From positions 124,001 through 188,000 of the forward strand of contig NZ_JAQZAL010000005.1 in NCBI RefSeq assembly GCF_028737205.1: a DNA stretch of 64,000 nucleotides, in the 5' to 3' direction. Below the pieces are notes generated by a model, which did not search any database, was not told where the DNA came from, and saw only the letters and a list, made by a program, of their open reading frames with translations. Each line of letters begins with the position of its first letter. Position 1 is the first letter of the stretch. Position numbers and translations under genes: made by a program. Positions 1 to 64,000 of the stretch are shown here, piece by piece. Origin of the DNA: Actinomycetospora lutea (GTDB taxonomy: Bacteria; Actinomycetota; Actinomycetes; Mycobacteriales; Pseudonocardiaceae).

Positions 1-77
1 TGCCGACGGCCGTCGCGACGGCGAAGCTGCGCGCGATGGTCGACGGGGCCGCGAAGGTGCGGGCGACCCTGACCTGA
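1..77 (+). CDS. C-terminal end of an unidentified protein (partial)
   Basis: An open frame enters from the left edge (codons start at base 3) and ends at a TGA at 75-77, giving a 24-residue alanine-rich tail ending VRATLT. It has the codon use of a real gene here (G or C at nearly every third position) and ends 13 bases before the convergent aldolase gene ends, as expected for two real converging genes. The fragment is too short to assign a family. Confidence 0.55.
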   Translation, partial: PTAVATAKLRAMVDGAAKVRATLT

Positions 78-90
78 GCCGCCTGGGGCG

Positions 91-723
91 TCACCGCTGC
101 CCGTACCCGCCGAACGCGACGCGGGCCGCCTCGAGCTGGTCGGCGTCGAGGAGGCGCGGCTCGCCCAGGGTGCGCGCCTGCGCCCAGAGCCGGCAGAGCC
201 ACTCCAGGTAGATGCTGCGCGTGTAGGCCTGCTCGAGGTGCGCGCCGTAGGTCGTGGCGCCGTGGTTCGCGAGGATCACCGCCGTGCGGTCGGCGAGCCC
301 CTCGACGCCGAGGCGGGCGAGCTCCTCGGTGCCGTACGGCGCGTAGGGCACGACGCGGACCGGGCCGCCGAGCAGCGCGATCAGGTAGTGCACTCCGGGC
401 AGCTCGTCGACCAGCAGCGACAGCGCGGTCGCGTGCAGCGGGTGGGTGTGGACGACGGCGCCGGCGTCGGTCGCTGCGTACACCGCGGTGTGCATCGGGA
501 CCTCGGACGACGGGCGCAGCCGCGCCTCCACCGGCTCCCCGTCGAGGTCGACGAGGCACACGTCGGCGGCGGTGAGGTCGTCGTAGGCGACGCCGGTCGG
601 GGTGATCGCGATGAGGTCACCGGCGCGGACCGAGACGTTGCCCGACGTCCCCACCGCGAGCCCATCGCCCGCCATCCGGCGCGAGTAGGCGATGACGGCC
701 TCGCGCTCCTCGCGCATCCTCAC
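91..723 (-). CDS. Class II aldolase (fuculose-phosphate aldolase/adducin family)
   Basis: A 210-residue zinc-dependent class II aldolase-fold enzyme. The sugar-phosphate pocket motif GTSGN is at residues 25-29, the catalytic acid in PSSEVPMH is Glu74, and zinc ligands are in VHTHP (His92, His94) and NHG (His154). These positions almost match E. coli FucA. The gene follows mtnA by 24 bases on the same strand, so both are probably co-transcribed. With MtnA, a likely role is cleavage of 5-deoxyribulose-1-phosphate to dihydroxyacetone phosphate and acetaldehyde (the DHAP shunt that disposes of the radical-SAM by-product 5-deoxyadenosine). A methylthioribulose-1-phosphate dehydratase (MtnB) has the same fold and cannot be excluded. 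The GTG start at 723 is preferred because a G-rich ribosome site lies five bases upstream; an ATG at 717 is possible. Confidence 0.85.
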   Translation of the reverse strand: MRMREEREAVIAYSRRMAGDGLAVGTSGNVSVRAGDLIAITPTGVAYDDLTAADVCLVDLDGEPVEARLRPSSEVPMHTAVYAATDAGAVVHTHPLHATALSLLVDELPGVHYLIALLGGPVRVVPYAPYGTEELARLGVEGLADRTAVILANHGATTYGAHLEQAYTRSIYLEWLCRLWAQARTLGEPRLLDADQLEAARVAFGGYGQR

Positions 724-747
724 CGCGGCCCCCTCATCGCAGCCCTC

Positions 748-1764
748 TCATCGCAGCACCGCCGTGCGCTCCCACGCCCCGGCGCGGAACGTCGCCTCCT
801 CGGTGACCACCGCGGCGAGCAGCTCCGCGGGCGTCACGTCGAAGGCGGGGTTGTAGACGGGCGTGCCGGGCGGCGCGATCGGCACGCCCGCGAACGCCCG
901 CACCTCGTCGCCGTCCCGCTCCTCGATGACGATGTCGTCGCCGGACGGGGTGGCGTGGTCGACGGTCGACTCGGGCGCCACGACGACCATCGGCACGCCG
1001 TGGCGCGCCGCGGCGCAGGCCAGCGCGTAGGTGCCGATCTTGTTGGCGGCGTCGCCGTTGGCCGCGACCCGGTCGGCGCCGACGACCACGCCGTCGACGA
1101 GGCCGCGGGCCATCGCGGAGGCGGCCGCGGAGTCGACGAGCAGCCGGTGGGCGACCCCTATCTCGCGCAGCTCCCAGGCGGTCAGGCGCGCGCCCTGCAG
1201 CAGCGGGCGGGTCTCGCAGGCGAGCACCTCGGCGACCCGGCCGCGCTGGGTGAGCTCGCGGATCGTGCCGAGCCCCGTGCCCCACGCGACGGTGGCCAGG
1301 GCACCCGAGTTGCAGTGGGTGAGCAGGCGCAGCGGGCGGTCGGGACCCAGGGCGGTGAGGACGTCGGCGGCGCGGCGGGCGAGCCGGCGGTTGGTGGCCT
1401 CGTCCTCGTCGAGCACCGCGCACGCCTCGGCGACCACGGCGTCGGGGCCGTCGTCGAGCCGCGCGAGCGCCCGCTCGACGCCGCGGCGCAGGTTCACCGC
1501 GGTCGGCCGGACCGCGGCCACCCGCTCCGCCTCGGCGCGCACACGGGCGGGATCGCCGGGGTGCCGGCGCGCGGCGAGCGCGACGCCGAGCGCGCCCGCG
1601 GCGCCCAGGGCCGGCGCGCCGCGGATCGTCAGGTCCGCGATCGCGGCGACCAGCGAGTCGACCGACGCGAGCCGCTGGACGCGGTACTCGCCGGGCAGCG
1701 CGCGCTGGTCGATCGCCGTGACCGCACCACCGTCGCCGTCGTCCCAGTCCACCGTCCGCACCAT
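748..1764 (-). CDS. mtnA: S-methyl-5-thioribose-1-phosphate isomerase (MtnA family)
   Basis: A 338-residue aldose-ketose isomerase of the MtnA/eIF2B-like family, which converts 5-methylthioribose-1-phosphate (or 5-deoxyribose-1-phosphate) to the ribulose-1-phosphate form. Signature blocks are present: LTHCNSGALAT with catalytic Cys151, ETRPLLQGARLTAWEL at about 184-199, and GADRVAANGDAANKIGTY with catalytic Asp231. The length is normal for the family. It lies between an IclR gene 19 bases upstream and a class II aldolase 24 bases downstream, all on the minus strand. The rest of the methionine salvage set (mtnB, mtnC, mtnD, mtnK) is absent here, so the isomerase may serve 5-deoxyribose disposal rather than methionine recovery. 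The ATG at 1764 has a CAGACT box seven bases upstream, which may be a -10 element for a leaderless transcript. Confidence 0.92.
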   Translation of the reverse strand: MVRTVDWDDGDGGAVTAIDQRALPGEYRVQRLASVDSLVAAIADLTIRGAPALGAAGALGVALAARRHPGDPARVRAEAERVAAVRPTAVNLRRGVERALARLDDGPDAVVAEACAVLDEDEATNRRLARRAADVLTALGPDRPLRLLTHCNSGALATVAWGTGLGTIRELTQRGRVAEVLACETRPLLQGARLTAWELREIGVAHRLLVDSAAASAMARGLVDGVVVGADRVAANGDAANKIGTYALACAAARHGVPMVVVAPESTVDHATPSGDDIVIEERDGDEVRAFAGVPIAPPGTPVYNPAFDVTPAELLAAVVTEEATFRAGAWERTAVLR

Positions 1765-1783
1765 GGCGACCAGTCTGCCGTGA

Positions 1784-2554
1784 TCAGGGCTCGCGCAGGG
1801 CCGCCCGGTGGGCGAGCATCGCCGCGATCCCCGACGCCGCGGCCCGCACGGCGTCGGCGTGGCGTGCGGGCCGGAAGCGGTGCACGGGACCGGTGATGCT
1901 CACGGCCGTACGCACGCCCTGCCCGGGCTCGGCGACCCCGGCGGCGACGCAGGTGATCCCGGTGGCGGACTCTTCGTGCTCGAACGCGACCCCGCGCTCG
2001 AGGACCTCGGCGAGCTGGGCGCGGAGCACCGGGGCGTGGGTGATCGTGCGGGGTGCGCGCCGGGCCAGCGGTGCGTCGAGCAGCTCGTCGCGCTCCTCGG
2101 CGGGCGCGTGGGCGAGCAGGACCTTGCCGATGGCGGTGGCGTGCAGCGGCATGCGCCCACCGAGCCGCGAGGGCGCCCGCACCTGCCGGTGCCCGCCCAT
2201 CTTCGCCACGTGGACGACCTCGGCGCCCTCGCGCACGCCGAGGTGCACGGTCTCGTGGGTGCGCTCGTAGAGGTCCTCGAGGAAGGGGGTCGCGACCTCC
2301 AGCAGACCGCGGCCCACCGACGCCCGCATGCCCAGCTCGAACACGAGCCCCGAGAGGCGGTAACGCCCGCCGGCGTGCTCGGGGCGCTCGAGCAGGCCGT
2401 GGCCGACGAGGTCGCCGAGCGTGCGGTGCAGCGTGCTCTTGGCCAGGCCGGTGCGGCGCTGGAGCTCCGCGAGCCCGAGCGTGGTGTCCTCGGCGGTGAA
2501 TGCGCGCAGGACGGCGACCGCCTTCCCGAGCACCGTCGCGGGGACGCCCTCCAT
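1784..2554 (-). CDS. IclR-family transcriptional regulator
   Basis: A 256-residue IclR-type regulator with an N-terminal winged helix-turn-helix (about residues 7-62, including the recognition segment TGLAKSTLHRTLGDL) and a C-terminal effector domain (about 80-250, with the typical MPLHATAIGKVLLA stretch). Such proteins act as dimers and often control an adjacent catabolic operon. Here mtnA starts 19 bases after the regulator stops, so the regulator is probably the first gene of the salvage operon and may control it. The ATG at 2554 is chosen because the family normally begins a few residues before the helix-turn-helix; an upstream extension would add 82 arginine/proline-rich residues. GATACT sits six bases before this ATG, consistent with a leaderless transcript. 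Confidence 0.88.
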   Translation of the reverse strand: MEGVPATVLGKAVAVLRAFTAEDTTLGLAELQRRTGLAKSTLHRTLGDLVGHGLLERPEHAGGRYRLSGLVFELGMRASVGRGLLEVATPFLEDLYERTHETVHLGVREGAEVVHVAKMGGHRQVRAPSRLGGRMPLHATAIGKVLLAHAPAEERDELLDAPLARRAPRTITHAPVLRAQLAEVLERGVAFEHEESATGITCVAAGVAEPGQGVRTAVSITGPVHRFRPARHADAVRAAASGIAAMLAHRAALREP

Positions 2555-2564
2555 CCCCGCAGTA

Positions 2565-2891
2565 TCAGGCCTCGCGCGCCCCGGCGACCTGGCTCTCGGT
2601 GATGACCTCGAGCGGGGCGGTCGGCTGGTGGGTCGCGTAGCGGCGCGGCTTCCCGTCCCGCGGCGGCGGGGTCGTCGCCGGGACCCCGCGGGTGTCGACG
2701 GTCGCGAGGACCTCCGCCCCGAACGGCCAGCCGGTGCGGCGCGCGGCGCGGGCGGCGTCGGCGAGCTCGTCCAGACCCCGCCCGGTGACGCCGCCGGCAC
2801 CGCGCGGCGCCGGGGCGGTGCTGTGGGGTGCCGGGGTCTGCGGCTCCGGCTCCTGGCGCCGACCCGGCCGGCCCTTGCGGTGGTGCCCCAT
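2565..2891 (-). CDS. Small hypothetical protein
   Basis: A 108-residue protein of unknown function. It begins MGHHRKGRPGRRQ, is basic and proline-rich for the first 35 residues, then has a short alpha-helical stretch (DELADAARAARRTGWPFG) and a second basic patch before its end. There is no signal peptide, membrane segment or recognisable domain. The ATG at 2891 has a GGGAG ribosome site eight bases upstream, which supports it as a real gene. It lies 10 bases before the IclR start and could be translated with that operon. I do not recognise the family. Confidence 0.55.
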   Translation of the reverse strand: MGHHRKGRPGRRQEPEPQTPAPHSTAPAPRGAGGVTGRGLDELADAARAARRTGWPFGAEVLATVDTRGVPATTPPPRDGKPRRYATHQPTAPLEVITESQVAGAREA

Positions 2892-2971
2892 CGTCGACCA
2901 CTCCCGCCTGTGCACGCGCGCCGTCACCCGGCAAACGAGCGGGGCGGCTCCGGGCAACGACCGGGCCGCGA

Positions 2972-3988
2972 TCAGCCGAGGTCGTTGGTGCGGAAGGTGT
3001 CGCAGCGTGTCGGGTCGCCGGTGGTGTAGCCGGTGGTCAGCCACTTCTTGCGCTGCGCCGACGTGCCGTGGGTGAACGAGTCCGGGTCGACGGTCCCGCC
3101 GCCGAGCCGGCCCTGGATGTAGTCGTCGCCGATGCGCTGGGCGGCGTCGATCGCCCCGTCGAGGTCGGCCCGGGTGACGTCGGTGATCAGTGCGGGGCGC
3201 CCGTTCGACGGCTCGGCGGCGTGGTTCATCCACACGCCCGCGTAGCAGTCGGCCTGGAGCTCGAGGCGCACGGCGTCCGACGTCGCGCCCTGCCGCGTGC
3301 GCACCGCCGCTTCCGTGCCCAGCTGGTCCTGCACGTGGTGCCCGTACTCGTGGGCGAGCACGTAGGCGTTGGTCAGCCCGCCGCCCTGCGCGCCGAACTG
3401 CTGGCGCAGCTGGTCGTAGAACGTGAGGTCGATGTACACGAGGTCGTCGCCGGGGCAGTAGAACGGGCCGGCGCTCGAGTCGGCGCGGCCGCAGCGGGTG
3501 TTCACCGCGCCGGAGAAGAAGACGGTGTCGACCCTCTGGTAGGTGGGCTGGGCGCCGCGGGTGACGCGGGCGATCTGCGCGTACCCCCCGCCCGCCCAGT
3601 ACGCCTGGATCGAGTTGATGTCCGCGACGATCGCGCAGTCGGGGTTGGTGTTGGCGTCCGCGCCGGTGCGGCACTCGCTCGCGAGCTCCCAGGTCCCCGC
3701 CACCGGCGGCCCGCCGGGCTCCCCGAAGCCGCCCGCGACCTGCGACGACGTCCCGGAGCCGCCGGTGAGGTACGGCAACGCGAAGAACCCGACGACCACC
3801 ACGACGATGAGGACCCAGCTGACCTTCCCGCTCCGCCCGCGGAACAGCAGGCTGATCAGCAGGGGCAGCAGGCCGCCCAAGCCGCCCCCGCCGCCCGTCC
3901 CCCCGCCGAACCCGGCTCCGCCGCCGCCCCGGCCCCGCTGGTCGGTGACCTCCGACGCGTCGAGCTGGGCGTCGTCCTCGTAGCGCAT
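2972..3988 (-). CDS. ypfJ: Membrane-anchored neutral zinc metallopeptidase (YpfJ family)
   Basis: A 338-residue protein of the YpfJ neutral zinc metallopeptidase family (Pfam PF04228). A glycine-rich cytoplasmic head (residues 20-40) precedes one transmembrane helix (about 58-75), and the catalytic domain should lie outside the cell. The zinc-binding motif HEYGHH has His213, Glu214 and His217, and [11 protein letters not shown] downstream supplies the likely third ligand. Four cysteines in the outer domain could form disulfides. Substrates of this family are unknown. It is convergent with nothing; it diverges from the P-loop kinase gene that starts 52 bases away. The ATG at 3988 is preferred because it begins the conserved head; the open frame continues upstream but is only basic low-complexity sequence. 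Confidence 0.9.
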
Positions 3989-4040
3989 CGCTCGATCCTG
4001 GCGGAGGAGGGCCATTCGTGTCGCGTGCGATCGTGCCGGT

Positions 4041-4625
4041 GTGACGGCACGCGTCTGGATCGTCGGCGGCGCCCCGGGTGCCGGGAAGAGCACGGTCGCC
4101 GACCGGCTGATCGCCCTGCTCTCCCCCGCTCCGGCGCTGCTCGACAAGGACACGGTGTACGGCGACTTCGTGGCCGCGACCCTCGCCGCCGCCGGTCGCG
4201 AGCCCGGGGAGCGCGAGGGGCCCTGGTACGACGAGCACGTCAAGGTCCACGAGTACGGGGGCCTGACGGCGCTCGCCCTGGCGATCCGCTCGCGCGGCTG
4301 CCCGGTGGTGCTCTGCGCCCCGTTCACCGGACAGATCCGGGACCCGGCGCGCTGGGCTGCCTGGGTCGCCGAGCTCGGCGGCGCCCCCGTGCACCTCGTC
4401 TGGGTCGCGTGCGACCCGGCGACGCTGCGGCGCCGCCTGGAGGCCCGGGGACGGCCGCAGGACGCCGGCAAGCTCGCGGCGTTCGACGCCTTCGTCGCCC
4501 GCATGCAGCCCGACACCCCGCCGCCGGTGCCGCACCTCGCGGTCGACACCGCCGCGGACGTGCCGATCGACGATCAGCTGCGCCAGAATCCCGGTCCATG
4601 GGAGACGAGCTCGACGTCGTCGTGA
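4041..4625 (+). CDS. P-loop kinase (AAA_33 type)
   Basis: A 194-residue small-molecule kinase-like protein. The Walker A loop [10 protein letters not shown] lies at residues 9-18, a DKD motif follows at about 36-38, and an arginine-rich lid ([15 protein letters not shown]) lies near residues 130-145. This arrangement is typical of the AAA_33/shikimate-gluconate kinase group of ATP-dependent kinases acting on small metabolites or tRNA/antibiotics. The substrate cannot be told from sequence. The gene overlaps the start of the next flavoprotein gene by 28 bases in another frame, so the two are probably co-expressed. Start is the GTG at 4041, immediately ahead of the P-loop strand. Confidence 0.78.
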
Positions 4626-6004
4626 TCGGCGCCGGCGTCGCCGGGCTGGCGACCCTGCACCTGCTGCGCGGCCAGGGTCTGCGGGTGCGGGCCTACGACG
4701 CCGCCGACGACGTCGGCGGGTCCTGGTGGTGGCACGGCTACCCCGGCTCGCGGCTCGACACCGAGGGCGCGTCCTACCAGTACTCCTTCTCCGAGGACCT
4801 CGTGCGCGACTGGGGCTGGAGCGAGCGCTTCCCGGCCGGCTACGAGGTGCTGCGGTGGCTGCGCTTCGTCGCCGACCGCCTCGACCTGCGCCGCGACATC
4901 GTCCTGGGCACCCCCGTCGTGGCCGCGGCGTTCGACGAGGAGCGCGCCCGCTGGACCGTCCGGACCGGGCACGGGGAGACGGTCGAGGCGCGGTTCGTCG
5001 TCGCCTGCACGGGGCTGATCCCCGGCCCGGCCGAGGCGCTCGAGCTCGACGGCTTCGCCGGGACGGTCGTGCGGACCTCGCGCTGGCCGGAGAAGAGCCT
5101 CGACCTCGGGGGCCGGCGCGTCGGCGTCCTCGGCAGCGGGACGCCCGCCGTGCAGCTCGTGCCCCGCATCGCCGCGGAGACCGCACACCTGACGCTGTTC
5201 GCGCGTGAGCCGGTGGCCGTCGTGCCGCGGGTGAACACGATGTACGGCTGGCAGGAGCGCGACGCCTACCGGTCGCGGTTCGCCGAGCGGCGCGCGACGC
5301 TCCCGCACACCGTCACGGGCGGCGAGGACGGGCACCGGGCGGGCGATCCGGCCGGGCTCTACGCCGACGGCTCGCGGCGGCTGTGGTTCGGCGGCCCGCC
5401 GGACGCCGCCGTGGCGGGGTACGTCCGCGCGGCGATGACGGCCCGGCTGGACGACCCCGCGCTGGCCGCGGTGCTCGTCCCCGCCGACGACGACGCGCCG
5501 ATGGCTCTCGACGCCGGGTACCTCGAGGCGTTCGGTCGCGCGGACGTCACCCTCGTCGACCTGCGCGCCGACCCGGTCGCCGCGGTCCGCGCCGGGGGCC
5601 TCGAGCTCGCGTCCGGAGCCGTCCACGAGATCGACGTCCTGGTGCTGACCGAGGAGCCGGACGCCGGACCGCCCGCCCTCGCCGACGTCGACGTGCGCGG
5701 TCGTGACGGGCGCGCGCTCGCCGACGCACCGGAAACCGTGCTCGGCCTGGGCGTCCCGGGCTTCCCGAACCTCTTCACCACGGCCGCGGCCCCGGCCCCG
5801 ACCTCGGCGCGCGCGGTGATGACGACGGTGCGCCAGCACCAGGCGGAGTGGATCACCCGGGCGATCCGCGACCTCGACGCGGCCGGCGGCTCCACGATCG
5901 AGGCGGTGGCCGCGGACGGGGCGGCCGTGGACGGCGTCGGCGACTACGTCGCGCGCTGCGAGGCCGAGACGGCGGCGGGCTACCCGTCGTTCCGCCGCGG
6001 TTGA
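4598..6004 (+). CDS. Flavin-containing monooxygenase, Baeyer-Villiger-like with altered fingerprint
   Basis: A 468-residue FAD/NADPH monooxygenase. The FAD-binding loop GAGVAGL is at residues 11-17, a [19 protein letters not shown] block at about 38-56 matches the Baeyer-Villiger monooxygenase N-domain, and a second Rossmann motif [11 protein letters not shown] is at about 176-186. These enzymes insert oxygen next to a ketone using a flavin peroxide. Two things are odd. The diagnostic FxGxxxHxxxW(P/D) fingerprint reads F153[10 protein letters not shown]163-P, with Arg159 in place of the conserved His. The protein is also shorter than the usual 520-600 residues. It may be a diverged class with changed chemistry. 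The gene overlaps the upstream kinase gene by 28 bases. Confidence 0.82.
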
Positions 6005-6022
6005 CGCGCTCGCGCCGGGATA

Positions 6023-6047
6023 CTGAGCGAAGGGCACCTTCGCTCAG
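6023..6047. terminator. Perfect 11-bp stem-loop after the monooxygenase gene
   Basis: CTGAGCGAAGG, a GCA loop, then CCTTCGCTCAG form a perfect 11-bp stem starting 19 bases after the monooxygenase stop. It lacks a T-run, as is common in high-GC actinomycetes. It most likely ends transcription between two convergent genes. Confidence 0.7.
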
Positions 6048-6095
6048 CTCGACGGGCGAGGGGCGCCCTTCGCCGGAACCCGTCGACGGTCGAAC

Positions 6096-6142
6096 GGCAC
6101 GTTCCGCAGGTCCGCTGCCCTGTCGATCAGGCGGAACGTGCC
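6096..6142. repeat. 12-bp inverted repeat between convergent genes
   Basis: GGCACGTTCCGC at 6096-6107 is repeated as its exact reverse complement at 6131-6142, with 23 bases between. It lies just before the end of the convergent minus-strand gene and could be its terminator. A partly similar stretch (AACGGCACGCTCCGC) occurs near 42800, so it might instead be a dispersed palindromic repeat of this genome. Confidence 0.55.
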
Positions 6143-6161
6143 TCTCGCGCCCCGGGGACAC

Positions 6162-6836
6162 CTACGAGGCAGGCGACCAGACGCAGTCGCCGGAGAACTC
6201 GACCTGGCCGTCGCCCGGCCGCACGGTGACGTAGGCCGGACCCCCGCTCGTGGTCTCCGGGCTGCCGATCGTGGCGCCGTCGGTGCTCTCCCGTGTCGCC
6301 GAGCAGTACCGGAAGATGTCGTCCGCCGGGGCGCCGGCCGTGCGGTAGCGCCCGGGCGCGATCTCCGAGCCCACCGTGTAGGTGCCCGCCGTGAAGCTGC
6401 CCGCCGGCGCGGCGGCTGTGGTCGGCGCGCTCGCCGAGGACGACGGTGCCGAGGACGACGGTGCCGAGGACGACGGTGCCGTGTAGGTCGACGTGCCGGT
6501 CCGCGACTCCTCCATCGCCCCGGCGAACCCGATCGCCCAGAGCATGCAGATCAGGAGCCCGACCCCGCCGAGGACGACGCCGGCGATCGCGAGCCCGCGC
6601 CCGGCGCCGTTCTTCCGGGTCGCGGCGGTGAGCCCGACGATCGAGAGCACGAGCCCGACGGGGCTGATCACCCACGACACGATGCCGAGGAACGGCACGA
6701 GCGAGAGCACCGCGCCGATCAGCGCCACGACGAAGCCGCCGGTCCCGATCCCGTTGGACGGCTGCGGCCGGTACGAGGGCGGCCCGCCGTAGTGGTGCTG
6801 ATACGGCTGGTAGGGCGGCGGGTACTGCTGGGTCAT
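6162..6836 (-). CDS. DUF4190-like membrane protein with extracytoplasmic C-terminal domain
   Basis: A 224-residue protein. A proline/tyrosine/glutamine-rich cytoplasmic head (residues 1-28) is followed by three hydrophobic segments (about 35-53, 55-72 and 81-107) of the DUF4190 pattern, then a serine/threonine/alanine-rich linker with three exact PSSSA units and a C-terminal domain of about 75 residues (from AGTYTVGSEIAPGRYRT). The last domain resembles small secreted ligand-binding domains seen on actinobacterial lipoproteins and is expected outside the membrane. Function is unknown. The linker is encoded by a perfect 15-bp tandem repeat. It stands alone, converging on the monooxygenase gene. 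Confidence 0.78.
   Translation of the reverse strand: MTQQYPPPYQPYQHHYGGPPSYRPQPSNGIGTGGFVVALIGAVLSLVPFLGIVSWVISPVGLVLSIVGLTAATRKNGAGRGLAIAGVVLGGVGLLICMLWAIGFAGAMEESRTGTSTYTAPSSSAPSSSAPSSSASAPTTAAAPAGSFTAGTYTVGSEIAPGRYRTAGAPADDIFRYCSATRESTDGATIGSPETTSGGPAYVTVRPGDGQVEFSGDCVWSPAS
6436..6480. repeat. 15-bp tandem repeat, three copies, in coding sequence
   Basis: GAGGACGACGGTGCC occurs three times head to tail at 6436-6450, 6451-6465 and 6466-6480 without a mismatch. On the minus strand it encodes repeated serine-rich linker units. Perfect identity at DNA level suggests recent slippage, so linker length may vary between strains. Confidence 0.9.
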
Positions 6837-6900
6837 CGCGGTCCCCCGACTGATCACGGCTCGACGGGGATGTCTCGTCGGTGGCCGGGTGGGCGTTACC

Positions 6901-8715
6901 TCACGCCTCGAGCAGCACCCCGTCGAGGAAGTCGGCGAGCTCGCCGTGGGCGTCCAGCGGCAGGACGTGGGCGACGTACTGGTCGGGGCGCACGACCACC
7001 ACGCACCCCGCGGCACGGTCGATCCCCCGCAGATCGAAGACGTCCGCGCGGGCCGGGTCGGGGCAGAACACCTTCTCGTGGTCGACCAGCCCGAACGGGC
7101 CCTTGCGCGGCCGGAGCACCGGCGGCAGGTCGACGACGGCGACCTCGCGGTGCCCGCACGGGAGGACGGCGCGGACGTCGATCGCCTCGTCCGGGTCGGC
7201 GCCGGCGGGGGTGAAGCGCGCCGTCAGCGTCGCCAGGAACCCGCACAGCGGGTCGAACCGCGCCCGGTCGCGGTCCGCGAAGACGTAGAGCCGCCAGGCC
7301 CCGTCGGCGCGCGCGACGTGCCCGAGGTGCATCGGCTTCGCGTCGGCCACCCGCACCACCGGCGCCGAGTGGAACCGCATCCCCACCGGCAGGCCCTCGG
7401 CGAGGTGCTGGTGCGCGGCTCCCGAGGTGATCATCGACGGCGCGTACCGGACGGCGACGCCGGCGGTGAAGCGTCCCTGGTCGCGGAAGTAGCGCTGGAA
7501 CTTCTCGGGGTCGGCCGCGCTCCCCTCGGGGTGCGCGCTGAACATCGCGGCGAACTCGCAGTCGAAGTCGATCAGCTCCCGGGCGACCGCCTGGCGCTCG
7601 GCGGAGTAGGTGTCCAGCAGCTCCGGGCGTGCCCGGCCCCGCAGGACCGCGGCGAGCTTCCAGCCGAGGTTCCACGTGTCCGCCATCGACACGTTCATGC
7701 CCTGGCCCGCCTTGGCGCTGTGGGTGTGGCAGGCGTCGCCGGCGATGAACACCCGCGGCGCCCGCGACCCGGACGCGTCGTCGAAGCGGTCGCACAGCCG
7801 CTGGCCGACCTCGTACACCGACCACCAGCCGACGTCGCGCACGTCGATCGTGTACGGGTGCAGGATGCGGTTGGCCACGGCCGCGAGGGACTCGGGAGTG
7901 ACGTCGCGATCGCGGTCCCCGTCCAGTTCGATGTAGAGCCGCACGAGGTACCCGCCCTCGCGCGGGATGATCAGCAGGCTGCCCGCGCCCGAGGTGATCG
8001 CGCTCTTGAGGCGGATGTCGGGGAAGTCGGTGTCGACCAGGACGTCCATGACACCCCACCGCTGGTTCATCGGGTCGCCGACCAGGCGCTGCCCGATCGC
8101 CTCGCGGACCGCGCTGCGCGCGCCGTCGCAGCCGACGACGTAGCGGGCGCGGATCGTCGACGACCCGAGCTGCACGGTCACCGGGAACTCCCCGGGACCG
8201 ACCTCGAGGCCCGTGACCGGCAGCCCGTACCGCGGCTCGAGACGGCTCGCCGACCGCGCCATGCGCTCGCGCAGGAAGGCGAGCATCCGCGCCTGGTTGA
8301 CGATCAGGTGCGGCATCTCGGAGAGGTCGTCCTCGACGTCCGGGATGCGCCCGGTCCGCACGATGCTCTCCGGGTCGTCCGGGGGCGAGCGCCAGAACGC
8401 GACCTCGTTGACCTGGTAGCCCTCGGCGACGATGTGCCCCGCCAGCCCGAACGCCTCGAACATCTCCACCGTGCGGCACGCGACGCCGTCGGCCTGCCCG
8501 ACCCCGAGCGGGCCGTCCCGGCGGTCGACGACCACGGTCGTGATGTCCGGGAACGCCGCCAGCTGCGCCGCGAGCACGAGGCCCGCCGGCCCGCACCCGA
8601 CGACCAGCACGTCCGCGGTCTCCGGGAGCCCCTCGGGTCGCCGCGCCACCGAGGGGTGCGGGTCCTCGAGGAACGGGTCGCCGGTGCGGTACCCGCCGAC
8701 GTAGAACTGCGCCAT
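6901..8715 (-). CDS. FAD-dependent aromatic hydroxylase, phenol 2-monooxygenase / 3-hydroxybenzoate 4-monooxygenase type
   Basis: A 604-residue group A flavoprotein hydroxylase. The FAD motif GCGPAGL is at residues 40-46, the middle GCDGARSAVRE motif binds FAD and NADPH, and GDACHTHSAKAGQGMN is the FAD-ribityl motif, followed by a C-terminal thioredoxin-like dimerisation domain as in phenol hydroxylase (about 430-604). Length and layout match MobA-type 3-hydroxybenzoate 4-monooxygenases and yeast-type phenol hydroxylases; the exact ring substrate is not determined. It is divergent from an IclR gene with only 48 bases between starts, a classic regulator/target pair. TAGCCT lies seven bases before the ATG, fitting a leaderless mRNA. 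Confidence 0.88.
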   Translation of the reverse strand: MAQFYVGGYRTGDPFLEDPHPSVARRPEGLPETADVLVVGCGPAGLVLAAQLAAFPDITTVVVDRRDGPLGVGQADGVACRTVEMFEAFGLAGHIVAEGYQVNEVAFWRSPPDDPESIVRTGRIPDVEDDLSEMPHLIVNQARMLAFLRERMARSASRLEPRYGLPVTGLEVGPGEFPVTVQLGSSTIRARYVVGCDGARSAVREAIGQRLVGDPMNQRWGVMDVLVDTDFPDIRLKSAITSGAGSLLIIPREGGYLVRLYIELDGDRDRDVTPESLAAVANRILHPYTIDVRDVGWWSVYEVGQRLCDRFDDASGSRAPRVFIAGDACHTHSAKAGQGMNVSMADTWNLGWKLAAVLRGRARPELLDTYSAERQAVARELIDFDCEFAAMFSAHPEGSAADPEKFQRYFRDQGRFTAGVAVRYAPSMITSGAAHQHLAEGLPVGMRFHSAPVVRVADAKPMHLGHVARADGAWRLYVFADRDRARFDPLCGFLATLTARFTPAGADPDEAIDVRAVLPCGHREVAVVDLPPVLRPRKGPFGLVDHEKVFCPDPARADVFDLRGIDRAAGCVVVVRPDQYVAHVLPLDAHGELADFLDGVLLEA

Positions 8716-8722
8716 CGCTCCG

Positions 8723-8728
8723 AGGCTA
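8723..8728 (-). promoter_or_regulatory. -10 box of a leaderless promoter for the aromatic hydroxylase
   Basis: On the minus strand TAGCCT is followed by seven bases and then the ATG at 8715. This spacing puts the transcription start on or next to the start codon. Confidence 0.5.
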
Positions 8729-8751
8729 GGTGCGTTCTGCCCGGCGACCCC

Positions 8752-8757
8752 TACTCT
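8752..8757 (+). promoter_or_regulatory. -10 box of a leaderless promoter for the IclR gene
   Basis: TACTCT is followed by exactly six bases and the GTG at 8764. No ribosome-binding site is present between them, so the message is probably leaderless. The box lies in the 48-base region shared with the divergent hydroxylase. Confidence 0.55.
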
Positions 8758-8763
8758 TCTGGC

Positions 8764-9492
8764 GTGCAGAACAAGCCGACGTACGGGATCCAGTCGGTGG
8801 ACCACGCGCTGCGGCTCGCGGCCGTGCTGCAGCAGGAGGGCCCGCTGCGGGTCAGCGACGCCGCCGAGCGCCTGGGGGTCGCGCGGTCGACGGCACACCG
8901 GCTGCTCGCGATGCTCGTGTACCGCGACTTCGCCGAGCAGGACGAGGACCGCCGGTACGTCGCCGGTCCGGTGCTGCGCCGCCCGGCCGCGCCCGAGCCC
9001 GTCGCCGACCTGCGGCGCGCCGCCCTCCCGCACCTCCACGAGCTCACCGGGCAGACCGACGAGACGACGAACCTCCTGGTGGTGGTCGACGACCAGGCGC
9101 GCTTCGTGGCGTCGGTCGAGTGCGACCAGGTCCTGCGCGTCGGCGACCGCGGCGGGCGGGTGCTGCCCGCGCACCTGGCCTCCGGGGGCCGCGCCGTGCT
9201 CGCCACGCGCGACGAGGACGAGGTCCGCGCGCTCTACGCGGGCGCCGACTCCCCGGTCGCCGACGTCGAGGCCCTGCTGCGCGACCTGCGGCGCACCCGG
9301 CGGCAGGGCTTCGCGCTCAACGACCAGCGCACCGAGACCGGGGTGACGGCGATCGGCACGGCGATACCGACCCCGACCGTGCCCGGCGCCATCTCCCTCT
9401 CCATGCCGACGGCGCGCTACCGCCGGGCGCGCCTCACCGAGTGGGCGGGCCTGCTGGGCGACACCGCCCGGCGCATCGCCCGCGACCTCTGA
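8764..9492 (+). CDS. IclR-family regulator
   Basis: A 242-residue IclR-type regulator: winged helix at about residues 8-60 (AERLGVARSTAHRLLAMLV) and an effector domain at about 75-240 with LPAHLASGGRAVLA and the RQGFALNDQRTETGVTAIGT block typical of the family. Members of this group often sense aromatic acids. It is divergent from the aromatic hydroxylase and runs toward the aldolase/ALDH/LLM/MetE-like cassette starting 103 bases downstream, so it probably controls both sides. The GTG start at 8764 is supported by the TACTCT box six bases upstream. Confidence 0.86.
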   Translation: MQNKPTYGIQSVDHALRLAAVLQQEGPLRVSDAAERLGVARSTAHRLLAMLVYRDFAEQDEDRRYVAGPVLRRPAAPEPVADLRRAALPHLHELTGQTDETTNLLVVVDDQARFVASVECDQVLRVGDRGGRVLPAHLASGGRAVLATRDEDEVRALYAGADSPVADVEALLRDLRRTRRQGFALNDQRTETGVTAIGTAIPTPTVPGAISLSMPTARYRRARLTEWAGLLGDTARRIARDL

Positions 9493-9494
9493 CC

Positions 9495-9518
9495 AGAACC
9501 GGGTTCTTCTCAGCAGAA
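9495..9518. promoter_or_regulatory. Candidate operator: two adjacent TTCT/AGAA palindromes
   Basis: AGAACC-G-GGTTCT (9495-9507) overlaps TTCT-CAGC-AGAA (9507-9518), just after the IclR stop codon and about 80 bases before the next gene. Paired near-palindromes are typical of IclR binding regions. No binding data exist; this is inference from symmetry and place. Confidence 0.45.
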
Positions 9519-9594
9519 TCTCGCCCAGGAAGTCCGCGCACCGGACTAGATGTCTCCCCAGACGACGTGACCCCGTCGCTCCCGGGAGGGACGC

Positions 9595-10293
9595 ATGAAC
9601 GAGATCGCGGAGCTGGTGGCGCTGGCGTCACGCGTGCTCGCCGCGAACGGCCACGACGACCTCATCTGGGGCCACGCCTCGGTCCGCGACCCCGACGGGG
9701 GCGGCGCCTGGCTCAAGACGGCGGAGTGGGGCCTCGGCGAGGTCACCGCGGAGCGGGTGCACCTGGTCGACGGCACGGGAGCGGTCCGGGACGGGGCGGC
9801 CGGACCGGCGAGCCCCCGGCACAGCGAGTACCCCATCCACACCGAGATCCTGGCCGCGCGACCCGACGTCGGCGCGGTCGTGCACACCCACCCGCCGCAC
9901 GCCGTGGCGCTCGCCGCGACGGGACAGGCGCTGCAGCCCGTCAGCCACACCGCGACGATGTTCGTGCCGCCCGAGGTGCCGCGCTTCACCGACACCGCCG
10001 ACCTCATCCTCACCAGCGAGCTCGGCAAGCGCGTGGCGGCCGAGCTCGGCGGCCACAACGCCCTGTTCCTGGTCAACCACGGCATCGTCACCGTCGGCCC
10101 CGACCTGCCGACGGCCGTCGTCACCGCGGTGATCCTCGAGCGGGCCTGCGCCCAGCAGATCCTCACCCGCAGTGCGGGCGGCTGGCCCACCTGGTCCCCG
10201 CCGGAGGAGGCGCTCGCCAAGCGCGAGCACATCTACTCGCCGGCCGCGATCGCCGCGGTGTGGGACCACCTCGTGCGGGAGCTGGAGCGATGA
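9595..10293 (+). CDS. Class II aldolase-fold decarboxylase/aldolase
   Basis: A 232-residue class II aldolase/adducin-fold protein. Metal ligands are visible in VVHTHPPH (His97, His99) and VNHG (His162), with the acid/base region RHSEYPIH (Glu78, His82). Length and motifs resemble the branch that contains 3,4-dihydroxyphthalate decarboxylase and 2-hydroxy-3-carboxymuconate semialdehyde decarboxylase, used in aromatic acid breakdown, rather than sugar-phosphate aldolases; this subfamily call is from memory and moderate. The gene begins a translationally coupled cassette: its stop overlaps the start of the aldehyde dehydrogenase (ATGA). A GGGAGGG ribosome site precedes the ATG at 9595. Confidence 0.82.
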   Translation: MNEIAELVALASRVLAANGHDDLIWGHASVRDPDGGGAWLKTAEWGLGEVTAERVHLVDGTGAVRDGAAGPASPRHSEYPIHTEILAARPDVGAVVHTHPPHAVALAATGQALQPVSHTATMFVPPEVPRFTDTADLILTSELGKRVAAELGGHNALFLVNHGIVTVGPDLPTAVVTAVILERACAQQILTRSAGGWPTWSPPEEALAKREHIYSPAAIAAVWDHLVRELER

Positions 10294-11735
10294 GCGCCGA
10301 CATGGTGATCGGCGGCAAGCTGCGCCCCGCGTCCGACGGCGGCGTGCTCGACGCGTGGAACCCCGCGACCGGCGCGCGGCTGGACACGATCCCCGACGCC
10401 ACCACCGAGGACGTCGACGACGCCGTCGCGGCCGCCTCGTCGGCGTTCGCGAGCTGGCGGCGCAGCACGCCGGGCGAGCGCACCGCGCTGCTCACGACGC
10501 TCGCGGACGTCGTCACCGCGCACGCCGACGAGCTCGCGCGCCTCGACGCCGACGACAACGGCTCGCTGTACCGCGAGATGCGCCGTGACGTCGACGTGGC
10601 CGTCTTCTCCCTCCGCTACTACGCCGGCCTGGTCCTCCAGACCCACGGCGACACGGTGCCGAGCGAGCCGGGGACGCTGACCTACTCGGTGCGCCGGCCG
10701 TACGGGGTGGTCGGGCGGCTGATCCCGTTCAACCACCCGCTGATGTTCGCGGCGTCGAAGATCGCGGCCCCGCTCGCCGCCGGCAACACCGTGGTGATCA
10801 AGCCGAGCGAGCACACCAGCCTCTCGGCGCTGCGTCTCGGCGAGCTCGTCGCCGACGTCGTCCCGCCGGGTGTGCTCAACGTGGTGACGGGCACCGGCGC
10901 GCGCTGCGGCGACGCGCTGGTCGCGCACCCCGACGTGCGGCGCCTCGCGTTCACCGGCTCCACGGCCACCGGGCGCGCGATCCAGCGGCGCGCGGCCGAG
11001 GTGGCCATCAAGACGGTGACGCTCGAGCTGGGCGGCAAGAACCCGCTGGTCGTCTTCCCGGACGCCGACCTCGACGTCGCGGTCGCCGCCGCGGTGCGCG
11101 GCATGAACTTCACGTGGCAGGGCCAGTCGTGCGGGTCGCTGTCGCGCGTCGTCGTGCACCGCGACGTGCACGACGCGTTCGTCGAGAGGCTGGCCGCGCG
11201 GGTCGGCGCCCTGCGACCCGGTCTGCCCGACGACCCCGACGCCGACACCGGCGCGATCGTCAACGCCGGGCAGCTGGACAAGGTGCTGTCGTACGTGCGC
11301 CTCGGCCAGGAGGAGGGCGCGCGCCTGTGTACGGGCGGCGAGCGCGTCACCGACGGCGGCCTCGCCGACGGCCTGTTCGTCCGGCCCGCCGTGTTCGCCG
11401 ACGTCGACCCGGCCTCCCACCTCGCGCAGGAGGAGATCTTCGGCCCGGTGCTGGCGGTGCTCCGGCCCTTCGCCGACGCCGACGAGGCGCTGCGCATCGC
11501 CAACGCCACGAGCCTGGGGCTCACCGCCAGCGTCTTCACCCGCGACCTGGGCACCGCCCACCGCTTCGCCGAGGACCTCGAGGCCGGCTACGTCTGGGTG
11601 AACGAGGTCGGGCGCCACGTCCCCGGCACGCCGTTCGGCGGGGTCAAGGACAGCGGGATCGGCCGCGAGGAGGACCTCGACGAGCTCTTCTCGTACACGC
11701 AGCTCAAGAACGTGCACATCAACTACGGCCGCTGA
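10290..11735 (+). CDS. NAD(P)-dependent aldehyde dehydrogenase
   Basis: A 481-residue aldehyde dehydrogenase that oxidises an aldehyde to its acid. Catalytic residues are in place: Asn148 (PFNHP), Glu246 (LELGGKNP) and nucleophile Cys281 (GQSCGS). The cofactor region FTGSTATGRAI is at about 221-231. Length is normal. It starts within the stop codon of the aldolase gene and is followed after eight bases by the flavin monooxygenase gene, so the three are co-translated. A semialdehyde or aromatic aldehyde made by the neighbouring enzymes is the likely substrate. Confidence 0.93.
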   Translation: MSADMVIGGKLRPASDGGVLDAWNPATGARLDTIPDATTEDVDDAVAAASSAFASWRRSTPGERTALLTTLADVVTAHADELARLDADDNGSLYREMRRDVDVAVFSLRYYAGLVLQTHGDTVPSEPGTLTYSVRRPYGVVGRLIPFNHPLMFAASKIAAPLAAGNTVVIKPSEHTSLSALRLGELVADVVPPGVLNVVTGTGARCGDALVAHPDVRRLAFTGSTATGRAIQRRAAEVAIKTVTLELGGKNPLVVFPDADLDVAVAAAVRGMNFTWQGQSCGSLSRVVVHRDVHDAFVERLAARVGALRPGLPDDPDADTGAIVNAGQLDKVLSYVRLGQEEGARLCTGGERVTDGGLADGLFVRPAVFADVDPASHLAQEEIFGPVLAVLRPFADADEALRIANATSLGLTASVFTRDLGTAHRFAEDLEAGYVWVNEVGRHVPGTPFGGVKDSGIGREEDLDELFSYTQLKNVHINYGR

Positions 11736-11743
11736 GGACCCCG

Positions 11744-12886
11744 ATGACCACGACCGAAACGCGCGCCGACCAGCTGCGCGCGGCGAAGCACCCCGTCTAC
11801 AACGACCGCAAGCTGCACCTCGGCACGTTCTCGACGAACCTGTCCGGCGGGTGCTCGATCTCCACCGTCGACGGCGCGCTCGAGGCGACCTGGGAGAACA
11901 CCGCGGAGCTCGCGCGGATGGGCGACGAGATGGGGTTCGAGGCGCTCGTGCCCGTCGGGCGCTGGCGCGGCTTCGGCGGCCCGACCAACTTCAACGGCAC
12001 CGGGTTCGAGTGCTTCACCTGGGCCGCGGGCATCGGGGCCACGACGCGCGACGCGGGCGTGTTCGTCACCTCGCACGTCCCGACCATCCACCCGCTGATG
12101 GCGGCGAAGCAGGCCGCGACGGTCGACCACATCACGAACGGCCGCCTCGCGCTCAACATCGTCACCGGCTGGCACACGCCGGAGATCGAGATGTTCGGGG
12201 CCGCGCAGCTCGAGCACGACAAGCGCTACGACATGTCGCAGGAGTGGTTCGACGTCGTCCGGCGGCTGTGGACCGCCGAGGAGACCTTCGACTTCGAGGG
12301 CGAGTTCTACCGGATCGTCGACGCCCGCATCTCGCCGCTGCCGGTGCAGTCGCCCTACCCCGTGACGATGAACGCCGGCAGCTCGCCGAAGGGCCGGCAC
12401 TTCGGGGCCCGCAACTGCGACGTCGTCTTCGCGTCCTCCGACATCAAGAACCAGACGCCGGAGGGCATGAAGGACAAGGTCAACCAGTTCCGGGAGCTGG
12501 CCCGCACCGAGTACGGGCGCGAGATCCAGGTCTGGATCAACGCCTACGTCGTCCAGGGCGACACCGAGGCCGACGCGCAGGCGTTCCTGCACCACTACGT
12601 CGACGAGCTCGGCGACTGGGAGGCCGCGTCGAACCTCGTCACCTCGCTCGGCGTGAACTCGCAGTCCTACGACCTGTCGACCATCGAGGACATGGAGCGC
12701 CACTTCATCGCCGGCTGGGCGGGCTACCCGATCATCGGCACCGGCGAGCAGATCGTGGGCGCGCTCGGCGACCTCGTCGCGGCCGGCCTCGACGGCATCC
12801 TGCTGTCGTTCCCCCGCTACGTGCAGGACATGCGGCGCTTCCAGCAGGAGGTCCACCCGATGATCGTGCAGGCCGGGCTGCGGTGA
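11744..12886 (+). CDS. LLM-class FMNH2-dependent monooxygenase (RutA/SfnG-like)
   Basis: A 380-residue bacterial luciferase-like monooxygenase. WRGFGGPTNFNG near the N-terminus, the SHVPTIHPLMAAKQAATVDHI block and the GRLALNIVTGW motif place it in the RutA/SfnG/SsuD group, which use FMNH2 from a separate reductase to oxidise pyrimidines, sulfones or sulfonates. Resemblance to RutA from memory is strong in the first 200 residues, but none of the other rut genes is present, so uracil breakdown is unlikely to be its job here. No flavin reductase gene lies nearby. The stop overlaps the start of the MetE-like gene (GTGA). Confidence 0.88.
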   Translation: MTTTETRADQLRAAKHPVYNDRKLHLGTFSTNLSGGCSISTVDGALEATWENTAELARMGDEMGFEALVPVGRWRGFGGPTNFNGTGFECFTWAAGIGATTRDAGVFVTSHVPTIHPLMAAKQAATVDHITNGRLALNIVTGWHTPEIEMFGAAQLEHDKRYDMSQEWFDVVRRLWTAEETFDFEGEFYRIVDARISPLPVQSPYPVTMNAGSSPKGRHFGARNCDVVFASSDIKNQTPEGMKDKVNQFRELARTEYGREIQVWINAYVVQGDTEADAQAFLHHYVDELGDWEAASNLVTSLGVNSQSYDLSTIEDMERHFIAGWAGYPIIGTGEQIVGALGDLVAAGLDGILLSFPRYVQDMRRFQQEVHPMIVQAGLR

Positions 12887-13995
12887 CCCTGCGCGTCGAC
12901 AGCGTCGGGAGCCTCCTGCGCCCTCCCGCGCTCTCCGCGACGTTCGCGCGGTGGCGGCGCGGCGAGATCGACACCGGAACGCTCGAGGAGGCGCAGGACG
13001 AGGCCGTCCGCGAGGTCGTGCGCGCCCAGGAGAAGGTGGGCCTGCCGGTCGTCGTCGACGGCGAGTACCGGCGCTCGACGTTCATGGACAGCTTCGCCGA
13101 CGTCGCCGGGTACGCCGACCTCGCCGCCGACCTGTGGGCCGCGCACGCGGCCCGCTCGCTCGACGTCGACGCCCCGGAGCGCGCCGAGGCCCCGTCGGCG
13201 TCCAGCGCGACGGTCGCGACCGAGCCACTGCGACTCGTGCACAACCGGCCGCGCGAGGAGTTCGCCTTCGCGCAGGGCTGCACCGACGTGCCGGTGAAGA
13301 CCACGGTGCTCGGGCCCGACCGCGTGTTCGCGACGTTCGACGCCGAGGGCTCCCGCGCGGTCTACCCCGACCCGTGGGCGTTCCTCGACGACGTCGTCGC
13401 GGTCGAGCGCGAGATCGTGGCGGGCCTCGTCGACGCGGGCTGCCGGTACGTGCACATGGACGCGCCGGGCATCACCGCCTACGTCGATCCGCCGTCGCTG
13501 GAGCGGATGCGCCGTCGCGGCCTCGACACCGCCGAGGTGCTCACCCGCACCCTCGCCGCCGAGAACGCCGTGGTCCGCGGGTTCCCGGGCACCACGTTCG
13601 GCCTGCACGTGTGCCGCGGCAACGAGCAGGGCCACTGGCACCGCGAGGGGCACTACGACGCCGTCGCCGAGCAGGTGTTCGCCGGGCTCGAGCACGACCG
13701 GCTCCTGCTGGAGTACGACACCGAGCGCGCCGGGTCGTTCGCGCCGCTGCGCTTCGTGCGGCCGGGGACAACGGTGGTGCTCGGCGTGGTCAGCACGAAG
13801 TCGGCGCGGGTGGAGACCGTCGACGAGGTGGTCGCCCGCGTCGAGGAGGCCGCGCGCCACCTGCCCGTCGAGCAGCTGGCGATCAGCCCGCAGTGCGGGT
13901 TCGCCTCGACGATCGAGGGCAACGACCTGACCCCCGACGCGCAGTGGCGCAAGTTCGAGGTGCTGCTGGAGGCCGCGGCGCGGATCTGGGGCTAG
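12883..13995 (+). CDS. MetE C-terminal-domain-like zinc protein (COG0620)
   Basis: A 370-residue single-domain relative of cobalamin-independent methionine synthase. The catalytic zinc set is intact: His242 and Cys244 (LHVCRGN), Glu277 (LLEYDTE) and Cys338 (SPQCGF). The N-terminal half of MetE is absent. This fold activates a thiol on zinc for alkyl transfer; besides methionine synthesis it includes epoxyalkane:coenzyme M transferases and YxjG/YxjH-type proteins. Its genetic coupling (4-base overlap) to a flavin monooxygenase, an aldehyde dehydrogenase and a class II aldolase argues for a catabolic role, for example demethylation or thiol transfer, not for methionine synthesis. The GTG at 12883 is the only start compatible with the coupling. 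Confidence 0.84.
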   Translation: MTLRVDSVGSLLRPPALSATFARWRRGEIDTGTLEEAQDEAVREVVRAQEKVGLPVVVDGEYRRSTFMDSFADVAGYADLAADLWAAHAARSLDVDAPERAEAPSASSATVATEPLRLVHNRPREEFAFAQGCTDVPVKTTVLGPDRVFATFDAEGSRAVYPDPWAFLDDVVAVEREIVAGLVDAGCRYVHMDAPGITAYVDPPSLERMRRRGLDTAEVLTRTLAAENAVVRGFPGTTFGLHVCRGNEQGHWHREGHYDAVAEQVFAGLEHDRLLLEYDTERAGSFAPLRFVRPGTTVVLGVVSTKSARVETVDEVVARVEEAARHLPVEQLAISPQCGFASTIEGNDLTPDAQWRKFEVLLEAAARIWG

Positions 13996-15002
13996 CCGAT
14001 CCGCCGGCGGGCCTGGTCGATCAGGCTGCGCGCCGAGGCGTGCATGCGCGACCCGACGTCCTCGGGGGCCTTGCCGGCGCACGCGCGGGCGTGGGTGCCC
14101 TCGAGCAGGACGCCGAGCTTGAAGCACGCCATCACCGCGTACCAGGGCACGACGGCCGGGTCGGTGCCGGTGAGCTCGGCGTAGCGGGCGACCAGCTCGT
14201 CCTCGCCGGCCAGCCCGTCCACGCGTGCCCAGCCGAGGTCCGTGCCACTCACCGGCCACGTGGCGAGCAGCCAGCCGAGATCGAGCAGCGGGTCGGCGAC
14301 CGTGGCCATCTCCCAGTCGACGATGGCGGTGACCGCCGCGCCGTCGGGGTCGAACAGCACGTTGGCGAGGTGGTAGTCGCCGTGCGCGAGCGCGGGCGGG
14401 CCGGACGCGGGCCGGTGGCGCTCGAGCCAGTCCGCGACGTCGTCGGTGTCGTCGCCGAAGCCCGGGTAGCCCTCGACCTCGCGGTAGCGCGCGAGCTCGT
14501 CGCGCCAGCGCGGCACCTGGCGCGCGAGGAACCCCTGCGGGTTGCCGACGTCGCCCAGGCCGACCGCGTCGACGTCCACGGCGTGCAGGGCGGCCAGCGC
14601 GTCGACCATCGCCGGGCCCAGCCCGTGCCGCAGCGCCGCGTCGGCCTCCTGCGCCGGCGACACCCCGGTCGCGACGTTGACGCCCGGCACCTCGGCCATC
14701 GCGTAGACGACGCGACCCGGCAGCACCCCGTCGGCCGGCGCGGTCGCGAGCAGGCGCGGGTGCGGGACGTCGGTCGACGCGAGCGCCCCGAGCACACGGA
14801 TCTCGCGCTCGATCGCGGCGTTGCTGCCCCGGCGCAGGTGGCGGGGCCCGCTGCGGACCACGAGGCGCCGGTCCGGGCCGACCGCGCGCAGCATGAGGTT
14901 CTGGGTGCCGCCGGCGAGCGGCTCGAAGGTCCAGGGCCCGTCGCCCAGCCCGGCGGAGGCCAGCCACGCGACGACGGCGTCGGTCTCCTCCCGTGCCAGC
15001 AT
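13992..15002 (-). CDS. Phosphotransferase family protein (APH/ACAD10-11 kinase-like)
   Basis: A 336-residue protein with the aminoglycoside-phosphotransferase fold. The catalytic loop HGDYHLANVL is at 207-216 and the metal-binding DWE at 229-231; the nucleotide region GGTQNLMLRA is at about 31-40. In actinomycetes, relatives of this branch sit beside acyl-CoA dehydrogenases and are thought to phosphorylate hydroxyacyl-CoA intermediates (as in human ACAD10/11), so a kinase for a hydroxylated acid is as likely as drug resistance. It converges on the MetE-like gene (4-base overlap of ends) and diverges from an SDR gene 34 bases away. An in-frame ATG at 15038 is a possible alternative start. Confidence 0.85.
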   Translation of the reverse strand: MLAREETDAVVAWLASAGLGDGPWTFEPLAGGTQNLMLRAVGPDRRLVVRSGPRHLRRGSNAAIEREIRVLGALASTDVPHPRLLATAPADGVLPGRVVYAMAEVPGVNVATGVSPAQEADAALRHGLGPAMVDALAALHAVDVDAVGLGDVGNPQGFLARQVPRWRDELARYREVEGYPGFGDDTDDVADWLERHRPASGPPALAHGDYHLANVLFDPDGAAVTAIVDWEMATVADPLLDLGWLLATWPVSGTDLGWARVDGLAGEDELVARYAELTGTDPAVVPWYAVMACFKLGVLLEGTHARACAGKAPEDVGSRMHASARSLIDQARRRIG

Positions 15003-15036
15003 GCGTCCATCATCACCGGGAGGGGGATCGCCCCGC

Positions 15037-15780
15037 ATGGGCAGGTTCGAGGACAGGGTCGCCGTCGTCACCGGCGGCAGCCGCGGCATGGGCCGGGCGA
15101 TGGTGCGCGCGTTCGCCGCCGAGGGCGCGTCGGTCGTGATCGCGAGCCGCAAGATCGACGCGTGCCGGGAGCTGGCTGCCGAGGTCGCCGAGCGGCACGG
15201 CGTCGCGACGCTGCCGGTGGCCTGCAACGTCTCGAGCTGGGACGACTGCGACGCCCTGGTCGCCGCCGTCGACGAGCGCTTCGGCCGCGTCGACGTGCTG
15301 GTCAACAACGCCGGGCTCTCGCCGCTCTACCCGGCGCTGGACGAGGTGTCCGAGGGGCTGTTCGACAAGGTGCTGGGCGTCAACCTCAAGGGCCCGTTCC
15401 GGCTCTCGGCCGCCCTGGGCACGCGGATGGTGGCGGCCGGGGGCGGGGCGATCGTCAACATCAGCTCGATCGCGGCGATCCGCCCGGGGCCCTCGGAGCT
15501 GCCCTACGCGGTGGCCAAGGCGGGGTTGAACACGCTCACCGAGGGCCTCGCGCAGGCCTTCGGCCCCACCGTGCGGGTCAACGCCGTGCAGGCGGGCCCG
15601 TTCCGCACCGACATCTCGACGGCCTGGACCCCGGACGTCGTCGGCGCGTTCGAGCGCAGCACCGCGCTGGGGCGGATCGGCGAGCCCGAGGAGGTCGTGC
15701 CCGCCGTGCTGCACCTCGCCTCGGACGAGGCGTCGTTCACCACGGGCGCGGTGCTCCGGGTGGACGGCGGGATGCCCTGA
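15037..15780 (+). CDS. Short-chain dehydrogenase/reductase
   Basis: A 247-residue classical SDR. The cofactor loop TGGSRGMG is at residues 12-19, NNAG follows, and the catalytic tetrad shows Ser in NISS and Tyr/Lys in YAVAK. The C-terminal RVDGGMP is typical. It should oxidise a secondary alcohol or reduce a ketone with NAD(P). It is divergent from the phosphotransferase gene, and the 34-base gap suggests common control. A GGGAGGGGG ribosome site precedes the ATG at 15037. Confidence 0.9.
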   Translation: MGRFEDRVAVVTGGSRGMGRAMVRAFAAEGASVVIASRKIDACRELAAEVAERHGVATLPVACNVSSWDDCDALVAAVDERFGRVDVLVNNAGLSPLYPALDEVSEGLFDKVLGVNLKGPFRLSAALGTRMVAAGGGAIVNISSIAAIRPGPSELPYAVAKAGLNTLTEGLAQAFGPTVRVNAVQAGPFRTDISTAWTPDVVGAFERSTALGRIGEPEEVVPAVLHLASDEASFTTGAVLRVDGGMP

Positions 15781-15794
15781 GCCGGTGTCGTCGC

Positions 15795-15800
15795 TAGCGT
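15795..15800 (+). promoter_or_regulatory. -10 box of a leaderless promoter (VOC gene)
   Basis: TAGCGT is followed by six bases and the GTG at 15807. No ribosome-binding site fits between them, so the mRNA is likely leaderless. Confidence 0.5.
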
Positions 15801-15806
15801 TCCTCC

Positions 15807-16172
15807 GTGCCGCCCTCCCGCGCCCGTCTGGCCGCCGTCGCGATCGACACCCGTGAGCCGGAGGCGCTGGCCTGGTTCTGGTGCGCCGCGCTGGGCTCGT
15901 CGGTGGTGCGCCGCTGGGACGACGCGCACGGGACGTCGTACGTCGAGGTCGGACTCGCCGGCGACGTCGTCCTGCTCTTCCAGCACGTGACCGACCGCAA
16001 GGCCGGCAAGAACCGGCTGCACCTCGACATCGCGGCGCCCGGCGACCAGCGTGTCGAGGTCGAGCGGCTCGTCGGCCTCGGCGCCCGCGTGCTCGACGAG
16101 GCGCCCGACCACCCGTGGATCGTGCTCGCCGACCCCGAGGACAACGAGTTCTGCGTGCTGCCCGCTCGGTGA
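15807..16172 (+). CDS. VOC-family (glyoxalase-like) protein
   Basis: A 121-residue protein with the beta-alpha-beta-beta-beta repeat layout of the vicinal oxygen chelate superfamily (glyoxalase-like domain): an N-terminal AVAIDTREPEALAWFW module and a C-terminal module ending DPEDNEFCVLPAR. Such small proteins bind a metal through His/Glu; HLDI and NEFC supply candidate ligands. Specific function is unknown. The GTG start is set by the adjacent TAGCGT box. Confidence 0.78.
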   Translation: MPPSRARLAAVAIDTREPEALAWFWCAALGSSVVRRWDDAHGTSYVEVGLAGDVVLLFQHVTDRKAGKNRLHLDIAAPGDQRVEVERLVGLGARVLDEAPDHPWIVLADPEDNEFCVLPAR

Positions 16173-16176
16173 GCCC

Positions 16177-17232
16177 TCACGCGTCGACGGCGTCGTCCGC
16201 CTTCGCCGCGCCCCGGGTGCCCATCGGCTGCGGGGCGCCGCGCGTCGTGTCCTGCTCGGTCTGGTACTCCGCCTCCGAGTTGATCTCGGCGCCGAGCAGG
16301 ACGATGTAGCTGGTCAGGTACAGCCACAGCAGGAACACGACGATGCCGGCGAGCGTGCCGTAGGTCTTGTTGTAGCTGCCGAAGTTGTCGACGTAGAAGC
16401 TGAAGGCGATGCTGCCGACGATCCAGAGCAGCGTCGCGAACAGGGAGCCCGGCGTCACCCAGCGGAAGCGGGGCGCGTCGCGGTCGGGCGCGATGCGGTA
16501 GGCGACGGCGAGGCCCACGACGACGAGCCCGACCAGCAGCACCCAGCGCACGACCTGCGCGAGGACCCGCCCGGCGGTGCCGAGGGCGTCGAGCAGCAAC
16601 GGGGCCACGGCGACGAGGGCGACCGCCACGATGACGAAGACGATCGCCCCGAGGGTGAGGGCGAGGGCCAGGGCGCGCAGCTTCACCGCACCGCGCCCCT
16701 CGGTCTCGTCGTACGCGATGTTGATCGCCGCCATGAGGTTCTGCGTCCCGCTCGACGCGCTGAACAGCGCCGCGAGCACCGAGATGACGAGGCCGGCCGT
16801 CAGGCTCCCGGTGCCCGCACCGACCACCGCCGCGATCTGGTCGGTGACCAGGCTCTGCGCGCTCGCCGGCAGCGCCTCGCTGAGACCCTCGATCGTCGCG
16901 GCCACCTGGGCGGGGTCGGCGACGAGCCCGTAGAGCGACACCAGCGCGATGAGCGCCGGGATGATCGCCAGGAAGCCGAAGAACGCCACGCCGCCGGCGA
17001 GCATGCTGACGTTGTCGGCGCTGCTCTCCCGGAACCCGCGGCGCACGATCTGCCACCAGCCCCGCGCCGGGACCTCCTGCGGCGAGCGCGCGCGGGCTCC
17101 GGGCACGGCCGGAGCGGTGCCCGCCCCCGCGGCCGTCGGCGCGGCACGGCGCCGCGGCGGGTCGTCACCGGGGCCCTGCAGCACCTGGCGGACGACGAGC
17201 ACGGCGGAGAGCAGTCGGACGACGAGACCCAC
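16177..17232 (-). CDS. YihY/BrkB family inner-membrane protein
   Basis: A 351-residue integral membrane protein of the YihY/virulence factor BrkB family. A proline/alanine-rich cytoplasmic head (about residues 15-55) precedes five to six hydrophobic segments, with the family hallmarks ARGWWQIVRRGFRES, FFGFLAIIPALIAL, SGTQNLMAAINIAYDE and KTYGTLAGIVVFLLWLYLTSYIVLLGAEIN. These proteins were once misnamed ribonuclease BN; transport or cell-envelope roles are suspected but not proven. It converges on the VOC gene (four bases apart) and diverges from the TM-helix protein gene. Confidence 0.9.
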   Translation of the reverse strand: MGLVVRLLSAVLVVRQVLQGPGDDPPRRRAAPTAAGAGTAPAVPGARARSPQEVPARGWWQIVRRGFRESSADNVSMLAGGVAFFGFLAIIPALIALVSLYGLVADPAQVAATIEGLSEALPASAQSLVTDQIAAVVGAGTGSLTAGLVISVLAALFSASSGTQNLMAAINIAYDETEGRGAVKLRALALALTLGAIVFVIVAVALVAVAPLLLDALGTAGRVLAQVVRWVLLVGLVVVGLAVAYRIAPDRDAPRFRWVTPGSLFATLLWIVGSIAFSFYVDNFGSYNKTYGTLAGIVVFLLWLYLTSYIVLLGAEINSEAEYQTEQDTTRGAPQPMGTRGAAKADDAVDA

Positions 17233-17364
17233 GGTGGCCCCCCTCGGGTCGCTCGGATCGGTGAGACGGAGCCGCTGGTACCCGATGCGTGGCCGTGCCC
17301 ATCACCGCGCCGGGTCAGACCTCCCGCACGGCCGGGCGGTAGCCGCCGACCGGGTGACCGTGTG

Positions 17365-17389
17365 GTTTCCGCGCGCATCGATCGGGCAC
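17365..17389 (+). promoter_or_regulatory. Candidate SigB/SigH-type stress promoter
   Basis: GTTT at 17365-17368 and GGGCAC at 17384-17389 are separated by 15 bases, close to the general-stress consensus GTTT-N15-GGGTAT. It lies 33 bases before the TM-helix gene. Confidence 0.35.
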
Positions 17390-17422
17390 CACGGCACTCC
17401 ACGACGGAATGAGGAGAACGGG

Positions 17423-18415
17423 ATGCCTCCTGCACCATCTGGTGGTGGATTCGACATTCTGCAGAGCCTGCAGAATGCTTTCACCACGCTGCTGAACTAC
17501 GTGCCGAACGTGATCGGCGCGCTGCTCGTCCTGCTCATCGGTTACATCATCGCCCGGCTGCTGCGCGCCGGGATCAGCCGTCTGCTGCGCAAGGTCCGCG
17601 TCGACGAGAAGCTCACCCACGGCAAGGGCGGCGAGTACGTCGCGCGCTTCTCCCCGCAGGGCAAGCCGTCGCAGCTGGTCGGCCTCGTCGTCCAGTACGT
17701 GCTGATGGTCTTCGTGATCGTCTCCGCGGTCGGGACCCTGAACATCCCCGCGGTCACCGGCTTCGTGAACCTGGTGCTGTCGTACCTGCCCAACGTGCTC
17801 GCCGCGCTGCTGATCTTCCTGATCGCCGCCGCGATCGCCGCCGCCGTCGGCGGGCTCGTGCACCGCACCATGGGCGACACCCCCACCGGCCGCGTCGCCC
17901 GCACCGCGGCGCCGACGCTGGTCATGGCGATCGCCGTGTTCATGATCCTCAACCAGCTCGGCATCGCCCAGACGATCGTCAACGCGACCTACATCGCGCT
18001 CATCGGCGCGGTCGCGCTCGGCTCGGCGCTGGCCTTCGGGCTCGGTGGCCGCGACGCGGCCGCCGACCTCATCAACTCCGGCTACCGCAAGGCCCAGCAG
18101 CAGTCCGACCAGGTCCAGCGCGACCTGCAGCAGGGCCGCGAGCGGGCGGAGGCCGAGGCCCGTGCGTACGCGCCCCGCGGTGCCGGCAACGGCCGCGGCG
18201 GGGCCCATGAGGCCGGCCCGTACGACGCCACGGTCCAGTACGCCGCGCCGCCGACCGCGGCGACGCCGCCCGAGGGCACCCCGGCCCAGCCGGGCACCGC
18301 GGGCGGGGCGACCCGCCCCGGCGACCCCTACGGCGACCCCTACGGCGACCCGCAGCCCGGCATGACCGAGCCGGTGGCGCCGTCGACGCCGCCGGGCGGG
18401 GCACCTCGCCGCTGA
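17423..18415 (+). CDS. Conserved TM-helix repeat protein (MscS-related)
   Basis: A 330-residue membrane protein with repeated 'conserved TM helix' units (Pfam PF05552): LNYVPNVIGALLVLLIGYIIARLLR (about residues 26-50) and LSYLPNVLAALLIFLIAAAIAAA (about 115-137), followed by two further hydrophobic segments and an FGLGGRDAAADLI turn as seen at the end of small-conductance mechanosensitive channel pores. The last 90 residues are a disordered proline/glycine tail with a DPYGDPYGDP repeat. A role in osmotic or stress response is inferred from family and from the stress-type promoter upstream. GAGGAG precedes the ATG at 17423. Confidence 0.85.
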   Translation: MPPAPSGGGFDILQSLQNAFTTLLNYVPNVIGALLVLLIGYIIARLLRAGISRLLRKVRVDEKLTHGKGGEYVARFSPQGKPSQLVGLVVQYVLMVFVIVSAVGTLNIPAVTGFVNLVLSYLPNVLAALLIFLIAAAIAAAVGGLVHRTMGDTPTGRVARTAAPTLVMAIAVFMILNQLGIAQTIVNATYIALIGAVALGSALAFGLGGRDAAADLINSGYRKAQQQSDQVQRDLQQGRERAEAEARAYAPRGAGNGRGGAHEAGPYDATVQYAAPPTAATPPEGTPAQPGTAGGATRPGDPYGDPYGDPQPGMTEPVAPSTPPGGAPRR

Positions 18416-18429
18416 CCTTCCGCACGCCG

Positions 18430-18470
18430 CACGACCGCCCCGCGACGCCCGCCGTCGCGGGGCGGTCGTG
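18430..18470. terminator. Strong bidirectional terminator, 17-bp perfect stem
   Basis: The 17-base arm at 18430-18446 (starting CACGACCGCCCC) pairs without mismatch with 18454-18470 around a 7-base loop. It lies 14 bases after the TM-helix gene and 88 bases after the end of the convergent hydrolase gene, so it can serve both. Confidence 0.88.
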
Positions 18471-18557
18471 TGTCAGGGGCGGGTGCGCGACCAGGCGGCC
18501 GGGCGCACGACGTGGCGGCGCCGGAACGCGCGCGCGAACGTCGTGACGTCGGCGTGC

Positions 18558-19811
18558 TCACACGGGGGGCGTGGCGAGCTCGTGCCGGTCGGCGAGCCAG
18601 GCGGTGATGCGGGCGGCGGCGAGCTCGTTGCCGGTGGGCTCGCCGGGAGCGATGGCGCCACCGAAGTGGGTGCCGCGGACCGCGACGTGGGTGCGGTCCG
18701 CGGCGCCCAGCGCGGCGACCATCGCGCGGGTGTTGGACGGGAACGCCGCCTGGTCGCCGGTGAGCTCGACGACCAGCGTCGGCACGGTGACGCCCGGCGC
18801 GCAGCGCACGAAGTCGGCGTGCGAGGAGAGCCCCGACCAGGTCGACAGCCACGCCTCGGGCGTCGTGAGACGCCCGAACCCGATCTGGCCGTAGTTGATG
18901 AGGTCGGGCCGCGCCCCGAACAGCGAGCCGTAGGGCCGCTCGCTGGGGTCGAGCGAGAGGTCGACGGTGCGCGGGTCGGCGTCGGTGCGGAACACCGTGA
19001 TGACGCGCGGCGCGAGCGCGCGGCGCCGGTCGGCGGGGTCGCCGGAGACCTGGTGCGCGGCACGGGCCGCCGCGGCGCGCGCGACGTGCTCGCGGGCGAC
19101 CGCGTCGATGCGCGCGACGCGCTCGCGCTGCGCGGCGCGGTAGCGCTCGAGGAACGCCGGCGCGTACGACGAGCTCGCCGGCGGCTCGGCGAAACCGTTC
19201 TCCGCGCGGAAGGGGTCGAGCTCGGGCACCACCGCGAGGGGGTCGGTCTCGTCGGCCACCGAGGGGTCGATGCACCCGAGCAGCAGGCGACCCTGGCCCG
19301 GGTGCGGGGCGAGGAACACGACGCCGTCGCCCACGGGCATCGCCGCGGCGGCGAGCCTCGTCGGGCGCCCGGCGGGCGTGGTCGCGAGCCGGTCGCCCGG
19401 CGCGAGCGCGGCCTGCTCGAGGTAGAAGGCGTAGAGCGTGCCGCCGCCGGAGTGCCCGAGCGGGACGATCGCCTCGAATCCCCGCTCGCGCAGGAAGACC
19501 ATGCCCGCGGCGACGTCGAGCAGCGCCTGCTCGTGCACGAGCGTGAGATCGTTGTTGACCGAGCGGGTGTGCTGGGTCCACACCGCCGCCCCGGCGCGCA
19601 GGAGGTGCGGCACGAGCGCGTGGTGGGTCACGTCCTGGCGCGGGTGCATGAGGCACACGACCGTGCGGGCGCCCGGCACGGTCGCGAGCACCCCGCGCAC
19701 CGTGGCGCCGTCGGCTGTCGTCAGCTCGTGGACGCTCGTCACGGTGGCGGCAGGACGCTCGTCGGCGGCGACGTACCGCCCCGCGCCCAGCCCGGCGGTG
19801 GGAGCGCTCAT
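18558..19811 (-). CDS. Alpha/beta hydrolase
   Basis: A 417-residue alpha/beta-hydrolase-fold protein. The nucleophile elbow GHSGGG is at about residues 125-130, VVCLMHPRQD near 55 is the oxyanion-side strand, and a long variable cap (about 170-320) separates it from LVVELTGDQAAFPSN, which carries the acid, and RGTHFGGA, which carries the catalytic His. It probably hydrolyses an ester, amide or C-C bond of a catabolic intermediate. It overlaps the 81-residue gene upstream by four bases and forms a three-gene operon with it and a VOC gene. Confidence 0.83.
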   Translation of the reverse strand: MSAPTAGLGAGRYVAADERPAATVTSVHELTTADGATVRGVLATVPGARTVVCLMHPRQDVTHHALVPHLLRAGAAVWTQHTRSVNNDLTLVHEQALLDVAAGMVFLRERGFEAIVPLGHSGGGTLYAFYLEQAALAPGDRLATTPAGRPTRLAAAAMPVGDGVVFLAPHPGQGRLLLGCIDPSVADETDPLAVVPELDPFRAENGFAEPPASSSYAPAFLERYRAAQRERVARIDAVAREHVARAAAARAAHQVSGDPADRRRALAPRVITVFRTDADPRTVDLSLDPSERPYGSLFGARPDLINYGQIGFGRLTTPEAWLSTWSGLSSHADFVRCAPGVTVPTLVVELTGDQAAFPSNTRAMVAALGAADRTHVAVRGTHFGGAIAPGEPTGNELAAARITAWLADRHELATPPV

Positions 19812-20053
19812 GCCGGGTCGACCCGCAGCGCGTCCTTGTCGTGCTGGGTGATGCGGCCGCCGCCGACGCCCGCGACGCACGAGTACCAGACCGCGTGGCG
19901 GCACCCCGTCGCGCGGCGGTCGATGACGATCGGGCCCTCCGCGGTGATCTCGAAGTACGGGCCGATCTTGTTGACGGTGACGGTCGCGTCCTCGCCGGCC
20001 ACCTTCGCCACCGACGTGTTCTCCGGGACGTCGAGCACGTAGAGGGCGGTCAT
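19808..20053 (-). CDS. Small protein of unknown function (81 residues) in VOC/hydrolase operon
   Basis: An 81-residue protein with no family I recognise. It has an N-terminal strand (TALYVLDVP), a central VNKIGPYFEITAEGPIVIDRR segment of alternating hydrophobic residues, and a C-terminal CRHAVWYSCVAGVGGG with two cysteines. It has no signal or membrane segment. It is coupled at both ends by 4-base ATGA overlaps, to the VOC gene upstream and the hydrolase downstream, which is strong evidence that it is real and works with them. Confidence 0.78.
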   Translation of the reverse strand: MTALYVLDVPENTSVAKVAGEDATVTVNKIGPYFEITAEGPIVIDRRATGCRHAVWYSCVAGVGGGRITQHDKDALRVDPA

Positions 20054-20673
20054 GACCGGGCCGGCTCCCAGTCGGCCGCGCGCTCGACGATCAGCTCCGC
20101 CTTGCGCGCGAGCAGCTTGCCGAAGCTCGGGTCGGGCTCGGCCACGACGTCGAGCAGCGCGTCGATCGTGAGGTCGGCGTCGAGGTCCTCCTGCGGCGTC
20201 ACCGGACGCATCGCGCGGGTGAACTCGACCATGTAGCCGTTGGGGTCGTGCGTGTAGATCGACTCGATCGTCTCGTGCTGGATCTGCATCTCGACGGGCC
20301 ACTCGGAGTCGTCGAGCCGGCGCCGGTACTCGAGCAGGTCGGCGTCGTCCTCGACGTGGATGGCCAGGTGGCGCGACCGCACGAAGAACTCCGGCACCTC
20401 CGGGCCGAAGCCCGCGTAGACGTCGCCGCGCGCGTGGGCGTGCTGGGGCTCGAGACCGAAGTAGTAGAAGAACGCGATCCGGTCGTCGTTGCCGATGTCG
20501 AAGAAGAAGTGGATGAAGTCCGGGTGGTCCTCCGGGCCCCACCCAGCGGCGCAGATCGAGTGCACCACCGGGAAGCCGAGGACGTCGCGGTAGAAGCGCA
20601 CCGTCCCCGCCGGGTCGAACGTCGGGAACGCCGCGTGGTCGACACCGCGGACCTTGTGCTCGAGCTCAGCCAT
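20050..20673 (-). CDS. VOC-family dioxygenase-like protein
   Basis: A 207-residue protein of the vicinal oxygen chelate fold. GVDHAAFPTFDPAGTVRFYRDVLGF begins the first module (His near residue 12), a second conserved His is in SRHLAIHVED (about 103-109), and Glu in YMVEFTRAM (about 150) completes a possible 2-His-1-Glu metal site. This fits a glyoxalase-type or extradiol-type enzyme. It heads an operon with an 81-residue unknown and a hydrolase, so ring cleavage followed by hydrolysis is a reasonable guess. AGGAGGT lies eight bases before the ATG at 20673. Confidence 0.82.
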   Translation of the reverse strand: MAELEHKVRGVDHAAFPTFDPAGTVRFYRDVLGFPVVHSICAAGWGPEDHPDFIHFFFDIGNDDRIAFFYYFGLEPQHAHARGDVYAGFGPEVPEFFVRSRHLAIHVEDDADLLEYRRRLDDSEWPVEMQIQHETIESIYTHDPNGYMVEFTRAMRPVTPQEDLDADLTIDALLDVVAEPDPSFGKLLARKAELIVERAADWEPARS

Positions 20674-20693
20674 GTCTCGTACCTCCTGGCACG

Positions 20694-20722
20694 AGGCTAC
20701 GAGTTCTCTACGCAAGCGTCAA
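20694..20722 (-). promoter_or_regulatory. Sigma-A type promoter of the VOC/hydrolase operon
   Basis: On the minus strand TTGACG (20722-20717), 17 bases, then TAGCCT (20699-20694) match the actinobacterial housekeeping consensus. The -10 box is 20 bases from the ATG, leaving room for the AGGAGGT site. Confidence 0.65.
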
Positions 20723-20784
20723 TCTTTGGACGTCTACGTCACCGCGCGATGATAGGGCCGGGCTATCACGGGCACGACCTTCCC

Positions 20785-20818
20785 GTCTTTGACCCGTGCA
20801 GCGCCCTTGCCTTGACTG
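20785..20818 (+). promoter_or_regulatory. Shared 34-bp box upstream of the crotonase gene
   Basis: GTCTTTGACC and CCTTGACTG are separated by 15 bases, 46 bases before the GTG at 20865. The same two blocks with the same spacing occur upstream of the MFS transporter gene at 24196-24229 on the other strand. The pair of TTGAC direct repeats could be a regulator site or an unusual promoter. Confidence 0.6.
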
Positions 20819-20864
20819 GAGCGGGCCCCGTCCTCGGCGGCCCGTCCCGAGGAAGGAGACCGGC

Positions 20865-21680
20865 GTGCCCGCGTTCGTCGACCGCACCACGACCGGCGGC
20901 ACCGTCCGCCTGACCCTGTGCCAGGAGGCCCGCGGGAACCCGGTGTCGGTCGACCTGCTCGAGGACCTCGACCGCCATCTGGAGGAGATCGAGGCCGATC
21001 CGTCGGTGCGCGTGGTGGTCCTCACCGGTCGGGGTCGCGCCTTCTCCGTCGGGGCCGATCTCGCAGCTCCCCCCGCGCAGCGGTGGCTGCGACGGGAGAC
21101 GGTCGCGGGCGACCTGACCCGCCTGCGGCGCGCCACGCGCATCGTCGAGCGCCTCCACCTCCTGCCGCCCGTGACCGTGGCGGCGATCAACGGCGCCGCC
21201 GCGGGGGCAGGTCTCGCGCTCGCCCTGGCGTGCGACCTGAGGGTCGCGACGGACCGGGCGGTGGTCAACACCGCCTTCCTCAGCGCCGGGCTGCCCGGCG
21301 ACTTCGGCGGGATCTGGTTCGCGACCCACATGCTCGGCGCCGCTCGCGCCCGGGAGCTCTTCCTGCTGCCGGGCAAGCTCTCGGCGGTCGCCGCCGCGGA
21401 CGCCGGGCTCGTCACGCGCGTCGTCGCCGACGAGGGGTTCGACGCGGCGGTCGACGACCTCGCCCGCCGTCTCGCGGTGAACGCCCCGGCCGCGGCGCGG
21501 GCGATGAAGCAGAACCTCCAGGCCGCCGCGACGACCACGCTCGGGGACTACCTGCGCCAGGAGAGCGAACGCATGGTCGCCGCCTTCCACGGCGAGGAAG
21601 CGCCCGAGGCGGCCCGGGCGTTCCTGGAGCGCCGGACCCCGAGCTACGCCGACGCGGTGGAGGTCACCGACGGGAGGTGA
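20865..21680 (+). CDS. Enoyl-CoA hydratase/isomerase (crotonase family)
   Basis: A 271-residue crotonase-fold protein. The oxyanion-hole segments are FSVGADL (about residues 59-65) and NGAAAGAGLALALACDL (about 107-123). The active-site loop reads GLPGDFGG with Asp rather than the Glu of true hydratases, as in PaaG-like isomerases and related enzymes. It should act on an unsaturated or cyclic acyl-CoA. It converges on the CoA-transferase gene, and their 3' ends overlap by 37 bases. AAGGAG precedes the GTG start. Confidence 0.87.
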   Translation: MPAFVDRTTTGGTVRLTLCQEARGNPVSVDLLEDLDRHLEEIEADPSVRVVVLTGRGRAFSVGADLAAPPAQRWLRRETVAGDLTRLRRATRIVERLHLLPPVTVAAINGAAAGAGLALALACDLRVATDRAVVNTAFLSAGLPGDFGGIWFATHMLGAARARELFLLPGKLSAVAAADAGLVTRVVADEGFDAAVDDLARRLAVNAPAAARAMKQNLQAAATTTLGDYLRQESERMVAAFHGEEAPEAARAFLERRTPSYADAVEVTDGR

Positions 21681-22849
21681 ACGACACCCGCGGCGGCGAG
21701 CGCGGCCACCTCGTCGGGCGTGCAACCGATCTCGGCGAGGACGTCCGCCGTGTGCTCCCCGAGCGCGGGAGCGTGCCACGTCCGCGTGGGCGGTGCCGCG
21801 TCGTCGCGCCACGGGACGCCGACGACCCGGTGGGAACCCGCCGCCGACGACACCTCGGTGAAGATCCCGCCGGCGACGACGTCGGGATTGCGCTCGACCT
21901 CGTCGTAGGAGTCGATCGACGCCGCGACGAGCCCCTGACCGACGAGCAGATCGAGAGCATCGTGGCGGGACATCGACCCGAACGCGGCGGAGAGCTCGGC
22001 GAGCAGGGCGCCCCGGTGGGTGACGCGATCCGCGTTCGTGGCGAATCGCGGGTCCTCGGCGAGGTCCGGCCGCTCCAGGAGGGCGCACAGCCGCGCGAAG
22101 TGGGCCGGGGTGTAGGCCGACACCACGATCGGCCCGTCGGCGGTGTCGACGAGGTCGGCGGCCGGCGCCACGGTCGGCTGGCCGTTGCCCTTGCGGCTCG
22201 GCGCCCGTCCGGTGGCGAAGTACTCCCCCCACACCGTGCTCTGCAGGGCGATGGCGACCTCGAGCAGTGACACCTCCACGTGGCGCCCCTCGCCGAAGCG
22301 CAGCCGGCCGATGTACGCGGCCAGCACGGCCTCCGCGAGCACGTGCCCGGCCGCGGCGTCGACGACCGGGAAGCCGACACGCTGCGGCGGACCGCCGGAC
22401 TCGCCGGTGACCCACATGATCCCGCTCTCCGCCTGGGCCGCGATGTCGAAGCCCGGACGGCGCGCGGACGGCCCGTTCCGGCCGAAGCCGGACACCGTGC
22501 CGTAGACGATGCCCGGGTGGTCCCGCCGGACCTCCGCCGGCCCGAGGCCGGCCGCGTCGAGGGCCCCGTGGCGCGCGTTCTGCAGGACGATGTCGGCCCG
22601 CCCCACGAGCCGCCGCGCGAGGGCGCGACCGTCCGCCGAGCGAAGGTCCACGGCGATCGCCCGCTTGCCGCCGTTGTAGGTCCGCACCATCGCGTCGCCG
22701 TAGATCCCGATGTGACGCGCCCCCTCTCCGGTGACCGGTTCGAGCTTGATCACGTCGGCGCCCATCTCCACGAGTGCGCGGCCGGCGGCGGGAGCGGCGA
22801 TGAACTGTCCGAGGTCGACGACCCGTACCCCGGCGAGCGGGGCGGTCAC
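21644..22849 (-). CDS. Family III CoA-transferase (CaiB/BaiF)
   Basis: A 401-residue formyl-CoA/carnitine-CoA transferase family protein that moves CoA between carboxylic acids. It starts with the typical LAGVRVVDLGQFIAAP, and RRPGFDIAAQAESG (about 147-160) carries the catalytic Asp. LVEMGADVIKLEP and the AVDLRSADGRALARRL block are diagnostic. Its GTG overlaps the stop of the MFS gene by four bases, so import and CoA activation of the same acid are likely coupled. Confidence 0.92.
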   Translation of the reverse strand: MTAPLAGVRVVDLGQFIAAPAAGRALVEMGADVIKLEPVTGEGARHIGIYGDAMVRTYNGGKRAIAVDLRSADGRALARRLVGRADIVLQNARHGALDAAGLGPAEVRRDHPGIVYGTVSGFGRNGPSARRPGFDIAAQAESGIMWVTGESGGPPQRVGFPVVDAAAGHVLAEAVLAAYIGRLRFGEGRHVEVSLLEVAIALQSTVWGEYFATGRAPSRKGNGQPTVAPAADLVDTADGPIVVSAYTPAHFARLCALLERPDLAEDPRFATNADRVTHRGALLAELSAAFGSMSRHDALDLLVGQGLVAASIDSYDEVERNPDVVAGGIFTEVSSAAGSHRVVGVPWRDDAAPPTRTWHAPALGEHTADVLAEIGCTPDEVAALAAAGVVHLPSVTSTASA

Positions 22850-24147
22850 GCGGCCGCCCGCTCGAGACGAGCGGCGTCGCGGTCGGGATCGATCAGCGGG
22901 ACCGACAGCAGACCCCCGACGACGATGACCACGCCGCTGATCGCGAAACCGAGCCCGTAGCCCGCCACGGTCGAGCTCGCCCCCGCGACGGCGAAGCCGA
23001 GCACGAGCGGGGCGATCACCCCGGCCATGCTGTAGATCGCCACGAGGACGCCGAGCACCGCACCGCGATGGGCCGGGGTGACCAGGTCGGCGACGACGGT
23101 GAGGGCGACACCGTAGGACGCCGAGTTCAGCGAGAACGCCAGAACGGTGAGCGCCATCTGGGCGGCGCCGGCCCCGAGGAGCGTCAGCAGGAACATGCAC
23201 GCGCCGCCGGTGACGACGAAGGCCGCGGACAGCCATCCGCGGGCGATCCGCCTGGGCACCCCACGGGCGACCATCCGGTTCGACAGCATCCCGGCACCGA
23301 TCGCCGCCACGGCGGCCACCGCGTAGGGCAGGGTCACCAGCCGCCCGGCGTCGGTGGTGTCGTAGCCGAGCCCCTGTTCGAGGTAGAGGGGCAGCCAGGA
23401 CACCCGCAGCGTCGTCGTCCAGTAGCCCACGAAGGTGAGCAGCCCGACCCCGAGGATCGTCGGGGTGGCCAGCTGACGGCCGACGAGGCGCCAGTCGGTG
23501 CGCACGCGGGGACGGTCGGCCAGGCTCGCCTCCTCCGGTGAGGGACGGACGAGGAGGAACCAGGCCGCCACCCACACCGCGCCCAGCACGATCAGCACGC
23601 CGAACGCGGCGTGCCAGTTCCACGAGACGATGACCCAGGTGAGGACGGGCGCCGCGACCAGAGGGCCGACCGAGCTCCCGGCACTGATGATCCCCGCCGG
23701 GAGCGCTCGCTTCTCGGAGGGGAACCACGAGTGCACGACGTGGGTGGCGAGCGCGTAGGCCGGCCCCTCGGCGAACCCGAGCACGATGCGACACGCGAGG
23801 AGGACGCCGAAGGTCACCGGTGTCAGCAACGGCACCATCGTCAACATCCAGAGGACCATCAGCGTCGGCATCAGCCAGCGCATCGAGACCCGGGTGCTCA
23901 GCGCGCCGACGATCAGGGCACCGGCGGCGAAGAGCCAGAAGAAGGCGCTCTGCACGAGACCGAAGTCCGCGGGCCCGATGCCGAGGTCGTCCATGATCCG
24001 GGTCCCGGCGAAGCCCAGCGCGGACTTGTCGGCGAAGTTCAGGACCATGAAGACGAAGGCGAGCGCGGTCGCCGTCCAGGCCCCGCGGCGGATGCCGGCG
24101 GCGGTCCGGCCCGGGGTGGCGACGTCGGCGTCGGTCGGAGGTGGCAT
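22846..24147 (-). CDS. MFS transporter (anion:cation symporter type)
   Basis: A 433-residue major facilitator with about 12 transmembrane helices. LNFADKSALGFAG in the first helix and the RIVLGFAEGPAYALATHVVHSWFPSEKRALPAGI block between helices 4 and 5 are characteristic of the ACS group, which imports organic anions such as phthalate, tartrate or gluconate. It is the first gene of a two-gene operon with the CoA-transferase and has the 34-bp box 48 bases upstream. Confidence 0.9.
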   Translation of the reverse strand: MPPPTDADVATPGRTAAGIRRGAWTATALAFVFMVLNFADKSALGFAGTRIMDDLGIGPADFGLVQSAFFWLFAAGALIVGALSTRVSMRWLMPTLMVLWMLTMVPLLTPVTFGVLLACRIVLGFAEGPAYALATHVVHSWFPSEKRALPAGIISAGSSVGPLVAAPVLTWVIVSWNWHAAFGVLIVLGAVWVAAWFLLVRPSPEEASLADRPRVRTDWRLVGRQLATPTILGVGLLTFVGYWTTTLRVSWLPLYLEQGLGYDTTDAGRLVTLPYAVAAVAAIGAGMLSNRMVARGVPRRIARGWLSAAFVVTGGACMFLLTLLGAGAAQMALTVLAFSLNSASYGVALTVVADLVTPAHRGAVLGVLVAIYSMAGVIAPLVLGFAVAGASSTVAGYGLGFAISGVVIVVGGLLSVPLIDPDRDAARLERAAA

Positions 24148-24195
24148 GGGGATGCTCCCGCGGATCGAGGCGCACAGGGTGCGCGACCTGCGACG

Positions 24196-24229
24196 CAGTC
24201 AAGGACAGCCGCTCGGCGCGGTCAAAGAC
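24196..24229 (-). promoter_or_regulatory. Shared 34-bp box upstream of the MFS/CoA-transferase operon
   Basis: On the minus strand GTCTTTGACC, 15 bases, CCTTGACTG: identical blocks and spacing to 20785-20818. It lies 48 bases before the ATG at 24147, almost the same distance as its twin from its gene. Confidence 0.6.
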
Positions 24230-24237
24230 CGGTTGAC
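24221..24237. promoter_or_regulatory. GTCAA-N7-TTGAC palindrome between LysR and MFS genes
   Basis: GTCAA at 24221-24225 and TTGAC at 24233-24237 form a short dyad that overlaps the shared box. It lies 22 bases from the end of the LysR gene and may be a LysR-type half-site pair. Confidence 0.4.
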
Positions 24238-24258
24238 CCGCCTGCTGATCGGCGCTCC

Positions 24259-25278
24259 CTATCGATCGTCGCGGACGGCCGCGGGCGGGTCCGACGCGAA
24301 CCCGGACCGCAGGCGGCTCCGCACCGACCGCTCCGTGGACGCTGCCGCCTCGATCAACCCGGCCCCGGCCCGACGTCGACGCTCGACCGCCCGGTTCCAC
24401 GAGGCGACCCGATCGCGGGTGTGGGTCAGGAACGCGGCGGCCGCCGCGGTGAGGGCCCCCGGCCGGTGGAGCAGCCCCACCTCCCGGCTCAGCGGCGGGT
24501 CCAGCGGACGCACCACCGCGTCGTGCTGTCGGGCGTCGAGCGCGAGACGCAACGGGACCACGGCCGCACCCGCTCCGTTGAGCACCATGGGGACCACCGC
24601 GCCCCGTTGCGGCACCTCGATCGCGACCGAGGGCTCGACCCCGTGGCGGCGCAGCGCCGATTCCACCCACTCCCGTGTCGTGGCATGGCGCTCCCCCATC
24701 ACCAGGGGGACGCCGTCGAGGGCCGGCAACGACACCGTCGCGGGGAAGGCGCTCTCCGTGCCGGGCGGGGCGATCAGCACGAAGTGCTGGGTGAGGAGCC
24801 GCTCCTGGGCGAGGTGCCCCTCCGGGAGAGGCAGGACGGTCACCCCGATCTCGGCCTCGCCCGTGCGCACCAGGTCGGCCACCTGCGCCGCGTACGCCCG
24901 TTCCTCGACGCGGGCCGTCACCCCCCGGTTGACCACCCGGAACTGCGCGACCCAGATCGCAGTCGGATCGGCCGAGAGGTCGGCGAGCGAGGCCACGTCC
25001 AGCCGGCCGGCCTCCACGTCGGCGACCTCCCGGACGGCGTCGTACGCCACATCGACGGTCCGCAGCATCTGTCGGGCCGGGCCGATCAGCGCCTCCCCGG
25101 CGGGCGAGAGCACGAGCCGGCGCCCGATGCGGTGGAAGAGCTCCGCCCCGACATCGTGTTCGAGCTTGCGGATGGCCTGGCTCAGCGACGGCTGCGCGAC
25201 GTGCAGGGCGGCGGCCGCACGGTGCACGCCGCCCTCCTCGACCACCGCGAGGAAGTAGCGGAGCTGCCGCAGGTCCAC
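24259..25278 (-). CDS. LysR-family transcriptional regulator
   Basis: A 339-residue LysR-type regulator: helix-turn-helix at about residues 1-60 (MDLRQLRYFLAVVEEGG, AAALHVAQPSLSQAIRKLE) and a periplasmic-binding-like sensor domain at about 90-295. The C-terminal 40 residues are an arginine-rich extension not usual in the family. It is in the same direction as and 111 bases upstream of the MFS gene, so it probably controls the transporter/CoA-transferase unit and, through the shared box, the crotonase gene. The GTG at 25278 has TACGGT six bases upstream, suggesting a leaderless mRNA. Confidence 0.9.
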   Translation of the reverse strand: MDLRQLRYFLAVVEEGGVHRAAAALHVAQPSLSQAIRKLEHDVGAELFHRIGRRLVLSPAGEALIGPARQMLRTVDVAYDAVREVADVEAGRLDVASLADLSADPTAIWVAQFRVVNRGVTARVEERAYAAQVADLVRTGEAEIGVTVLPLPEGHLAQERLLTQHFVLIAPPGTESAFPATVSLPALDGVPLVMGERHATTREWVESALRRHGVEPSVAIEVPQRGAVVPMVLNGAGAAVVPLRLALDARQHDAVVRPLDPPLSREVGLLHRPGALTAAAAAFLTHTRDRVASWNRAVERRRRAGAGLIEAAASTERSVRSRLRSGFASDPPAAVRDDR

Positions 25279-25284
25279 GTGGCG

Positions 25285-25290
25285 ACCGTA
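25285..25290 (-). promoter_or_regulatory. -10 box of a leaderless promoter (LysR gene)
   Basis: TACGGT on the minus strand is followed by six bases and the GTG at 25278, with no ribosome site between. Confidence 0.5.
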
Positions 25291-25330
25291 CGGCCCGCCG
25301 CACCCGCACGAGCACCGTCGGGTCGGCAGG

Positions 25331-26062
25331 TCACTCGTCGGTCGCGTTCGTCGTCAACACGCTCTCCAGGTAGTCCAGGTCCTGGCGCAGCAGCCGCAGG
25401 ACGGCTGCCGGGTCGTCGGGGCGCGGGCTCTCCGGCCGCCGGTCGGGCGCCTGCGCGACCAGGGAGACGGCCATGTCCGCCATCTGCTCGGCCACCTCGT
25501 CCGGCGACTGCGCGCCACCGGGCCGGAACCACCACGCCACCCAGTTGCACATGCCGATGACGGCGAGCGCGGTCGTGCGCACCGGACGCGGGCGGAACTC
25601 CCCGCTGCGCACGCCCTGGTCGACCACGCGCGAGAACCCGTCGAGCACCCGACGCTTCGCGGCCTCGTGGGCGACGGCGAGGTCGTCGGGCAGCTCCGAC
25701 TCCGAGCGGATGACCAGCTGGAACCGGGCGGCGTGCCGGGCCTGCTGCCCGGCGACGAGCAGGACGAGGTCGCGCAGCTTCGACGTGGCGTCGGCGTCGC
25801 GGCCCGCGATCTCCTCGGTCGCCGCGGCCGGCCCCTCGGTGATCTCGGTGACCAGGCGCGCGAGCAGCTGGTCCTTGTTCTTGACGTAGTAGTAGAGCGC
25901 CGGACGCGTCATGCCCATCGCGTCGGCGATGTCCTGCAGGCTCGTGCCCGCGAAGCCCCGCTCGGCGAAGAGCCGGGTCGCCTGCTCGTAGATCTGGGCC
26001 TCGACCAGCTCCCGGCGGGGCTTGCGGGCCGCCGGGAGCTCGTCGGGTTCCGCCGCGCTCAT
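25331..26062 (-). CDS. TetR-family regulator of the hyu/P450 operon
   Basis: A 243-residue TetR-type repressor. The helix-turn-helix is at about residues 18-65 (ATRLFAERGFAGTSLQDIADAMGMTRPALYYYVKNKDQLL); the rest is the ligand-binding helical domain, with tryptophans (NWVAWWF) typical of the TetR_C_17-like group. It lies 28 bases after the P450 gene on the same strand and is probably the last gene of the long operon, giving feedback control. ATG at 26062 is chosen as the first start with a short N-terminal arm. Confidence 0.88.
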   Translation of the reverse strand: MSAAEPDELPAARKPRRELVEAQIYEQATRLFAERGFAGTSLQDIADAMGMTRPALYYYVKNKDQLLARLVTEITEGPAAATEEIAGRDADATSKLRDLVLLVAGQQARHAARFQLVIRSESELPDDLAVAHEAAKRRVLDGFSRVVDQGVRSGEFRPRPVRTTALAVIGMCNWVAWWFRPGGAQSPDEVAEQMADMAVSLVAQAPDRRPESPRPDDPAAVLRLLRQDLDYLESVLTTNATDE

Positions 26063-26090
26063 GGGCGGCGACGATACGGGCGTCCCCGCC

Positions 26091-27266
26091 TCACCAGACG
26101 ACGTCGACGCGCTGCGGGCCGCAGAACATCGGGCTGGCCACGTCGTCGTAGGTCGCGCCCGGGGCGAGCGCGAGCGTCGGGAGGCGGTCGAGCAGGGCGT
26201 CGAGCACCGTCGAGATCTCGATGCGCGACAGCTCCGCACCGAGGCAGAGGTGCACGCCGTGGCCGAACGAGAAGTGCCGCCGGGCGGTCGGCCGGTCGAG
26301 GACGAACGCGTCGGCGTCCTCGCCGAAGACCGCCTCGTCCGTGTTCGCCGACTCCAGCCCGATGATGAGGCGCTCGTCGGCGGCGAGCGCCGCGCCCTCG
26401 ACGTCGGTGTCCGTGGTGACCGTGCGCAGCACCCAGCGGATCGCCGAGCCGTACCGCAGCCCCTCCTCGCGGACCCCGTCGACGAGCGAGCGGTCCGCGA
26501 GCAGCCGCTCCCACCGCGACCGGTCGACGAGCAGCTGGTGGAGCGTCGAGCCGATCGTGTACGCGGTGCTCTCCAGCCCGGCGACGAAGAGCTGCCAGGC
26601 GTGGAACGCGACCTCCTGCTCGGTGAGCTCGCGCCCGTCGACGCGGCCCAGCGCCAGGCGCGTGACGAGGTCGTCGGGCGGGTTCTCCGTGGCGCGCCGT
26701 GACCGGGCCGCCGCGGTGAAGTACTCCTCGAGCCGGCGCCACTCGTCGGTGCCGACGAAGCTCGCCGGCAGGATCGCGGTGATCGCCAGCGACAGCCGGG
26801 CCAGCTCGTCGGAGTCCTCCGCCGGCACGCCGACCAGCCGGGCGATCACCCGCGCGGTCAGCGGCAGCGCGACCTGACCGACGAGGTCCGCGGGGCCGCC
26901 CGCCGGCAGCGCGTCGATGAGCTCCACGGCGTACTCGCGGACCCAGGGCGCGGCGTCGGTGATGGCCTTGCGCGCGAAGCCGGGCCGCAGCAGCGCGCGC
27001 AGGGCGGTGTGCTCGGGCGGGTCGCTCTGGGTGATGAGCGCGGGCGGCGGCTCGGCGCCCTCGTCGCCCTCCAGCACGAAGTTGCCCTGGTTCGAGAAGG
27101 TCTCGTGGTCGAGCAGTGCCCGGCCGACCACCTCGTGCCGGCCGGCGAAGCCGAGGCCGGGGGCGACGCGGTGCACGGGGCAGCCGGCGCGGACCTCGGC
27201 GAGCTGGGCGCGCACCTCGTCGAGGGGGCCGGGCACGAGGGGATCGAACGACTCGGTGGTGGTCAA
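26091..27266 (-). CDS. Cytochrome P450
   Basis: A 391-residue class I bacterial P450. The heme loop FSFGHGVHLCLG holds the axial Cys, the I-helix oxygen-activation motif is AGLESTA (Glu-Ser in place of the usual acid-Thr pair), and the K-helix ExxR appears as EEGLR. The protein needs a ferredoxin and reductase, neither of which is nearby. The best start is a TTG at 27266: GAGGAG lies eight bases upstream and the next protein ends at 27278. It follows the maleate isomerase gene by 11 bases, so it belongs to the hyu operon, where it would oxidise the substrate or an early intermediate. Confidence 0.9.
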   Translation of the reverse strand: MTTTESFDPLVPGPLDEVRAQLAEVRAGCPVHRVAPGLGFAGRHEVVGRALLDHETFSNQGNFVLEGDEGAEPPPALITQSDPPEHTALRALLRPGFARKAITDAAPWVREYAVELIDALPAGGPADLVGQVALPLTARVIARLVGVPAEDSDELARLSLAITAILPASFVGTDEWRRLEEYFTAAARSRRATENPPDDLVTRLALGRVDGRELTEQEVAFHAWQLFVAGLESTAYTIGSTLHQLLVDRSRWERLLADRSLVDGVREEGLRYGSAIRWVLRTVTTDTDVEGAALAADERLIIGLESANTDEAVFGEDADAFVLDRPTARRHFSFGHGVHLCLGAELSRIEISTVLDALLDRLPTLALAPGATYDDVASPMFCGPQRVDVVW

Positions 27267-27277
27267 GGTGCGGCTCC

Positions 27278-28030
27278 TCAGAGGCGGGCGGGCGTGGTGG
27301 CGCGCAGGAGCGAGCCGGCGTCGGGGAGGTCGGGGGCGAGGCCGAGGCCGGCCAGCAGGCAGAACGCGCCCGCGGTGGCCGCGGACAGGACGGGCACGCC
27401 GAGCTCCTGCTCGGCCCGCTCGACCAGCGGCAGCGACGGCATCTGCACGCAGGCGGAGATCACGAGCGCGTCGACTCCGGTGAGGTCGAGCCCGCGCGCG
27501 GCGTCCATCACCCGCTCGCCGGGGATGGCGCCCACCTCGGCGTTGTCGGCGACCTCGAGCGCGGTCCAGTCGGCGACCTCGAGCTCCTCGGCCTCGAGGT
27601 AGGCCACGACCCGCTCGGCCAACGGGCGCACGTACGGCGTGACCAGCGCGATCCGGCGCGCCCCGAGCGCGGCCAGCGCGTCGACGAGGGCACCCGCGCT
27701 GGAGACCAGGTCGGCGGCGACGCCGCGCTCGTGCAGCTGCGCGGCGACCTCCGACTCGACGCGGCGGTGCTCGCCCGGGCCCTGCGCCATGACGGCGACG
27801 AGGCACGCGTAGAGCAGGGCGTCGACCCGGGCGTCGGCGAGCTCGTCGACGCACCGGCCGCGCTGGTCGTTCATCGCCGCCAGCTCCTCGGGCGAGACCG
27901 TGTGCATGCGCATCCGGCTGCCGTGGAACGAGAACGTCGCGTCCCGGTGGCGCGCGAGCAGGGCGGGGATCTCCGTCTCGACGGTGACGTTGGAGCTCGG
28001 GACGATCAGCCCGACGCGGTGGTGGCTCAT
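27278..28030 (-). CDS. Maleate cis-trans isomerase (Asp/Glu racemase superfamily)
   Basis: A 250-residue member of the Asp/Glu racemase superfamily. Cysteines fall exactly at residue 76 (LLYACLVAV) and residue 194 (VISACVQMP), the two catalytic positions I recall for the Nocardia farcinica maleate isomerase; arylmalonate decarboxylases have only the second. PSSNVTVETE near the N-terminus is also typical. The reaction would be maleate to fumarate, feeding the TCA cycle. Its stop and start are coupled to neighbours (ATGA overlap with the AMP ligase, 11 bases before the P450), which suggests that the pathway generates maleate after ring opening. Confidence 0.85.
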   Translation of the reverse strand: MSHHRVGLIVPSSNVTVETEIPALLARHRDATFSFHGSRMRMHTVSPEELAAMNDQRGRCVDELADARVDALLYACLVAVMAQGPGEHRRVESEVAAQLHERGVAADLVSSAGALVDALAALGARRIALVTPYVRPLAERVVAYLEAEELEVADWTALEVADNAEVGAIPGERVMDAARGLDLTGVDALVISACVQMPSLPLVERAEQELGVPVLSAATAGAFCLLAGLGLAPDLPDAGSLLRATTPARL

Positions 28031-29622
28031 ATCTCGGTCTCCAGACGCGCGGTGATGTCGGCAGTCATCGCCTTCTTGTCGAGCTTCCCGACCTTCGTGC
28101 GCGGCAGGGCGTCCACCAGCTCCACGCGCTCCGGCCACTTGAACTTGGCGACGTCCAGCGCGGCCAGGTGCGCACGCAGGTCCTCGAGCGTGACGGCGGT
28201 GCCGTCGGTCGCGAGGTAGGCGCAGCCCCGCTCCCCGAGCCGCGGGTCGGGCATCGCGACCAGCGCCGCCTCGACGACGTGCTCGTGGGCGAGCAGGAGG
28301 AGCTCGACCTCCTCGGCGTTGATCTTCTCGCCGCCGCGGTTGATGAGGTCCTTGATCCGTCCCTCGATCGACACGGCCCGGTGGCCGTCCAGGACGCGGA
28401 CGGCCGCGAGGTCGCCGGTGCGGTAGGAGCCGTCGGCGGTGAACGCCTCGGGCCGGTCGACGCCGAAGTAGCCGCGCAGGGTGTACGGGCCGCGGCAGCA
28501 CAGCTCGCCGACCTCGCCGTCGGCGACCTCCTCCTCGCCGCCCGGCTCGAGGATGCGCACCTCGTCGCGCGGCGAGATCGGCACCCCGACCGTCGTGCGG
28601 CGCAGCTCGGCGGAGCTGCCCCGCGGCGTGACGAGGAACAGGCCCTCGGCCATGCCGAACAGCTGCCCGACCCACGCGCCGCCCCGGCCGGTCGCGGCGA
28701 ACAGCTCCTCCGAGACCTTGGCCCCGGAGAGCAGGACGACGCGCAGGGTCGCCGCGAGCTGGTCGTAGAGCGGGTGCTCCGGGGCGCGGTAGTGGACGTG
28801 GCCGAACAGCACCGAGGTGGTGCGCTCGGCGACGAGCAGCGGCAGGGCGGTGTCGAGGTCGTGGTCGGTGAGCACGAGGCACGCGCCCACGGCGTGCGCC
28901 CCGTGGACCCCGCAGGTGATGCCGGCATTGTGGATCACCGGGATGAGGTGGCCGACGCGGTCGTCGGAGGTCCAGCCGAGCACCTCGGCGTAGGCGCAGG
29001 CGTTGTACCAGTACTCGGCGTGCCGCCGCGGGATCAGCTTCGGGACCCCGGTGGTGCCGCCGGAGAGCTGGAAGACGGCGACGTCGTCGGGGTCGATGCC
29101 GCGCTGGATCTCCTCGACGCGCCGGCGGGCCTCGCCGGGATCGAGGTCGGCGACGGGCAGGTCGCCGAGGACCAGGACGTGCCGCATCGTGGGGTGGTCG
29201 CGGGCCTGCTCGTGGGCGAAGGCGACGAGGTCGGTGCCGCGCAGCCCCGCCTCGACGAGGTGCGCGCGGGCGCCGACGGCCCGGCTGATCTGCGCGATCT
29301 CGTGCCCGCGGTGCGCGGCGAGCGTCGCCACGGGGACCAGGCCCGCCTTGAGCATCGCGTACCAGGCGACGACGGTCTCGAGCCGGTTGGTGACCTGCAC
29401 GATCACCGGGTCGCCGGGCGCCAGCCCGAGGTCCGCGAGCCCGACGGCGACGCGGTCGGCCCGGGCGTCGAGCTCGGCGTAGCCCAGGCGGCCCTGGGCG
29501 GCGACGACGGCGTCGCGGTCCGCGTGGGCGATCGCGACCTCGTGGAGCTCCTCGGCGATCGTGCGCGTGCCCCAGAGGCCCTCGGCGCGGTACTGCGCGA
29601 CGAGATCCGCGGGATGGGTCAT
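28027..29622 (-). CDS. AMP-dependent acid-CoA/aryl-acid ligase
   Basis: A 531-residue adenylate-forming enzyme. The P-loop-like motif LSGGTTGVPKLIPR is at about residues 187-200, YRTGD marks the hinge, and KTKVGKLDKK (about 511-520) carries the catalytic Lys. It resembles 2,3-dihydroxybenzoate-AMP ligases and salicylyl-AMP ligase SdgA rather than fatty-acid enzymes; this is a judgement from the N-terminal TIAEELHEVAIAHADRDAVV and HAEYWYNACAYAEVLGWTSDD blocks. It would activate an aromatic acid for the downstream CoA-dependent hydroxylase. It overlaps both neighbours by four bases. Confidence 0.9.
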   Translation of the reverse strand: MTHPADLVAQYRAEGLWGTRTIAEELHEVAIAHADRDAVVAAQGRLGYAELDARADRVAVGLADLGLAPGDPVIVQVTNRLETVVAWYAMLKAGLVPVATLAAHRGHEIAQISRAVGARAHLVEAGLRGTDLVAFAHEQARDHPTMRHVLVLGDLPVADLDPGEARRRVEEIQRGIDPDDVAVFQLSGGTTGVPKLIPRRHAEYWYNACAYAEVLGWTSDDRVGHLIPVIHNAGITCGVHGAHAVGACLVLTDHDLDTALPLLVAERTTSVLFGHVHYRAPEHPLYDQLAATLRVVLLSGAKVSEELFAATGRGGAWVGQLFGMAEGLFLVTPRGSSAELRRTTVGVPISPRDEVRILEPGGEEEVADGEVGELCCRGPYTLRGYFGVDRPEAFTADGSYRTGDLAAVRVLDGHRAVSIEGRIKDLINRGGEKINAEEVELLLLAHEHVVEAALVAMPDPRLGERGCAYLATDGTAVTLEDLRAHLAALDVAKFKWPERVELVDALPRTKVGKLDKKAMTADITARLETEI

Positions 29623-31193
29623 CGCAGCGCCACCAGGTGGGTCCGGTCGGCGGCGAGGCCGTCGGCGAGGAGGTCGCGCAGGTCGTGCGGGCCCGCGACG
29701 ACGACGAGGGCGGGGGTCCGGCGGCGCAGCCGTTCGGCGACCTCGAGGCGGGTGAGCACGCTGGCGCGGTCGTCGCCGCCGGTCAGCCAGACGGTGCCGG
29801 TCACCGCGGCACCCCGGGCGACGGCCTCCTCGACGACCTCCTCGCGCCCCGCCGGCCGGTCGTCGGTGCCGGTGTCGAGCACGGTCGCGCCCAGCGCCGG
29901 GGGGTCGTCGGGGACGACGCGGGTGTCGAAGCCCCGCGCCCCGGGCGCTCCGTCCGCGGCCTCGAGGTCCGGCTCCTGACCCGGCGTCGAGGCACGCAGG
30001 GACCGCGTGAGCGCCCAGTCCGCCAGCGCGGCGCCCGCCGGAGGCTCCTCCCCCGCCCACTGCCGCAGGGCGGTGCGGACGACGTCGGGGGTGCCGGCCG
30101 CGAAGCGGTCGAGCGAGACGTTGCCCGCGCGGCTCATGTAGGCCACGAGGAGCTGCTCGACGGGGAGGTCCAGGCGCTCGGGGAACGTCTCCCACCAACG
30201 ACGGGACCGCTCGGCAATGTCCTGCAGGCGCCTGACCGCGGGCCGGCGGGCCGCCTCGTAGGCGGTCAGCGCGGGCCCGGGGTCGTCGGCCTCCCCCAGC
30301 GCGGTGACCAGCGCGATCGCGTCCTCCATCGCGAGCTTCGTGCCCGAGCCCACCGAGTAGTGCGCGGTGTGGGCGGCGTCCCCGAGCAGGACGGTCCGCC
30401 CGTCGTGCCAGCGGGCGCAGCGCACGGTGCGGAACTGCAGCCAGCGTGTCCGGTTCCCGATCAGCCGGTGGCCGTCGAGGTGGCGGGCGAACACGTCGGA
30501 CAGGTGGTCCAGCGCGACGTCGTCGGAGGCGTCGAACGGCAGCTGCGCCGTCGTGCGGTCGAAGCCGGCCGCCCGCCAGGTCGCCTCGTCGGTCTCGACG
30601 AGGAACGTGCTGCGGTCCGGCGCGTACGGGTAGGCGTGCGTGACGAACACGCCGTGCCGGGTGCGTTCGGGCGCGAACAGCGCGTGCGGCAGGGCGACGT
30701 CGACGCCGGCCCACAGGTACCAGCCGCTGCCGACCTCGACGTCCTCGCCGAAGTCGCCCGCGCCCCGCGTCGCGCTCCCGACCCCGTCGGCGGCGATCAC
30801 CAGGTCCGCGTCGAGCTCGTCGGCGGCGCGCCGCGTGCCGAACTCCAGCTTCACCCCGGCGTCCTCGGCGTGGCGCTGCAGCACGGCCAGCAGCTCCGCG
30901 CGCCCGACGGCCACCAGGCTGGACACGCTCATCCCGGCCTCGCGGTCGCCGACGCGCATCCGCATGTCGTGCGACCACGCGTTCCTGAGGATGTCGTCGA
31001 GCGAGGCGGGGTCGGCCTCGGCGAGCCGGCGCTGGGTGCGCGCGGCGAGCCCGACCCCGAACCCGAACGTCTGGTCCGGCACGCCCTGCTCGTGCACGAC
31101 GACGTCGCACCCGGGCCGGGCGAGCTTCAGCAGCCGCGCGGCGTACAGGCCTCCGGGCCCGCCGCCGAGCACGGCCACGCGTCTCAGGAGCAC
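29619..31193 (-). CDS. Salicylyl-CoA 5-hydroxylase-like flavoprotein with shortened C-terminal domain
   Basis: A 524-residue FAD monooxygenase. LGGGPGGLYAARLLK (FAD loop, about residues 9-23) followed by VPDQTFGFGVGLA is characteristic of salicylyl-CoA 5-hydroxylase (SdgC) and the hydroxylase half of anthraniloyl-CoA monooxygenase; DGRTVLLGDAAHTAHYSVGSGTKLAMEDA (about 262-290) is the second FAD motif. The last 70 residues, VLTRLEVAERLRR...VVVAGPHDLRDLLADG...HLVALR, look like the very end of an old-yellow-enzyme barrel, as found in fused bifunctional forms of about 770 residues, but the barrel itself is missing. It is next to an aryl-acid ligase, which fits CoA-ester ring hydroxylation. GTG start at 31193, one base after the HyuB stop. 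Confidence 0.82.
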   Translation of the reverse strand: MLLRRVAVLGGGPGGLYAARLLKLARPGCDVVVHEQGVPDQTFGFGVGLAARTQRRLAEADPASLDDILRNAWSHDMRMRVGDREAGMSVSSLVAVGRAELLAVLQRHAEDAGVKLEFGTRRAADELDADLVIAADGVGSATRGAGDFGEDVEVGSGWYLWAGVDVALPHALFAPERTRHGVFVTHAYPYAPDRSTFLVETDEATWRAAGFDRTTAQLPFDASDDVALDHLSDVFARHLDGHRLIGNRTRWLQFRTVRCARWHDGRTVLLGDAAHTAHYSVGSGTKLAMEDAIALVTALGEADDPGPALTAYEAARRPAVRRLQDIAERSRRWWETFPERLDLPVEQLLVAYMSRAGNVSLDRFAAGTPDVVRTALRQWAGEEPPAGAALADWALTRSLRASTPGQEPDLEAADGAPGARGFDTRVVPDDPPALGATVLDTGTDDRPAGREEVVEEAVARGAAVTGTVWLTGGDDRASVLTRLEVAERLRRRTPALVVVAGPHDLRDLLADGLAADRTHLVALR

Positions 31194-31194
31194 G

Positions 31195-33504
31195 TCAGGA
31201 CCTCGCGTCCGCGAGCACCCGGCTGGTGCGCGTCACGTCGTCGACGTGCTCGACCGGCACGACCGCCGTCGAGATCGCCGTGAAGCACCCCGGGCAGCAG
31301 TACTGCCGGAAGTGCACCGCGCCGTCGACGTAGTCGCCCGCGCCGTCCACGACCTGCGGGCCGGCGTCGGTGACCGGCCCCTCGTAGCGCACGAGGTCGA
31401 GCTCGCCGACCGCGCCGGAGCCGAGCACGGTCGCGCAGTGCCGGCAGGCGACCTCGGTCCCGACCGCGACGAGGTTGTCGTCCAGGCGCCGGCTGTCGGT
31501 GAGGTCGACGGTGGAGCGGTCGCGGTCACCGACCGCGGCGCGGGCGCGACGGGCCTCCCGCAGCTCGCCGCGGCGGCGGTCGGTCGCGCCGGCCTCGACC
31601 GCACCGGCGCCGTCGAGGACGACGCCGTAGGCCTGCTCGGCCGTCGCGGCGGTGACCTTCTCCTCCCGGACGTCGCGGGCGACGTCGGCGGGGTCGCGGG
31701 TCAGCGGGTCGCCGTAGCCCCCGCCGCCCTGCCAGAACATGGTGAAGACCTCGCCGGGCGCCACGTACGTCTCGCCGTAGCAGGGCTGCAGCTCCGCGGT
31801 GCCGCCGATCTCCTCGAGGTCGGCGGGCAGCCGGCCCTCGTCCAGCTTCGCCGTGACGTCGCTGCCGCGCGCGATCCACTCCACCCCGGTGTTGCCGGGG
31901 TAGCCGCCCGCGAGCCCGTTGTTCTGGCTCACCGCCTTGCCGTTGGAGGCCAGCACGAGGCCGATCGGGAAGCTCGTGCCGTGCGGGGTGATCGCGAGCG
32001 ACGCCCCGACACCGCCGCGGCGCCGTCCGGGACCGCCCGAGTCCGGCTCCTCGCGCCGCCAGAGCGCGAGCACCGGGTAGAGGAACTCGGTCATCTCGAC
32101 GTCGGGCACGCGCCCCAGCGGGATGCAGAACAGCCCGCCGGTGTCCATCCCGTCGGCCTGCGGCTGGGCGCCGTACCCGCCCGCCATCGGGTCCATCATG
32201 ATCGAGAGGAACGGGGTCGGGACGGCGCCGCGCTGGTCGAGCCCGGCGATGACGGCGGTGTCCCAGGTGCCGCAGCAGGTGGCCTGGACGTGCGCGTCCA
32301 GGCCCGGCGCCTGGTCGAGCATCTGGCTCAGGCACTCGGCGACGAGGTTGCCGGTCAGCCACGCCGGCCCGATCGGCCCGCGGCCGACCGCGGCCGGGAA
32401 GCTGGCGTTGTTGATCGTGCCTTCCTCGGCGACGAGGTCGAAGCAGCGCATCAGCCCGCCGGCCGACCACGGGATGTCGCCGGCGAGGATCGGCAGCAGC
32501 GCGAGCATCACCCCGCCGCGCATGCCGGCGTAGGTGCAGTTGACGACGCCGGACTGCGGGTCGGTGCCGGTGAAGTCGAACGTCAGGTGGTCGGCGGCCT
32601 TCGTCATCGCCACCGTGATCTTGTGCAGGCCGCGGTCGCCGGTGTGCGACTGGTCCTGGTAGCCGGTGGCGTGCCAGGTGCCGTCGGGGAGGTCGGTGAG
32701 CTTGCCGCGCAGGCGCGACTCGGCGTCGGCCATCATCCGCTTCATCACGGCCTTGACCGTGTCGGCGCCGTACTGCTCGATGACCGCGAGGAGGCGGTCG
32801 CGGCCGACGGTGTTGGCGCCGACCTTCGCCCGCAGGTCCAGCCCGATCATCATCGGCACGCGGGAGCGGCGGACCCAGACGTCGGCGACGTCGTCCTGCA
32901 GCACGCCGTCGCGCACGACCTTGATCGGCGGGGTGGGCAGCGACTCGGAGAAGACGTCCTGCGCGGCCGGGGAGAACGAGCCGAGACCGACGCCGCCGAG
33001 GTCGGGCTGGTGGGCGATCGCCGAGGTCCAGCCGAAGAGCTTCCCCTCCCAGAACACGGGCTGGTAGACCATCGCGTCGTTCTGGTGCAGCCCGCCGCCG
33101 ACCCACGGGTCGTTGGTGAGGAACATGTCGCCCTCGGCGATGCCGGGGTTGGTCGCGCGGTGCTGCAGGGTCCAGTAGATGGCGAGGTCGACGGCGCCGA
33201 CGAGCATCGTGTTGTAGAGCCCGACCTGGACCTCCTGGCCCAACTCGTCGGACACCGCGAAGTCGAAGTCGTTGGCGTCGGTGACGATCGGCGAGCCGGA
33301 CATGCGCTTGAGCGCCTCGCCCATCTCGTCGGTGACCGACCAGAGGCGGTGGCGGATCACCTCGTAGGTGAGCGGGTCGAGCGCGTCGATCTGCTCCTGG
33401 GTGACGGTGTGCACCGGCAGGCCCGCCGGCAGCTGCGCGGCGAGCACGGCGGGGTCGACGGGGCGGCTCGAGAACCTCTCGGAGCCGGGGACGGCCATCA
33501 CCAT
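31195..33504 (-). CDS. Hydantoinase B/oxoprolinase-type subunit fused to acetone-carboxylase-gamma-like zinc domain
   Basis: A 769-residue protein. Residues about 40-600 are a hydantoinase B/N-methylhydantoinase B domain (DPLTYEVIRHRLWSVTDEMGEAL, DMFLTNDPWVGGGLHQND). Residues about 670-760 form a separate domain with CRHC and CCPGC cysteine pairs and FRQYCCPGC, resembling the small zinc-binding gamma subunit of acetone carboxylase. In acetone and acetophenone carboxylases the HyuB-like subunit and the gamma subunit are separate chains. The fusion argues that HyuA plus this protein is an ATP-dependent carboxylase of a ketone or phenol rather than a hydantoinase. It is four bases from hyuA and one base from the flavoprotein gene. 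Confidence 0.86.
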   Translation of the reverse strand: MVMAVPGSERFSSRPVDPAVLAAQLPAGLPVHTVTQEQIDALDPLTYEVIRHRLWSVTDEMGEALKRMSGSPIVTDANDFDFAVSDELGQEVQVGLYNTMLVGAVDLAIYWTLQHRATNPGIAEGDMFLTNDPWVGGGLHQNDAMVYQPVFWEGKLFGWTSAIAHQPDLGGVGLGSFSPAAQDVFSESLPTPPIKVVRDGVLQDDVADVWVRRSRVPMMIGLDLRAKVGANTVGRDRLLAVIEQYGADTVKAVMKRMMADAESRLRGKLTDLPDGTWHATGYQDQSHTGDRGLHKITVAMTKAADHLTFDFTGTDPQSGVVNCTYAGMRGGVMLALLPILAGDIPWSAGGLMRCFDLVAEEGTINNASFPAAVGRGPIGPAWLTGNLVAECLSQMLDQAPGLDAHVQATCCGTWDTAVIAGLDQRGAVPTPFLSIMMDPMAGGYGAQPQADGMDTGGLFCIPLGRVPDVEMTEFLYPVLALWRREEPDSGGPGRRRGGVGASLAITPHGTSFPIGLVLASNGKAVSQNNGLAGGYPGNTGVEWIARGSDVTAKLDEGRLPADLEEIGGTAELQPCYGETYVAPGEVFTMFWQGGGGYGDPLTRDPADVARDVREEKVTAATAEQAYGVVLDGAGAVEAGATDRRRGELREARRARAAVGDRDRSTVDLTDSRRLDDNLVAVGTEVACRHCATVLGSGAVGELDLVRYEGPVTDAGPQVVDGAGDYVDGAVHFRQYCCPGCFTAISTAVVPVEHVDDVTRTSRVLADARS

Positions 33505-33507
33505 GGG

Positions 33508-35643
33508 TCAGGCTCCTTCGGGAGACGCAGCGGAGCGGAGCTCGACCATCGAACTCAGCTGGATGTGGAGGTTGCCGAGCTCGTCGACGGTGCCGGTGCG
33601 GCCGTCGGGGACGACGACGGTCGTCGTCGGGACCTCGACGACGGCCGGCCCGGTGATGACGTGGCCGGCGCGCAGCGCGGCGTAGTCGTAGATCGGGGTG
33701 TCGACGAAACCCTGGCCGATCTCGAGGTAGACCGGCCGGCGCCCCGACTCCGGCGGGTCGCCCTCGGCCGCGGCGAGCGGCGGGAGCTCGGGACTGAACG
33801 GGAGGACGCCGCGGCCGCGCACGCGGTAGGTGATGGCCTGGATGCCGGCGGCGCCGAAGCCGGAGCCCTGGCCGTAGAGCTCGGCGTACTTCTGCTCGAA
33901 CCGGTCCGCCGCGGCCTGCATCGCGTTCTCGTCGAGCGGGCCCTCGCCGACCGGCACGGTGACCTCGGCGAGCTGCATCGCGTAGCGCATGTCGACCTCG
34001 CGGACGATCTCGACGCGGTCGAACGTGAGGCCCTGGCGGTCGAGGCCCTGGCGGACCTGGTCCTCGAGCTGCGCGAAGTTCTTCTCCGCGCGCACCGCGT
34101 CGACGGGGAGCTGGGCGGGGTCGGAGAGCTCCTGGGCGAGCGCGATGTCCGAGGCGGCCAGCCCGTAGGCGGAGAACGCCGAGGCGACGGGACCGAGCGG
34201 GACGACGACCTCGCCGACCCCGAGGTGGGTGGCGTACTTCGCGCAGAACGCCGGCCCGGAGCCGCCGAAGGCGTAGAGGACGAAGTCGCGGGGGTCGTGG
34301 CCGGCCTCGACGACGCTCTTGCGCAGCAGGTCGCCGGTCTGGGCGTTCTGCGCGGCGTGGATGGCGGCGGCGGCGTCCTCGACGGACAGGCCCAGCGGCT
34401 CGGCGATCCTCGTGCGGATCGCCTCGCGGGCGCGTCCGAGGTCGAGGGCCTTGCGGCCGCCGAGCAGGCCCGTCGTCGGCAGGATGCCGAGGACGAGGTT
34501 GGCGTCGGTGTTGGTGGGCTCGGTGCCGCCCTGGTCGTAGCAGGCGGGGCCGGGGTCGGCCTGCGCCGAGTGTGGCCCGATGCGCAGGTTGCCGCCGGCG
34601 TCGACCCACGCGATCGCGCCGCCGCCCGAGCCGATGGCGTGCACGCGCAGCGTCGGGACGTTGATCGGGTGGTGGTTGATGACGGTCGTGGTGTCGCGCT
34701 CCGGCTCGCCGTCCACGATGAGCCCGACGAGGAACGTCGTGCCGCCGACGTCGGTGGAGATGATGTTGCGGTGCCCGAGGCGCCGGCCGAGCTGGCTCGA
34801 GCCGACGACGCCGCCGGTGAGCACCGAGCCGACGGTGGAGATGGCCTGCTGGGGCGCCTCCGAGGCCGCGACGGCACCGCCGTTGGACTGCATGACGAGC
34901 AGCGGACCGGCGAGACCGCGGTCGGTGAGGCTGCTCTCGAGGTTCGTCAGGTAGTCCCGCAGGCCGGGGCCCACCTGCGTGCTCATGATCGTCGTGGAGT
35001 TGCGGGCGAACTCGCGGATGCGCGGGCTGACCTCGCTGGAGAGCGCGACGTAGATGTCCGGGTCGATCTCGCCCACCAGCTCGCGGATGCGGCGCTCGTG
35101 CACGGGGTTGCGGAAGGCCCAGAGCAGGGAGACGGCGATGGCGCGGATGCCGTCGGCGCGCAGCCTCTCGACCCGGCGGCGGACCTCGTCCTCGTCGAGG
35201 GCGACCACGACGTTGCCGTCGCGGTCGACGCGCTCGGTGACCTCGAGGGCGTGCCGCTTGGGCAGCAGCTGGTGGTCCTTGTCCTGGGCGAGGACGTGCT
35301 GCAGCTCGTGCGGGCTGCGGCCCAGGTAGCGGCCCTCGACGTTCATGATGAAGATCGAGTCGCGGTGGCCCCTGGTGGTGAGGAACCCGACCTCGGGGAC
35401 CCGGCGCATGACCAGCGCGTTGAGGCTCGACGTCGTGCCGTGGGCGACGTGGTGGGTGTCGGCCAGCATCTCCTCGACCGAGCGCCCGAGCTGCTCGGCG
35501 AGCAGCTCGAGCACGTCCAGCACGCCCTGCGAGTAGTCCGGGGGCGTCGACGGCGCCTTCGCCGCGATGACCGATCCGGAGTCGTCGTCGAGCACCGCGT
35601 CGGTGAACGTGCCCCCCACGTCGACGCCGATCACATACGTCAT
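33508..35643 (-). CDS. Hydantoinase A/oxoprolinase-type ATPase subunit
   Basis: A 711-residue HyuA-family protein. The N-terminal GVDVGGTFTDAVL and the central ISTDVGGTTFLVGLI are the two phosphate-binding motifs of the actin-like ATPase fold, HVAHGTTSSLNALV is the family signature, and the C-terminal region has a beta-rich acetophenone-carboxylase-like domain. It should drive ATP-dependent activation of the substrate together with the HyuB/gamma fusion. It is the first gene of the seven-gene operon. The ATG at 35643 is preferred: the GTG at 35649 overlaps the GAGGAG ribosome site, which sits at the right distance from the ATG. Confidence 0.92.
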   Translation of the reverse strand: MTYVIGVDVGGTFTDAVLDDDSGSVIAAKAPSTPPDYSQGVLDVLELLAEQLGRSVEEMLADTHHVAHGTTSSLNALVMRRVPEVGFLTTRGHRDSIFIMNVEGRYLGRSPHELQHVLAQDKDHQLLPKRHALEVTERVDRDGNVVVALDEDEVRRRVERLRADGIRAIAVSLLWAFRNPVHERRIRELVGEIDPDIYVALSSEVSPRIREFARNSTTIMSTQVGPGLRDYLTNLESSLTDRGLAGPLLVMQSNGGAVAASEAPQQAISTVGSVLTGGVVGSSQLGRRLGHRNIISTDVGGTTFLVGLIVDGEPERDTTTVINHHPINVPTLRVHAIGSGGGAIAWVDAGGNLRIGPHSAQADPGPACYDQGGTEPTNTDANLVLGILPTTGLLGGRKALDLGRAREAIRTRIAEPLGLSVEDAAAAIHAAQNAQTGDLLRKSVVEAGHDPRDFVLYAFGGSGPAFCAKYATHLGVGEVVVPLGPVASAFSAYGLAASDIALAQELSDPAQLPVDAVRAEKNFAQLEDQVRQGLDRQGLTFDRVEIVREVDMRYAMQLAEVTVPVGEGPLDENAMQAAADRFEQKYAELYGQGSGFGAAGIQAITYRVRGRGVLPFSPELPPLAAAEGDPPESGRRPVYLEIGQGFVDTPIYDYAALRAGHVITGPAVVEVPTTTVVVPDGRTGTVDELGNLHIQLSSMVELRSAASPEGA

Positions 35644-35701
35644 GGCCACTCCTCATCGAGCCAGGGGCGTGACCCGAGCCACGCATTTGACGGTGCCGTT
35701 G

Positions 35702-35731
35702 AGTATTCGACACCAACGAAAGGCTCGTCAA
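35702..35731 (-). promoter_or_regulatory. Promoter of the hyu/P450 operon
   Basis: On the minus strand TTGACG (35731-35726), 18 bases, AATACT (35707-35702), in an unusually AT-rich patch 59 bases before hyuA. It is the only good promoter seen for the seven genes. Confidence 0.6.
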
Positions 35732-35753
35732 GGGGCGGCGTGCGACCGCGGGA

Positions 35754-35915
35754 TCAGTCGGGCACGAGCTCGATCCATCCGCGCACGACGTCCGGGGTCA
35801 CCTGGCCGACGAGGTCGGGGTGGTCGGTGCGCACGTGCGTCAGCACCTGGTCGACGACCTGCGACTCCGCGCCCGCCCGGACCTCGAAGCCGCACTCGCA
35901 CGTCACCTGGTTCAT
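35754..35915 (-). CDS. DUF1059-like small protein
   Basis: A 53-residue protein. The N-terminal TCECGFEVRAGAESQVVDQVLTHVRTDHP fits the DUF1059 family: a CxCG pair, then a helix ending in His that could complete a metal site. Function is unknown. It is a single gene, read toward hyuA but ending 22 bases before that operon's promoter region, and is divergent from the SARP gene. Confidence 0.72.
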   Translation of the reverse strand: MNQVTCECGFEVRAGAESQVVDQVLTHVRTDHPDLVGQVTPDVVRGWIELVPD

Positions 35916-36040
35916 GGTCCTGCTCCTCCCGTGGGATGCGTCCGGCGCCGGGAACGATCCCGGCCCGCGCTTGCCACAACCTTGTCGTCGGATGGTCGCC
36001 CGCTGCCTAGACTCCCGGTCAGCGCGGCACGGGGAGGGGA

Positions 36041-36814
36041 ATGACCGAGACCGCCCCAGCACCGCACGGCGACCCACCCGTGCGGATCCAGCTCCACGGC
36101 CGGTTCGCCCTCGCCGTCGACGGGCAGGGCGTCGAGCACCTGCTGCCCGGCCGGCGCGCCCGCCTGCTCGTCGCGGTGCTGGCGCTCTCGCCCCGCAGCG
36201 CGGTCGAGCGCTCGACGGTGATCGACGTGCTGTGGCGCCCGGCCCGCCCCGGGGACGGCGCGGCGGGGACGTTCGCCGCGCTGCTGTCGAAGGTGCGCAC
36301 GGCGCTCGCGCCGGGGGAGATCCGCGGGCGGCGCACCCTGCAGCTGGTCCTGCCGCCGGGCTCGATCATCGACGCGGTCGTGGCGCAGGGCGCGCTGCAC
36401 GCCGCCGAGGCGGCCGCGGCGCGCGAGGACTGGCCGCGGGCGTGGACCGAGTCGCTCAGCGCGCTGTTCGTGACCCAGCGCGGCCTGCTCGGCGACTTCG
36501 AGGACCCCTGGAGCGAGGAGCGCCGCGAGGAGGCCGCGCACCAGCACCGCCGCGTGCTGCAGTGCTACGCCGAGGCGTGCCTGCACCTCGGCCCCGGCGA
36601 GCGCGCCGGCGCCGAGCGCAGCGCCCGCACCCTCATCGCGCTCGACCCGCTGGCCGAGACCGGCTACCGGCTGCTCATGCGGGCCCACCTCGCGCAGGAC
36701 GACCGGGCGGCCGCGCTGGCGGTGTACGAGCGGATGCGCTGCGCCCTGCGCGACCACCTCGGCGCCCTGCCCAGCCCGGCCGCCCAGGAGCTCCACGCCG
36801 AGCTCCTGGGGTGA
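36041..36814 (+). CDS. SARP/BTAD-family transcriptional activator
   Basis: A 257-residue protein with the layout of small Streptomyces antibiotic regulatory proteins: an OmpR-like winged helix (about residues 14-105, VRIQLHGRFALAVDGQGV...) and a bacterial transcriptional activation domain of TPR-like helices (about 112-250, ending AAALAVYERMRCALRDHLGALPSPAAQELHAELL). SARPs normally activate a nearby biosynthetic or catabolic cluster. No secondary-metabolite genes lie here; the convergent hydrolase and the hyu operon are the only close neighbours. GGGGAGGGG precedes the ATG. Confidence 0.87.
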   Translation: MTETAPAPHGDPPVRIQLHGRFALAVDGQGVEHLLPGRRARLLVAVLALSPRSAVERSTVIDVLWRPARPGDGAAGTFAALLSKVRTALAPGEIRGRRTLQLVLPPGSIIDAVVAQGALHAAEAAAAREDWPRAWTESLSALFVTQRGLLGDFEDPWSEERREEAAHQHRRVLQCYAEACLHLGPGERAGAERSARTLIALDPLAETGYRLLMRAHLAQDDRAAALAVYERMRCALRDHLGALPSPAAQELHAELLG

Positions 36815-36817
36815 GGC

Positions 36818-37606
36818 TCACGCGTCGAGGAACGTCGTCACCATGTCCGCGGCGAGCGCCGTGCGGGCGATGCCGCCGAAGTGCGTGGTGCCCGGCAGGA
36901 CGGCGAGCTGGGTGGCCGGGACGCCGACGAAGTCGCCGTTGACGTCGCCGCCGCGCAGGCGCAGGAAGCGCAGCGCGTGCTCGAGGCGCACCGCGTCGCA
37001 GTCACCGACCGTGTAGAGCGTCGGCGCGGCGTAGCCGGCGATGTCGGCCTCGCTCCACGCCGGGCCGGGGTCGAGCGTGCCGAGCTTGTCGAGCAGGCCC
37101 TGCAGGCGCTCGGGGTGCGGCGACTTCGCGCGGTAGGAGTCCGCCATCGGCGTCCCCTCGATCATGTCGACGGTCATGGCACCGACGGCCTCGCTGTTCT
37201 CCGGGCGCATCCCGTCGGGGGTGAAGGCCGCCGAGGACACGACCGCGCGGCGGACCAGCTCCGGGTGCCGGATCGCGAGGGTCAGTGCCACCGCCCCGCC
37301 GACGCTGAACCCGAACACGTCCACCTGCGCGATGCCGAGGTGCGCGAGCAGCGCGACGACGTCGCCGGTGAGCTCCGGGATGGACAGCGGCCGGTCGATG
37401 TCGTTGGTGCGGCCGTGGCCCTGGAAGTCGGCGGCGATCACGGTCCGGCCCGCCGCCAGGTCGGGCAGCAGCGCGCCGAACTGCAGGTCGATGTCGAACA
37501 GGCCGCCGTGCAGGAGCAGCAGCGGGACGCCGCCCTCGCCGTGGATCTCGTAGTACATCTGCAGGTCGCCGAGGGGGGCGTAGCCGGTCGTCGTCGTGGT
37601 GCTCAT
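36818..37606 (-). CDS. Alpha/beta hydrolase
   Basis: A 262-residue alpha/beta hydrolase. LLLLHGGLFD (about residues 30-39) is the oxyanion region, GFSVGG (about 98-103) the nucleophile elbow, and TTHFGG near the end carries the catalytic His. The size and the DFQGHGRTNDIDRPLS block match the group of lactonases, chloroperoxidase-like and meta-cleavage-product-like hydrolases; specificity is not determinable. It converges on the SARP gene with a three-base gap. Confidence 0.88.
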   Translation of the reverse strand: MSTTTTTGYAPLGDLQMYYEIHGEGGVPLLLLHGGLFDIDLQFGALLPDLAAGRTVIAADFQGHGRTNDIDRPLSIPELTGDVVALLAHLGIAQVDVFGFSVGGAVALTLAIRHPELVRRAVVSSAAFTPDGMRPENSEAVGAMTVDMIEGTPMADSYRAKSPHPERLQGLLDKLGTLDPGPAWSEADIAGYAAPTLYTVGDCDAVRLEHALRFLRLRGGDVNGDFVGVPATQLAVLPGTTHFGGIARTALAADMVTTFLDA

Positions 37607-37691
37607 CAGGATCTCCGAGGGGTGCGGTCCGTGCTGGCACCCTGGCGTCGAACGGCGTCGACCCCCTTCGACACACGCTCGGACATCGTCG

Positions 37692-38498
37692 TCAGGCGTC
37701 GAAGGCCCGCATCCCGGCGTCGAGGGCCGGCAGCAGCAGCGTGCGCGGGGCGAACCGCCCGCCGAGGGCGGTCAGCTGGTTGACCAGGCCCGGCGTGACG
37801 GCGCGGTCGCCGCGCGCCATCGCCGCGACGCCGGCCTCGGCGACGTCGCCCGCCTCCCCGACGAGCAGGTCGGGCACCTGGTCGAAGGCGTCGGTGCCGG
37901 CCGCGTCGGCGAACCCGGTGCGGGTCAGACCCGGGCTGACGGTGGTCAGGGTGACCCCGGTGCCCGCGAGCTCAGCGTGCACGGCCTCGGAGAACGAATG
38001 CACGAACGCCTTGCTGGCGGCGTAGGACGCAGCACCCGGGAGCGGCTGGAACGCGGTGATCGACGAGACGTTGAGCAGCGCGCCCGGACGTCCGCGCCGG
38101 GTCAGGGCCCCCACGGCGGCGACGGGGAGGTCGTGCAGCGCCAGGACGTTGAGGCGCACCAGGCCGTCGAGGGCGGCCCGCTGCTCGGCGTCGCCGGCGA
38201 GCTCGGCCACCCGCCCCGTGACACCGAAGCCGGCCGAGTTGACCAGGCCGACGACGCGCTCGTCGTCGAGCAGACGCCGGGCGGCATCCAGCCCCGCGTC
38301 GGTGCCCAGGTCCGCGGCGTGCACCTCGTGCTCGGGGCCCAGCTCCGCCGCGAGGTCGGCGAGCGCGTCCTCCCGGCGGGCGACGAGCGTGGTCGGGTAT
38401 CCGCGGTGCGCGAGCGCCCGCGCGACGGCGGCCCCGATCCCCGAGGACGCCCCGGTGACGAGGACGCGGGAGGTGGGTCCGGGCGGCGGCAGCGGCAT
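37692..38498 (-). CDS. Short-chain dehydrogenase
   Basis: A 268-residue SDR. TGASSGIG (about residues 15-22) binds the cofactor, NSAG replaces the usual NNAG, and the active site shows Ser in NVSS and Tyr/Lys in YAASK. It belongs to the DltE/YqjQ-like branch that acts on diverse alcohols. It is a single gene divergent from the molybdenum hydroxylase gene, with 59 bases between starts. ATG 38498 is chosen over an in-frame start at 38546, which would add a non-conserved 16-residue arm overlapping the neighbour's promoter. Confidence 0.87.
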   Translation of the reverse strand: MPLPPPGPTSRVLVTGASSGIGAAVARALAHRGYPTTLVARREDALADLAAELGPEHEVHAADLGTDAGLDAARRLLDDERVVGLVNSAGFGVTGRVAELAGDAEQRAALDGLVRLNVLALHDLPVAAVGALTRRGRPGALLNVSSITAFQPLPGAASYAASKAFVHSFSEAVHAELAGTGVTLTTVSPGLTRTGFADAAGTDAFDQVPDLLVGEAGDVAEAGVAAMARGDRAVTPGLVNQLTALGGRFAPRTLLLPALDAGMRAFDA

Positions 38499-38545
38499 GA
38501 TCGGGGAGTACCCGCCGGACTTGCGTTGGAGTGCACTCGAAGGCA

Positions 38546-38551
38546 TAGCGT
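38546..38551 (+). promoter_or_regulatory. -10 box of a leaderless promoter (molybdenum hydroxylase)
   Basis: TAGCGT is followed by six bases and the GTG at 38558; a weak TTGCGT lies 19 bases further upstream. Confidence 0.5.
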
Positions 38552-38557
38552 CGAGAC

Positions 38558-40972
38558 GTGCCTGGTTCGATCATGGGAACGGCCGTCCGACGCGTCGAGG
38601 ACCCGGAGCTGATCCGCGGTCACGCCACCTACGTCGACAACATCGTGCCGCCGGGGGCGCTGCACTGCGTCTTCGTGCGCTCACCGCTCGCGCACGCCCG
38701 CCTGGGAGCGGTCGACGTCGCGAAGGCCCGGGAGGCGCCGGGCGTCGTCGCGGTCCTCACCGGCGACGACATGACGGAGCTCCCCGACCATCGGCCGTTC
38801 ATGGTCCTCAACGACGCCTGCGCGCGGCCGCTGCTCGCCCGCGGCAAGGTGCGCTTCGTCGGCGACATGGTGGCCGCGGTGATCGCCGCGACCCGCGCCG
38901 AGGCCGTGGACGCCGCCGAGCTCGTGGAGATCGACTACGACCCGCTCGAGCCGGTCGTGGACCCCGAGGCCGCCCTCGCCGAGGGCGCCCCGCTGCAGTT
39001 CGAGGAGCTCGGCTCGAACCTCGCCGCCGGGTTCCGCGACCCCGACGACGTGCGTCCGCTCGACGGCGCCGACGTCGTCGTGCGCGCCCGGATCGTCAAC
39101 CAGCGCCTCGCCGTCGCGCCCATGGAGGGCAACGCGGTGACGGCGACGCCGGGGGGAGACGCAGCGCAGCGGATCTCGACCGGTGAGGACGGCGCGGACG
39201 AGCCGTACGACATGACCGTGCACGTCTCCACGCAGATGCCGCACGGCCTGCGCAACCAGGTCGCGGCCCAGTGGGGATGGGACACCGAGCGGGTGCGCGT
39301 CGTCGCGCCGCACGTCGGCGGCGGCTTCGGCGGCAAGGCCGGCCTGGCGCCCGAGCACGCCGTGGTCATCGAGGCGGCGCGGCAGCTCGGCCGGGCGGTG
39401 ACCTGGACCGAGACCCGCTCGGAGAACCTCACCGCGATGCCCCACGGGCGCGGCCAGGTGCAGTACGGCGAGCTCGGGCTGCGCCGCGACGGCACGATCG
39501 TCGGGCTGCGCGCCCGGGTCGTCGGCGACTCGGGTGCCTACGCCGGGTTCGGCGGCGCACTCACCCTCGGGCCGACGCGGAACATGGCGCAGGGCGTCTA
39601 CCACATCCCCGAGATCACCTACGACGGCGCCGCCGTCCTGACCACCACGACACCGATGGGCGCGTTCCGCGGGGCCGGGCGCCCCGAGGCCGCGGCGATG
39701 ATCGAGCGGCTCGTCGACATGGCGGCCCGCGAGCTCGGCGAGGACCCCGCCGAGCTGCGCCGCAAGAACTTCCTGCAGCCCGACGAGTTCCCGCTGACCA
39801 CGCGCACCGGCTCGCTCTACGACTCCGGCGACTACGGCCACGCCCTCGACGTCGCGCTGCGCGAGGCGGGGTACGACGCCCTGCGCCGCGAGCAGGCGCA
39901 GCGCCGCGAGCGCGGCGACCGCGTCGCGCTGGGCATCGGGCTCGCGGTGTACGTCGAGGTCACCGCCGGGGGCGGCGGCGGGGAGTACGGCGCGGTGAGC
40001 GTCGACGCCGATGGCGGCGCCACGGTCTCGGTGGGCACCTCGGGCCACGGCCAGGGGCACGCGACGTCCTTCGCGATGATCGTCGCCGACCGCCTGGGCG
40101 TGCCGATGGAGCAGGTGCGCTTCGTGCAGTCCGACACGGCAGCGGTGCCGCGCGGCGGGGGCACGGGCGGGTCGCGGTCGCTGCAGCTCGCCGGCTCCAG
40201 CGTGTTCGTGGCCGCCGACACCGTGCTCGCCCGGGCCCGTGAGGTCGTCGCGTCCGCGCTGGAGGCCGACGTCGACGACATCACGGGCACCGACGCCGGT
40301 CTCGGCGTCGCCGGTGTCCCCGACCGGGCGCTGACCTGGCGCGAGATCGCGGCCGCGGCCGACGAGCAGGGGGTGTCGCTGTCCGAGGCTCGCGACGAGA
40401 CGCAGCCCGGCGCGACCTACCCGTTCGGCGCGCACGTCTCGGTGGTCGAGGTCGACCTCGACACCGGGCGCGTCACGCCCGTGCGCCACGTCGCCGTCGA
40501 CGACTGCGGCACCGTGCTCAACCCGACGCTCGTCGCCGGACAGCAGCACGGGGGACTCGCGCAGGGCATCTCGCAGGCGCTGTGGGAGGGCTTCTCCTAC
40601 GACGCCGACGGCAACCCGACCTCGGGCACGTTCGCGGCCTACCTGCTGCCGACCGCCGCCGAGGTGCCGATGTACGAGGCCTCGTCCACCGAGACCCCCA
40701 CGCCCTACAACCCGCTGGGTGCCAAGGGCATCGGGGAGGCCGCGACGATCGGATCGACGCCCGCGGTGCAGAACGCCGTCGTGGACGCGCTCGCCCCGCT
40801 CGGCGTGCGCCACGTGGACATGCCGCTGACGCCCGACCGCGTGTGGCGCGCGATCCGCGACGCGGAGGCCGGCACGTCCGCGGACCCCTGGACCGAACCG
40901 CCGGCGTTCTTCGCGGACCTGCCGGTGCGGGGTGCGTCCGCCGATCCGGAAGCGGCATCGGTCGACGTGTAG
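38558..40972 (+). CDS. Xanthine dehydrogenase-family molybdopterin-binding (large) subunit
   Basis: An 804-residue molybdenum hydroxylase large subunit. [20 protein letters not shown] starts the family, GGGFGGK (about residues 250-256) and AFRGAGRPE (about 369-377) are cofactor-binding motifs, and GAKGIGEA near 723 has the catalytic Glu. AFRGAGR is the form seen in aldehyde/nicotinate-type and form II CO-dehydrogenase-like enzymes, not the active-site loop of true CO dehydrogenase. It would hydroxylate a heterocycle or oxidise an aldehyde. The FAD (medium) and 2Fe-2S (small) subunit genes that normally flank it are not in this window. An ATG at 38573 is an alternative start. Confidence 0.88.
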
Positions 40973-40977
40973 GCATT

Positions 40978-42792
<1,815 letters not shown>

Positions 42793-42826
42793 ATCCTCCC
42801 AACGGCACGCTCCGCCCGGAACTCGA

Positions 42827-43507
42827 TCACTCGATCGGGGCGGCGTGTCCCCGGCGCTCCCCGGGGACGCCTCCGCAGCCCGCCCAGACCATCGCCGCGG
42901 TGCGGGCCGCCCAGTCCTCGGCGAGGGGTTCGCCGCGGGCGGCGTGCGCCAGCCACGAGCCGGTCAGCAGGTCCTCCGCCGTCGTGTGGTCGGCGTGGCC
43001 GCGCAGGGCGCCGGACTCCACGCCGGCACGCAGGCAGGCGCGCAGGCGGGCGCGACAGGGCTCGAGGAGACGCCGGCGGATCTCCTCGCGGACGCGCGGG
43101 TCGGCGCCCGCGCCCAGTGCCACGGCGACGAGGGCGGCCACATCGTGCTCCACGACGAAGTGCCGGAACCGGGCGAGCTCGGCGACGAGGTCGGCGAACG
43201 CGTCGCCCGACGCCGGCGCGGGCCCGCGGGCCTCGATGGTGGCGACCGCGGCGAGCGCGAGCTCGGTCCGCCCCGACCAGCGGCGGTAGACCGCCGCGCG
43301 CGTCGTACCCGCCTCCTCCGCGACGGCGGCCACGGACAGGCCCGGCAGGCCCTGGTGGCGGAGGTGGCGCAGGGCCACCTCGAGGACGAGCCGGTCGATC
43401 TCGGCGTTGCGGGGCCGCCCGCCCACGTGCACCGCACCGTCACCGGACGCCGCCGGGCGGGGCGGCGCCGCCGGTGGGGGCACGGGAGAGTGCTCGGCCG
43501 CGGACAC
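42827..43507 (-). CDS. TetR-family regulator
   Basis: A 226-residue TetR-type repressor. A proline/alanine-rich arm precedes the helix-turn-helix (about residues 35-80, LPGLSVAAVAEEAGTTRAAVYRRWSGRTELALAAV), with a C-terminal TetR_C domain (about 95-210). Just upstream of its GTG at 43507 lies a 23-bp palindrome (43532-43554) with a twin upstream of the next plus-strand gene, so it probably represses itself and that gene. Confidence 0.85.
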   Translation of the reverse strand: MSAAEHSPVPPPAAPPRPAASGDGAVHVGGRPRNAEIDRLVLEVALRHLRHQGLPGLSVAAVAEEAGTTRAAVYRRWSGRTELALAAVATIEARGPAPASGDAFADLVAELARFRHFVVEHDVAALVAVALGAGADPRVREEIRRRLLEPCRARLRACLRAGVESGALRGHADHTTAEDLLTGSWLAHAARGEPLAEDWAARTAAMVWAGCGGVPGERRGHAAPIE

Positions 43508-43531
43508 GACCCCTAGGTGACCCTGCCGGAC

Positions 43532-43554
43532 GGATACACAAACGTGTCGTATCG
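43532..43554. promoter_or_regulatory. Candidate TetR operator 1 (23 bp)
   Basis: Read on the minus strand it is CGATAC, ten bases, TGTATCC. It lies 25 bases before the TetR start and has the same arms and spacing as the site at 43721-43743. Confidence 0.6.
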
Positions 43555-43720
43555 CTGCGGACAGTGACCGCTGCCCGCCACGCCGTCCGGCTCTCACCAG
43601 GGGCGATCATGACTGCTCCGTCAGGGTGACGTGTGACCACGGACTCCCTGCGCCACCGGGGTGACCGATACAGACCGTGTTGCTCACGGCGCTGTGGCGA
43701 GGATAACGTTTGGGTCGATT

Positions 43721-43743
43721 CGATACATGGCTGCTGTGTATCG
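43721..43743. promoter_or_regulatory. Candidate TetR operator 2 (23 bp)
   Basis: CGATAC, ten bases, TGTATCG: a 6-bp perfect dyad with the same layout as operator 1. It lies 45 bases before the GTG at 43788. Another CGATAC half-site occurs near 43663. Confidence 0.6.
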
Positions 43744-43787
43744 CCGGGTGGGCGCAGGGGCGGCACGGCGGCGGGGAGGGACTCATC

Positions 43788-44144
43788 GTGATCACGAACC
43801 GCGATCTGGACGTCATCGGGGTCCGCGACCTCGGCGACCTCGCCGCCCCGGCCCGGCCGGCGCCGCTGGACGAGATCACCTACGAGCTCCTCTGCGAGGT
43901 CCCGCCGTCCCGCGACGGGTGGTCGCTGCTGTGCCGTCGCGCCGGCCGCATCGCGTGGTCGATGCCCCTGGCCCCGCGTGGTGCGGCGCCGCGGGTGCGC
44001 CCGGCCGTCGCCCAGGCCGTGGCCGTGCGTGTGCTCACCGAGCAGGGGGTGTTCGTCAGCGGGTGGAACCACGTCCCCGACGACCAGGACGGCGCGCACT
44101 TCGTCGCCCGGCGCCCGCAGACGGCGCCCGTCCTGCCCGTGTAG
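43788..44144 (+). CDS. Hypothetical protein (118 residues) under TetR-type operator
   Basis: A 118-residue soluble protein of unknown family. It has strand-rich segments (RDGWSLLCRRAGRIAWSMPLAP; VAVRVLTEQGVFVSGWNHVPDD) and no membrane part. An in-frame ATG at 43710 would place the operator inside the coding region, so the GTG at 43788, which follows GGGGAGGG, is the likely start. The operator shared with the TetR gene suggests it is that regulator's target. Confidence 0.6.
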   Translation: MITNRDLDVIGVRDLGDLAAPARPAPLDEITYELLCEVPPSRDGWSLLCRRAGRIAWSMPLAPRGAAPRVRPAVAQAVAVRVLTEQGVFVSGWNHVPDDQDGAHFVARRPQTAPVLPV

Positions 44145-44175
44145 GCCCGCCCCGCGGGCGATCTTGCCTCGCCCC

Positions 44176-44304
44176 GTGAGCCGACCTCGGGCGCTGGTGG
44201 CGGGCGGTTCCGGCGGCATCGTCCGGGCGTTCGGTCGCCGCCTCGCGGCCACGGCCGGCCCGCTCATCCCGACGCGCTTCCCCACATCTTTGAATACAGA
44301 CTAG
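44176..44304 (+). pseudogene. Possible remnant of an SDR gene 5' end
   Basis: A GTG-started frame reads VSRPRALVAGGSGGIVRAFGRRLAATAGP before losing any similarity and stopping after 42 codons. The start looks like the first cofactor-binding turn of a short-chain dehydrogenase (GGSGGI, then an amphipathic helix), with Val where the third glycine should be. It ends inside the AT-rich motif before the next gene. It may be a truncated leftover; chance similarity is possible. Confidence 0.35.
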
Positions 44305-44309
44305 AAAAA
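44289..44309. promoter_or_regulatory. AT-rich regulatory motif A (upstream of flavoprotein gene)
   Basis: TTTGAAT...CTAGAAAAA, 30 bases before the ATG at 44339. It matches motif C (48229-48250) at 14 of 21 positions when aligned without gaps, in a genome where such AT-rich runs are rare. Confidence 0.5.
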
Positions 44310-44338
44310 CTGGGCGGCGTGGGCGACGATCCGGACCC

Positions 44339-45649
44339 ATGGAGCACCCCGCGGTCGACGTCCTGGTGATCGGCGCCGGCGCGGGCGGGCTGTTCACCGC
44401 CGCCCGGCTCGCCCACCGCGGCTACCGCACGCTCGTGGTCGAGCGCCTCGACCGCCTCGGCGGGCGGGCCTCGAGCGAGGTGATCGACGGCTTCACGGTC
44501 AACAACGGTGCGATCGTCATCGAGACCGGCGGGATCACCGAGGCGACGTTCGCCGAGGTCGGCGCGCGCTTCGACGTGCGCCCGGCGACGCCGCCGATCC
44601 TCTACCGGCTCGGCGGCAAGGACGTCGACGTCACCGGCGGCGGCTGGGGCTACCTGCTGGGCAAGCTCACGCGCCAGGGCGCGAAGCTGCTCGACGGCCT
44701 CGGCGCGGCGCGCACCGACGACGGACTGCCCGACGGGGAGCTCTCGACCGCCGACTGGGTGCGCCGGTACACCGCGAACGAGAAGGTGCACGGGATCTTC
44801 CGCAACATGTGCGCGTCGATCTTCGCGGTGAGCTCCGAGGACCTCCCGGCGGCGGTCTTCCTGACCTACTTCACCCGGCGCAGCGCGTTCAAGAGGTTCG
44901 GCTTCTGCCCCGAGGGCACGATCGGTGTCTGGCGCGCGCTGGCGGACGCGATCGAGGGCACGGGCCGCGGCGAGGTGTGGCTCGACAGCGAGGTGTCGTC
45001 GCTGCGGCTCGGTGCCGACGGCACGGTCAGCGCCGCGACGGTGCGGCGCGCCGGGCGCGACATCGAGGTCACCTGCCGGGTCGCGATCAGCGACGCCGGG
45101 CCCGCGGCGACCGCCGACCTCGTCGGGCGCGACCGCCTGCCCGCCGACCACACCGCCGCCGTCGACACGACGCCGTGCGCGATGCTGGTGGTCAACTTCG
45201 CGAGCCGCGAACCCCTGGTGGAGGCACCCGGACTGCTCAGCTTCGCCACCACCCGGCGCATGGCCTACGTCGCGAACTTCACCGCGACCTGCCCGGAGAT
45301 GGCCCCCGACGGCTGGCACCTCTACAACGGCACCTCGGTGCCCGAGCCCGCGACCGGCGCGTTCAACGCCGACGCCGAGCTCGAGCTCCTCCACGCCGAC
45401 CTCCGCGAGCAGATCCCCGGGTTCGACGGGGCGCGCGTGCTCTCCACGACCGTGTGGCGCGACGCGTGGCCGCCGCAGCGCGCCGTCGCCGGCCACGACC
45501 TGCCGCACACCACACCGATCGCGAACCTCTGGAACGTCGGCGACGCGGTGAAGCAGTACGCCAACGGCGGCACCACGGCGTGCGCCGAGACCGCCGCGCT
45601 CGTCACCGACGAGATCGCCGCGCGGTACCCGGTCGCGGCTCTGCGCTAG
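44339..45649 (+). CDS. FAD-dependent desaturase/amine-oxidase-like protein (phytoene dehydrogenase family)
   Basis: A 436-residue flavoprotein. GAGAGGLFTAARLAHRGY (about residues 12-29) and ERLDRLGGRASS (about 35-46) form the dinucleotide-binding start of the phytoene desaturase/monoamine oxidase group, and LWNVGDAVKQYANGGTTACAETA near the end is the FAD-closing motif. In this catabolic setting it may introduce a double bond into, or oxidise, an alicyclic substrate. It ends six bases before the convergent AMP ligase ends. It is preceded by motif A. Confidence 0.83.
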   Translation: MEHPAVDVLVIGAGAGGLFTAARLAHRGYRTLVVERLDRLGGRASSEVIDGFTVNNGAIVIETGGITEATFAEVGARFDVRPATPPILYRLGGKDVDVTGGGWGYLLGKLTRQGAKLLDGLGAARTDDGLPDGELSTADWVRRYTANEKVHGIFRNMCASIFAVSSEDLPAAVFLTYFTRRSAFKRFGFCPEGTIGVWRALADAIEGTGRGEVWLDSEVSSLRLGADGTVSAATVRRAGRDIEVTCRVAISDAGPAATADLVGRDRLPADHTAAVDTTPCAMLVVNFASREPLVEAPGLLSFATTRRMAYVANFTATCPEMAPDGWHLYNGTSVPEPATGAFNADAELELLHADLREQIPGFDGARVLSTTVWRDAWPPQRAVAGHDLPHTTPIANLWNVGDAVKQYANGGTTACAETAALVTDEIAARYPVAALR

Positions 45650-45655
45650 GTGCAG

Positions 45656-47359
45656 CTAGGCGGGCGCCGGCTGGGTCTGCGCCACCATCCGCGCCAGGCG
45701 GAACTTCTGCACCTTGCCGGTCGGCGTCGTCGGCAGGTCCGCCGCCTCGAGGAACACCACGCGCCGCGGCACCTTGAACCGCGCGAGCTGCTCGCGGCAC
45801 AGCGCGACGAGCTCGTCGGCGGTGACCGCCGCGCCGGCCTTCGGCACCACGCACGCGACGCCGATCTCGCCCCAGCGGTCGTCGGCGACCCCGACGGCGA
45901 ACGCCTGGCTGACACCCGGGTGGCGGGAGAGGACCTCCTCGACCTCCTTGGGCATGACGAGCTCGCCACCGGACTTGTAGAGCTCCTTGCTGCGCCCGGT
46001 GAGCACGACGTAGCGGTCCTCGGTGAGGTAGCCGAGGTCGCCCGAGCGCACCCAGCCCTCGTCGTCGAGGGCCCGCGCGGTCTCCTCGGGCTTGCCCCAG
46101 AAGCCCAGCATGTTCGTCGGCCCGCGCGCGGCGAGCTCGCCCTCGCCGCCGGCCGGCAGCGGCTCGCCGGTGAGCACGTCGATCGTGCGGTACTCGGTGA
46201 GGTCCCCGGTCTCCGGCAGCCCCGCGGACCCGGCGAGCTTGACCCGGCCCACGGTCCCCGCGAGGCGCTCGAACGGGTCCTCGGGCAGCGAGAGCGTCAT
46301 CGCCCCGCCCTGCTCGGTCATGCCGTAGCCGGTGACGATCTCGTCGACGCCGAGGGTGTCGCGGACCTTCTCCCACAGCCACACCGGCGCCGGCGCGGCG
46401 CCGGAGAGGATCGCGCGCAGGCTGGAGAGGTCGCGCGTCGCGAGGTCGGGGTGCTCGAGGATCGCGACGGTCATCGTCGGCACGCAGAGGATGTCGGTGG
46501 CGCGGTGGCGCTCGATGCCCTCGAGGTAGCGGCCCGGGTCGAACGCGGTCTGCGGGATGATCGCGCCGCCGACCATCATCGCCGCCATGAGGCCCTCGAC
46601 GTAGCCGAACATGTGGTAGCAGGGCAGCGAGAACAGGATGCGACGGCCGTCCTCGAACGCCCGGGTCAGCGCCGACGCGTAGCCCGTGCGCTGGCTCGCG
46701 TCGTGGGTGATGAGCACGCCCTTGGGCGAGCCGGTGGTGCCCGACGTGTAGAGGATGTCGGCGACGTCGTCGGCGGCGCCACCGCGGCCCGCGCTGCCGC
46801 CCGGGTGCTCGCGGCCGAGCTGTTCGAGGTCCTCGACCGACCCGACGCCCTCCCGCCACCGCCCATCGGTCGAGAGCGTGACGACACCCCGCAGGTCCGG
46901 GAGCGCGTCCTGCTCGCCGCGGTCCCACCCGGGCGCGATCTCGTCGAGCATCCCGAGGTGGTCGAGGCCCGCGAACCCGGTCATCGTGATCAGCAGGTTG
47001 GCCTGCGACTGCTCGAGGACGTAGTGCAGCTCGTCGGTGCGGTAGAGGAAGTTGAACGGGATCGCGACGGCGCCGGCGCGCGAGATCGCGAACTTCAGCG
47101 GCACGAACTCGACGTAGTTCGCCATCACCAGCCCGACCCGGTCGCCCGGGCGCACGCCCAGCGCGACGAGCCCGTCGGCCAGGCGCTCGGTCCACGCGGC
47201 GACGTCGGCGTAGGTCACCGTCCGGTCGTCGGTGATCACCATCGGGCGGTCGCCGAACTCCTCGGCGCACCGCGCGAGCCGCTCGTGCAGCGCCATCGGC
47301 GTCCACTCCGGGAAGCGCCGCCGCAGCGCGTCGCGTCGTTCCTCGAGGCTCGCACCCAT
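45656..47359 (-). CDS. Acyl/aryl-CoA synthetase (AMP-binding)
   Basis: A 567-residue adenylate-forming ligase. ILYTSGTTGSPKGVLITH (about residues 208-225) is the phosphate loop, GYGMTEQGG the A5 motif, RSGDLGY the hinge-side motif and PTTPTGKVQKFRL (about 542-554) carries the catalytic Lys. It resembles FadD3/cyclohexanecarboxylate-CoA-ligase-like enzymes that activate carboxylic acids for beta-oxidation. It probably supplies the first CoA ester for the crotonases and acyl-CoA dehydrogenase in this region. ATG 47359 is taken as start (a GTG lies one codon earlier). Motif B is 30 bases upstream. Confidence 0.9.
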   Translation of the reverse strand: MGASLEERRDALRRRFPEWTPMALHERLARCAEEFGDRPMVITDDRTVTYADVAAWTERLADGLVALGVRPGDRVGLVMANYVEFVPLKFAISRAGAVAIPFNFLYRTDELHYVLEQSQANLLITMTGFAGLDHLGMLDEIAPGWDRGEQDALPDLRGVVTLSTDGRWREGVGSVEDLEQLGREHPGGSAGRGGAADDVADILYTSGTTGSPKGVLITHDASQRTGYASALTRAFEDGRRILFSLPCYHMFGYVEGLMAAMMVGGAIIPQTAFDPGRYLEGIERHRATDILCVPTMTVAILEHPDLATRDLSSLRAILSGAAPAPVWLWEKVRDTLGVDEIVTGYGMTEQGGAMTLSLPEDPFERLAGTVGRVKLAGSAGLPETGDLTEYRTIDVLTGEPLPAGGEGELAARGPTNMLGFWGKPEETARALDDEGWVRSGDLGYLTEDRYVVLTGRSKELYKSGGELVMPKEVEEVLSRHPGVSQAFAVGVADDRWGEIGVACVVPKAGAAVTADELVALCREQLARFKVPRRVVFLEAADLPTTPTGKVQKFRLARMVAQTQPAPA

Positions 47360-47388
47360 CACCGCACCACTCCCCGGGCCGTTCCCCC

Positions 47389-47410
47389 GTTTTTTAGTCG
47401 CGAGAAGAAT
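47389..47410. promoter_or_regulatory. AT-rich regulatory motif B (upstream of AMP ligase)
   Basis: GTTTTTTAG, then TCGCGAGAAGAAT. It agrees with motif E (53872-53893) at 18 of 22 positions, including the whole GTTTTTTA block and the final AGAAT. Confidence 0.6.
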
Positions 47411-47437
47411 ATGGGCGACCCGTGACCCGGACCACCC

Positions 47438-48205
47438 TCAGTTTCCGCGGGCGCGGAACCGGGCCAGCCGCTCGCTCACCGCCGGGTCGGCGAGGTGCTC
47501 GAGCACCACCGCGGTCTCGCGCGCCAGCCCGTCGGACAGCGGGGCGCGCAAGCCCTCGTGCACGAGCCGCTTCGTGCGCGCCGCCGCCCCGGGGTCGACG
47601 CGCAGCAGGCGCTCGACGACCTCGTCCACCAGCGCCTCGAACCCCTCGGCGGGCGCGCTGCGCCAGGCCAGCCCGAGCGCGACCGCCTCGTCGCCGGAGA
47701 GCCGCTCGCCGAGCAGGATGTGGGTCAGCGCGCGCTGCGGCCCGAGCAGGCGCGGCAGGCGCTGCGAGCCGCCGCCCGCGGGGACCTGGCCGAGGCGCGC
47801 GTGGTTGTCGGCGAGCACCGCGTCGTCGCGCACCACCACGACGTCGGCGGCCTGCACGAACTCGAAGCCGCCCGCGGTCGCGGACCCCTCGACGGCCGCG
47901 ACGACCGGCACCGGCAGTGTCGCCACCACCGAGCACGCACGGTGGAAGGCGTCGAACAGCCCGCGCAGCGCGTCCCCGCCCGCGGCGCGCCGCCGCGTCA
48001 CCTCGTCCACGTCGCCACCCGCGCAGAAGTGCCCGCCGGCGCCGCGGACGACGATCACCCGCGCGCGGGTCGCGAGGTCGACGAGGTGGTCGTGCAGCGC
48101 CTCGGCCAGCGCCACGGTGATCGCGTTGCGGGCCCGCGGGCGGTGCAGGACGACGTGCCCGACGTCCCCCTCGAGCCGGGCCAGCACCGGGGCGTCCTCG
48201 GACAC
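47438..48205 (-). CDS. Enoyl-CoA hydratase (crotonase family) 1
   Basis: A 255-residue crotonase. HFCAGGDV (about residues 60-67) and EGSATAGGFEFVQAADV (about 104-120) form the oxyanion hole and keep the first catalytic Glu (GGFE); the second Glu position of rat hydratase aligns with His in DNHARLG. It may be a hydratase with altered chemistry or a ring-opening hydrolase. It is divergent from the NTF2-crotonase fusion gene with motif C between. Start is the GTG at 48205. Confidence 0.87.
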   Translation of the reverse strand: MSEDAPVLARLEGDVGHVVLHRPRARNAITVALAEALHDHLVDLATRARVIVVRGAGGHFCAGGDVDEVTRRRAAGGDALRGLFDAFHRACSVVATLPVPVVAAVEGSATAGGFEFVQAADVVVVRDDAVLADNHARLGQVPAGGGSQRLPRLLGPQRALTHILLGERLSGDEAVALGLAWRSAPAEGFEALVDEVVERLLRVDPGAAARTKRLVHEGLRAPLSDGLARETAVVLEHLADPAVSERLARFRARGN

Positions 48206-48228
48206 GGTGACTCCTCTCCCACGGCGTG

Positions 48229-48250
48229 TTCTAATCTATATTAGAAGAAT
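48229..48250. promoter_or_regulatory. AT-rich regulatory motif C, perfect palindrome, divergent promoter
   Basis: TTCTAAT-CTAT-ATTAGAA is a perfect 7-bp dyad, followed by GAAT. It sits between the divergent crotonase 1 and NTF2-crotonase genes, 13 bases before the ATG of the latter. It is the best-formed of five related sites. Confidence 0.65.
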
Positions 48251-48263
48251 GAGGAGGGCCTGC

Positions 48264-49481
48264 ATGACGTCCCACGAGAAGTCCGCGCGCCTGCTCTACG
48301 ACGCGCTCGCGACGGGCGACCGCGCGCTCCTCGACACGCTGCTCGACCCGGCCTTCACCGGCGAGGCCACCGAGGGGCTGCCGTTCGGCCTCGGCGGCGC
48401 CCACCACGGCGCCGAGGCGATGATCGACGACTTCTGGTGGGCGATCGGGCAGCACTACCGCGCCCGCGCCGAGCCCGCCCAGTTCCTGGCCCTCGCCGAC
48501 GGCGGGCTCGTCGTCCTCGGGCGCTACACCGGCAGCGCGCGCGACGGCGGGCGCGCGCTCGACGCGGCGTTCGCGCACGTCCTGACCTTCGCCGACGACG
48601 GCCGCATCGCCTCCCTGCGCCAGTACACCGACAGCGCCCGCTGGGCCCAGGCCCTCGATCCGGCTGCCACCCGGTCCGCGCCCGCCGGCCAGCGGGAGCT
48701 GCGCGTCGTGCGCTACGACGTCGCCGACGGTGTCGCGACCGTCGAGCTCGACCGTCCCGAGGCCGGCAACGCGATCGACCCCACGATGGTCGAGGACCTC
48801 GACGAGGCCACCTTCCGCGCCGCGCACGACCCGGCGGTGCGCGCGGTGCTGATCCGCGGCGGCGGACGCAGCCTCTCGGTCGGCGGCGACCTCGCGTACT
48901 TCGCCCGCCATGCCGACGACATCCCGGCGCGCCTGCGGGGGATCATCGACCGCTACCACGTCACCCTCGACCGGCTCGCCACGCTCGAGGCGCCGGTGGT
49001 GTGCGCGGTGCACGGGGCGCTCGCCGGCGGCGGGCTCGGCCTGGCGCACGTCAGCGACATCGTCGTCGCCGCCGAGGACGCCAAGTTCGCCGTCGGCTAC
49101 GGCGCGATCGGGCTGGCCTCGGACGGGGCGAACACCTGGTACCTGCCGCGCCTGGTCGGGATGCGGCGCGCCCAGGAGATGTTCCTGCTCAACCGCGTGC
49201 TGACCGGTCCCGAGGCGCTCGAGGCCGGGATCGTCACCGAGGTGGTGCCGGCCCGCGAGCTCGCCGCGCGGGCCCGGGATCTCGCGACGACCCTCGCCGC
49301 CGGCCCCACGCGGGCGTTCGGGCACATGAAGCGCCTGCTGCTCGCGAGCCAGGACGCGACGCTGTCCGACCAGCTCGCCGAGGAGTCCCGGCGCATGACC
49401 GCGAGCGGCGCGACGGCCGACGCGCGGGAGGGGATCACGGCGTTCGTCGAGCGCCGGCGTCCCGACTTCCGGGGACGCTAG
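48264..49481 (+). CDS. NTF2/SnoaL-like domain fused to crotonase domain
   Basis: A 405-residue two-domain protein. Residues about 1-130 form an NTF2/SnoaL-like cone domain (ARLLYDALATGDRALLDTLLDPAF at the start, HVLTFADDGRIASLRQYTDSARW at the end). Residues about 140-405 are a crotonase with GGGRSLSVGGDL and HGALAGGGLGLAHVSDI; the active-site loop GLASDGANTW has Asp and lacks both hydratase Glu residues, as in isomerase-type crotonases. SnoaL-like domains can bind or isomerise ring substrates, so the fusion may link two successive steps. ATG 48264 is chosen because GAGGAGG lies seven bases before it. Confidence 0.85.
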   Translation: MTSHEKSARLLYDALATGDRALLDTLLDPAFTGEATEGLPFGLGGAHHGAEAMIDDFWWAIGQHYRARAEPAQFLALADGGLVVLGRYTGSARDGGRALDAAFAHVLTFADDGRIASLRQYTDSARWAQALDPAATRSAPAGQRELRVVRYDVADGVATVELDRPEAGNAIDPTMVEDLDEATFRAAHDPAVRAVLIRGGGRSLSVGGDLAYFARHADDIPARLRGIIDRYHVTLDRLATLEAPVVCAVHGALAGGGLGLAHVSDIVVAAEDAKFAVGYGAIGLASDGANTWYLPRLVGMRRAQEMFLLNRVLTGPEALEAGIVTEVVPARELAARARDLATTLAAGPTRAFGHMKRLLLASQDATLSDQLAEESRRMTASGATADAREGITAFVERRRPDFRGR

Positions 49482-49530
49482 GCCTCGGCGCGGGTCCGGG
49501 TCCGAGCACGAGGAGCAGAGGAGGCACGCC

Positions 49531-50805
49531 GTGACCACCACCGACGTCGATACCGACCCCGAGGCAGCCCGCATCCGCTCGCTGGTCCTCCCCGACCGCG
49601 TCCACGGCTCGATCTACACCGACCCCGACGTCTACGCCCGCGAGCTCGAGCGCATCTGGTACACGACGTGGGTCTACGTCGGGCACGCGAGCGAGGTGCC
49701 TGAGCCCAACGACTACGTGCGCAAGACGATCGGCCCGCAGCAGGTCGTCATGACCCGCGACAAGACCGGCGCGATCCACGTGCTGCACAACCGCTGCTCG
49801 CACCGCGGCAACCTCGTCTGCGACGCCGAGCGCGGCAACGCCGGCTCGTTCCGCTGCCCGTACCACGGGTGGACGTTCGCGAACACGGGCGACCTGCTCG
49901 GCTTCCCGTTCAACCAGGGCTACGGCGGCTCCTCCGCCCGCGCGCAGCTGCCCGGCCTCGCCACCGCCCCGCGCGTCGAGTCCTACCGCGGCTTCGTGTT
50001 CGCGAGCCTGTCGCCGGACGGGCCGACGCTGCGCGAGCACCTGGGCGCGGCGGCCGAGCGCCTCGACCGGCTCTGCCGGCTCTCCCCCTCCGGCGAGGTG
50101 GAGCTGACCGCGGGCTGGGTCCGCCACGAGGTCACCGCGAACTGGAAGATGCTCGTCGAGAACGAGACCGACGGCTACCACCCGCAGTTCGTCCACTCCT
50201 CGATCTTCTCGATCTCGGGCAGCGGCATCGGCGCGCTCTACAGCGACAAGTCGACGGCGGTGACGCGCGCGCTCGGCGGCGGGCACACCGAGAACGACCT
50301 GAGCCCCGAGTTCCGCCGCCTCGGGGTGCCGATGGGCTGGGCGGGCACGCCCGAGGCCAAGATCCCGGACTACGTCGCCGCCATGCGCGACGCCTACGGC
50401 ACCGACACCGCCGACGAGATCATGATCGACGGCTCGCCCCACGTCATGATCTTCCCGAACCTGTTCGTCGCGGAGATCCAGCTCTTCCAGATCCAGCCGC
50501 TCGCGGTCGACCGCACCGTCCAGCACGTCACCGCGATCCAGTTCGCGGGCGCGCCCGACCTCAACCGCCGGCTCGTCACCCAGTGCGTCGGCTCGGTCGG
50601 GCCCGCCGGGATGCTGCTGGCCGACGACGCGGAGATGTACGAGCGCAACCAGCGCGGCGTCGCGCAGCGCCGGCCGGAGTGGCTCGACCTGACCCGCGGG
50701 CTCCACCGCGAGCGCGTCGACGACGACGGCCACACGATCGGCACCGCCACCGACGAGACGTCGATGCGCGCGATGTGGCGGCACTACCTGGAGCTGATGA
50801 CATGA
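49531..50805 (+). CDS. Rieske ring-hydroxylating oxygenase, alpha subunit
   Basis: A 424-residue oxygenase large subunit. The Rieske 2Fe-2S site is C-x-H at about residues 89-91 (NRCSHRG) and CPYH about 20 residues later. The mononuclear iron site is in ENETDGYHPQFVH (about 210-222), with a C-terminal Asp in the catalytic domain. It should cis-dihydroxylate or hydroxylate an aromatic or related substrate with electrons from a ferredoxin and reductase, neither of which is encoded here. It overlaps the beta-subunit gene by four bases. GTG start at 49531. Confidence 0.93.
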   Translation: MTTTDVDTDPEAARIRSLVLPDRVHGSIYTDPDVYARELERIWYTTWVYVGHASEVPEPNDYVRKTIGPQQVVMTRDKTGAIHVLHNRCSHRGNLVCDAERGNAGSFRCPYHGWTFANTGDLLGFPFNQGYGGSSARAQLPGLATAPRVESYRGFVFASLSPDGPTLREHLGAAAERLDRLCRLSPSGEVELTAGWVRHEVTANWKMLVENETDGYHPQFVHSSIFSISGSGIGALYSDKSTAVTRALGGGHTENDLSPEFRRLGVPMGWAGTPEAKIPDYVAAMRDAYGTDTADEIMIDGSPHVMIFPNLFVAEIQLFQIQPLAVDRTVQHVTAIQFAGAPDLNRRLVTQCVGSVGPAGMLLADDAEMYERNQRGVAQRRPEWLDLTRGLHRERVDDDGHTIGTATDETSMRAMWRHYLELMT

Positions 50806-51296
50806 CCACGGCGCTCGCGATCGACCTCCGGGAGGCCGAGCAGTTCCTCTACCGCGAGGCGCGCCTGGCCGATGCGTTCGCGCTCGAGGAGTGGGAGGCG
50901 CTCTGGACCGACGACGCCGTCTACCACGTGCCGGTCGACCCCGACGCCGACCCGCGCACGCACATGTCGATCGTCTTCGACAACCGCGGGCGGATCGCGA
51001 CGCGCATCAAGCAGCTGCAGACCGGCCGGCGGCACTCGCAGCGCCCGCCGTCGCGGCTGTGCCGGTCGGTGACGAACGTCGAGGTGCTGGGCGTCGAGGG
51101 CGGTGACGACAGGGGCGACACCGTCGTCGGTTCCGTCGTCCAGATCCTCGAGTCGCGCGACCGCGGCGCGACGTGGTGGGTCGGGCGGGTCACCCACCGC
51201 CTGCGTCGTCTCGACGGCGAGCTGCGCATGGCCGCCAAGACCGTGGTCCTCGTCGACAGCGACCGCGCCCTGCCGACGATGTCGTTCCTGATCTGA
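50802..51296 (+). CDS. Rieske ring-hydroxylating oxygenase, beta subunit
   Basis: A 164-residue small subunit of the NTF2-like cone fold (AEQFLYREARLADAFALEEWEALWTDDAVYHVP at the start). Length and motifs match the beta subunits of biphenyl/3-phenylpropionate-type dioxygenases, which stabilise the alpha-beta hexamer. It is coupled at both ends: ATGA overlap with alpha and TGATG overlap with the small gene that follows. Confidence 0.92.
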   Translation: MTTALAIDLREAEQFLYREARLADAFALEEWEALWTDDAVYHVPVDPDADPRTHMSIVFDNRGRIATRIKQLQTGRRHSQRPPSRLCRSVTNVEVLGVEGGDDRGDTVVGSVVQILESRDRGATWWVGRVTHRLRRLDGELRMAAKTVVLVDSDRALPTMSFLI

Positions 51297-51553
51297 TGGA
51301 CGTCGTCGCCAGCGAGTTCGCCACCGTGTCCGTCTCGGTCGACGACCACGGCAACGGCACGCGCCTGCGTCTCGAGGACCTGCGCACCGGGACGGTGCGC
51401 TTCCTCGACGCGCTCGAGCTGGAGTCGATCGTGTGGGCGCCGGAGAGCTGGATGCGCGCGCTGCTCGACCCGTCCCAGCACCGGTGGCGCGACGCCGACC
51501 GGGGCCCCGCGCAGGAGTCGATGCCGGAGCCGCCCGAGGAGCCGCCCGCCTAG
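51296..51553 (+). CDS. Small protein coupled to the Rieske oxygenase
   Basis: An 85-residue protein with an N-terminal beta-rich stretch (FATVSVSVDDHGNGTRLRLEDLRTGTVRFLDALELESIVWAP) and an acidic proline-rich tail. I do not recognise a named family; similar small genes next to actinobacterial dioxygenases are sometimes misnamed dihydrodiol dehydrogenase, which its size rules out. Its ATG shares a base with the beta-subunit stop, so it is co-translated and may be an accessory component of the oxygenase. Confidence 0.75.
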   Translation: MDVVASEFATVSVSVDDHGNGTRLRLEDLRTGTVRFLDALELESIVWAPESWMRALLDPSQHRWRDADRGPAQESMPEPPEEPPA

Positions 51554-51556
51554 GAT
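51551..51556 (+). promoter_or_regulatory. -10 box of a leaderless promoter (TetR gene)
   Basis: TAGGAT, which includes the stop codon of the small gene, is followed by six bases and the GTG at 51563. Confidence 0.5.
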
Positions 51557-51562
51557 CACGCC

Positions 51563-52213
51563 GTGCCCCGGGAGCGGACCGCGCGGCCGTCGGCCGACGG
51601 CGCGCCCACGTCGGGACGGAAGTCCGCCCGCACGCGCGAGCGCATCCTCGCCGCGGCCGCGCAGATCCTCAGCCGCAAGGGCTGGGCGGGCACGCGGCTG
51701 GTCGACATCGCCGAGGTCGCCGCGGTGCAGGCGCCCGCGGTGTACTACTACTGGACCTCGCGCGAGGACCTGCTGGCCGAGGTCGTCGTCACCGGCCAGC
51801 AGGCGACGCTCGAGCACGTCGTCGCGTCGCTGGACGCCCTGCCCGCGGACGCCTCGGCGTTCGACCGGATCGACCGCGCGATCGCGGCGCACCTCGAGGT
51901 GGTGCTGCGCCGCTCCGAGTTCTCGCTGGCCGCGATCCGCAACGCCGCGCAGCTGCCCGACGACATCCGCGAGCGCCAGCTCGTCGGCCAGCGCGCGTAC
52001 GCCGACGTGTGGCGCGGGCTCGTCGAGGACGCCGTCGCCGCCGGGGAGCTGACCGCCGACGTCGACGCGCGCGCGGCGCGCATGCTCGTGCTCGGCGCGC
52101 TGAACTGGGCGCCGGAGTGGTGGAACCCGGAGCGCGGGCCGCTCGAGGAGGTCGTCGCGACCACCCAGCACGTCGTGCGCCGGGGGCTCGCCAGGGCAGC
52201 TAGCGGCCGGTGA
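51563..52213 (+). CDS. TetR-family regulator 1 of the Rieske/crotonase region
   Basis: A 216-residue TetR-type repressor: helix-turn-helix at about residues 25-70 (RILAAAAQILSRKGWAGTRLVDIAEVAAVQAPAVYYYWTSREDLL), with a C-terminal domain ending LGALNWAPEWWNPERGPLEEVV. It is clearly paralogous to the regulator at 55107, sharing the recognition helix and the NW-EWW motif. One or both probably bind the AT-rich motifs A-E. Its end overlaps that of the convergent crotonase gene by 14 bases. Confidence 0.88.
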   Translation: MPRERTARPSADGAPTSGRKSARTRERILAAAAQILSRKGWAGTRLVDIAEVAAVQAPAVYYYWTSREDLLAEVVVTGQQATLEHVVASLDALPADASAFDRIDRAIAAHLEVVLRRSEFSLAAIRNAAQLPDDIRERQLVGQRAYADVWRGLVEDAVAAGELTADVDARAARMLVLGALNWAPEWWNPERGPLEEVVATTQHVVRRGLARAASGR

Positions 52214-53009
52214 ACCGCGGCGCCCGGCGCTCGATCACCGCGTCGAGGCCCTCGCGCGCGTCGGCGGTGCCCGACAGCTCGGAGACCGTGCGCGCCTCCT
52301 CTCCCAACTGGGCCTCGACGCGCGCGCCGAGCCCGGACCAGAGCAGGCGCTTGGTGGCGGCGAGCGCCTGCGGGGCGCCGGCGGCGAGGCGCAGGGCGAG
52401 CTCCTCGGTGCGCGCGGCGAGCTCGTCGTCGGGCACCACCGCGGTGAGGATGCCGGCGTCGAGCGCCTCGGCGGCGGACAGCACGGGGTTGGTCAGCGCG
52501 ATCTCCATCGCCTTGCGCAGGCCCACGAGCGCCGGGAGCGTCACCGTCGCGCCCGCGTCCGGCGCCATGCCGACGCGGGTCGCGCCGCTGAGGAACTGCG
52601 CGGACTGGGCGGCCACGACCAGGTCCGCCGCGCACACGAGGCCGAAGCCGCCGCCGCCCGCCGCGAACCCGTGCACCGACGCGACCACCGGCGCGGGCAG
52701 CGCGAGCAGCGCCTGCACCACCATCTGCAGCCGCGACGTGGCCTCGCGCAGGTAGTCCGGGAGGCCGGTCCCCTTGCTCGCGAACGTCTTGACGTCGCCG
52801 CCGGCACAGAAGTGCCTCCCCTCGCCGGAGATCACGAGCACGCGCAGACCCGGGCGCGCGTGGCACGCCATCACCGCGTCGTGGAACGCGCGCAGCAGCT
52901 CGACGTCCAGGCCGTTCGAGGCCTCCGGCCGGTTGAGCCGCAGGCGGGCGACACCCCGGTCGTCGACGTCGAGCAGCACCGGTCCGGACCCCACGAGCTG
53001 CTCGCCCAC
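52200..53009 (-). CDS. Enoyl-CoA hydratase/isomerase (crotonase family) 2
   Basis: A 269-residue crotonase. HFCAGGDVKTF (about residues 66-76) and HGFAAGGGGFGLVCAADL (about 113-130) make the oxyanion hole, and the loop GMAPDAGATVTLP has Asp as in PaaG-type isomerases. It ends AREGLDAVIERRAPRFTGR, like the fusion protein at 48264, suggesting that the two crotonases are related. It is divergent from the SDR gene with motif D between them. Confidence 0.88.
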   Translation of the reverse strand: MGEQLVGSGPVLLDVDDRGVARLRLNRPEASNGLDVELLRAFHDAVMACHARPGLRVLVISGEGRHFCAGGDVKTFASKGTGLPDYLREATSRLQMVVQALLALPAPVVASVHGFAAGGGGFGLVCAADLVVAAQSAQFLSGATRVGMAPDAGATVTLPALVGLRKAMEIALTNPVLSAAEALDAGILTAVVPDDELAARTEELALRLAAGAPQALAATKRLLWSGLGARVEAQLGEEARTVSELSGTADAREGLDAVIERRAPRFTGR

Positions 53010-53028
53010 CGGTACCCTCCTCGCTGGT

Positions 53029-53046
53029 TTCTAATGCGGATTAACC
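53029..53046. promoter_or_regulatory. AT-rich regulatory motif D, divergent promoter
   Basis: TTCTAAT-GCGG-ATTA, sharing 11 of 18 positions with motif C, including the whole left arm. It is 19 bases from the crotonase start and 16 bases from the SDR start. Confidence 0.5.
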
Positions 53047-53062
53047 GTACACGGGAGGGCCC

Positions 53063-53857
53063 ATGGAGCTCGCGCTCGCCGACGCCCGCGTCGTCGTCAC
53101 CGGCGGCGCGTCGAACATCGGGCGCGGCATCGTGCACGGGTTCGCGCGCGAGGGGGCGCGCGTCCTGCTCGTCGACCGCGACGGCGAGCAGGCCGCCCGC
53201 GTACGCGAGGAGGGGCTCGCGCTCGGCGCCGCGGCGGTGGAGGTGCTCGAGCTCGACCTCACCGTCGAGGGTGCGGGCGGGCGGGTGGTCGGTGCGGCGG
53301 TGGACCGCTTCGGCGGCGTCGACGCGCTGGTGAACAACGCCGGCTGGAGCGTCCCCGGCTTCCTCACCGAGCAGACCGACCGCGCGCTGTGGCAGCGCAC
53401 GATCGAGACGAACCTCTACACGGCGATCGACTGCACGCAGGCCGCGCTCGGGCCGTTGGGCGAGGCCGGCGCGGGGTCGATCGTGTTCATCTCCAGCGAC
53501 GCCGCGTTCGGCGCGATCCGCCAGGGCGTGTACGGCACGACGAAGGCGGGGCTCATCGCGCTCGCGCGCACGACCGCGCGCGAGCAGGGCCGCCGCGGGG
53601 TGCGCGCGAACGTCGTGTGCCCGGGGCTCGTGCTGCCCGAGGAGGGCGGGGTCGGCGCGGACAGCCTCTGGTCCGCGGGCCGGGACGCGATCTTCGACGA
53701 GGACCAGGTCGCGTCCGTCCTCGAGCAGCAGCCGCTGCGTCGGCTCACCACGCCCGGCGACGTCGCCGACGCCGTCGTCTGGCTCTCCTCCCCGCGCGCG
53801 GCGCGCCAGGTGACGGGCCAGGTGATCGCCGTCGGCGGTGGTTCCTCCATGCCGTAG
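53063..53857 (+). CDS. Short-chain dehydrogenase (hydroxyacyl-CoA type)
   Basis: A 264-residue SDR. TGGASNIGRG (about residues 12-21) binds the cofactor, NNAG is at about 90, and the active site is Ser in FISSDAA plus YGTTK. In a cluster with ligase, crotonases and an acyl-CoA dehydrogenase it may oxidise a hydroxyacyl-CoA, like BadH in cyclohexanecarboxylate breakdown; this is by context only. GGGAGGG precedes the ATG. Confidence 0.87.
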   Translation: MELALADARVVVTGGASNIGRGIVHGFAREGARVLLVDRDGEQAARVREEGLALGAAAVEVLELDLTVEGAGGRVVGAAVDRFGGVDALVNNAGWSVPGFLTEQTDRALWQRTIETNLYTAIDCTQAALGPLGEAGAGSIVFISSDAAFGAIRQGVYGTTKAGLIALARTTAREQGRRGVRANVVCPGLVLPEEGGVGADSLWSAGRDAIFDEDQVASVLEQQPLRRLTTPGDVADAVVWLSSPRAARQVTGQVIAVGGGSSMP

Positions 53858-53871
53858 ACACGGCCGCACTC

Positions 53872-53893
53872 GTTTTTTATTCTCGATGAGAAT
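53872..53893. promoter_or_regulatory. AT-rich regulatory motif E (upstream of acyl-CoA dehydrogenase)
   Basis: GTTTTTTA followed by the perfect dyad ATTCTC-GAT-GAGAAT, 18 bases before the GTG at 53912. It matches motif B at 18 of 22 positions. Confidence 0.6.
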
Positions 53894-53911
53894 CCGAGCA
53901 CGGGAGCCCGC

Positions 53912-55084
53912 GTGAACAAGACCTCGATCGTCCCCGAGACCGACGAGCGCGCGGCGCTGCGCGAGGCCGTCACGGGCCTGGTCGGTCGCTACGGCCACGA
54001 CTACTTCGTCGCGCGGGCCCGGGCGCACGAGGAGCCGACCGCGCTGTGGAAGGACCTCGGCGCGGGCGGCTTCCTCGGCGTGCACCTGCCCGAGCGGTAC
54101 GGCGGGGGCGGCGGCACGCTCGGCGACCTCTCGGTGGTCGTCGAGGCGGCGTCGGCCGCGGGCTGCCCGCTGCTGATGACCGTCATCTCGCCCGCCATCT
54201 GCGGCACGATCCTGGCCCGCCACGCGTCGGAGGAGATGAACCGGCGCTGGCTCACCGGCATCGCCGACGGCTCGACGAAGATGGCGTTCGCGATCACCGA
54301 GCCGGACGCCGGGTCGAACTCCCACGAGATCACGACCACCGCGCACCGGGACGGGGACGGATGGCGGTTGAGCGGCACCAAGTACTGGACCTCCGGCGTG
54401 GACGAAGCGGACGCGATCCTCGTGGTGGCGCGCAGCGGCACGGCGGAGGCCGGCAGGACGCGCCGTCCGCTGTCGCTGTTCGTCGTCCCCACCGACTCCC
54501 CCGGCCTGACCTGGCAGCCGATCGAGGCCGCGCTCGTGCAGCCCGAGCACCAGTTCACGGTGTGGTTCGACGACGTCCCGCTCGGCCCCGAGGCGCTCAT
54601 CGGCGACGACGGCAACGGGCTGCGCCAGGTGTTCTCCGGGCTCAACCCCGAGCGCATCACCGCGGCCTCCATCAGCAACGGCATCTCGCGGTACGCGCTG
54701 GACAAGGCCGCGGCGTACGCGACGCAGCGCACCGTGTGGAAGGGCGTGCCGATCGGCGCGCACCAGGGCGTCGCGCACCCGCTCGCCGAGGCCTACATCG
54801 GCGTCGCGCAGGCACGGCTGATGACGGCCCGCGCCGCCGAGCTCTTCGACGCCGGCGCCGATGCGGCCGAGGCGTCGAACATCGCCAAGTTCGCCGCCGC
54901 CGACGCGTCGCTGCGCGCGCTCGACCAGGCCATGCAGACCCACGGCGGCAACGGCCTGGCGCTGGAGTACGGGCTCGCCGACCTCTGGTTCCTCGCGCGC
55001 ATGCTCAAGACCGCGCCGGTCAGCCGCGAGATGGTGCTGAACTTCGTCGCGCAGCACAGCCTCGGTCTTCCGTCCTCGTACTGA
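53912..55084 (+). CDS. Acyl-CoA dehydrogenase
   Basis: A 390-residue FAD acyl-CoA dehydrogenase. MAFAITEPDAGSNSHE (about residues 123-138) and YWTSGVDEADAILV are the flavin-side motifs, and MQTHGGNGLALEYGL near 340 the C-terminal motif. There is no Glu at the position just before the last motif used by many medium-chain enzymes, so the catalytic base is uncertain. It should desaturate an acyl- or alicyclic-CoA in this region's pathway. It is 54 bases after the SDR gene, with its own motif E. Confidence 0.9.
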   Translation: MNKTSIVPETDERAALREAVTGLVGRYGHDYFVARARAHEEPTALWKDLGAGGFLGVHLPERYGGGGGTLGDLSVVVEAASAAGCPLLMTVISPAICGTILARHASEEMNRRWLTGIADGSTKMAFAITEPDAGSNSHEITTTAHRDGDGWRLSGTKYWTSGVDEADAILVVARSGTAEAGRTRRPLSLFVVPTDSPGLTWQPIEAALVQPEHQFTVWFDDVPLGPEALIGDDGNGLRQVFSGLNPERITAASISNGISRYALDKAAAYATQRTVWKGVPIGAHQGVAHPLAEAYIGVAQARLMTARAAELFDAGADAAEASNIAKFAAADASLRALDQAMQTHGGNGLALEYGLADLWFLARMLKTAPVSREMVLNFVAQHSLGLPSSY

Positions 55085-55094
55085 CGCGCGGCCC

Positions 55095-55100
55095 TAGGCT
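55095..55100 (+). promoter_or_regulatory. -10 box of a leaderless promoter (TetR gene)
   Basis: TAGGCT is followed by six bases and the GTG at 55107; this spacing favours that GTG over the one at 55104. Confidence 0.5.
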
Positions 55101-55106
55101 GGCGTG

Positions 55107-55709
55107 GTGACCGGGCCCGCGCACGACAGCAAGTCGGCGCGGACCCGCCGGCGCGTCGTCGACGCGGCCGCGCACGTCCTGCTGCGCCGCGGCTACGCGG
55201 GCACGCGCCTGTCCGACGTCGCCGAGGTCGCGCAGGTGCAGGCGCCGGCGATCTACTACTACTTCTCCTCGCGCGAGGATCTGATCGACGAGGCCGTCGC
55301 CGTCGGGCTCGACCGCGCGCGGTCGCTCGTCACCGACGCGCTCGCCGAGGCGCCCGCGGACGCCCCGGCGATCGACCGGCTCGCGATCGCGGTCGCCGCG
55401 CACCTGCGCACGCTGCTCACGCACTCCGACCACGCCGCCGCGGCGGTGCGCACCGTGCCGCAGCTGCCCGAGGCGATGCGCGAGCGCCACCGCCAGGCCC
55501 AGCGCGACTACGTCGACGTGTGGCGCGCGCTGGTGACGCAGGTGCGCGAGGAGGGCGACCTCGACCCCGCGCTCGACCCGGGCACCGCGCTGATGGTCGT
55601 GCTGGGCGCGCTCAACTGGACCGCCGAGTGGTGGGACCCGGCGCGCGGCTCGCTCGAGGGTGTCATCGACGCGGCGCAGCGCCTGGTGCGGCAGGGGCTC
55701 GCGGCGTGA
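55107..55709 (+). CDS. TetR-family regulator 2 of the Rieske/crotonase region
   Basis: A 200-residue TetR-type repressor paralogous to that at 51563: both have SARTR at the start of the DNA-binding domain, YAGTRL/WAGTRL, VQAPAxYYYxxSREDL and a C-terminal LGALNW-EWW motif. The N-terminal arm is shorter here. It ends with a four-base overlap (GTGA) with the following membrane protein gene. It may share the AT-rich targets in this region. Confidence 0.87.
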   Translation: MTGPAHDSKSARTRRRVVDAAAHVLLRRGYAGTRLSDVAEVAQVQAPAIYYYFSSREDLIDEAVAVGLDRARSLVTDALAEAPADAPAIDRLAIAVAAHLRTLLTHSDHAAAAVRTVPQLPEAMRERHRQAQRDYVDVWRALVTQVREEGDLDPALDPGTALMVVLGALNWTAEWWDPARGSLEGVIDAAQRLVRQGLAA

Positions 55710-56440
55710 GCGCGCCCGCGGGCGGCTCCGCGCTGCGGCGTGCGCTCGTCGACGACCGCGACGGCCCGCTGCCCGCCATGCTCATCGCGCTGACGATGCT
55801 CGCGGGCGTCGTCGACGCGACGAGCATCCTCGCGCTCGACCACGTCTTCGTCGCCGCGATCACCGGCAACATCGTCTTCCTCGGGCTCGGACTGTCCGGA
55901 GCGAGCGGCTTCTCGATCGTCTCCCCGGCCGTCGCGGTGGGCGGGTTCATCGTCGGCGCGATCGTCTCGGCCCGCGTCTGCCGGCGGCCCGGCGGGCGCC
56001 ACCGCGGGCGGGCGGTCCGCGACACCGCGATCACCAAGGCCGTCCTGGCCGTGCCGGTGACGGTCGTCGTCGTGCTCGCCGGCGACCAGCCGCTGCACCC
56101 CACCGTCCGGTTCGTCGTCACGGCCCTGCTCGCCGCGTCGATGGGCGCCCAGATGGCGCTCATCCGCTACGTCAAGGTCCCGGACCTGCTCACCGCGATG
56201 GTCACGTTCACGACGATCGGGATGCTCACCGAGCGCGGCGCGGAGCACCACGACCCGTTGGTCCTGCGCCGCGGTCTCGCGGTCGCGGCCTTCGTCACCG
56301 GCGTCCTCGCGGGCGGTCTGCTCGTGCGCCTCGTCTCGCCCGGCGCCGCGCTGGCGTTCGGGTTGCTCATCATCGCGGCGGTCGGCGCGGGCAGCCACGT
56401 GGTGTCGCGCGCCGAGGCCCCGTGGACGGCACCGCGTTAG
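55706..56440 (+). CDS. DUF1275 (YoaK family) membrane protein
   Basis: A 244-residue integral membrane protein with about six hydrophobic segments. MLAGVVDATSILALDHVFVAAITGNIVFLGLGL and MGAQMALIRYVKVPDLLTAMVTFTT are the two conserved stretches of the DUF1275/YoaK family. Function is unproven; export or uptake of small molecules is suspected. Translational coupling to the TetR gene upstream suggests it is regulated with it. Its end overlaps the end of the convergent aldo/keto reductase by four bases. Confidence 0.9.
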   Translation: MSAPAGGSALRRALVDDRDGPLPAMLIALTMLAGVVDATSILALDHVFVAAITGNIVFLGLGLSGASGFSIVSPAVAVGGFIVGAIVSARVCRRPGGRHRGRAVRDTAITKAVLAVPVTVVVVLAGDQPLHPTVRFVVTALLAASMGAQMALIRYVKVPDLLTAMVTFTTIGMLTERGAEHHDPLVLRRGLAVAAFVTGVLAGGLLVRLVSPGAALAFGLLIIAAVGAGSHVVSRAEAPWTAPR

Positions 56441-57222
56441 GGCCTGCGGCGCAGCAGCGCGAGCGCCGCGAGGTCCGCGCGGGAGAGCCGGAAACCCGTG
56501 ACGTCGAGGTTCTCGCGCAGCCGCTGCGGGCTCGACGACTTCGGGAACACGATGAGCCCGTGCTGCAGGTGCCAGCGCAGCACGACCTGCGCGGGCGTGC
56601 GGCCGTGGCGCGCGGCGATGCGCCGCACGATCGGGTCGCGCGCGAGCTTGCCCTCGCGCAGCGGAGCCCACGACTCGGTCGCGATGCCCCGGCGCCGGTG
56701 GTAGCGCCGCAAGACGCTCTGCGGGGTGCGGGGGTTGAGGCGGATCTGGTGCACCGAGGGCACGACGCCGGTCGCGGTGACGAGGCGCTCGATGCCGTCC
56801 CGTGTGAAGTTGGAGAGCCCGATGGAGCGCGCCCGCCCGTCGCGGCGCAGCGACTCGAGCGCCCGCCAGGTGTCGACGTCGTCGCCGTCGCCGGGGCGGT
56901 GGACGAGGAACAGGTCGACGTGGTCGGTGCCGAGCCGGGCGAGGCTGTCGTCCAGCGAGGCCGGCGCGGCGTCGCCGTGGAAGGGATCGTCGAGCTTCGT
57001 CGTGATCCAGACGTCCTCGCGCGGGACACCGGACGCGCGCAGCCCCTGCCCGACGCCCTCCTCGTTGCCGTAGCCCTGGGCGGTGTCGATGTGGCGGTAG
57101 CCCATCTCCAGCGCGGAGCGCACGAGCGCGGCGGTGTCGTCCGGGGGCACCTGGTAGACGCCGAGCCCGAACTGCGGGATCGCGGTGCCGTCGTTGAGCG
57201 TGAGGTACGGGATGTCGGTCAT
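56437..57222 (-). CDS. Aldo/keto reductase
   Basis: A 261-residue NADPH-dependent aldo/keto reductase of the 2,5-diketogluconate reductase-like group. The catalytic tetrad is visible: Asp and Tyr in DTAQGYGNE (about residues 46-54), Lys in TTKLDDP and His in LVHRPGD. The C-terminal IVFPKSSSPQRLRENLDV binds the NADPH phosphate. It is a detoxification or sugar/ketone reductase, with no specific link to neighbours. GGAGG precedes the ATG at 57222. Confidence 0.92.
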   Translation of the reverse strand: MTDIPYLTLNDGTAIPQFGLGVYQVPPDDTAALVRSALEMGYRHIDTAQGYGNEEGVGQGLRASGVPREDVWITTKLDDPFHGDAAPASLDDSLARLGTDHVDLFLVHRPGDGDDVDTWRALESLRRDGRARSIGLSNFTRDGIERLVTATGVVPSVHQIRLNPRTPQSVLRRYHRRRGIATESWAPLREGKLARDPIVRRIAARHGRTPAQVVLRWHLQHGLIVFPKSSSPQRLRENLDVTGFRLSRADLAALALLRRRP

Positions 57223-57299
57223 CGACGTCGATCCTCCACTCTCCTCTCTGCTCTGTCCGGCTCTTGCCTCGCGCCGGCAGGGCGAGGACAACAACGGGG

Positions 57300-58097
57300 A
57301 TGGACGGTGAGGACGCCCGCTGGGTCGGGTCGATGCCCGAGGTGTACGAGCGGTGCCTGGTCGGGCCGTTCTTCACGCCGTTCGCGCGCGAGCTCGCCGC
57401 GCGCGTCGCGCGCGGGGACCCGCACCGGATCCTGGAGCTGGCGGCCGGCACCGGCGCCGTGACCCGGGAGCTCCTCGCCACCTGCCCGGACGCCGAGATC
57501 ACGGCGACCGACCTCAACCCGGCGATGGTCGAGCTGTCGACGTCGCGCGTCCCCGGGCCGACGTGGCAGGTCGCCGACGCGGTGGCCCTGCCGTTCCCCG
57601 ACGCGTCGTTCGACCGCGTGGTGTGCGGCTTCGGGGTGATGTTCGTGCCGGACAAGAAGGCGGCCTTCACCGAGGCCGCGCGCGTCCTCGCGCCCGGCGG
57701 CCGGCTGCTCTTCACGACGTGGGACGCGCTCGCCTCGCACGGCTTCGGCCATCCGCTCGGGCTGGCCCTGGAGCAGGTGTTCGCCGGAGACGTGCCGGCG
57801 TTCCTCGAGGCGGTCCCGCACGGCTACCACGACACCGAGCAGGTCGGCGCCGACGTGCGCGCGGGCGGCCTCGAGGTGGTCGACGTCGCGACCCTGACGC
57901 TCGAGGGCCGCGCCGAGGACGCGCGCCAGGTCGCCGTCGGCCTGTGCACCGGCTCGCCGCTGCGCGCCGAGCTCGAGCGCCGCGGCGACCTGGACGGCAC
58001 GGTGGAGCGCGTCGCCGTCGCGATGACCCGGCTGCTCGGCGACGGCCCGGTCACCGCTGCGATGTCGGCCCACCTCGTCGAGGCCGAGCGCCCCTGA
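57300..58097 (+). CDS. Class I SAM-dependent methyltransferase
   Basis: A 265-residue methyltransferase. ILELAAGTGAVTREL (about residues 44-58) is SAM motif I, ITATDLNPAMVEL motif II, and FDRVVCGFGVMFVPDKKAAFTEAARVLAPGGRLLFTTW covers motifs IV-VI. It is of the UbiE/Methyltransf_11 type; the substrate is unknown. It stands alone, divergent from the aldo/keto reductase. Confidence 0.88.
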   Translation: MDGEDARWVGSMPEVYERCLVGPFFTPFARELAARVARGDPHRILELAAGTGAVTRELLATCPDAEITATDLNPAMVELSTSRVPGPTWQVADAVALPFPDASFDRVVCGFGVMFVPDKKAAFTEAARVLAPGGRLLFTTWDALASHGFGHPLGLALEQVFAGDVPAFLEAVPHGYHDTEQVGADVRAGGLEVVDVATLTLEGRAEDARQVAVGLCTGSPLRAELERRGDLDGTVERVAVAMTRLLGDGPVTAAMSAHLVEAERP

Positions 58098-58196
58098 CGG
58101 AGATCCCCTCACGACGCGCCGAACTTGGGTCTCGCCCCGCGGCCCCCCAACGGGAATCATGGTGCCGACGAGACCCGACGCGGGGAGGGAGGGATC

Positions 58197-58604
58197 GTGC
58201 ACGCCGACCTGCTGGCCCAGCGCGTGGTGGACCTGATCGAGGGCGCTGCGTTCCCACACCTCGAGGCCACCTCGGTGATCAGCGTGATCGCGCTGCTGCT
58301 CGCCGGCGCCGGGTTCGTCACGGTCCGGGACTATGCGCTCGGCACCGGCGACCACCTGCCCCTGCTCGTCGCGGAGCCGTTCCCGCGGGTGGAGGCCTCG
58401 ATCGGGATCGTGCCGGCGGTCGCGGCGCCTCCCTCCTCGGAGGCACTGAGCACGCGCCTGGCCCGCTACGCCCAGCACCCGGCGGTCGACGGGCTGGTCG
58501 TGGTCGGCGCCACCGCCGGGACCGTCCCGATGCCGCGCACCGTCGGCGGGGTCCCCCTCCGCGCCGCGATCGCCACCCTGCGCCCGGTCGGTCCCGCGCA
58601 CTGA
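58197..58604 (+). CDS. Hypothetical protein (135 residues)
   Basis: A 135-residue protein of unknown family, with one hydrophobic helix (about residues 22-40, TSVISVIALLLAGAGFVTV) and otherwise soluble alternating segments; proline-rich in the middle. The GTG at 58197 follows GGGAGGGAGGG, a strong ribosome site, so it is preferred over an in-frame ATG at 58125. No neighbour suggests a role. Confidence 0.6.
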   Translation: MHADLLAQRVVDLIEGAAFPHLEATSVISVIALLLAGAGFVTVRDYALGTGDHLPLLVAEPFPRVEASIGIVPAVAAPPSSEALSTRLARYAQHPAVDGLVVVGATAGTVPMPRTVGGVPLRAAIATLRPVGPAH

Positions 58605-58703
58605 GCTCTCGTCACCCGTCCGGGCCATCGAGCACGTAAGATCGTTACCTTCCGCGAGTCACACCGACGACAGATCTCTTGTTCTCCGGGCCTTCCCGCT
58701 CTC

Positions 58704-58724
58704 ATGATGACGGAGAGTCATCAT
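58704..58724. promoter_or_regulatory. Hairpin in the leader of the membrane protein gene
   Basis: ATGATGAC-GGAGA-GTCATCAT is a perfect 8-bp stem with a loop that looks like a ribosome-binding site, 17 bases before the GTG at 58742. It could be an operator or an RNA hairpin that affects translation. Confidence 0.45.
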
Positions 58725-58741
58725 CACCGGCAGGAGGCATC

Positions 58742-59349
58742 GTGCAGAAGGCCGCCATCTTCCTGGGGTTCGTGCCCTGGATCGTCTTCTCGGTCATCGC
58801 GGGACCGAGCACCTGGATGTGGGCGGCGCTCGCCGCGCTCGTGTGCTCGCTCGTGCTGTCGGTCCCGGACTGGCGGCGGAGCCGGTCGATCAGCGTCCTC
58901 GACGCGGCGGCGCTGGTCTTCTTCGCGGTGCTGGTGGTGCTCGCGCTCGTGCTCGACCGCGCGACGCTGCAGCCGATCGAGGACCGCGCCCAGCTGATCT
59001 CGAGCGTCGTCATCGCCGTGGTGGCCCTCGGCTCGCTGGCCGTCGGCCGGCCGTTCACCGAGTTCTACGCGAAGAAGGAGGCGCCGCGGGAGGTCTGGGA
59101 GACGCCGACCTTCAAGAAGGTCAACCGCGTGCTCACCGGCCTGTGGGGCGGCGTGTTCGTCCTCAACGCGCTGTGCGACGCGGCGGTCGGCTTCCTCGGC
59201 GCGAGCCCCGACCTCTGCAACTGGGTCGTCCCGGTCGTCGCGATCGTGGTCGCGGTCAAGATCACCAGCTCGTACCCCGAGCACGCCGCGCAGCAGGCCC
59301 GCAGCCAGGGCGCGCACGAGGCGTCCCGTCCCCCGGCCAGCCGGCCTGA
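58742..59349 (+). pseudogene. Multi-pass membrane protein (VC0807-like) with apparent -1 frameshift at its 3' end
   Basis: The frame encodes about 200 residues with five to six hydrophobic segments (AAIFLGFVPWIVFSVIAG, WMWAALAALVCSLVLSV, AALVFFAVLVVLALVL, LISSVVIAVVALGSLAV, WVVPVVAIVVAVKI) and a KKEAPREVWETPTFKKVNRVL loop. As written it has no stop until 60571, running through the next gene out of frame. Adding one C to the five-C run at 59330-59334 gives a stop at 59347-59349, exactly before the next gene's AAGGAGGG site. The intact gene was probably about 202 residues. AGGAGG precedes the GTG at 58742. Function unknown; the fold resembles intracellular septation-like proteins. Confidence 0.72.
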
Positions 59350-59360
59350 AGGAGGGCACC

Positions 59361-60800
59361 GTGACCGCCACCGTGCCGGGCGCACCCCCGCCCGTCGACG
59401 CCGCCCACGACCCGCACCTGTCCGGGACGTTCGAGCCGGTGATCGACGAGATCGACGCCGGCGACCTCGAGGTCACCGGCGAGCTGCCGCCCGAGATGGA
59501 CGGCATGTACGTCCGCAACGGCCCGAACCCGCGCTTCACGCCGCTGGGCTCGTACATCTTCCCGCTCGAGGGCGACGGGATGGTGCACGGGATGTGGGTC
59601 TCCGGCGGGAAGGCCCGCTACGCGAACCGCTTCGTGCACACGCCGATGCTCGACGCGGAGATCGCGGCCGGCCGCGCGCTGTGGGGCGGGCTCATGACCG
59701 GCTACACGCCCGGCGCCGCCGAGGTCGGGCCGTCGCTGGCCGGGACGATGAAGGACCTGCCCGACATCAACGTGGTCCGCCACGGCGGCAAGCTCCTCGC
59801 GCTCGCGGAGTCGGCCCCGCCGTACGCGCTGACCCCCGAGCTCGCGACCGTCGGCCGCGAGACCTTCGGCGGCTCGCTGCCCGCGGGCATCTGCGCGCAC
59901 CCGAAGGTCGATCCGCGCACCGGCGAGATGGTCGTGTTCTGCTACGGACTGGAGGCGCCCCACCTCACGTGGTCGGTGCTCGGCCCCGACGGGGGCACGC
60001 GACGGGCGCCGGCCGCGGTGGCCGGGGTCGACCAGCCGGTGATGATCCACGACATGGCGCTGACCGAACGCTTCGTCGTGCTCGTGCTCGGGCCGATGTA
60101 CTTCGACGTCGCCGCCGCGATGCGCGGCGGGTCGCTCCTCGCGTGGCGCCCCGGGGACGGGACCCGCGTCGCGCTGATCCCGCGCGACGGCGGGCCGGTG
60201 CGGTGGGCGCACACCGAGGCGTTCTGGAGCTGGCACAGCGCCAACGCCTACGACGCGCCGGACGGCGGCGTCGTGCTGGACTACGTGGAGTGGTCCCGGC
60301 CGGGCGGCCTGTCGCCGGACACGGGCCCGGTCGTCGGCGGCATCGCGCGGGCCGAGATCGACCCGGTGAGCGGGACGATCCGCCGCCGCTTCCTCACCGA
60401 CCCGCACGGCATGGAGTTCCCGCGCGTCGACGACCGTCGCATCGGGCAGCAGCACGGCGTCGTCGCGCTCGGCACGAAGACGCAGCGCGTCGCGCTCGCC
60501 AACGGCGAGTTCGACGCGGTGCTGTGGCTCGACACCGCCACCGAGCAGACGGTCACGTGGGACGCCGGTGACCTGTCGGTCGGTGAGCCGTGCTTCGTGC
60601 CGCGGCCCGGCGGCAGTACCGATGACGGGGACACCGCGCACGGCTGGTGGGTCACGTTCGCGACCGACCGCACCGACCGCTCGAGCTGGTTCGTCGTGTT
60701 CGCCGCCGCCGATCCCGGCGCCGGGCCGGTCGCCAGGGTGCGCATCCCGGTGCGCGTCCCGCTCGGCCTGCACGGCGCCTGGCTGCCGACCGAGGAGTAG
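59361..60800 (+). CDS. Carotenoid oxygenase family protein
   Basis: A 479-residue carotenoid/stilbene cleavage oxygenase. The four iron-binding histidines are in ICAHPK (about residue 177), MIHDM (about 228), SWHSANA (about 290) and LHGAW (about 472). GMYVRNGPNP and LEGDGMVHGM are family signatures. It would split a conjugated double bond of a carotenoid, lignostilbene or related substrate to two aldehydes using O2. AAGGAGGG lies before the GTG at 59361. It is likely co-transcribed with the upstream membrane protein. Confidence 0.93.
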   Translation: MTATVPGAPPPVDAAHDPHLSGTFEPVIDEIDAGDLEVTGELPPEMDGMYVRNGPNPRFTPLGSYIFPLEGDGMVHGMWVSGGKARYANRFVHTPMLDAEIAAGRALWGGLMTGYTPGAAEVGPSLAGTMKDLPDINVVRHGGKLLALAESAPPYALTPELATVGRETFGGSLPAGICAHPKVDPRTGEMVVFCYGLEAPHLTWSVLGPDGGTRRAPAAVAGVDQPVMIHDMALTERFVVLVLGPMYFDVAAAMRGGSLLAWRPGDGTRVALIPRDGGPVRWAHTEAFWSWHSANAYDAPDGGVVLDYVEWSRPGGLSPDTGPVVGGIARAEIDPVSGTIRRRFLTDPHGMEFPRVDDRRIGQQHGVVALGTKTQRVALANGEFDAVLWLDTATEQTVTWDAGDLSVGEPCFVPRPGGSTDDGDTAHGWWVTFATDRTDRSSWFVVFAAADPGAGPVARVRIPVRVPLGLHGAWLPTEE

Positions 60801-60811
60801 CGCGCCCGAGG

Positions 60812-60855
60812 ACGACGAAGGCCCCGACAGCTGGTGCGGCCGGGGCCTTCGTCGT
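60812..60855. terminator. Terminator between carotenoid oxygenase and katG
   Basis: ACGACGAAGGCCCCG (60812-60826) pairs perfectly over 15 bases with 60841-60855 around a 14-base loop. It lies between two convergent genes and can serve both. Confidence 0.88.
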
Positions 60856-60881
60856 GATCAGGCGTCGTGATCAGAGGGCGA

Positions 60882-63131
<2,250 letters not shown>

Positions 63132-63205
63132 TCAATGCGGTGGAGCCGGGCTCGCGGCCCCGTCGAGGCGGGTCCGGACCGGCGGAGACACGCGTCGCAG
63201 TGTCG

Positions 63206-63231
63206 CCCCTTTTCTGGAACAGATCAAGAAT
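63206..63231 (-). promoter_or_regulatory. katG promoter with FurA-box-like sequence
   Basis: On the minus strand the stretch contains TTCTTGATCTG and TTCCAGAAAAGGGG. It resembles, from memory, the AT-rich FurA operator upstream of mycobacterial furA-katG. TTGATC can serve as -35 with GACACT 17 bases later as -10. It lies about 100 bases before the katG start. Confidence 0.5.
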
Positions 63232-63369
63232 CCGGGGTGAGCGAGCAACATCTGCGCGTCGCCGATCACGCCGTGACCACCGGCGATGACACGCCGTACC
63301 GGGCGTGCCGTCACCGATCACTCGATCGGACCAGTCGCCGCGGGTGGGTGAGCCACGGCGGCGACGGCG

Positions 63370-63601
63370 GTGGCGATCGACACACCTGAGACGAGCGAAC
63401 GTCGTCGGCGCGGCCATCGTGCTGGGGCTCGCCGGCTACGTGCTGCCGACCCAGTCGCTGGTGGCCGACCTCGAGGGCGCCCTCGACCGCAACCTGTGGG
63501 GTTCGGCCTCTACCTCGCCGCCGCGGTGCTCGTCGGCCTCTGCTGGAGTGGTGCGCCTGCGCGGCCGCTCGCGCGTCACCCGCGTGCACGCGCCGGGCTG
63601 A
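63370..63601 (+). pseudogene. Frame-disrupted small membrane protein
   Basis: One frame reads NVVGAAIVLGLAGYVLPTQS and continues VADLEGALDRNLWG; the next frame continues as FGLYLAAAVLVGLCWSGAP. Adding one G to the four-G run at 63498-63501 joins the two into a single two-helix membrane protein. No clear start codon is in frame with the first helix, so the gene is either degenerate or affected by sequence errors. Confidence 0.35.
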
Positions 63602-63712
63602 CCGCCGTACGAGCGATGCGGCATCGCTGGCGTGTGACGCCAGGATCGCCACATCCTCGCCGACGCGACACGCTGAAGCTCGCGGCACGGCGCCCCCCGG
63701 TGGAGCGAGCGG

Positions 63713-64000
63713 TCAGCGCAGGGGGTGGCGAGGCACCGAGCGGAGGTTCGAGCGCGCGAGGTCGACCATCTTCCCGACGCCGCCGGCCAGCACCGTGCGC
63801 ATGCCCGCGAGCGCGAAGCCGCGGACCTGTTCGGCGGTGATGTGCGGCGGGATCGAGAGCGCGTTGGGGTCGGTGCGCACGTCGACGAGCGCGGGGCCGC
63901 GGTGGTCGAGCGCCGAGCGCAGGGCGCCGCGCAGCTCCTGCGGGTCCGCCACGGTCACGGCGTGCAGACCGGACGCGCGGGCGATCGCGCCGAGGTCGGC
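63713..64000 (-). CDS. poxB: Pyruvate dehydrogenase (quinone)/PoxB-type ThDP enzyme, C-terminal part
   Basis: The last 95 residues of a thiamine-diphosphate enzyme, running off the right edge. GPALVDVRTDPNALSIPPHITAEQVRGFALAGMRTVLAGG matches the C-terminal end of PoxB, where the membrane-binding tail begins, and the preceding GAIARASGLHAVTVADPQELRGAL is the end of the ThDP domain. The enzyme oxidises pyruvate to acetate and CO2 with electrons to the quinone pool. The N-terminus is outside the window. Confidence 0.85.
   Translation of the reverse strand, partial: ADLGAIARASGLHAVTVADPQELRGALRSALDHRGPALVDVRTDPNALSIPPHITAEQVRGFALAGMRTVLAGGVGKMVDLARSNLRSVPRHPLR

Follow-up and report, generated by a model that had tools for sequence, protein, structure and literature searches.

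In the Sdg salicylate route of Streptomyces WA46, an aryl acid is converted to its CoA thioester and is then hydroxylated by an FAD enzyme. The locus described here is alike in pairing CoA activation of an aryl acid with a related FAD hydroxylase. Unlike the Sdg route, it has no cupin gentisate dioxygenase; it has a VOC-fold protein with an effector-like protein, an alpha/beta hydrolase and a maleate isomerase, and HyuAB is added. Two described enzymes come nearest to HyuAB. Acetophenone carboxylase ApcA-E combines alpha and beta subunits with a four-cysteine zinc small subunit, to which HyuAB has a putative counterpart, and, as here, the apc operon also has a CoA ligase gene, according to PMC5214803, which places the carboxylase-type zinc small subunit in ketone carboxylases and not in hydantoinases. 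By contrast, our locus encodes one alpha subunit only, the gamma-like domain is fused to beta, epsilon is missing, and the ligase is of the aryl-acid type. Caprolactamase CapAB, as presented in PMC8453981, has the same metal tetrad, and CapA is the top NCBIfam model for HyuA, below cut-off. The beta subunit here is a 769-residue protein with an added zinc domain, whereas the beta chain of 6yra has 581 residues.

The locus is a seven-gene operon lying entirely on the − strand at 25331-35643 of the window (the whole 64,000-nucleotide stretch analysed). From HyuA on, the genes are separated by gaps of 3 and 1 bases, two 4-base overlaps, and gaps of 11 and 28 bases. A sequence-only reading had described a same-strand operon of seven genes with tight gaps or overlaps, and the spacing agrees with it. 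Its seven genes stand, but the set was incomplete: they belong to a bacterial module of ten genes, the remaining three encoding the VOC protein, an 81-residue protein and the alpha/beta hydrolase. These three lie at 18558-20673, and an inserted block parts them from the operon in the window. Their annotations go no further than VOC family protein, hypothetical protein and alpha/beta hydrolase.

Table 1. Genes and putative control sites of the module, in window coordinates.
Feature	Position	Strand	Evidence
HyuA	33508..35643	-	Pfam Hydantoinase_A, E 3.6e-74
HyuB, metal beta subunit; Cys4 zinc-like gamma domain fused at the C-terminus	31195..33504	-	Pfam Hydantoinase_B
FAD-dependent aryl-CoA hydroxylase (predicted), GTG start	29619..31193	-	NCBIfam NF006101, residues 5-365
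Aryl-acid AMP/CoA ligase, salicylate type (predicted)	28027..29622	-	NCBIfam DHB_AMP_lig; PDB 5wm2
Maleate cis-trans isomerase	27278..28030	-	PDB 2xec; Cys76 and Cys194
Cytochrome P450, accessory, TTG start	26091..27266	-	Pfam p450
TetR-family regulator	25331..26062	-	Pfam TetR_N and TetR_C_24
VOC-fold metalloprotein, proposed ring-cleaving oxygenase	20050..20673	-	Pfam Glyoxalase, E 8.5e-14
81-residue MmoB/DmpM-fold effector-like protein	19808..20053	-	predicted fold, Foldseek
Alpha/beta hydrolase, putatively cleaving a C-C or thioester bond	18558..19811	-	predicted fold; S121/D353/H382
Operator-like palindrome CGTGGCTCGGGTCACG, before HyuA	35668..35683	-	conserved in 15/15 genus loci
Promoter-like TTGACG, 18 bp, AATACT, upstream of HyuA	35702..35731	-	read by eye

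We propose, with a probability of about 0.5, that the module encodes an Sdg-like CoA route by which a 2-hydroxyaryl acid is broken down through maleate to fumarate; the likeliest substrate is salicylate or a close analogue. The ligase would convert the acid via an acyl-AMP to its CoA thioester, and the FAD enzyme would hydroxylate the ring to a gentisyl-CoA-type product. The VOC metalloprotein and the MmoB/DmpM-fold protein would then open the ring, either in this product or in the corresponding free acid. A four-carbon maleyl unit would be released by the alpha/beta hydrolase, and the isomerase would convert the maleate to fumarate. HyuAB, including the gamma-like zinc domain fused to it, probably feeds the route from outside the core, upstream, by converting a neutral precursor to the aryl acid; the P450 would be an optional add-on. 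Such a route would have two unusual parts, a carboxylase-like enzyme driven by ATP and a candidate for ring opening with a helper of a kind otherwise tied to another class of oxygenase. No description of the module is known to us from searches of open-licence PMC articles. An indoleacetate/oxindole route was dropped from consideration; in a paper search on it, none of the titles listed concerned the gene set.

The beginning and end of the proposed route are supported by recognizable relatives, as the sequence-only reading had suggested in proposing Sdg-like activation and hydroxylation and an end at fumarate. The closest PDB sequence to the ligase is the salicylate-AMP ligase 5wm2 (E 6.8e-101), and its best NCBIfam model is DHB_AMP_lig, below cut-off. 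At the position that we take to be number 240 the residue is Cys here and Ala, Leu, Val or Tyr elsewhere, so the substrates presumably differ among clusters. The FAD enzyme resembles in sequence the N-terminal half of the bifunctional salicylyl-CoA 5-hydroxylase/oxidoreductase: it scores 299.5 bits against NF006101, below the cut-off of 1078, with the match confined to the FAD half; its best PDB match is VioD. Its C-terminal tail might be a remnant of the Old Yellow Enzyme domain (hhalign P 7e-4 at a probability of 26%; no Oxidored_FMN match in 18 members). The maleate isomerase is securely identified from its sequence. It matches 2xec, annotated as a putative maleate isomerase and from Nocardia farcinica, with 337 bits over 243 residues, and Cys76 and Cys194, which we assume to be catalytic, are present in 69 of 69 aligned proteins; the second cysteine position is not the same in 2xed as in 2xec. 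What sets our protein apart from 2xec is that its maleate would come from a CoA-dependent aromatic route.

Conservation was assessed across 80 loci, for which the VOC protein served as anchor. The small protein and the hydrolase are found in all 80, TetR in 77, the ligase in 76, the maleate isomerase in 72, the hydroxylase in 71, HyuB in 66 and HyuA in 64. Gene order varies among these loci while the gene set stays together, and because the six operon genes other than the P450 recur together, the operon is not a chance grouping. Homologous loci might have held only parts of the set in unrelated contexts; instead, the set keeps together in many actinobacterial genera. The P450 has a relative at threshold in only 5 of the 80 loci, and it occurs in 4 of the 15 further main-type loci from the genus. 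It is therefore accessory, and the suggestion that it starts the route is ruled out as a general feature. In the phylum sample the host was the only match to the VOC profile among 296 genomes. In the class sample the hydrolase profile matched 48 of 394 genomes at E 1e-30 or better, only six of them, the host included, above 370 bits.

Against the proposed route, several loci carry parts of the module. L137, L147, L149 and L160 have the ligase, VOC protein, effector, hydrolase and isomerase, and a hydroxylase relative is absent from the locus. The VOC-effector pair also occurs on a plasmid of Mycobacterium avium with no relative of the hydrolase, ligase or isomerase in the stretch examined, and the record of a Paraburkholderia plasmid includes a VOC relative (45%) and no match to the small protein.

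The role of HyuAB is the point on which a first alternative turns. HyuA retains its phosphate motifs where aligned, and HyuB retains the metal ligands D79/H140/D143/H165 wherever aligned. The four cysteines of the C-terminal domain of HyuB (about residues 660-769) are conserved in 63 of 64 aligned proteins, the domain being absent in L144. Among 177,635 PDB sequences the best match to this domain is the acetophenone carboxylase small subunit 5l9w_C, at a weak E of 0.023 and with all four cysteines aligned; the next match, which is unrelated, has an E of 0.12. This agrees with the gamma-like zinc domain noticed earlier, and HyuAB does not fit the two-subunit hydantoinase/lactamase type that has no gamma domain. 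ATP-dependent carboxylation by HyuAB is possible, and the most likely role is that of a carboxylase-type enzyme supplying the aryl acid from upstream of the core.

HyuAB could instead be an ATP-dependent hydrolase within the pathway, acting on a lactam, imide or lactone after ring cleavage, with a nitrogen-containing substrate such as a hydroxypicolinate or an anthranilate-type acid. HyuA scores 408 bits against the N-methylhydantoinase 7hk5, 380 against 6yra (named 5-oxoprolinase, which we take to be the caprolactamase CapA) and 379 against the acetophenone carboxylase chain 5l9w_B; its best NCBIfam model is CapA; and the retained metal ligands are common to hydrolases. None of the curated models is passed: CapA gives 530 bits and CapB 224 against cut-offs of 1000, and ApcC and ApcD give 411 and 191 of 1500. 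Against a hydrolase within the pathway, the core occurs without HyuAB. All five proteobacterial plasmid clusters fetched have relatives of the ligase, hydroxylase, VOC protein, effector, hydrolase and isomerase, and no HyuA relative above 37% identity was found on these records; at least one actinobacterial locus, L159, is a complete cluster in a genome searched and found without HyuAB. Of the four HyuAB-free B loci, two lie in genomes with HyuA elsewhere and one has no isomerase at the threshold used. The case for anthranilate as main substrate is weaker in view of another host locus (L162), in which a bifunctional hydroxylase/oxidoreductase, matched at 1112 bits and above cut-off, adjoins a PaaK-like ligase, a pair that we read as an anthranilate-type route. 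With the carboxylase-type gamma domain also against it, a hydrolytic HyuAB seems to us rather unlikely.

The trio of VOC protein, effector-like protein and hydrolase would supply ring opening and release of the maleyl unit in the preferred Sdg-like route. No ring-cleavage dioxygenase had been seen in the operon alone; the VOC protein, with H13/H102/E150 (positions assigned from the alignment) invariant in 80 of 80 proteins, is now a candidate within the module, and its sequence alone does not part dioxygenases from glyoxalases. The predicted model of the 81-residue protein (pLDDT 96) shows the fold of the MmoB/DmpM effectors, which serve diiron monooxygenases: Foldseek ranks 1-31 are all diiron-monooxygenase effector proteins or complexes, led by 2inn_L (E 4.5e-5, TM 0.78). 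PF02406 matches 11 of 19 relatives and not the window protein itself. The likeness to MmoB, DmpM and T4moD lies in the fold and a weak sequence match. Unlike those effectors, however, the protein has no diiron hydroxylase partner among the module genes, and it adjoins or fuses with the VOC protein; a PF02332 match is absent from 9 of 36 genomes carrying the module. That it serves the host's own diiron monooxygenase is unlikely, as that enzyme has an adjoining PF02406 effector at C51. The VOC and effector-like proteins very likely act together, because they form one open frame in three Burkholderiales (Variovorax, Cupriavidus and Caballeronia). The hydrolase matches no Pfam or NCBIfam model and only generic alpha/beta hydrolases by fold, and S121/D353/H382 are present in 79 of 79 aligned proteins.

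A second alternative is that the trio acts further down the route, on a CoA or diacid intermediate, the ring being cleaved by an unlinked dioxygenase. Full-length gentisate 1,2-dioxygenase matches do occur elsewhere in 13 of the 36 genomes. On a Streptomyces plasmid, genes annotated as a cupin protein, a maleylpyruvate isomerase and a fumarylacetoacetate-hydrolase-family protein directly adjoin the module, a set that would be redundant if the VOC protein cleaved gentisate, and the trio is also found beside thiolase, MaoC-like or HMGL-like genes. Yet 23 of the 36 have no full-length match; the host, one of these, has a partial match only (E 6.5e-4), and no cupin gentisate dioxygenase is among the module genes. 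The trio is present in every one of the 80 loci, whereas other parts vary, and outside this module the effector fold goes with oxygenases. We consider a late-acting trio rather unlikely on this evidence.

A bolder form of the proposal, that the VOC and MmoB/DmpM-fold proteins would be a new two-component ring-cleaving oxygenase and that HyuAB-gamma would also be an ATP-dependent ortho-carboxylase feeding it with salicylates made from phenols, is unlikely as a conjunction. If the Sdg-like route is correct, aromatic rings are opened by a module that is common across actinobacteria and has proteobacterial relatives, and completion of an aryl-CoA route in genomes without gentisate dioxygenase would be explained. 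The route would also give a function to those HyuAB proteins that have a carboxylase-type domain fused to them, and would pair an oxygenase effector fold with a VOC metalloenzyme, outside the diiron monooxygenases.

A natural-product biosynthesis or resistance operon, to which the adjoining AfsR-like BTAD-domain gene (36041-36814) and the P450 might point, is highly improbable given conservation in many genera, the maleate isomerase, the aromatic-acid-type transporter genes and a VOC gene in 16 of 18 genomes from the genus; those that lack it are 59% and 83% complete. The transporters are MFS proteins of one family, encoded in 14 of the 80 loci; the three tested all have an aromatic acid/H+ symport model as best match, below cut-off. 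By our own count they accompany 5 of 10 HyuAB-free loci and 9 of about 66 others, and since the loci are not independent we do not use this count as proof.

TetR probably represses the operon from the putative operator before HyuA. The 18-bp palindrome is kept in all 15 genus loci aligned (window included), with covariation of its outermost pair; TTGAC is kept in the same 15, the −10-like part less so. There is one exact copy in the window and none before the VOC gene there. None of the near-matches (at most 2 mismatches) from the 80 named loci lies at a module promoter; the palindrome is, so far, a genus feature. One exact copy is found at L145, again in the upstream region of HyuA.

ORF tables and family scans bear out the seven-gene, single-strand, closely spaced operon of the sequence-only reading; from HyuA to TetR the genes lie 3, 1, -4, -4, 11 and 28 bases apart. 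Comparison of 20 neighbourhoods added three genes after TetR, encoding a VOC protein, an 81-residue protein and an alpha/beta hydrolase (hereafter the trio; operon set plus trio, the module). In the window, a block at 20796-25278 lies between TetR and the trio, with LysR, MFS and CoA transferase III genes and an enoyl-CoA hydratase gene on the opposite strand; two other genomes have the same block at this place (L037, L039).

Genes of the module in the window
Gene	Position	Strand	Basis
HyuA	33508-35643	-	ORF tables, family scans
HyuB	31195-33504	-	ORF tables, family scans
FAD hydroxylase	29619-31193	-	ORF tables, family scans
CoA ligase	28027-29622	-	ORF tables, family scans
Maleate-isomerase family	27278-28030	-	ORF tables, family scans
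P450	26091-27266	-	ORF tables, family scans
TetR	25331-26062	-	ORF tables, family scans
VOC protein	20050-20673
81-residue protein	19808-20053
Alpha/beta hydrolase	18558-19811

The window's closest named relatives belong to Actinomycetospora. Within this genus, 15 of the 17 other genomes carry a hydroxylase relative (78-89% identity), and 16 of 18 genomes carry the VOC protein; the two that lack it are 59% and 83% complete. All 15 aligned genus loci, window included, keep a TTGAC and an 18-bp palindrome before HyuA (window copy at 35668-35683). The palindrome, whose outermost pair covaries (G..C or T..A), is probably an operator. Just upstream and divergent from the operon is a weakly AfsR-like BTAD-domain gene (36041-36814, plus strand). 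Five genus loci, that of the window among them (38573-40972, plus strand), have a large molybdenum-hydroxylase-type subunit with MoCoBD domains close to the module.

Starting from the VOC protein as query, we examined the best 80 loci of at least 141 relatives by identity thresholds. The small protein and hydrolase are present in all 80, followed by TetR (77), ligase (76), maleate isomerase (72), hydroxylase (71), HyuB (66), HyuA (64) and P450 (5). Because each locus spans about 10 kb to both sides of the VOC gene, some absences are truncations at the locus end (for example L083, L084, L088, L132). Rhodococcus, Gordonia and Williamsia loci mostly have two divergent operons, TetR-hydroxylase-ligase-HyuB-HyuA versus isomerase-VOC-small protein-hydrolase. 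By these counts and arrangements, the outcome that would have refuted the sequence-only reading, survival of scattered parts in unrelated contexts, does not apply to the core; it does apply to the P450.

Most loci hold the complete set (variant A). Variant B lacks HyuAB in the locus and has an MFS gene of one family (L110, L123, L155, L159; that of L155 matches the aromatic acid/H+ symport model below cut-off). Loci of variant C (L113, L097) hold HyuAB and lack the maleate isomerase, and variant D joins aldehyde dehydrogenase, ligase, isomerase and trio without hydroxylase or HyuAB (L137, L149, L160). L147 carries thiolase and MaoC-like genes, and inspection by eye suggests a 3-hydroxyacyl-CoA dehydrogenase as well. 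L154 combines HyuAB with MaoC-like, HMGL-like and CoA transferase genes and with what look by eye like P450 and ferredoxin genes.

HyuAB conserves its ATP and metal motifs. With the HyuB C-terminal domain aligned from 14 loci, the top match among 177,635 PDB sequences was the acetophenone carboxylase small subunit, at a weak E of 0.023 and with four cysteines aligned; the second match was unrelated (E 0.12). According to a paper on acetophenone carboxylase (PMC5214803), a small subunit with four conserved cysteines belongs to ketone carboxylases, and hydantoinases have alpha and beta only. The match supports the gamma-like zinc domain proposed earlier, although architecture is not activity. 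The earlier interpretation was partly right: the core set stands, the gamma-like domain is a candidate, and the P450 is an accessory. One HyuB relative (L144, 15029-17011) has no zinc gamma domain.

Is HyuAB needed? HyuA at 55% identity or more was found in 13 of 20 searched genomes and was missing from seven. The genomes of L110 and L155 hold HyuA elsewhere (77 and 86%), whose best matches in the genomes of L123 and L159 reach only 37 and 40%. At the threshold used, the L123 locus also lacks the isomerase; L159 is thus the sole documented complete actinobacterial cluster without HyuAB. Five proteobacterial plasmid clusters, from Cupriavidus, Variovorax, Caballeronia, Pseudosulfitobacter and Tistrella, each carry within the retrieved stretch relatives of the hydrolase (48-54%), ligase (36-41%), VOC protein (41-46%), small protein (32-38%), hydroxylase (34-37%) and maleate isomerase (48-53%). 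None of the five has HyuAB in that stretch, and across their plasmid records no HyuA relative exceeds 37% identity. The core that would take an aryl acid to maleate therefore seems from these comparisons to run without HyuAB, which most simply would act upstream or on a particular substrate. The three annotated clusters also carry transporter genes of TTT or TRAP type, and in each a thioesterase gene adjoins that of the FAD monooxygenase.

The VOC protein has a Glyoxalase fold. All 80 aligned proteins, including two from Proteobacteria, keep H13, H102 and E150. The 81-residue protein has a confident predicted fold (pLDDT 96). Its top 31 Foldseek hits comprise only effector or regulatory proteins from diiron monooxygenases, or their complexes; 2inn_L scores best (E 4.5e-5, TM 0.78). 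Among 19 relatives, 11 match Pfam MmoB_DmpM, the strongest at E 2.9e-4, and the window protein itself does not; one relative also matches a zinc-finger model. No diiron hydroxylase is among the module genes, and a PF02332 search found none in 9 of 36 module genomes, some of these drafts or MAGs. The host's own diiron enzyme has a separate, adjoining effector. VOC and small protein form a single open frame in Variovorax, Cupriavidus and Caballeronia, and each of the 13 plasmid records that contain the small protein also has a VOC protein adjoining or fused to it (12 by VOC search, Tistrella by annotation). We conclude from this linkage that the two very likely act together; an effector-like partner of a VOC protein could be a categorically new element. 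A Paraburkholderia hospita record has a VOC relative and no small-protein match.

Aryl-acid adenylating enzymes, salicylate-AMP ligase 5wm2 among them, are the closest PDB sequences to the ligase. Aligned with 5wm2, the ligase retains the HN...C pattern of salicylate ligase (residues N235 and C240); across the clusters read, HN is constant and C variable. The hydroxylase matches the FAD half of NF006101 (bifunctional salicylyl-CoA 5-hydroxylase/oxidoreductase) below cut-off, with VioD as PDB match. A complete such bifunctional enzyme (1112 bits, above cut-off) lies elsewhere in the host, adjoining a PaaK-like ligase (L162, 6417-8735). The maleate isomerase matches 2xec and has both cysteines in 69 of 69 sequences; 2xed, near-identical to 2xec, differs at the second. 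Family scans gave no match for the hydrolase. Its predicted fold (pLDDT 88) is that of an alpha/beta hydrolase, and all 79 aligned sequences keep Ser-Asp-His.

From the gene set, its conservation, the residues, the predicted folds and the fusion, we infer CoA-dependent salicylate-type catabolism, a known type of pathway in variant form; all substrates and reactions, and HyuAB's position, are proposed on this basis. A 2-hydroxyaryl acid would become a CoA thioester, its ring would be hydroxylated and then opened by the VOC protein with its effector, hydrolysis would yield maleate and a three-carbon unit, and maleate would become fumarate. Ring opening by the VOC pair fits the 23 of 36 module genomes, host included, with no full-length gentisate 1,2-dioxygenase match (E below 1e-60); the other 13 have one. 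The family cut-off is uninformative here, since all 36 fall below it, as does Corynebacterium glutamicum, used as control.

Several observations count against this route. On a Streptomyces plasmid, cupin, maleylpyruvate isomerase and FAH-family genes adjoin the module and would be redundant if the VOC protein cleaved gentisate. Ligase pockets differ among clusters, some clusters lack the hydroxylase, and VOC folds serve as glyoxalases too. Moreover, a VOC and effector-like pair on a Mycobacterium avium plasmid has no hydrolase, ligase or isomerase relatives in the retrieved stretch.

That pair (L173, plasmid pP7a) adjoins annotated P450, PDR/VanB oxidoreductase, FAD oxidoreductase and HMG-CoA lyase genes, and a hydroxylase relative (37.5%) lies there within a gene annotated as heme-binding protein. 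A hydrolase relative (65% identity) sits on a Tsukamurella plasmid (L179, about 10030-11170) where the record lists no gene. A distant one (32%), in a genome of the same order (L169, 8743-9948), adjoins, by eye, CoA transferase-like and HMG-CoA lyase-like genes. At 60882-63092 (minus strand) the window encodes a protein resembling catalase-peroxidase KatG, judged from its N-terminal sequence.
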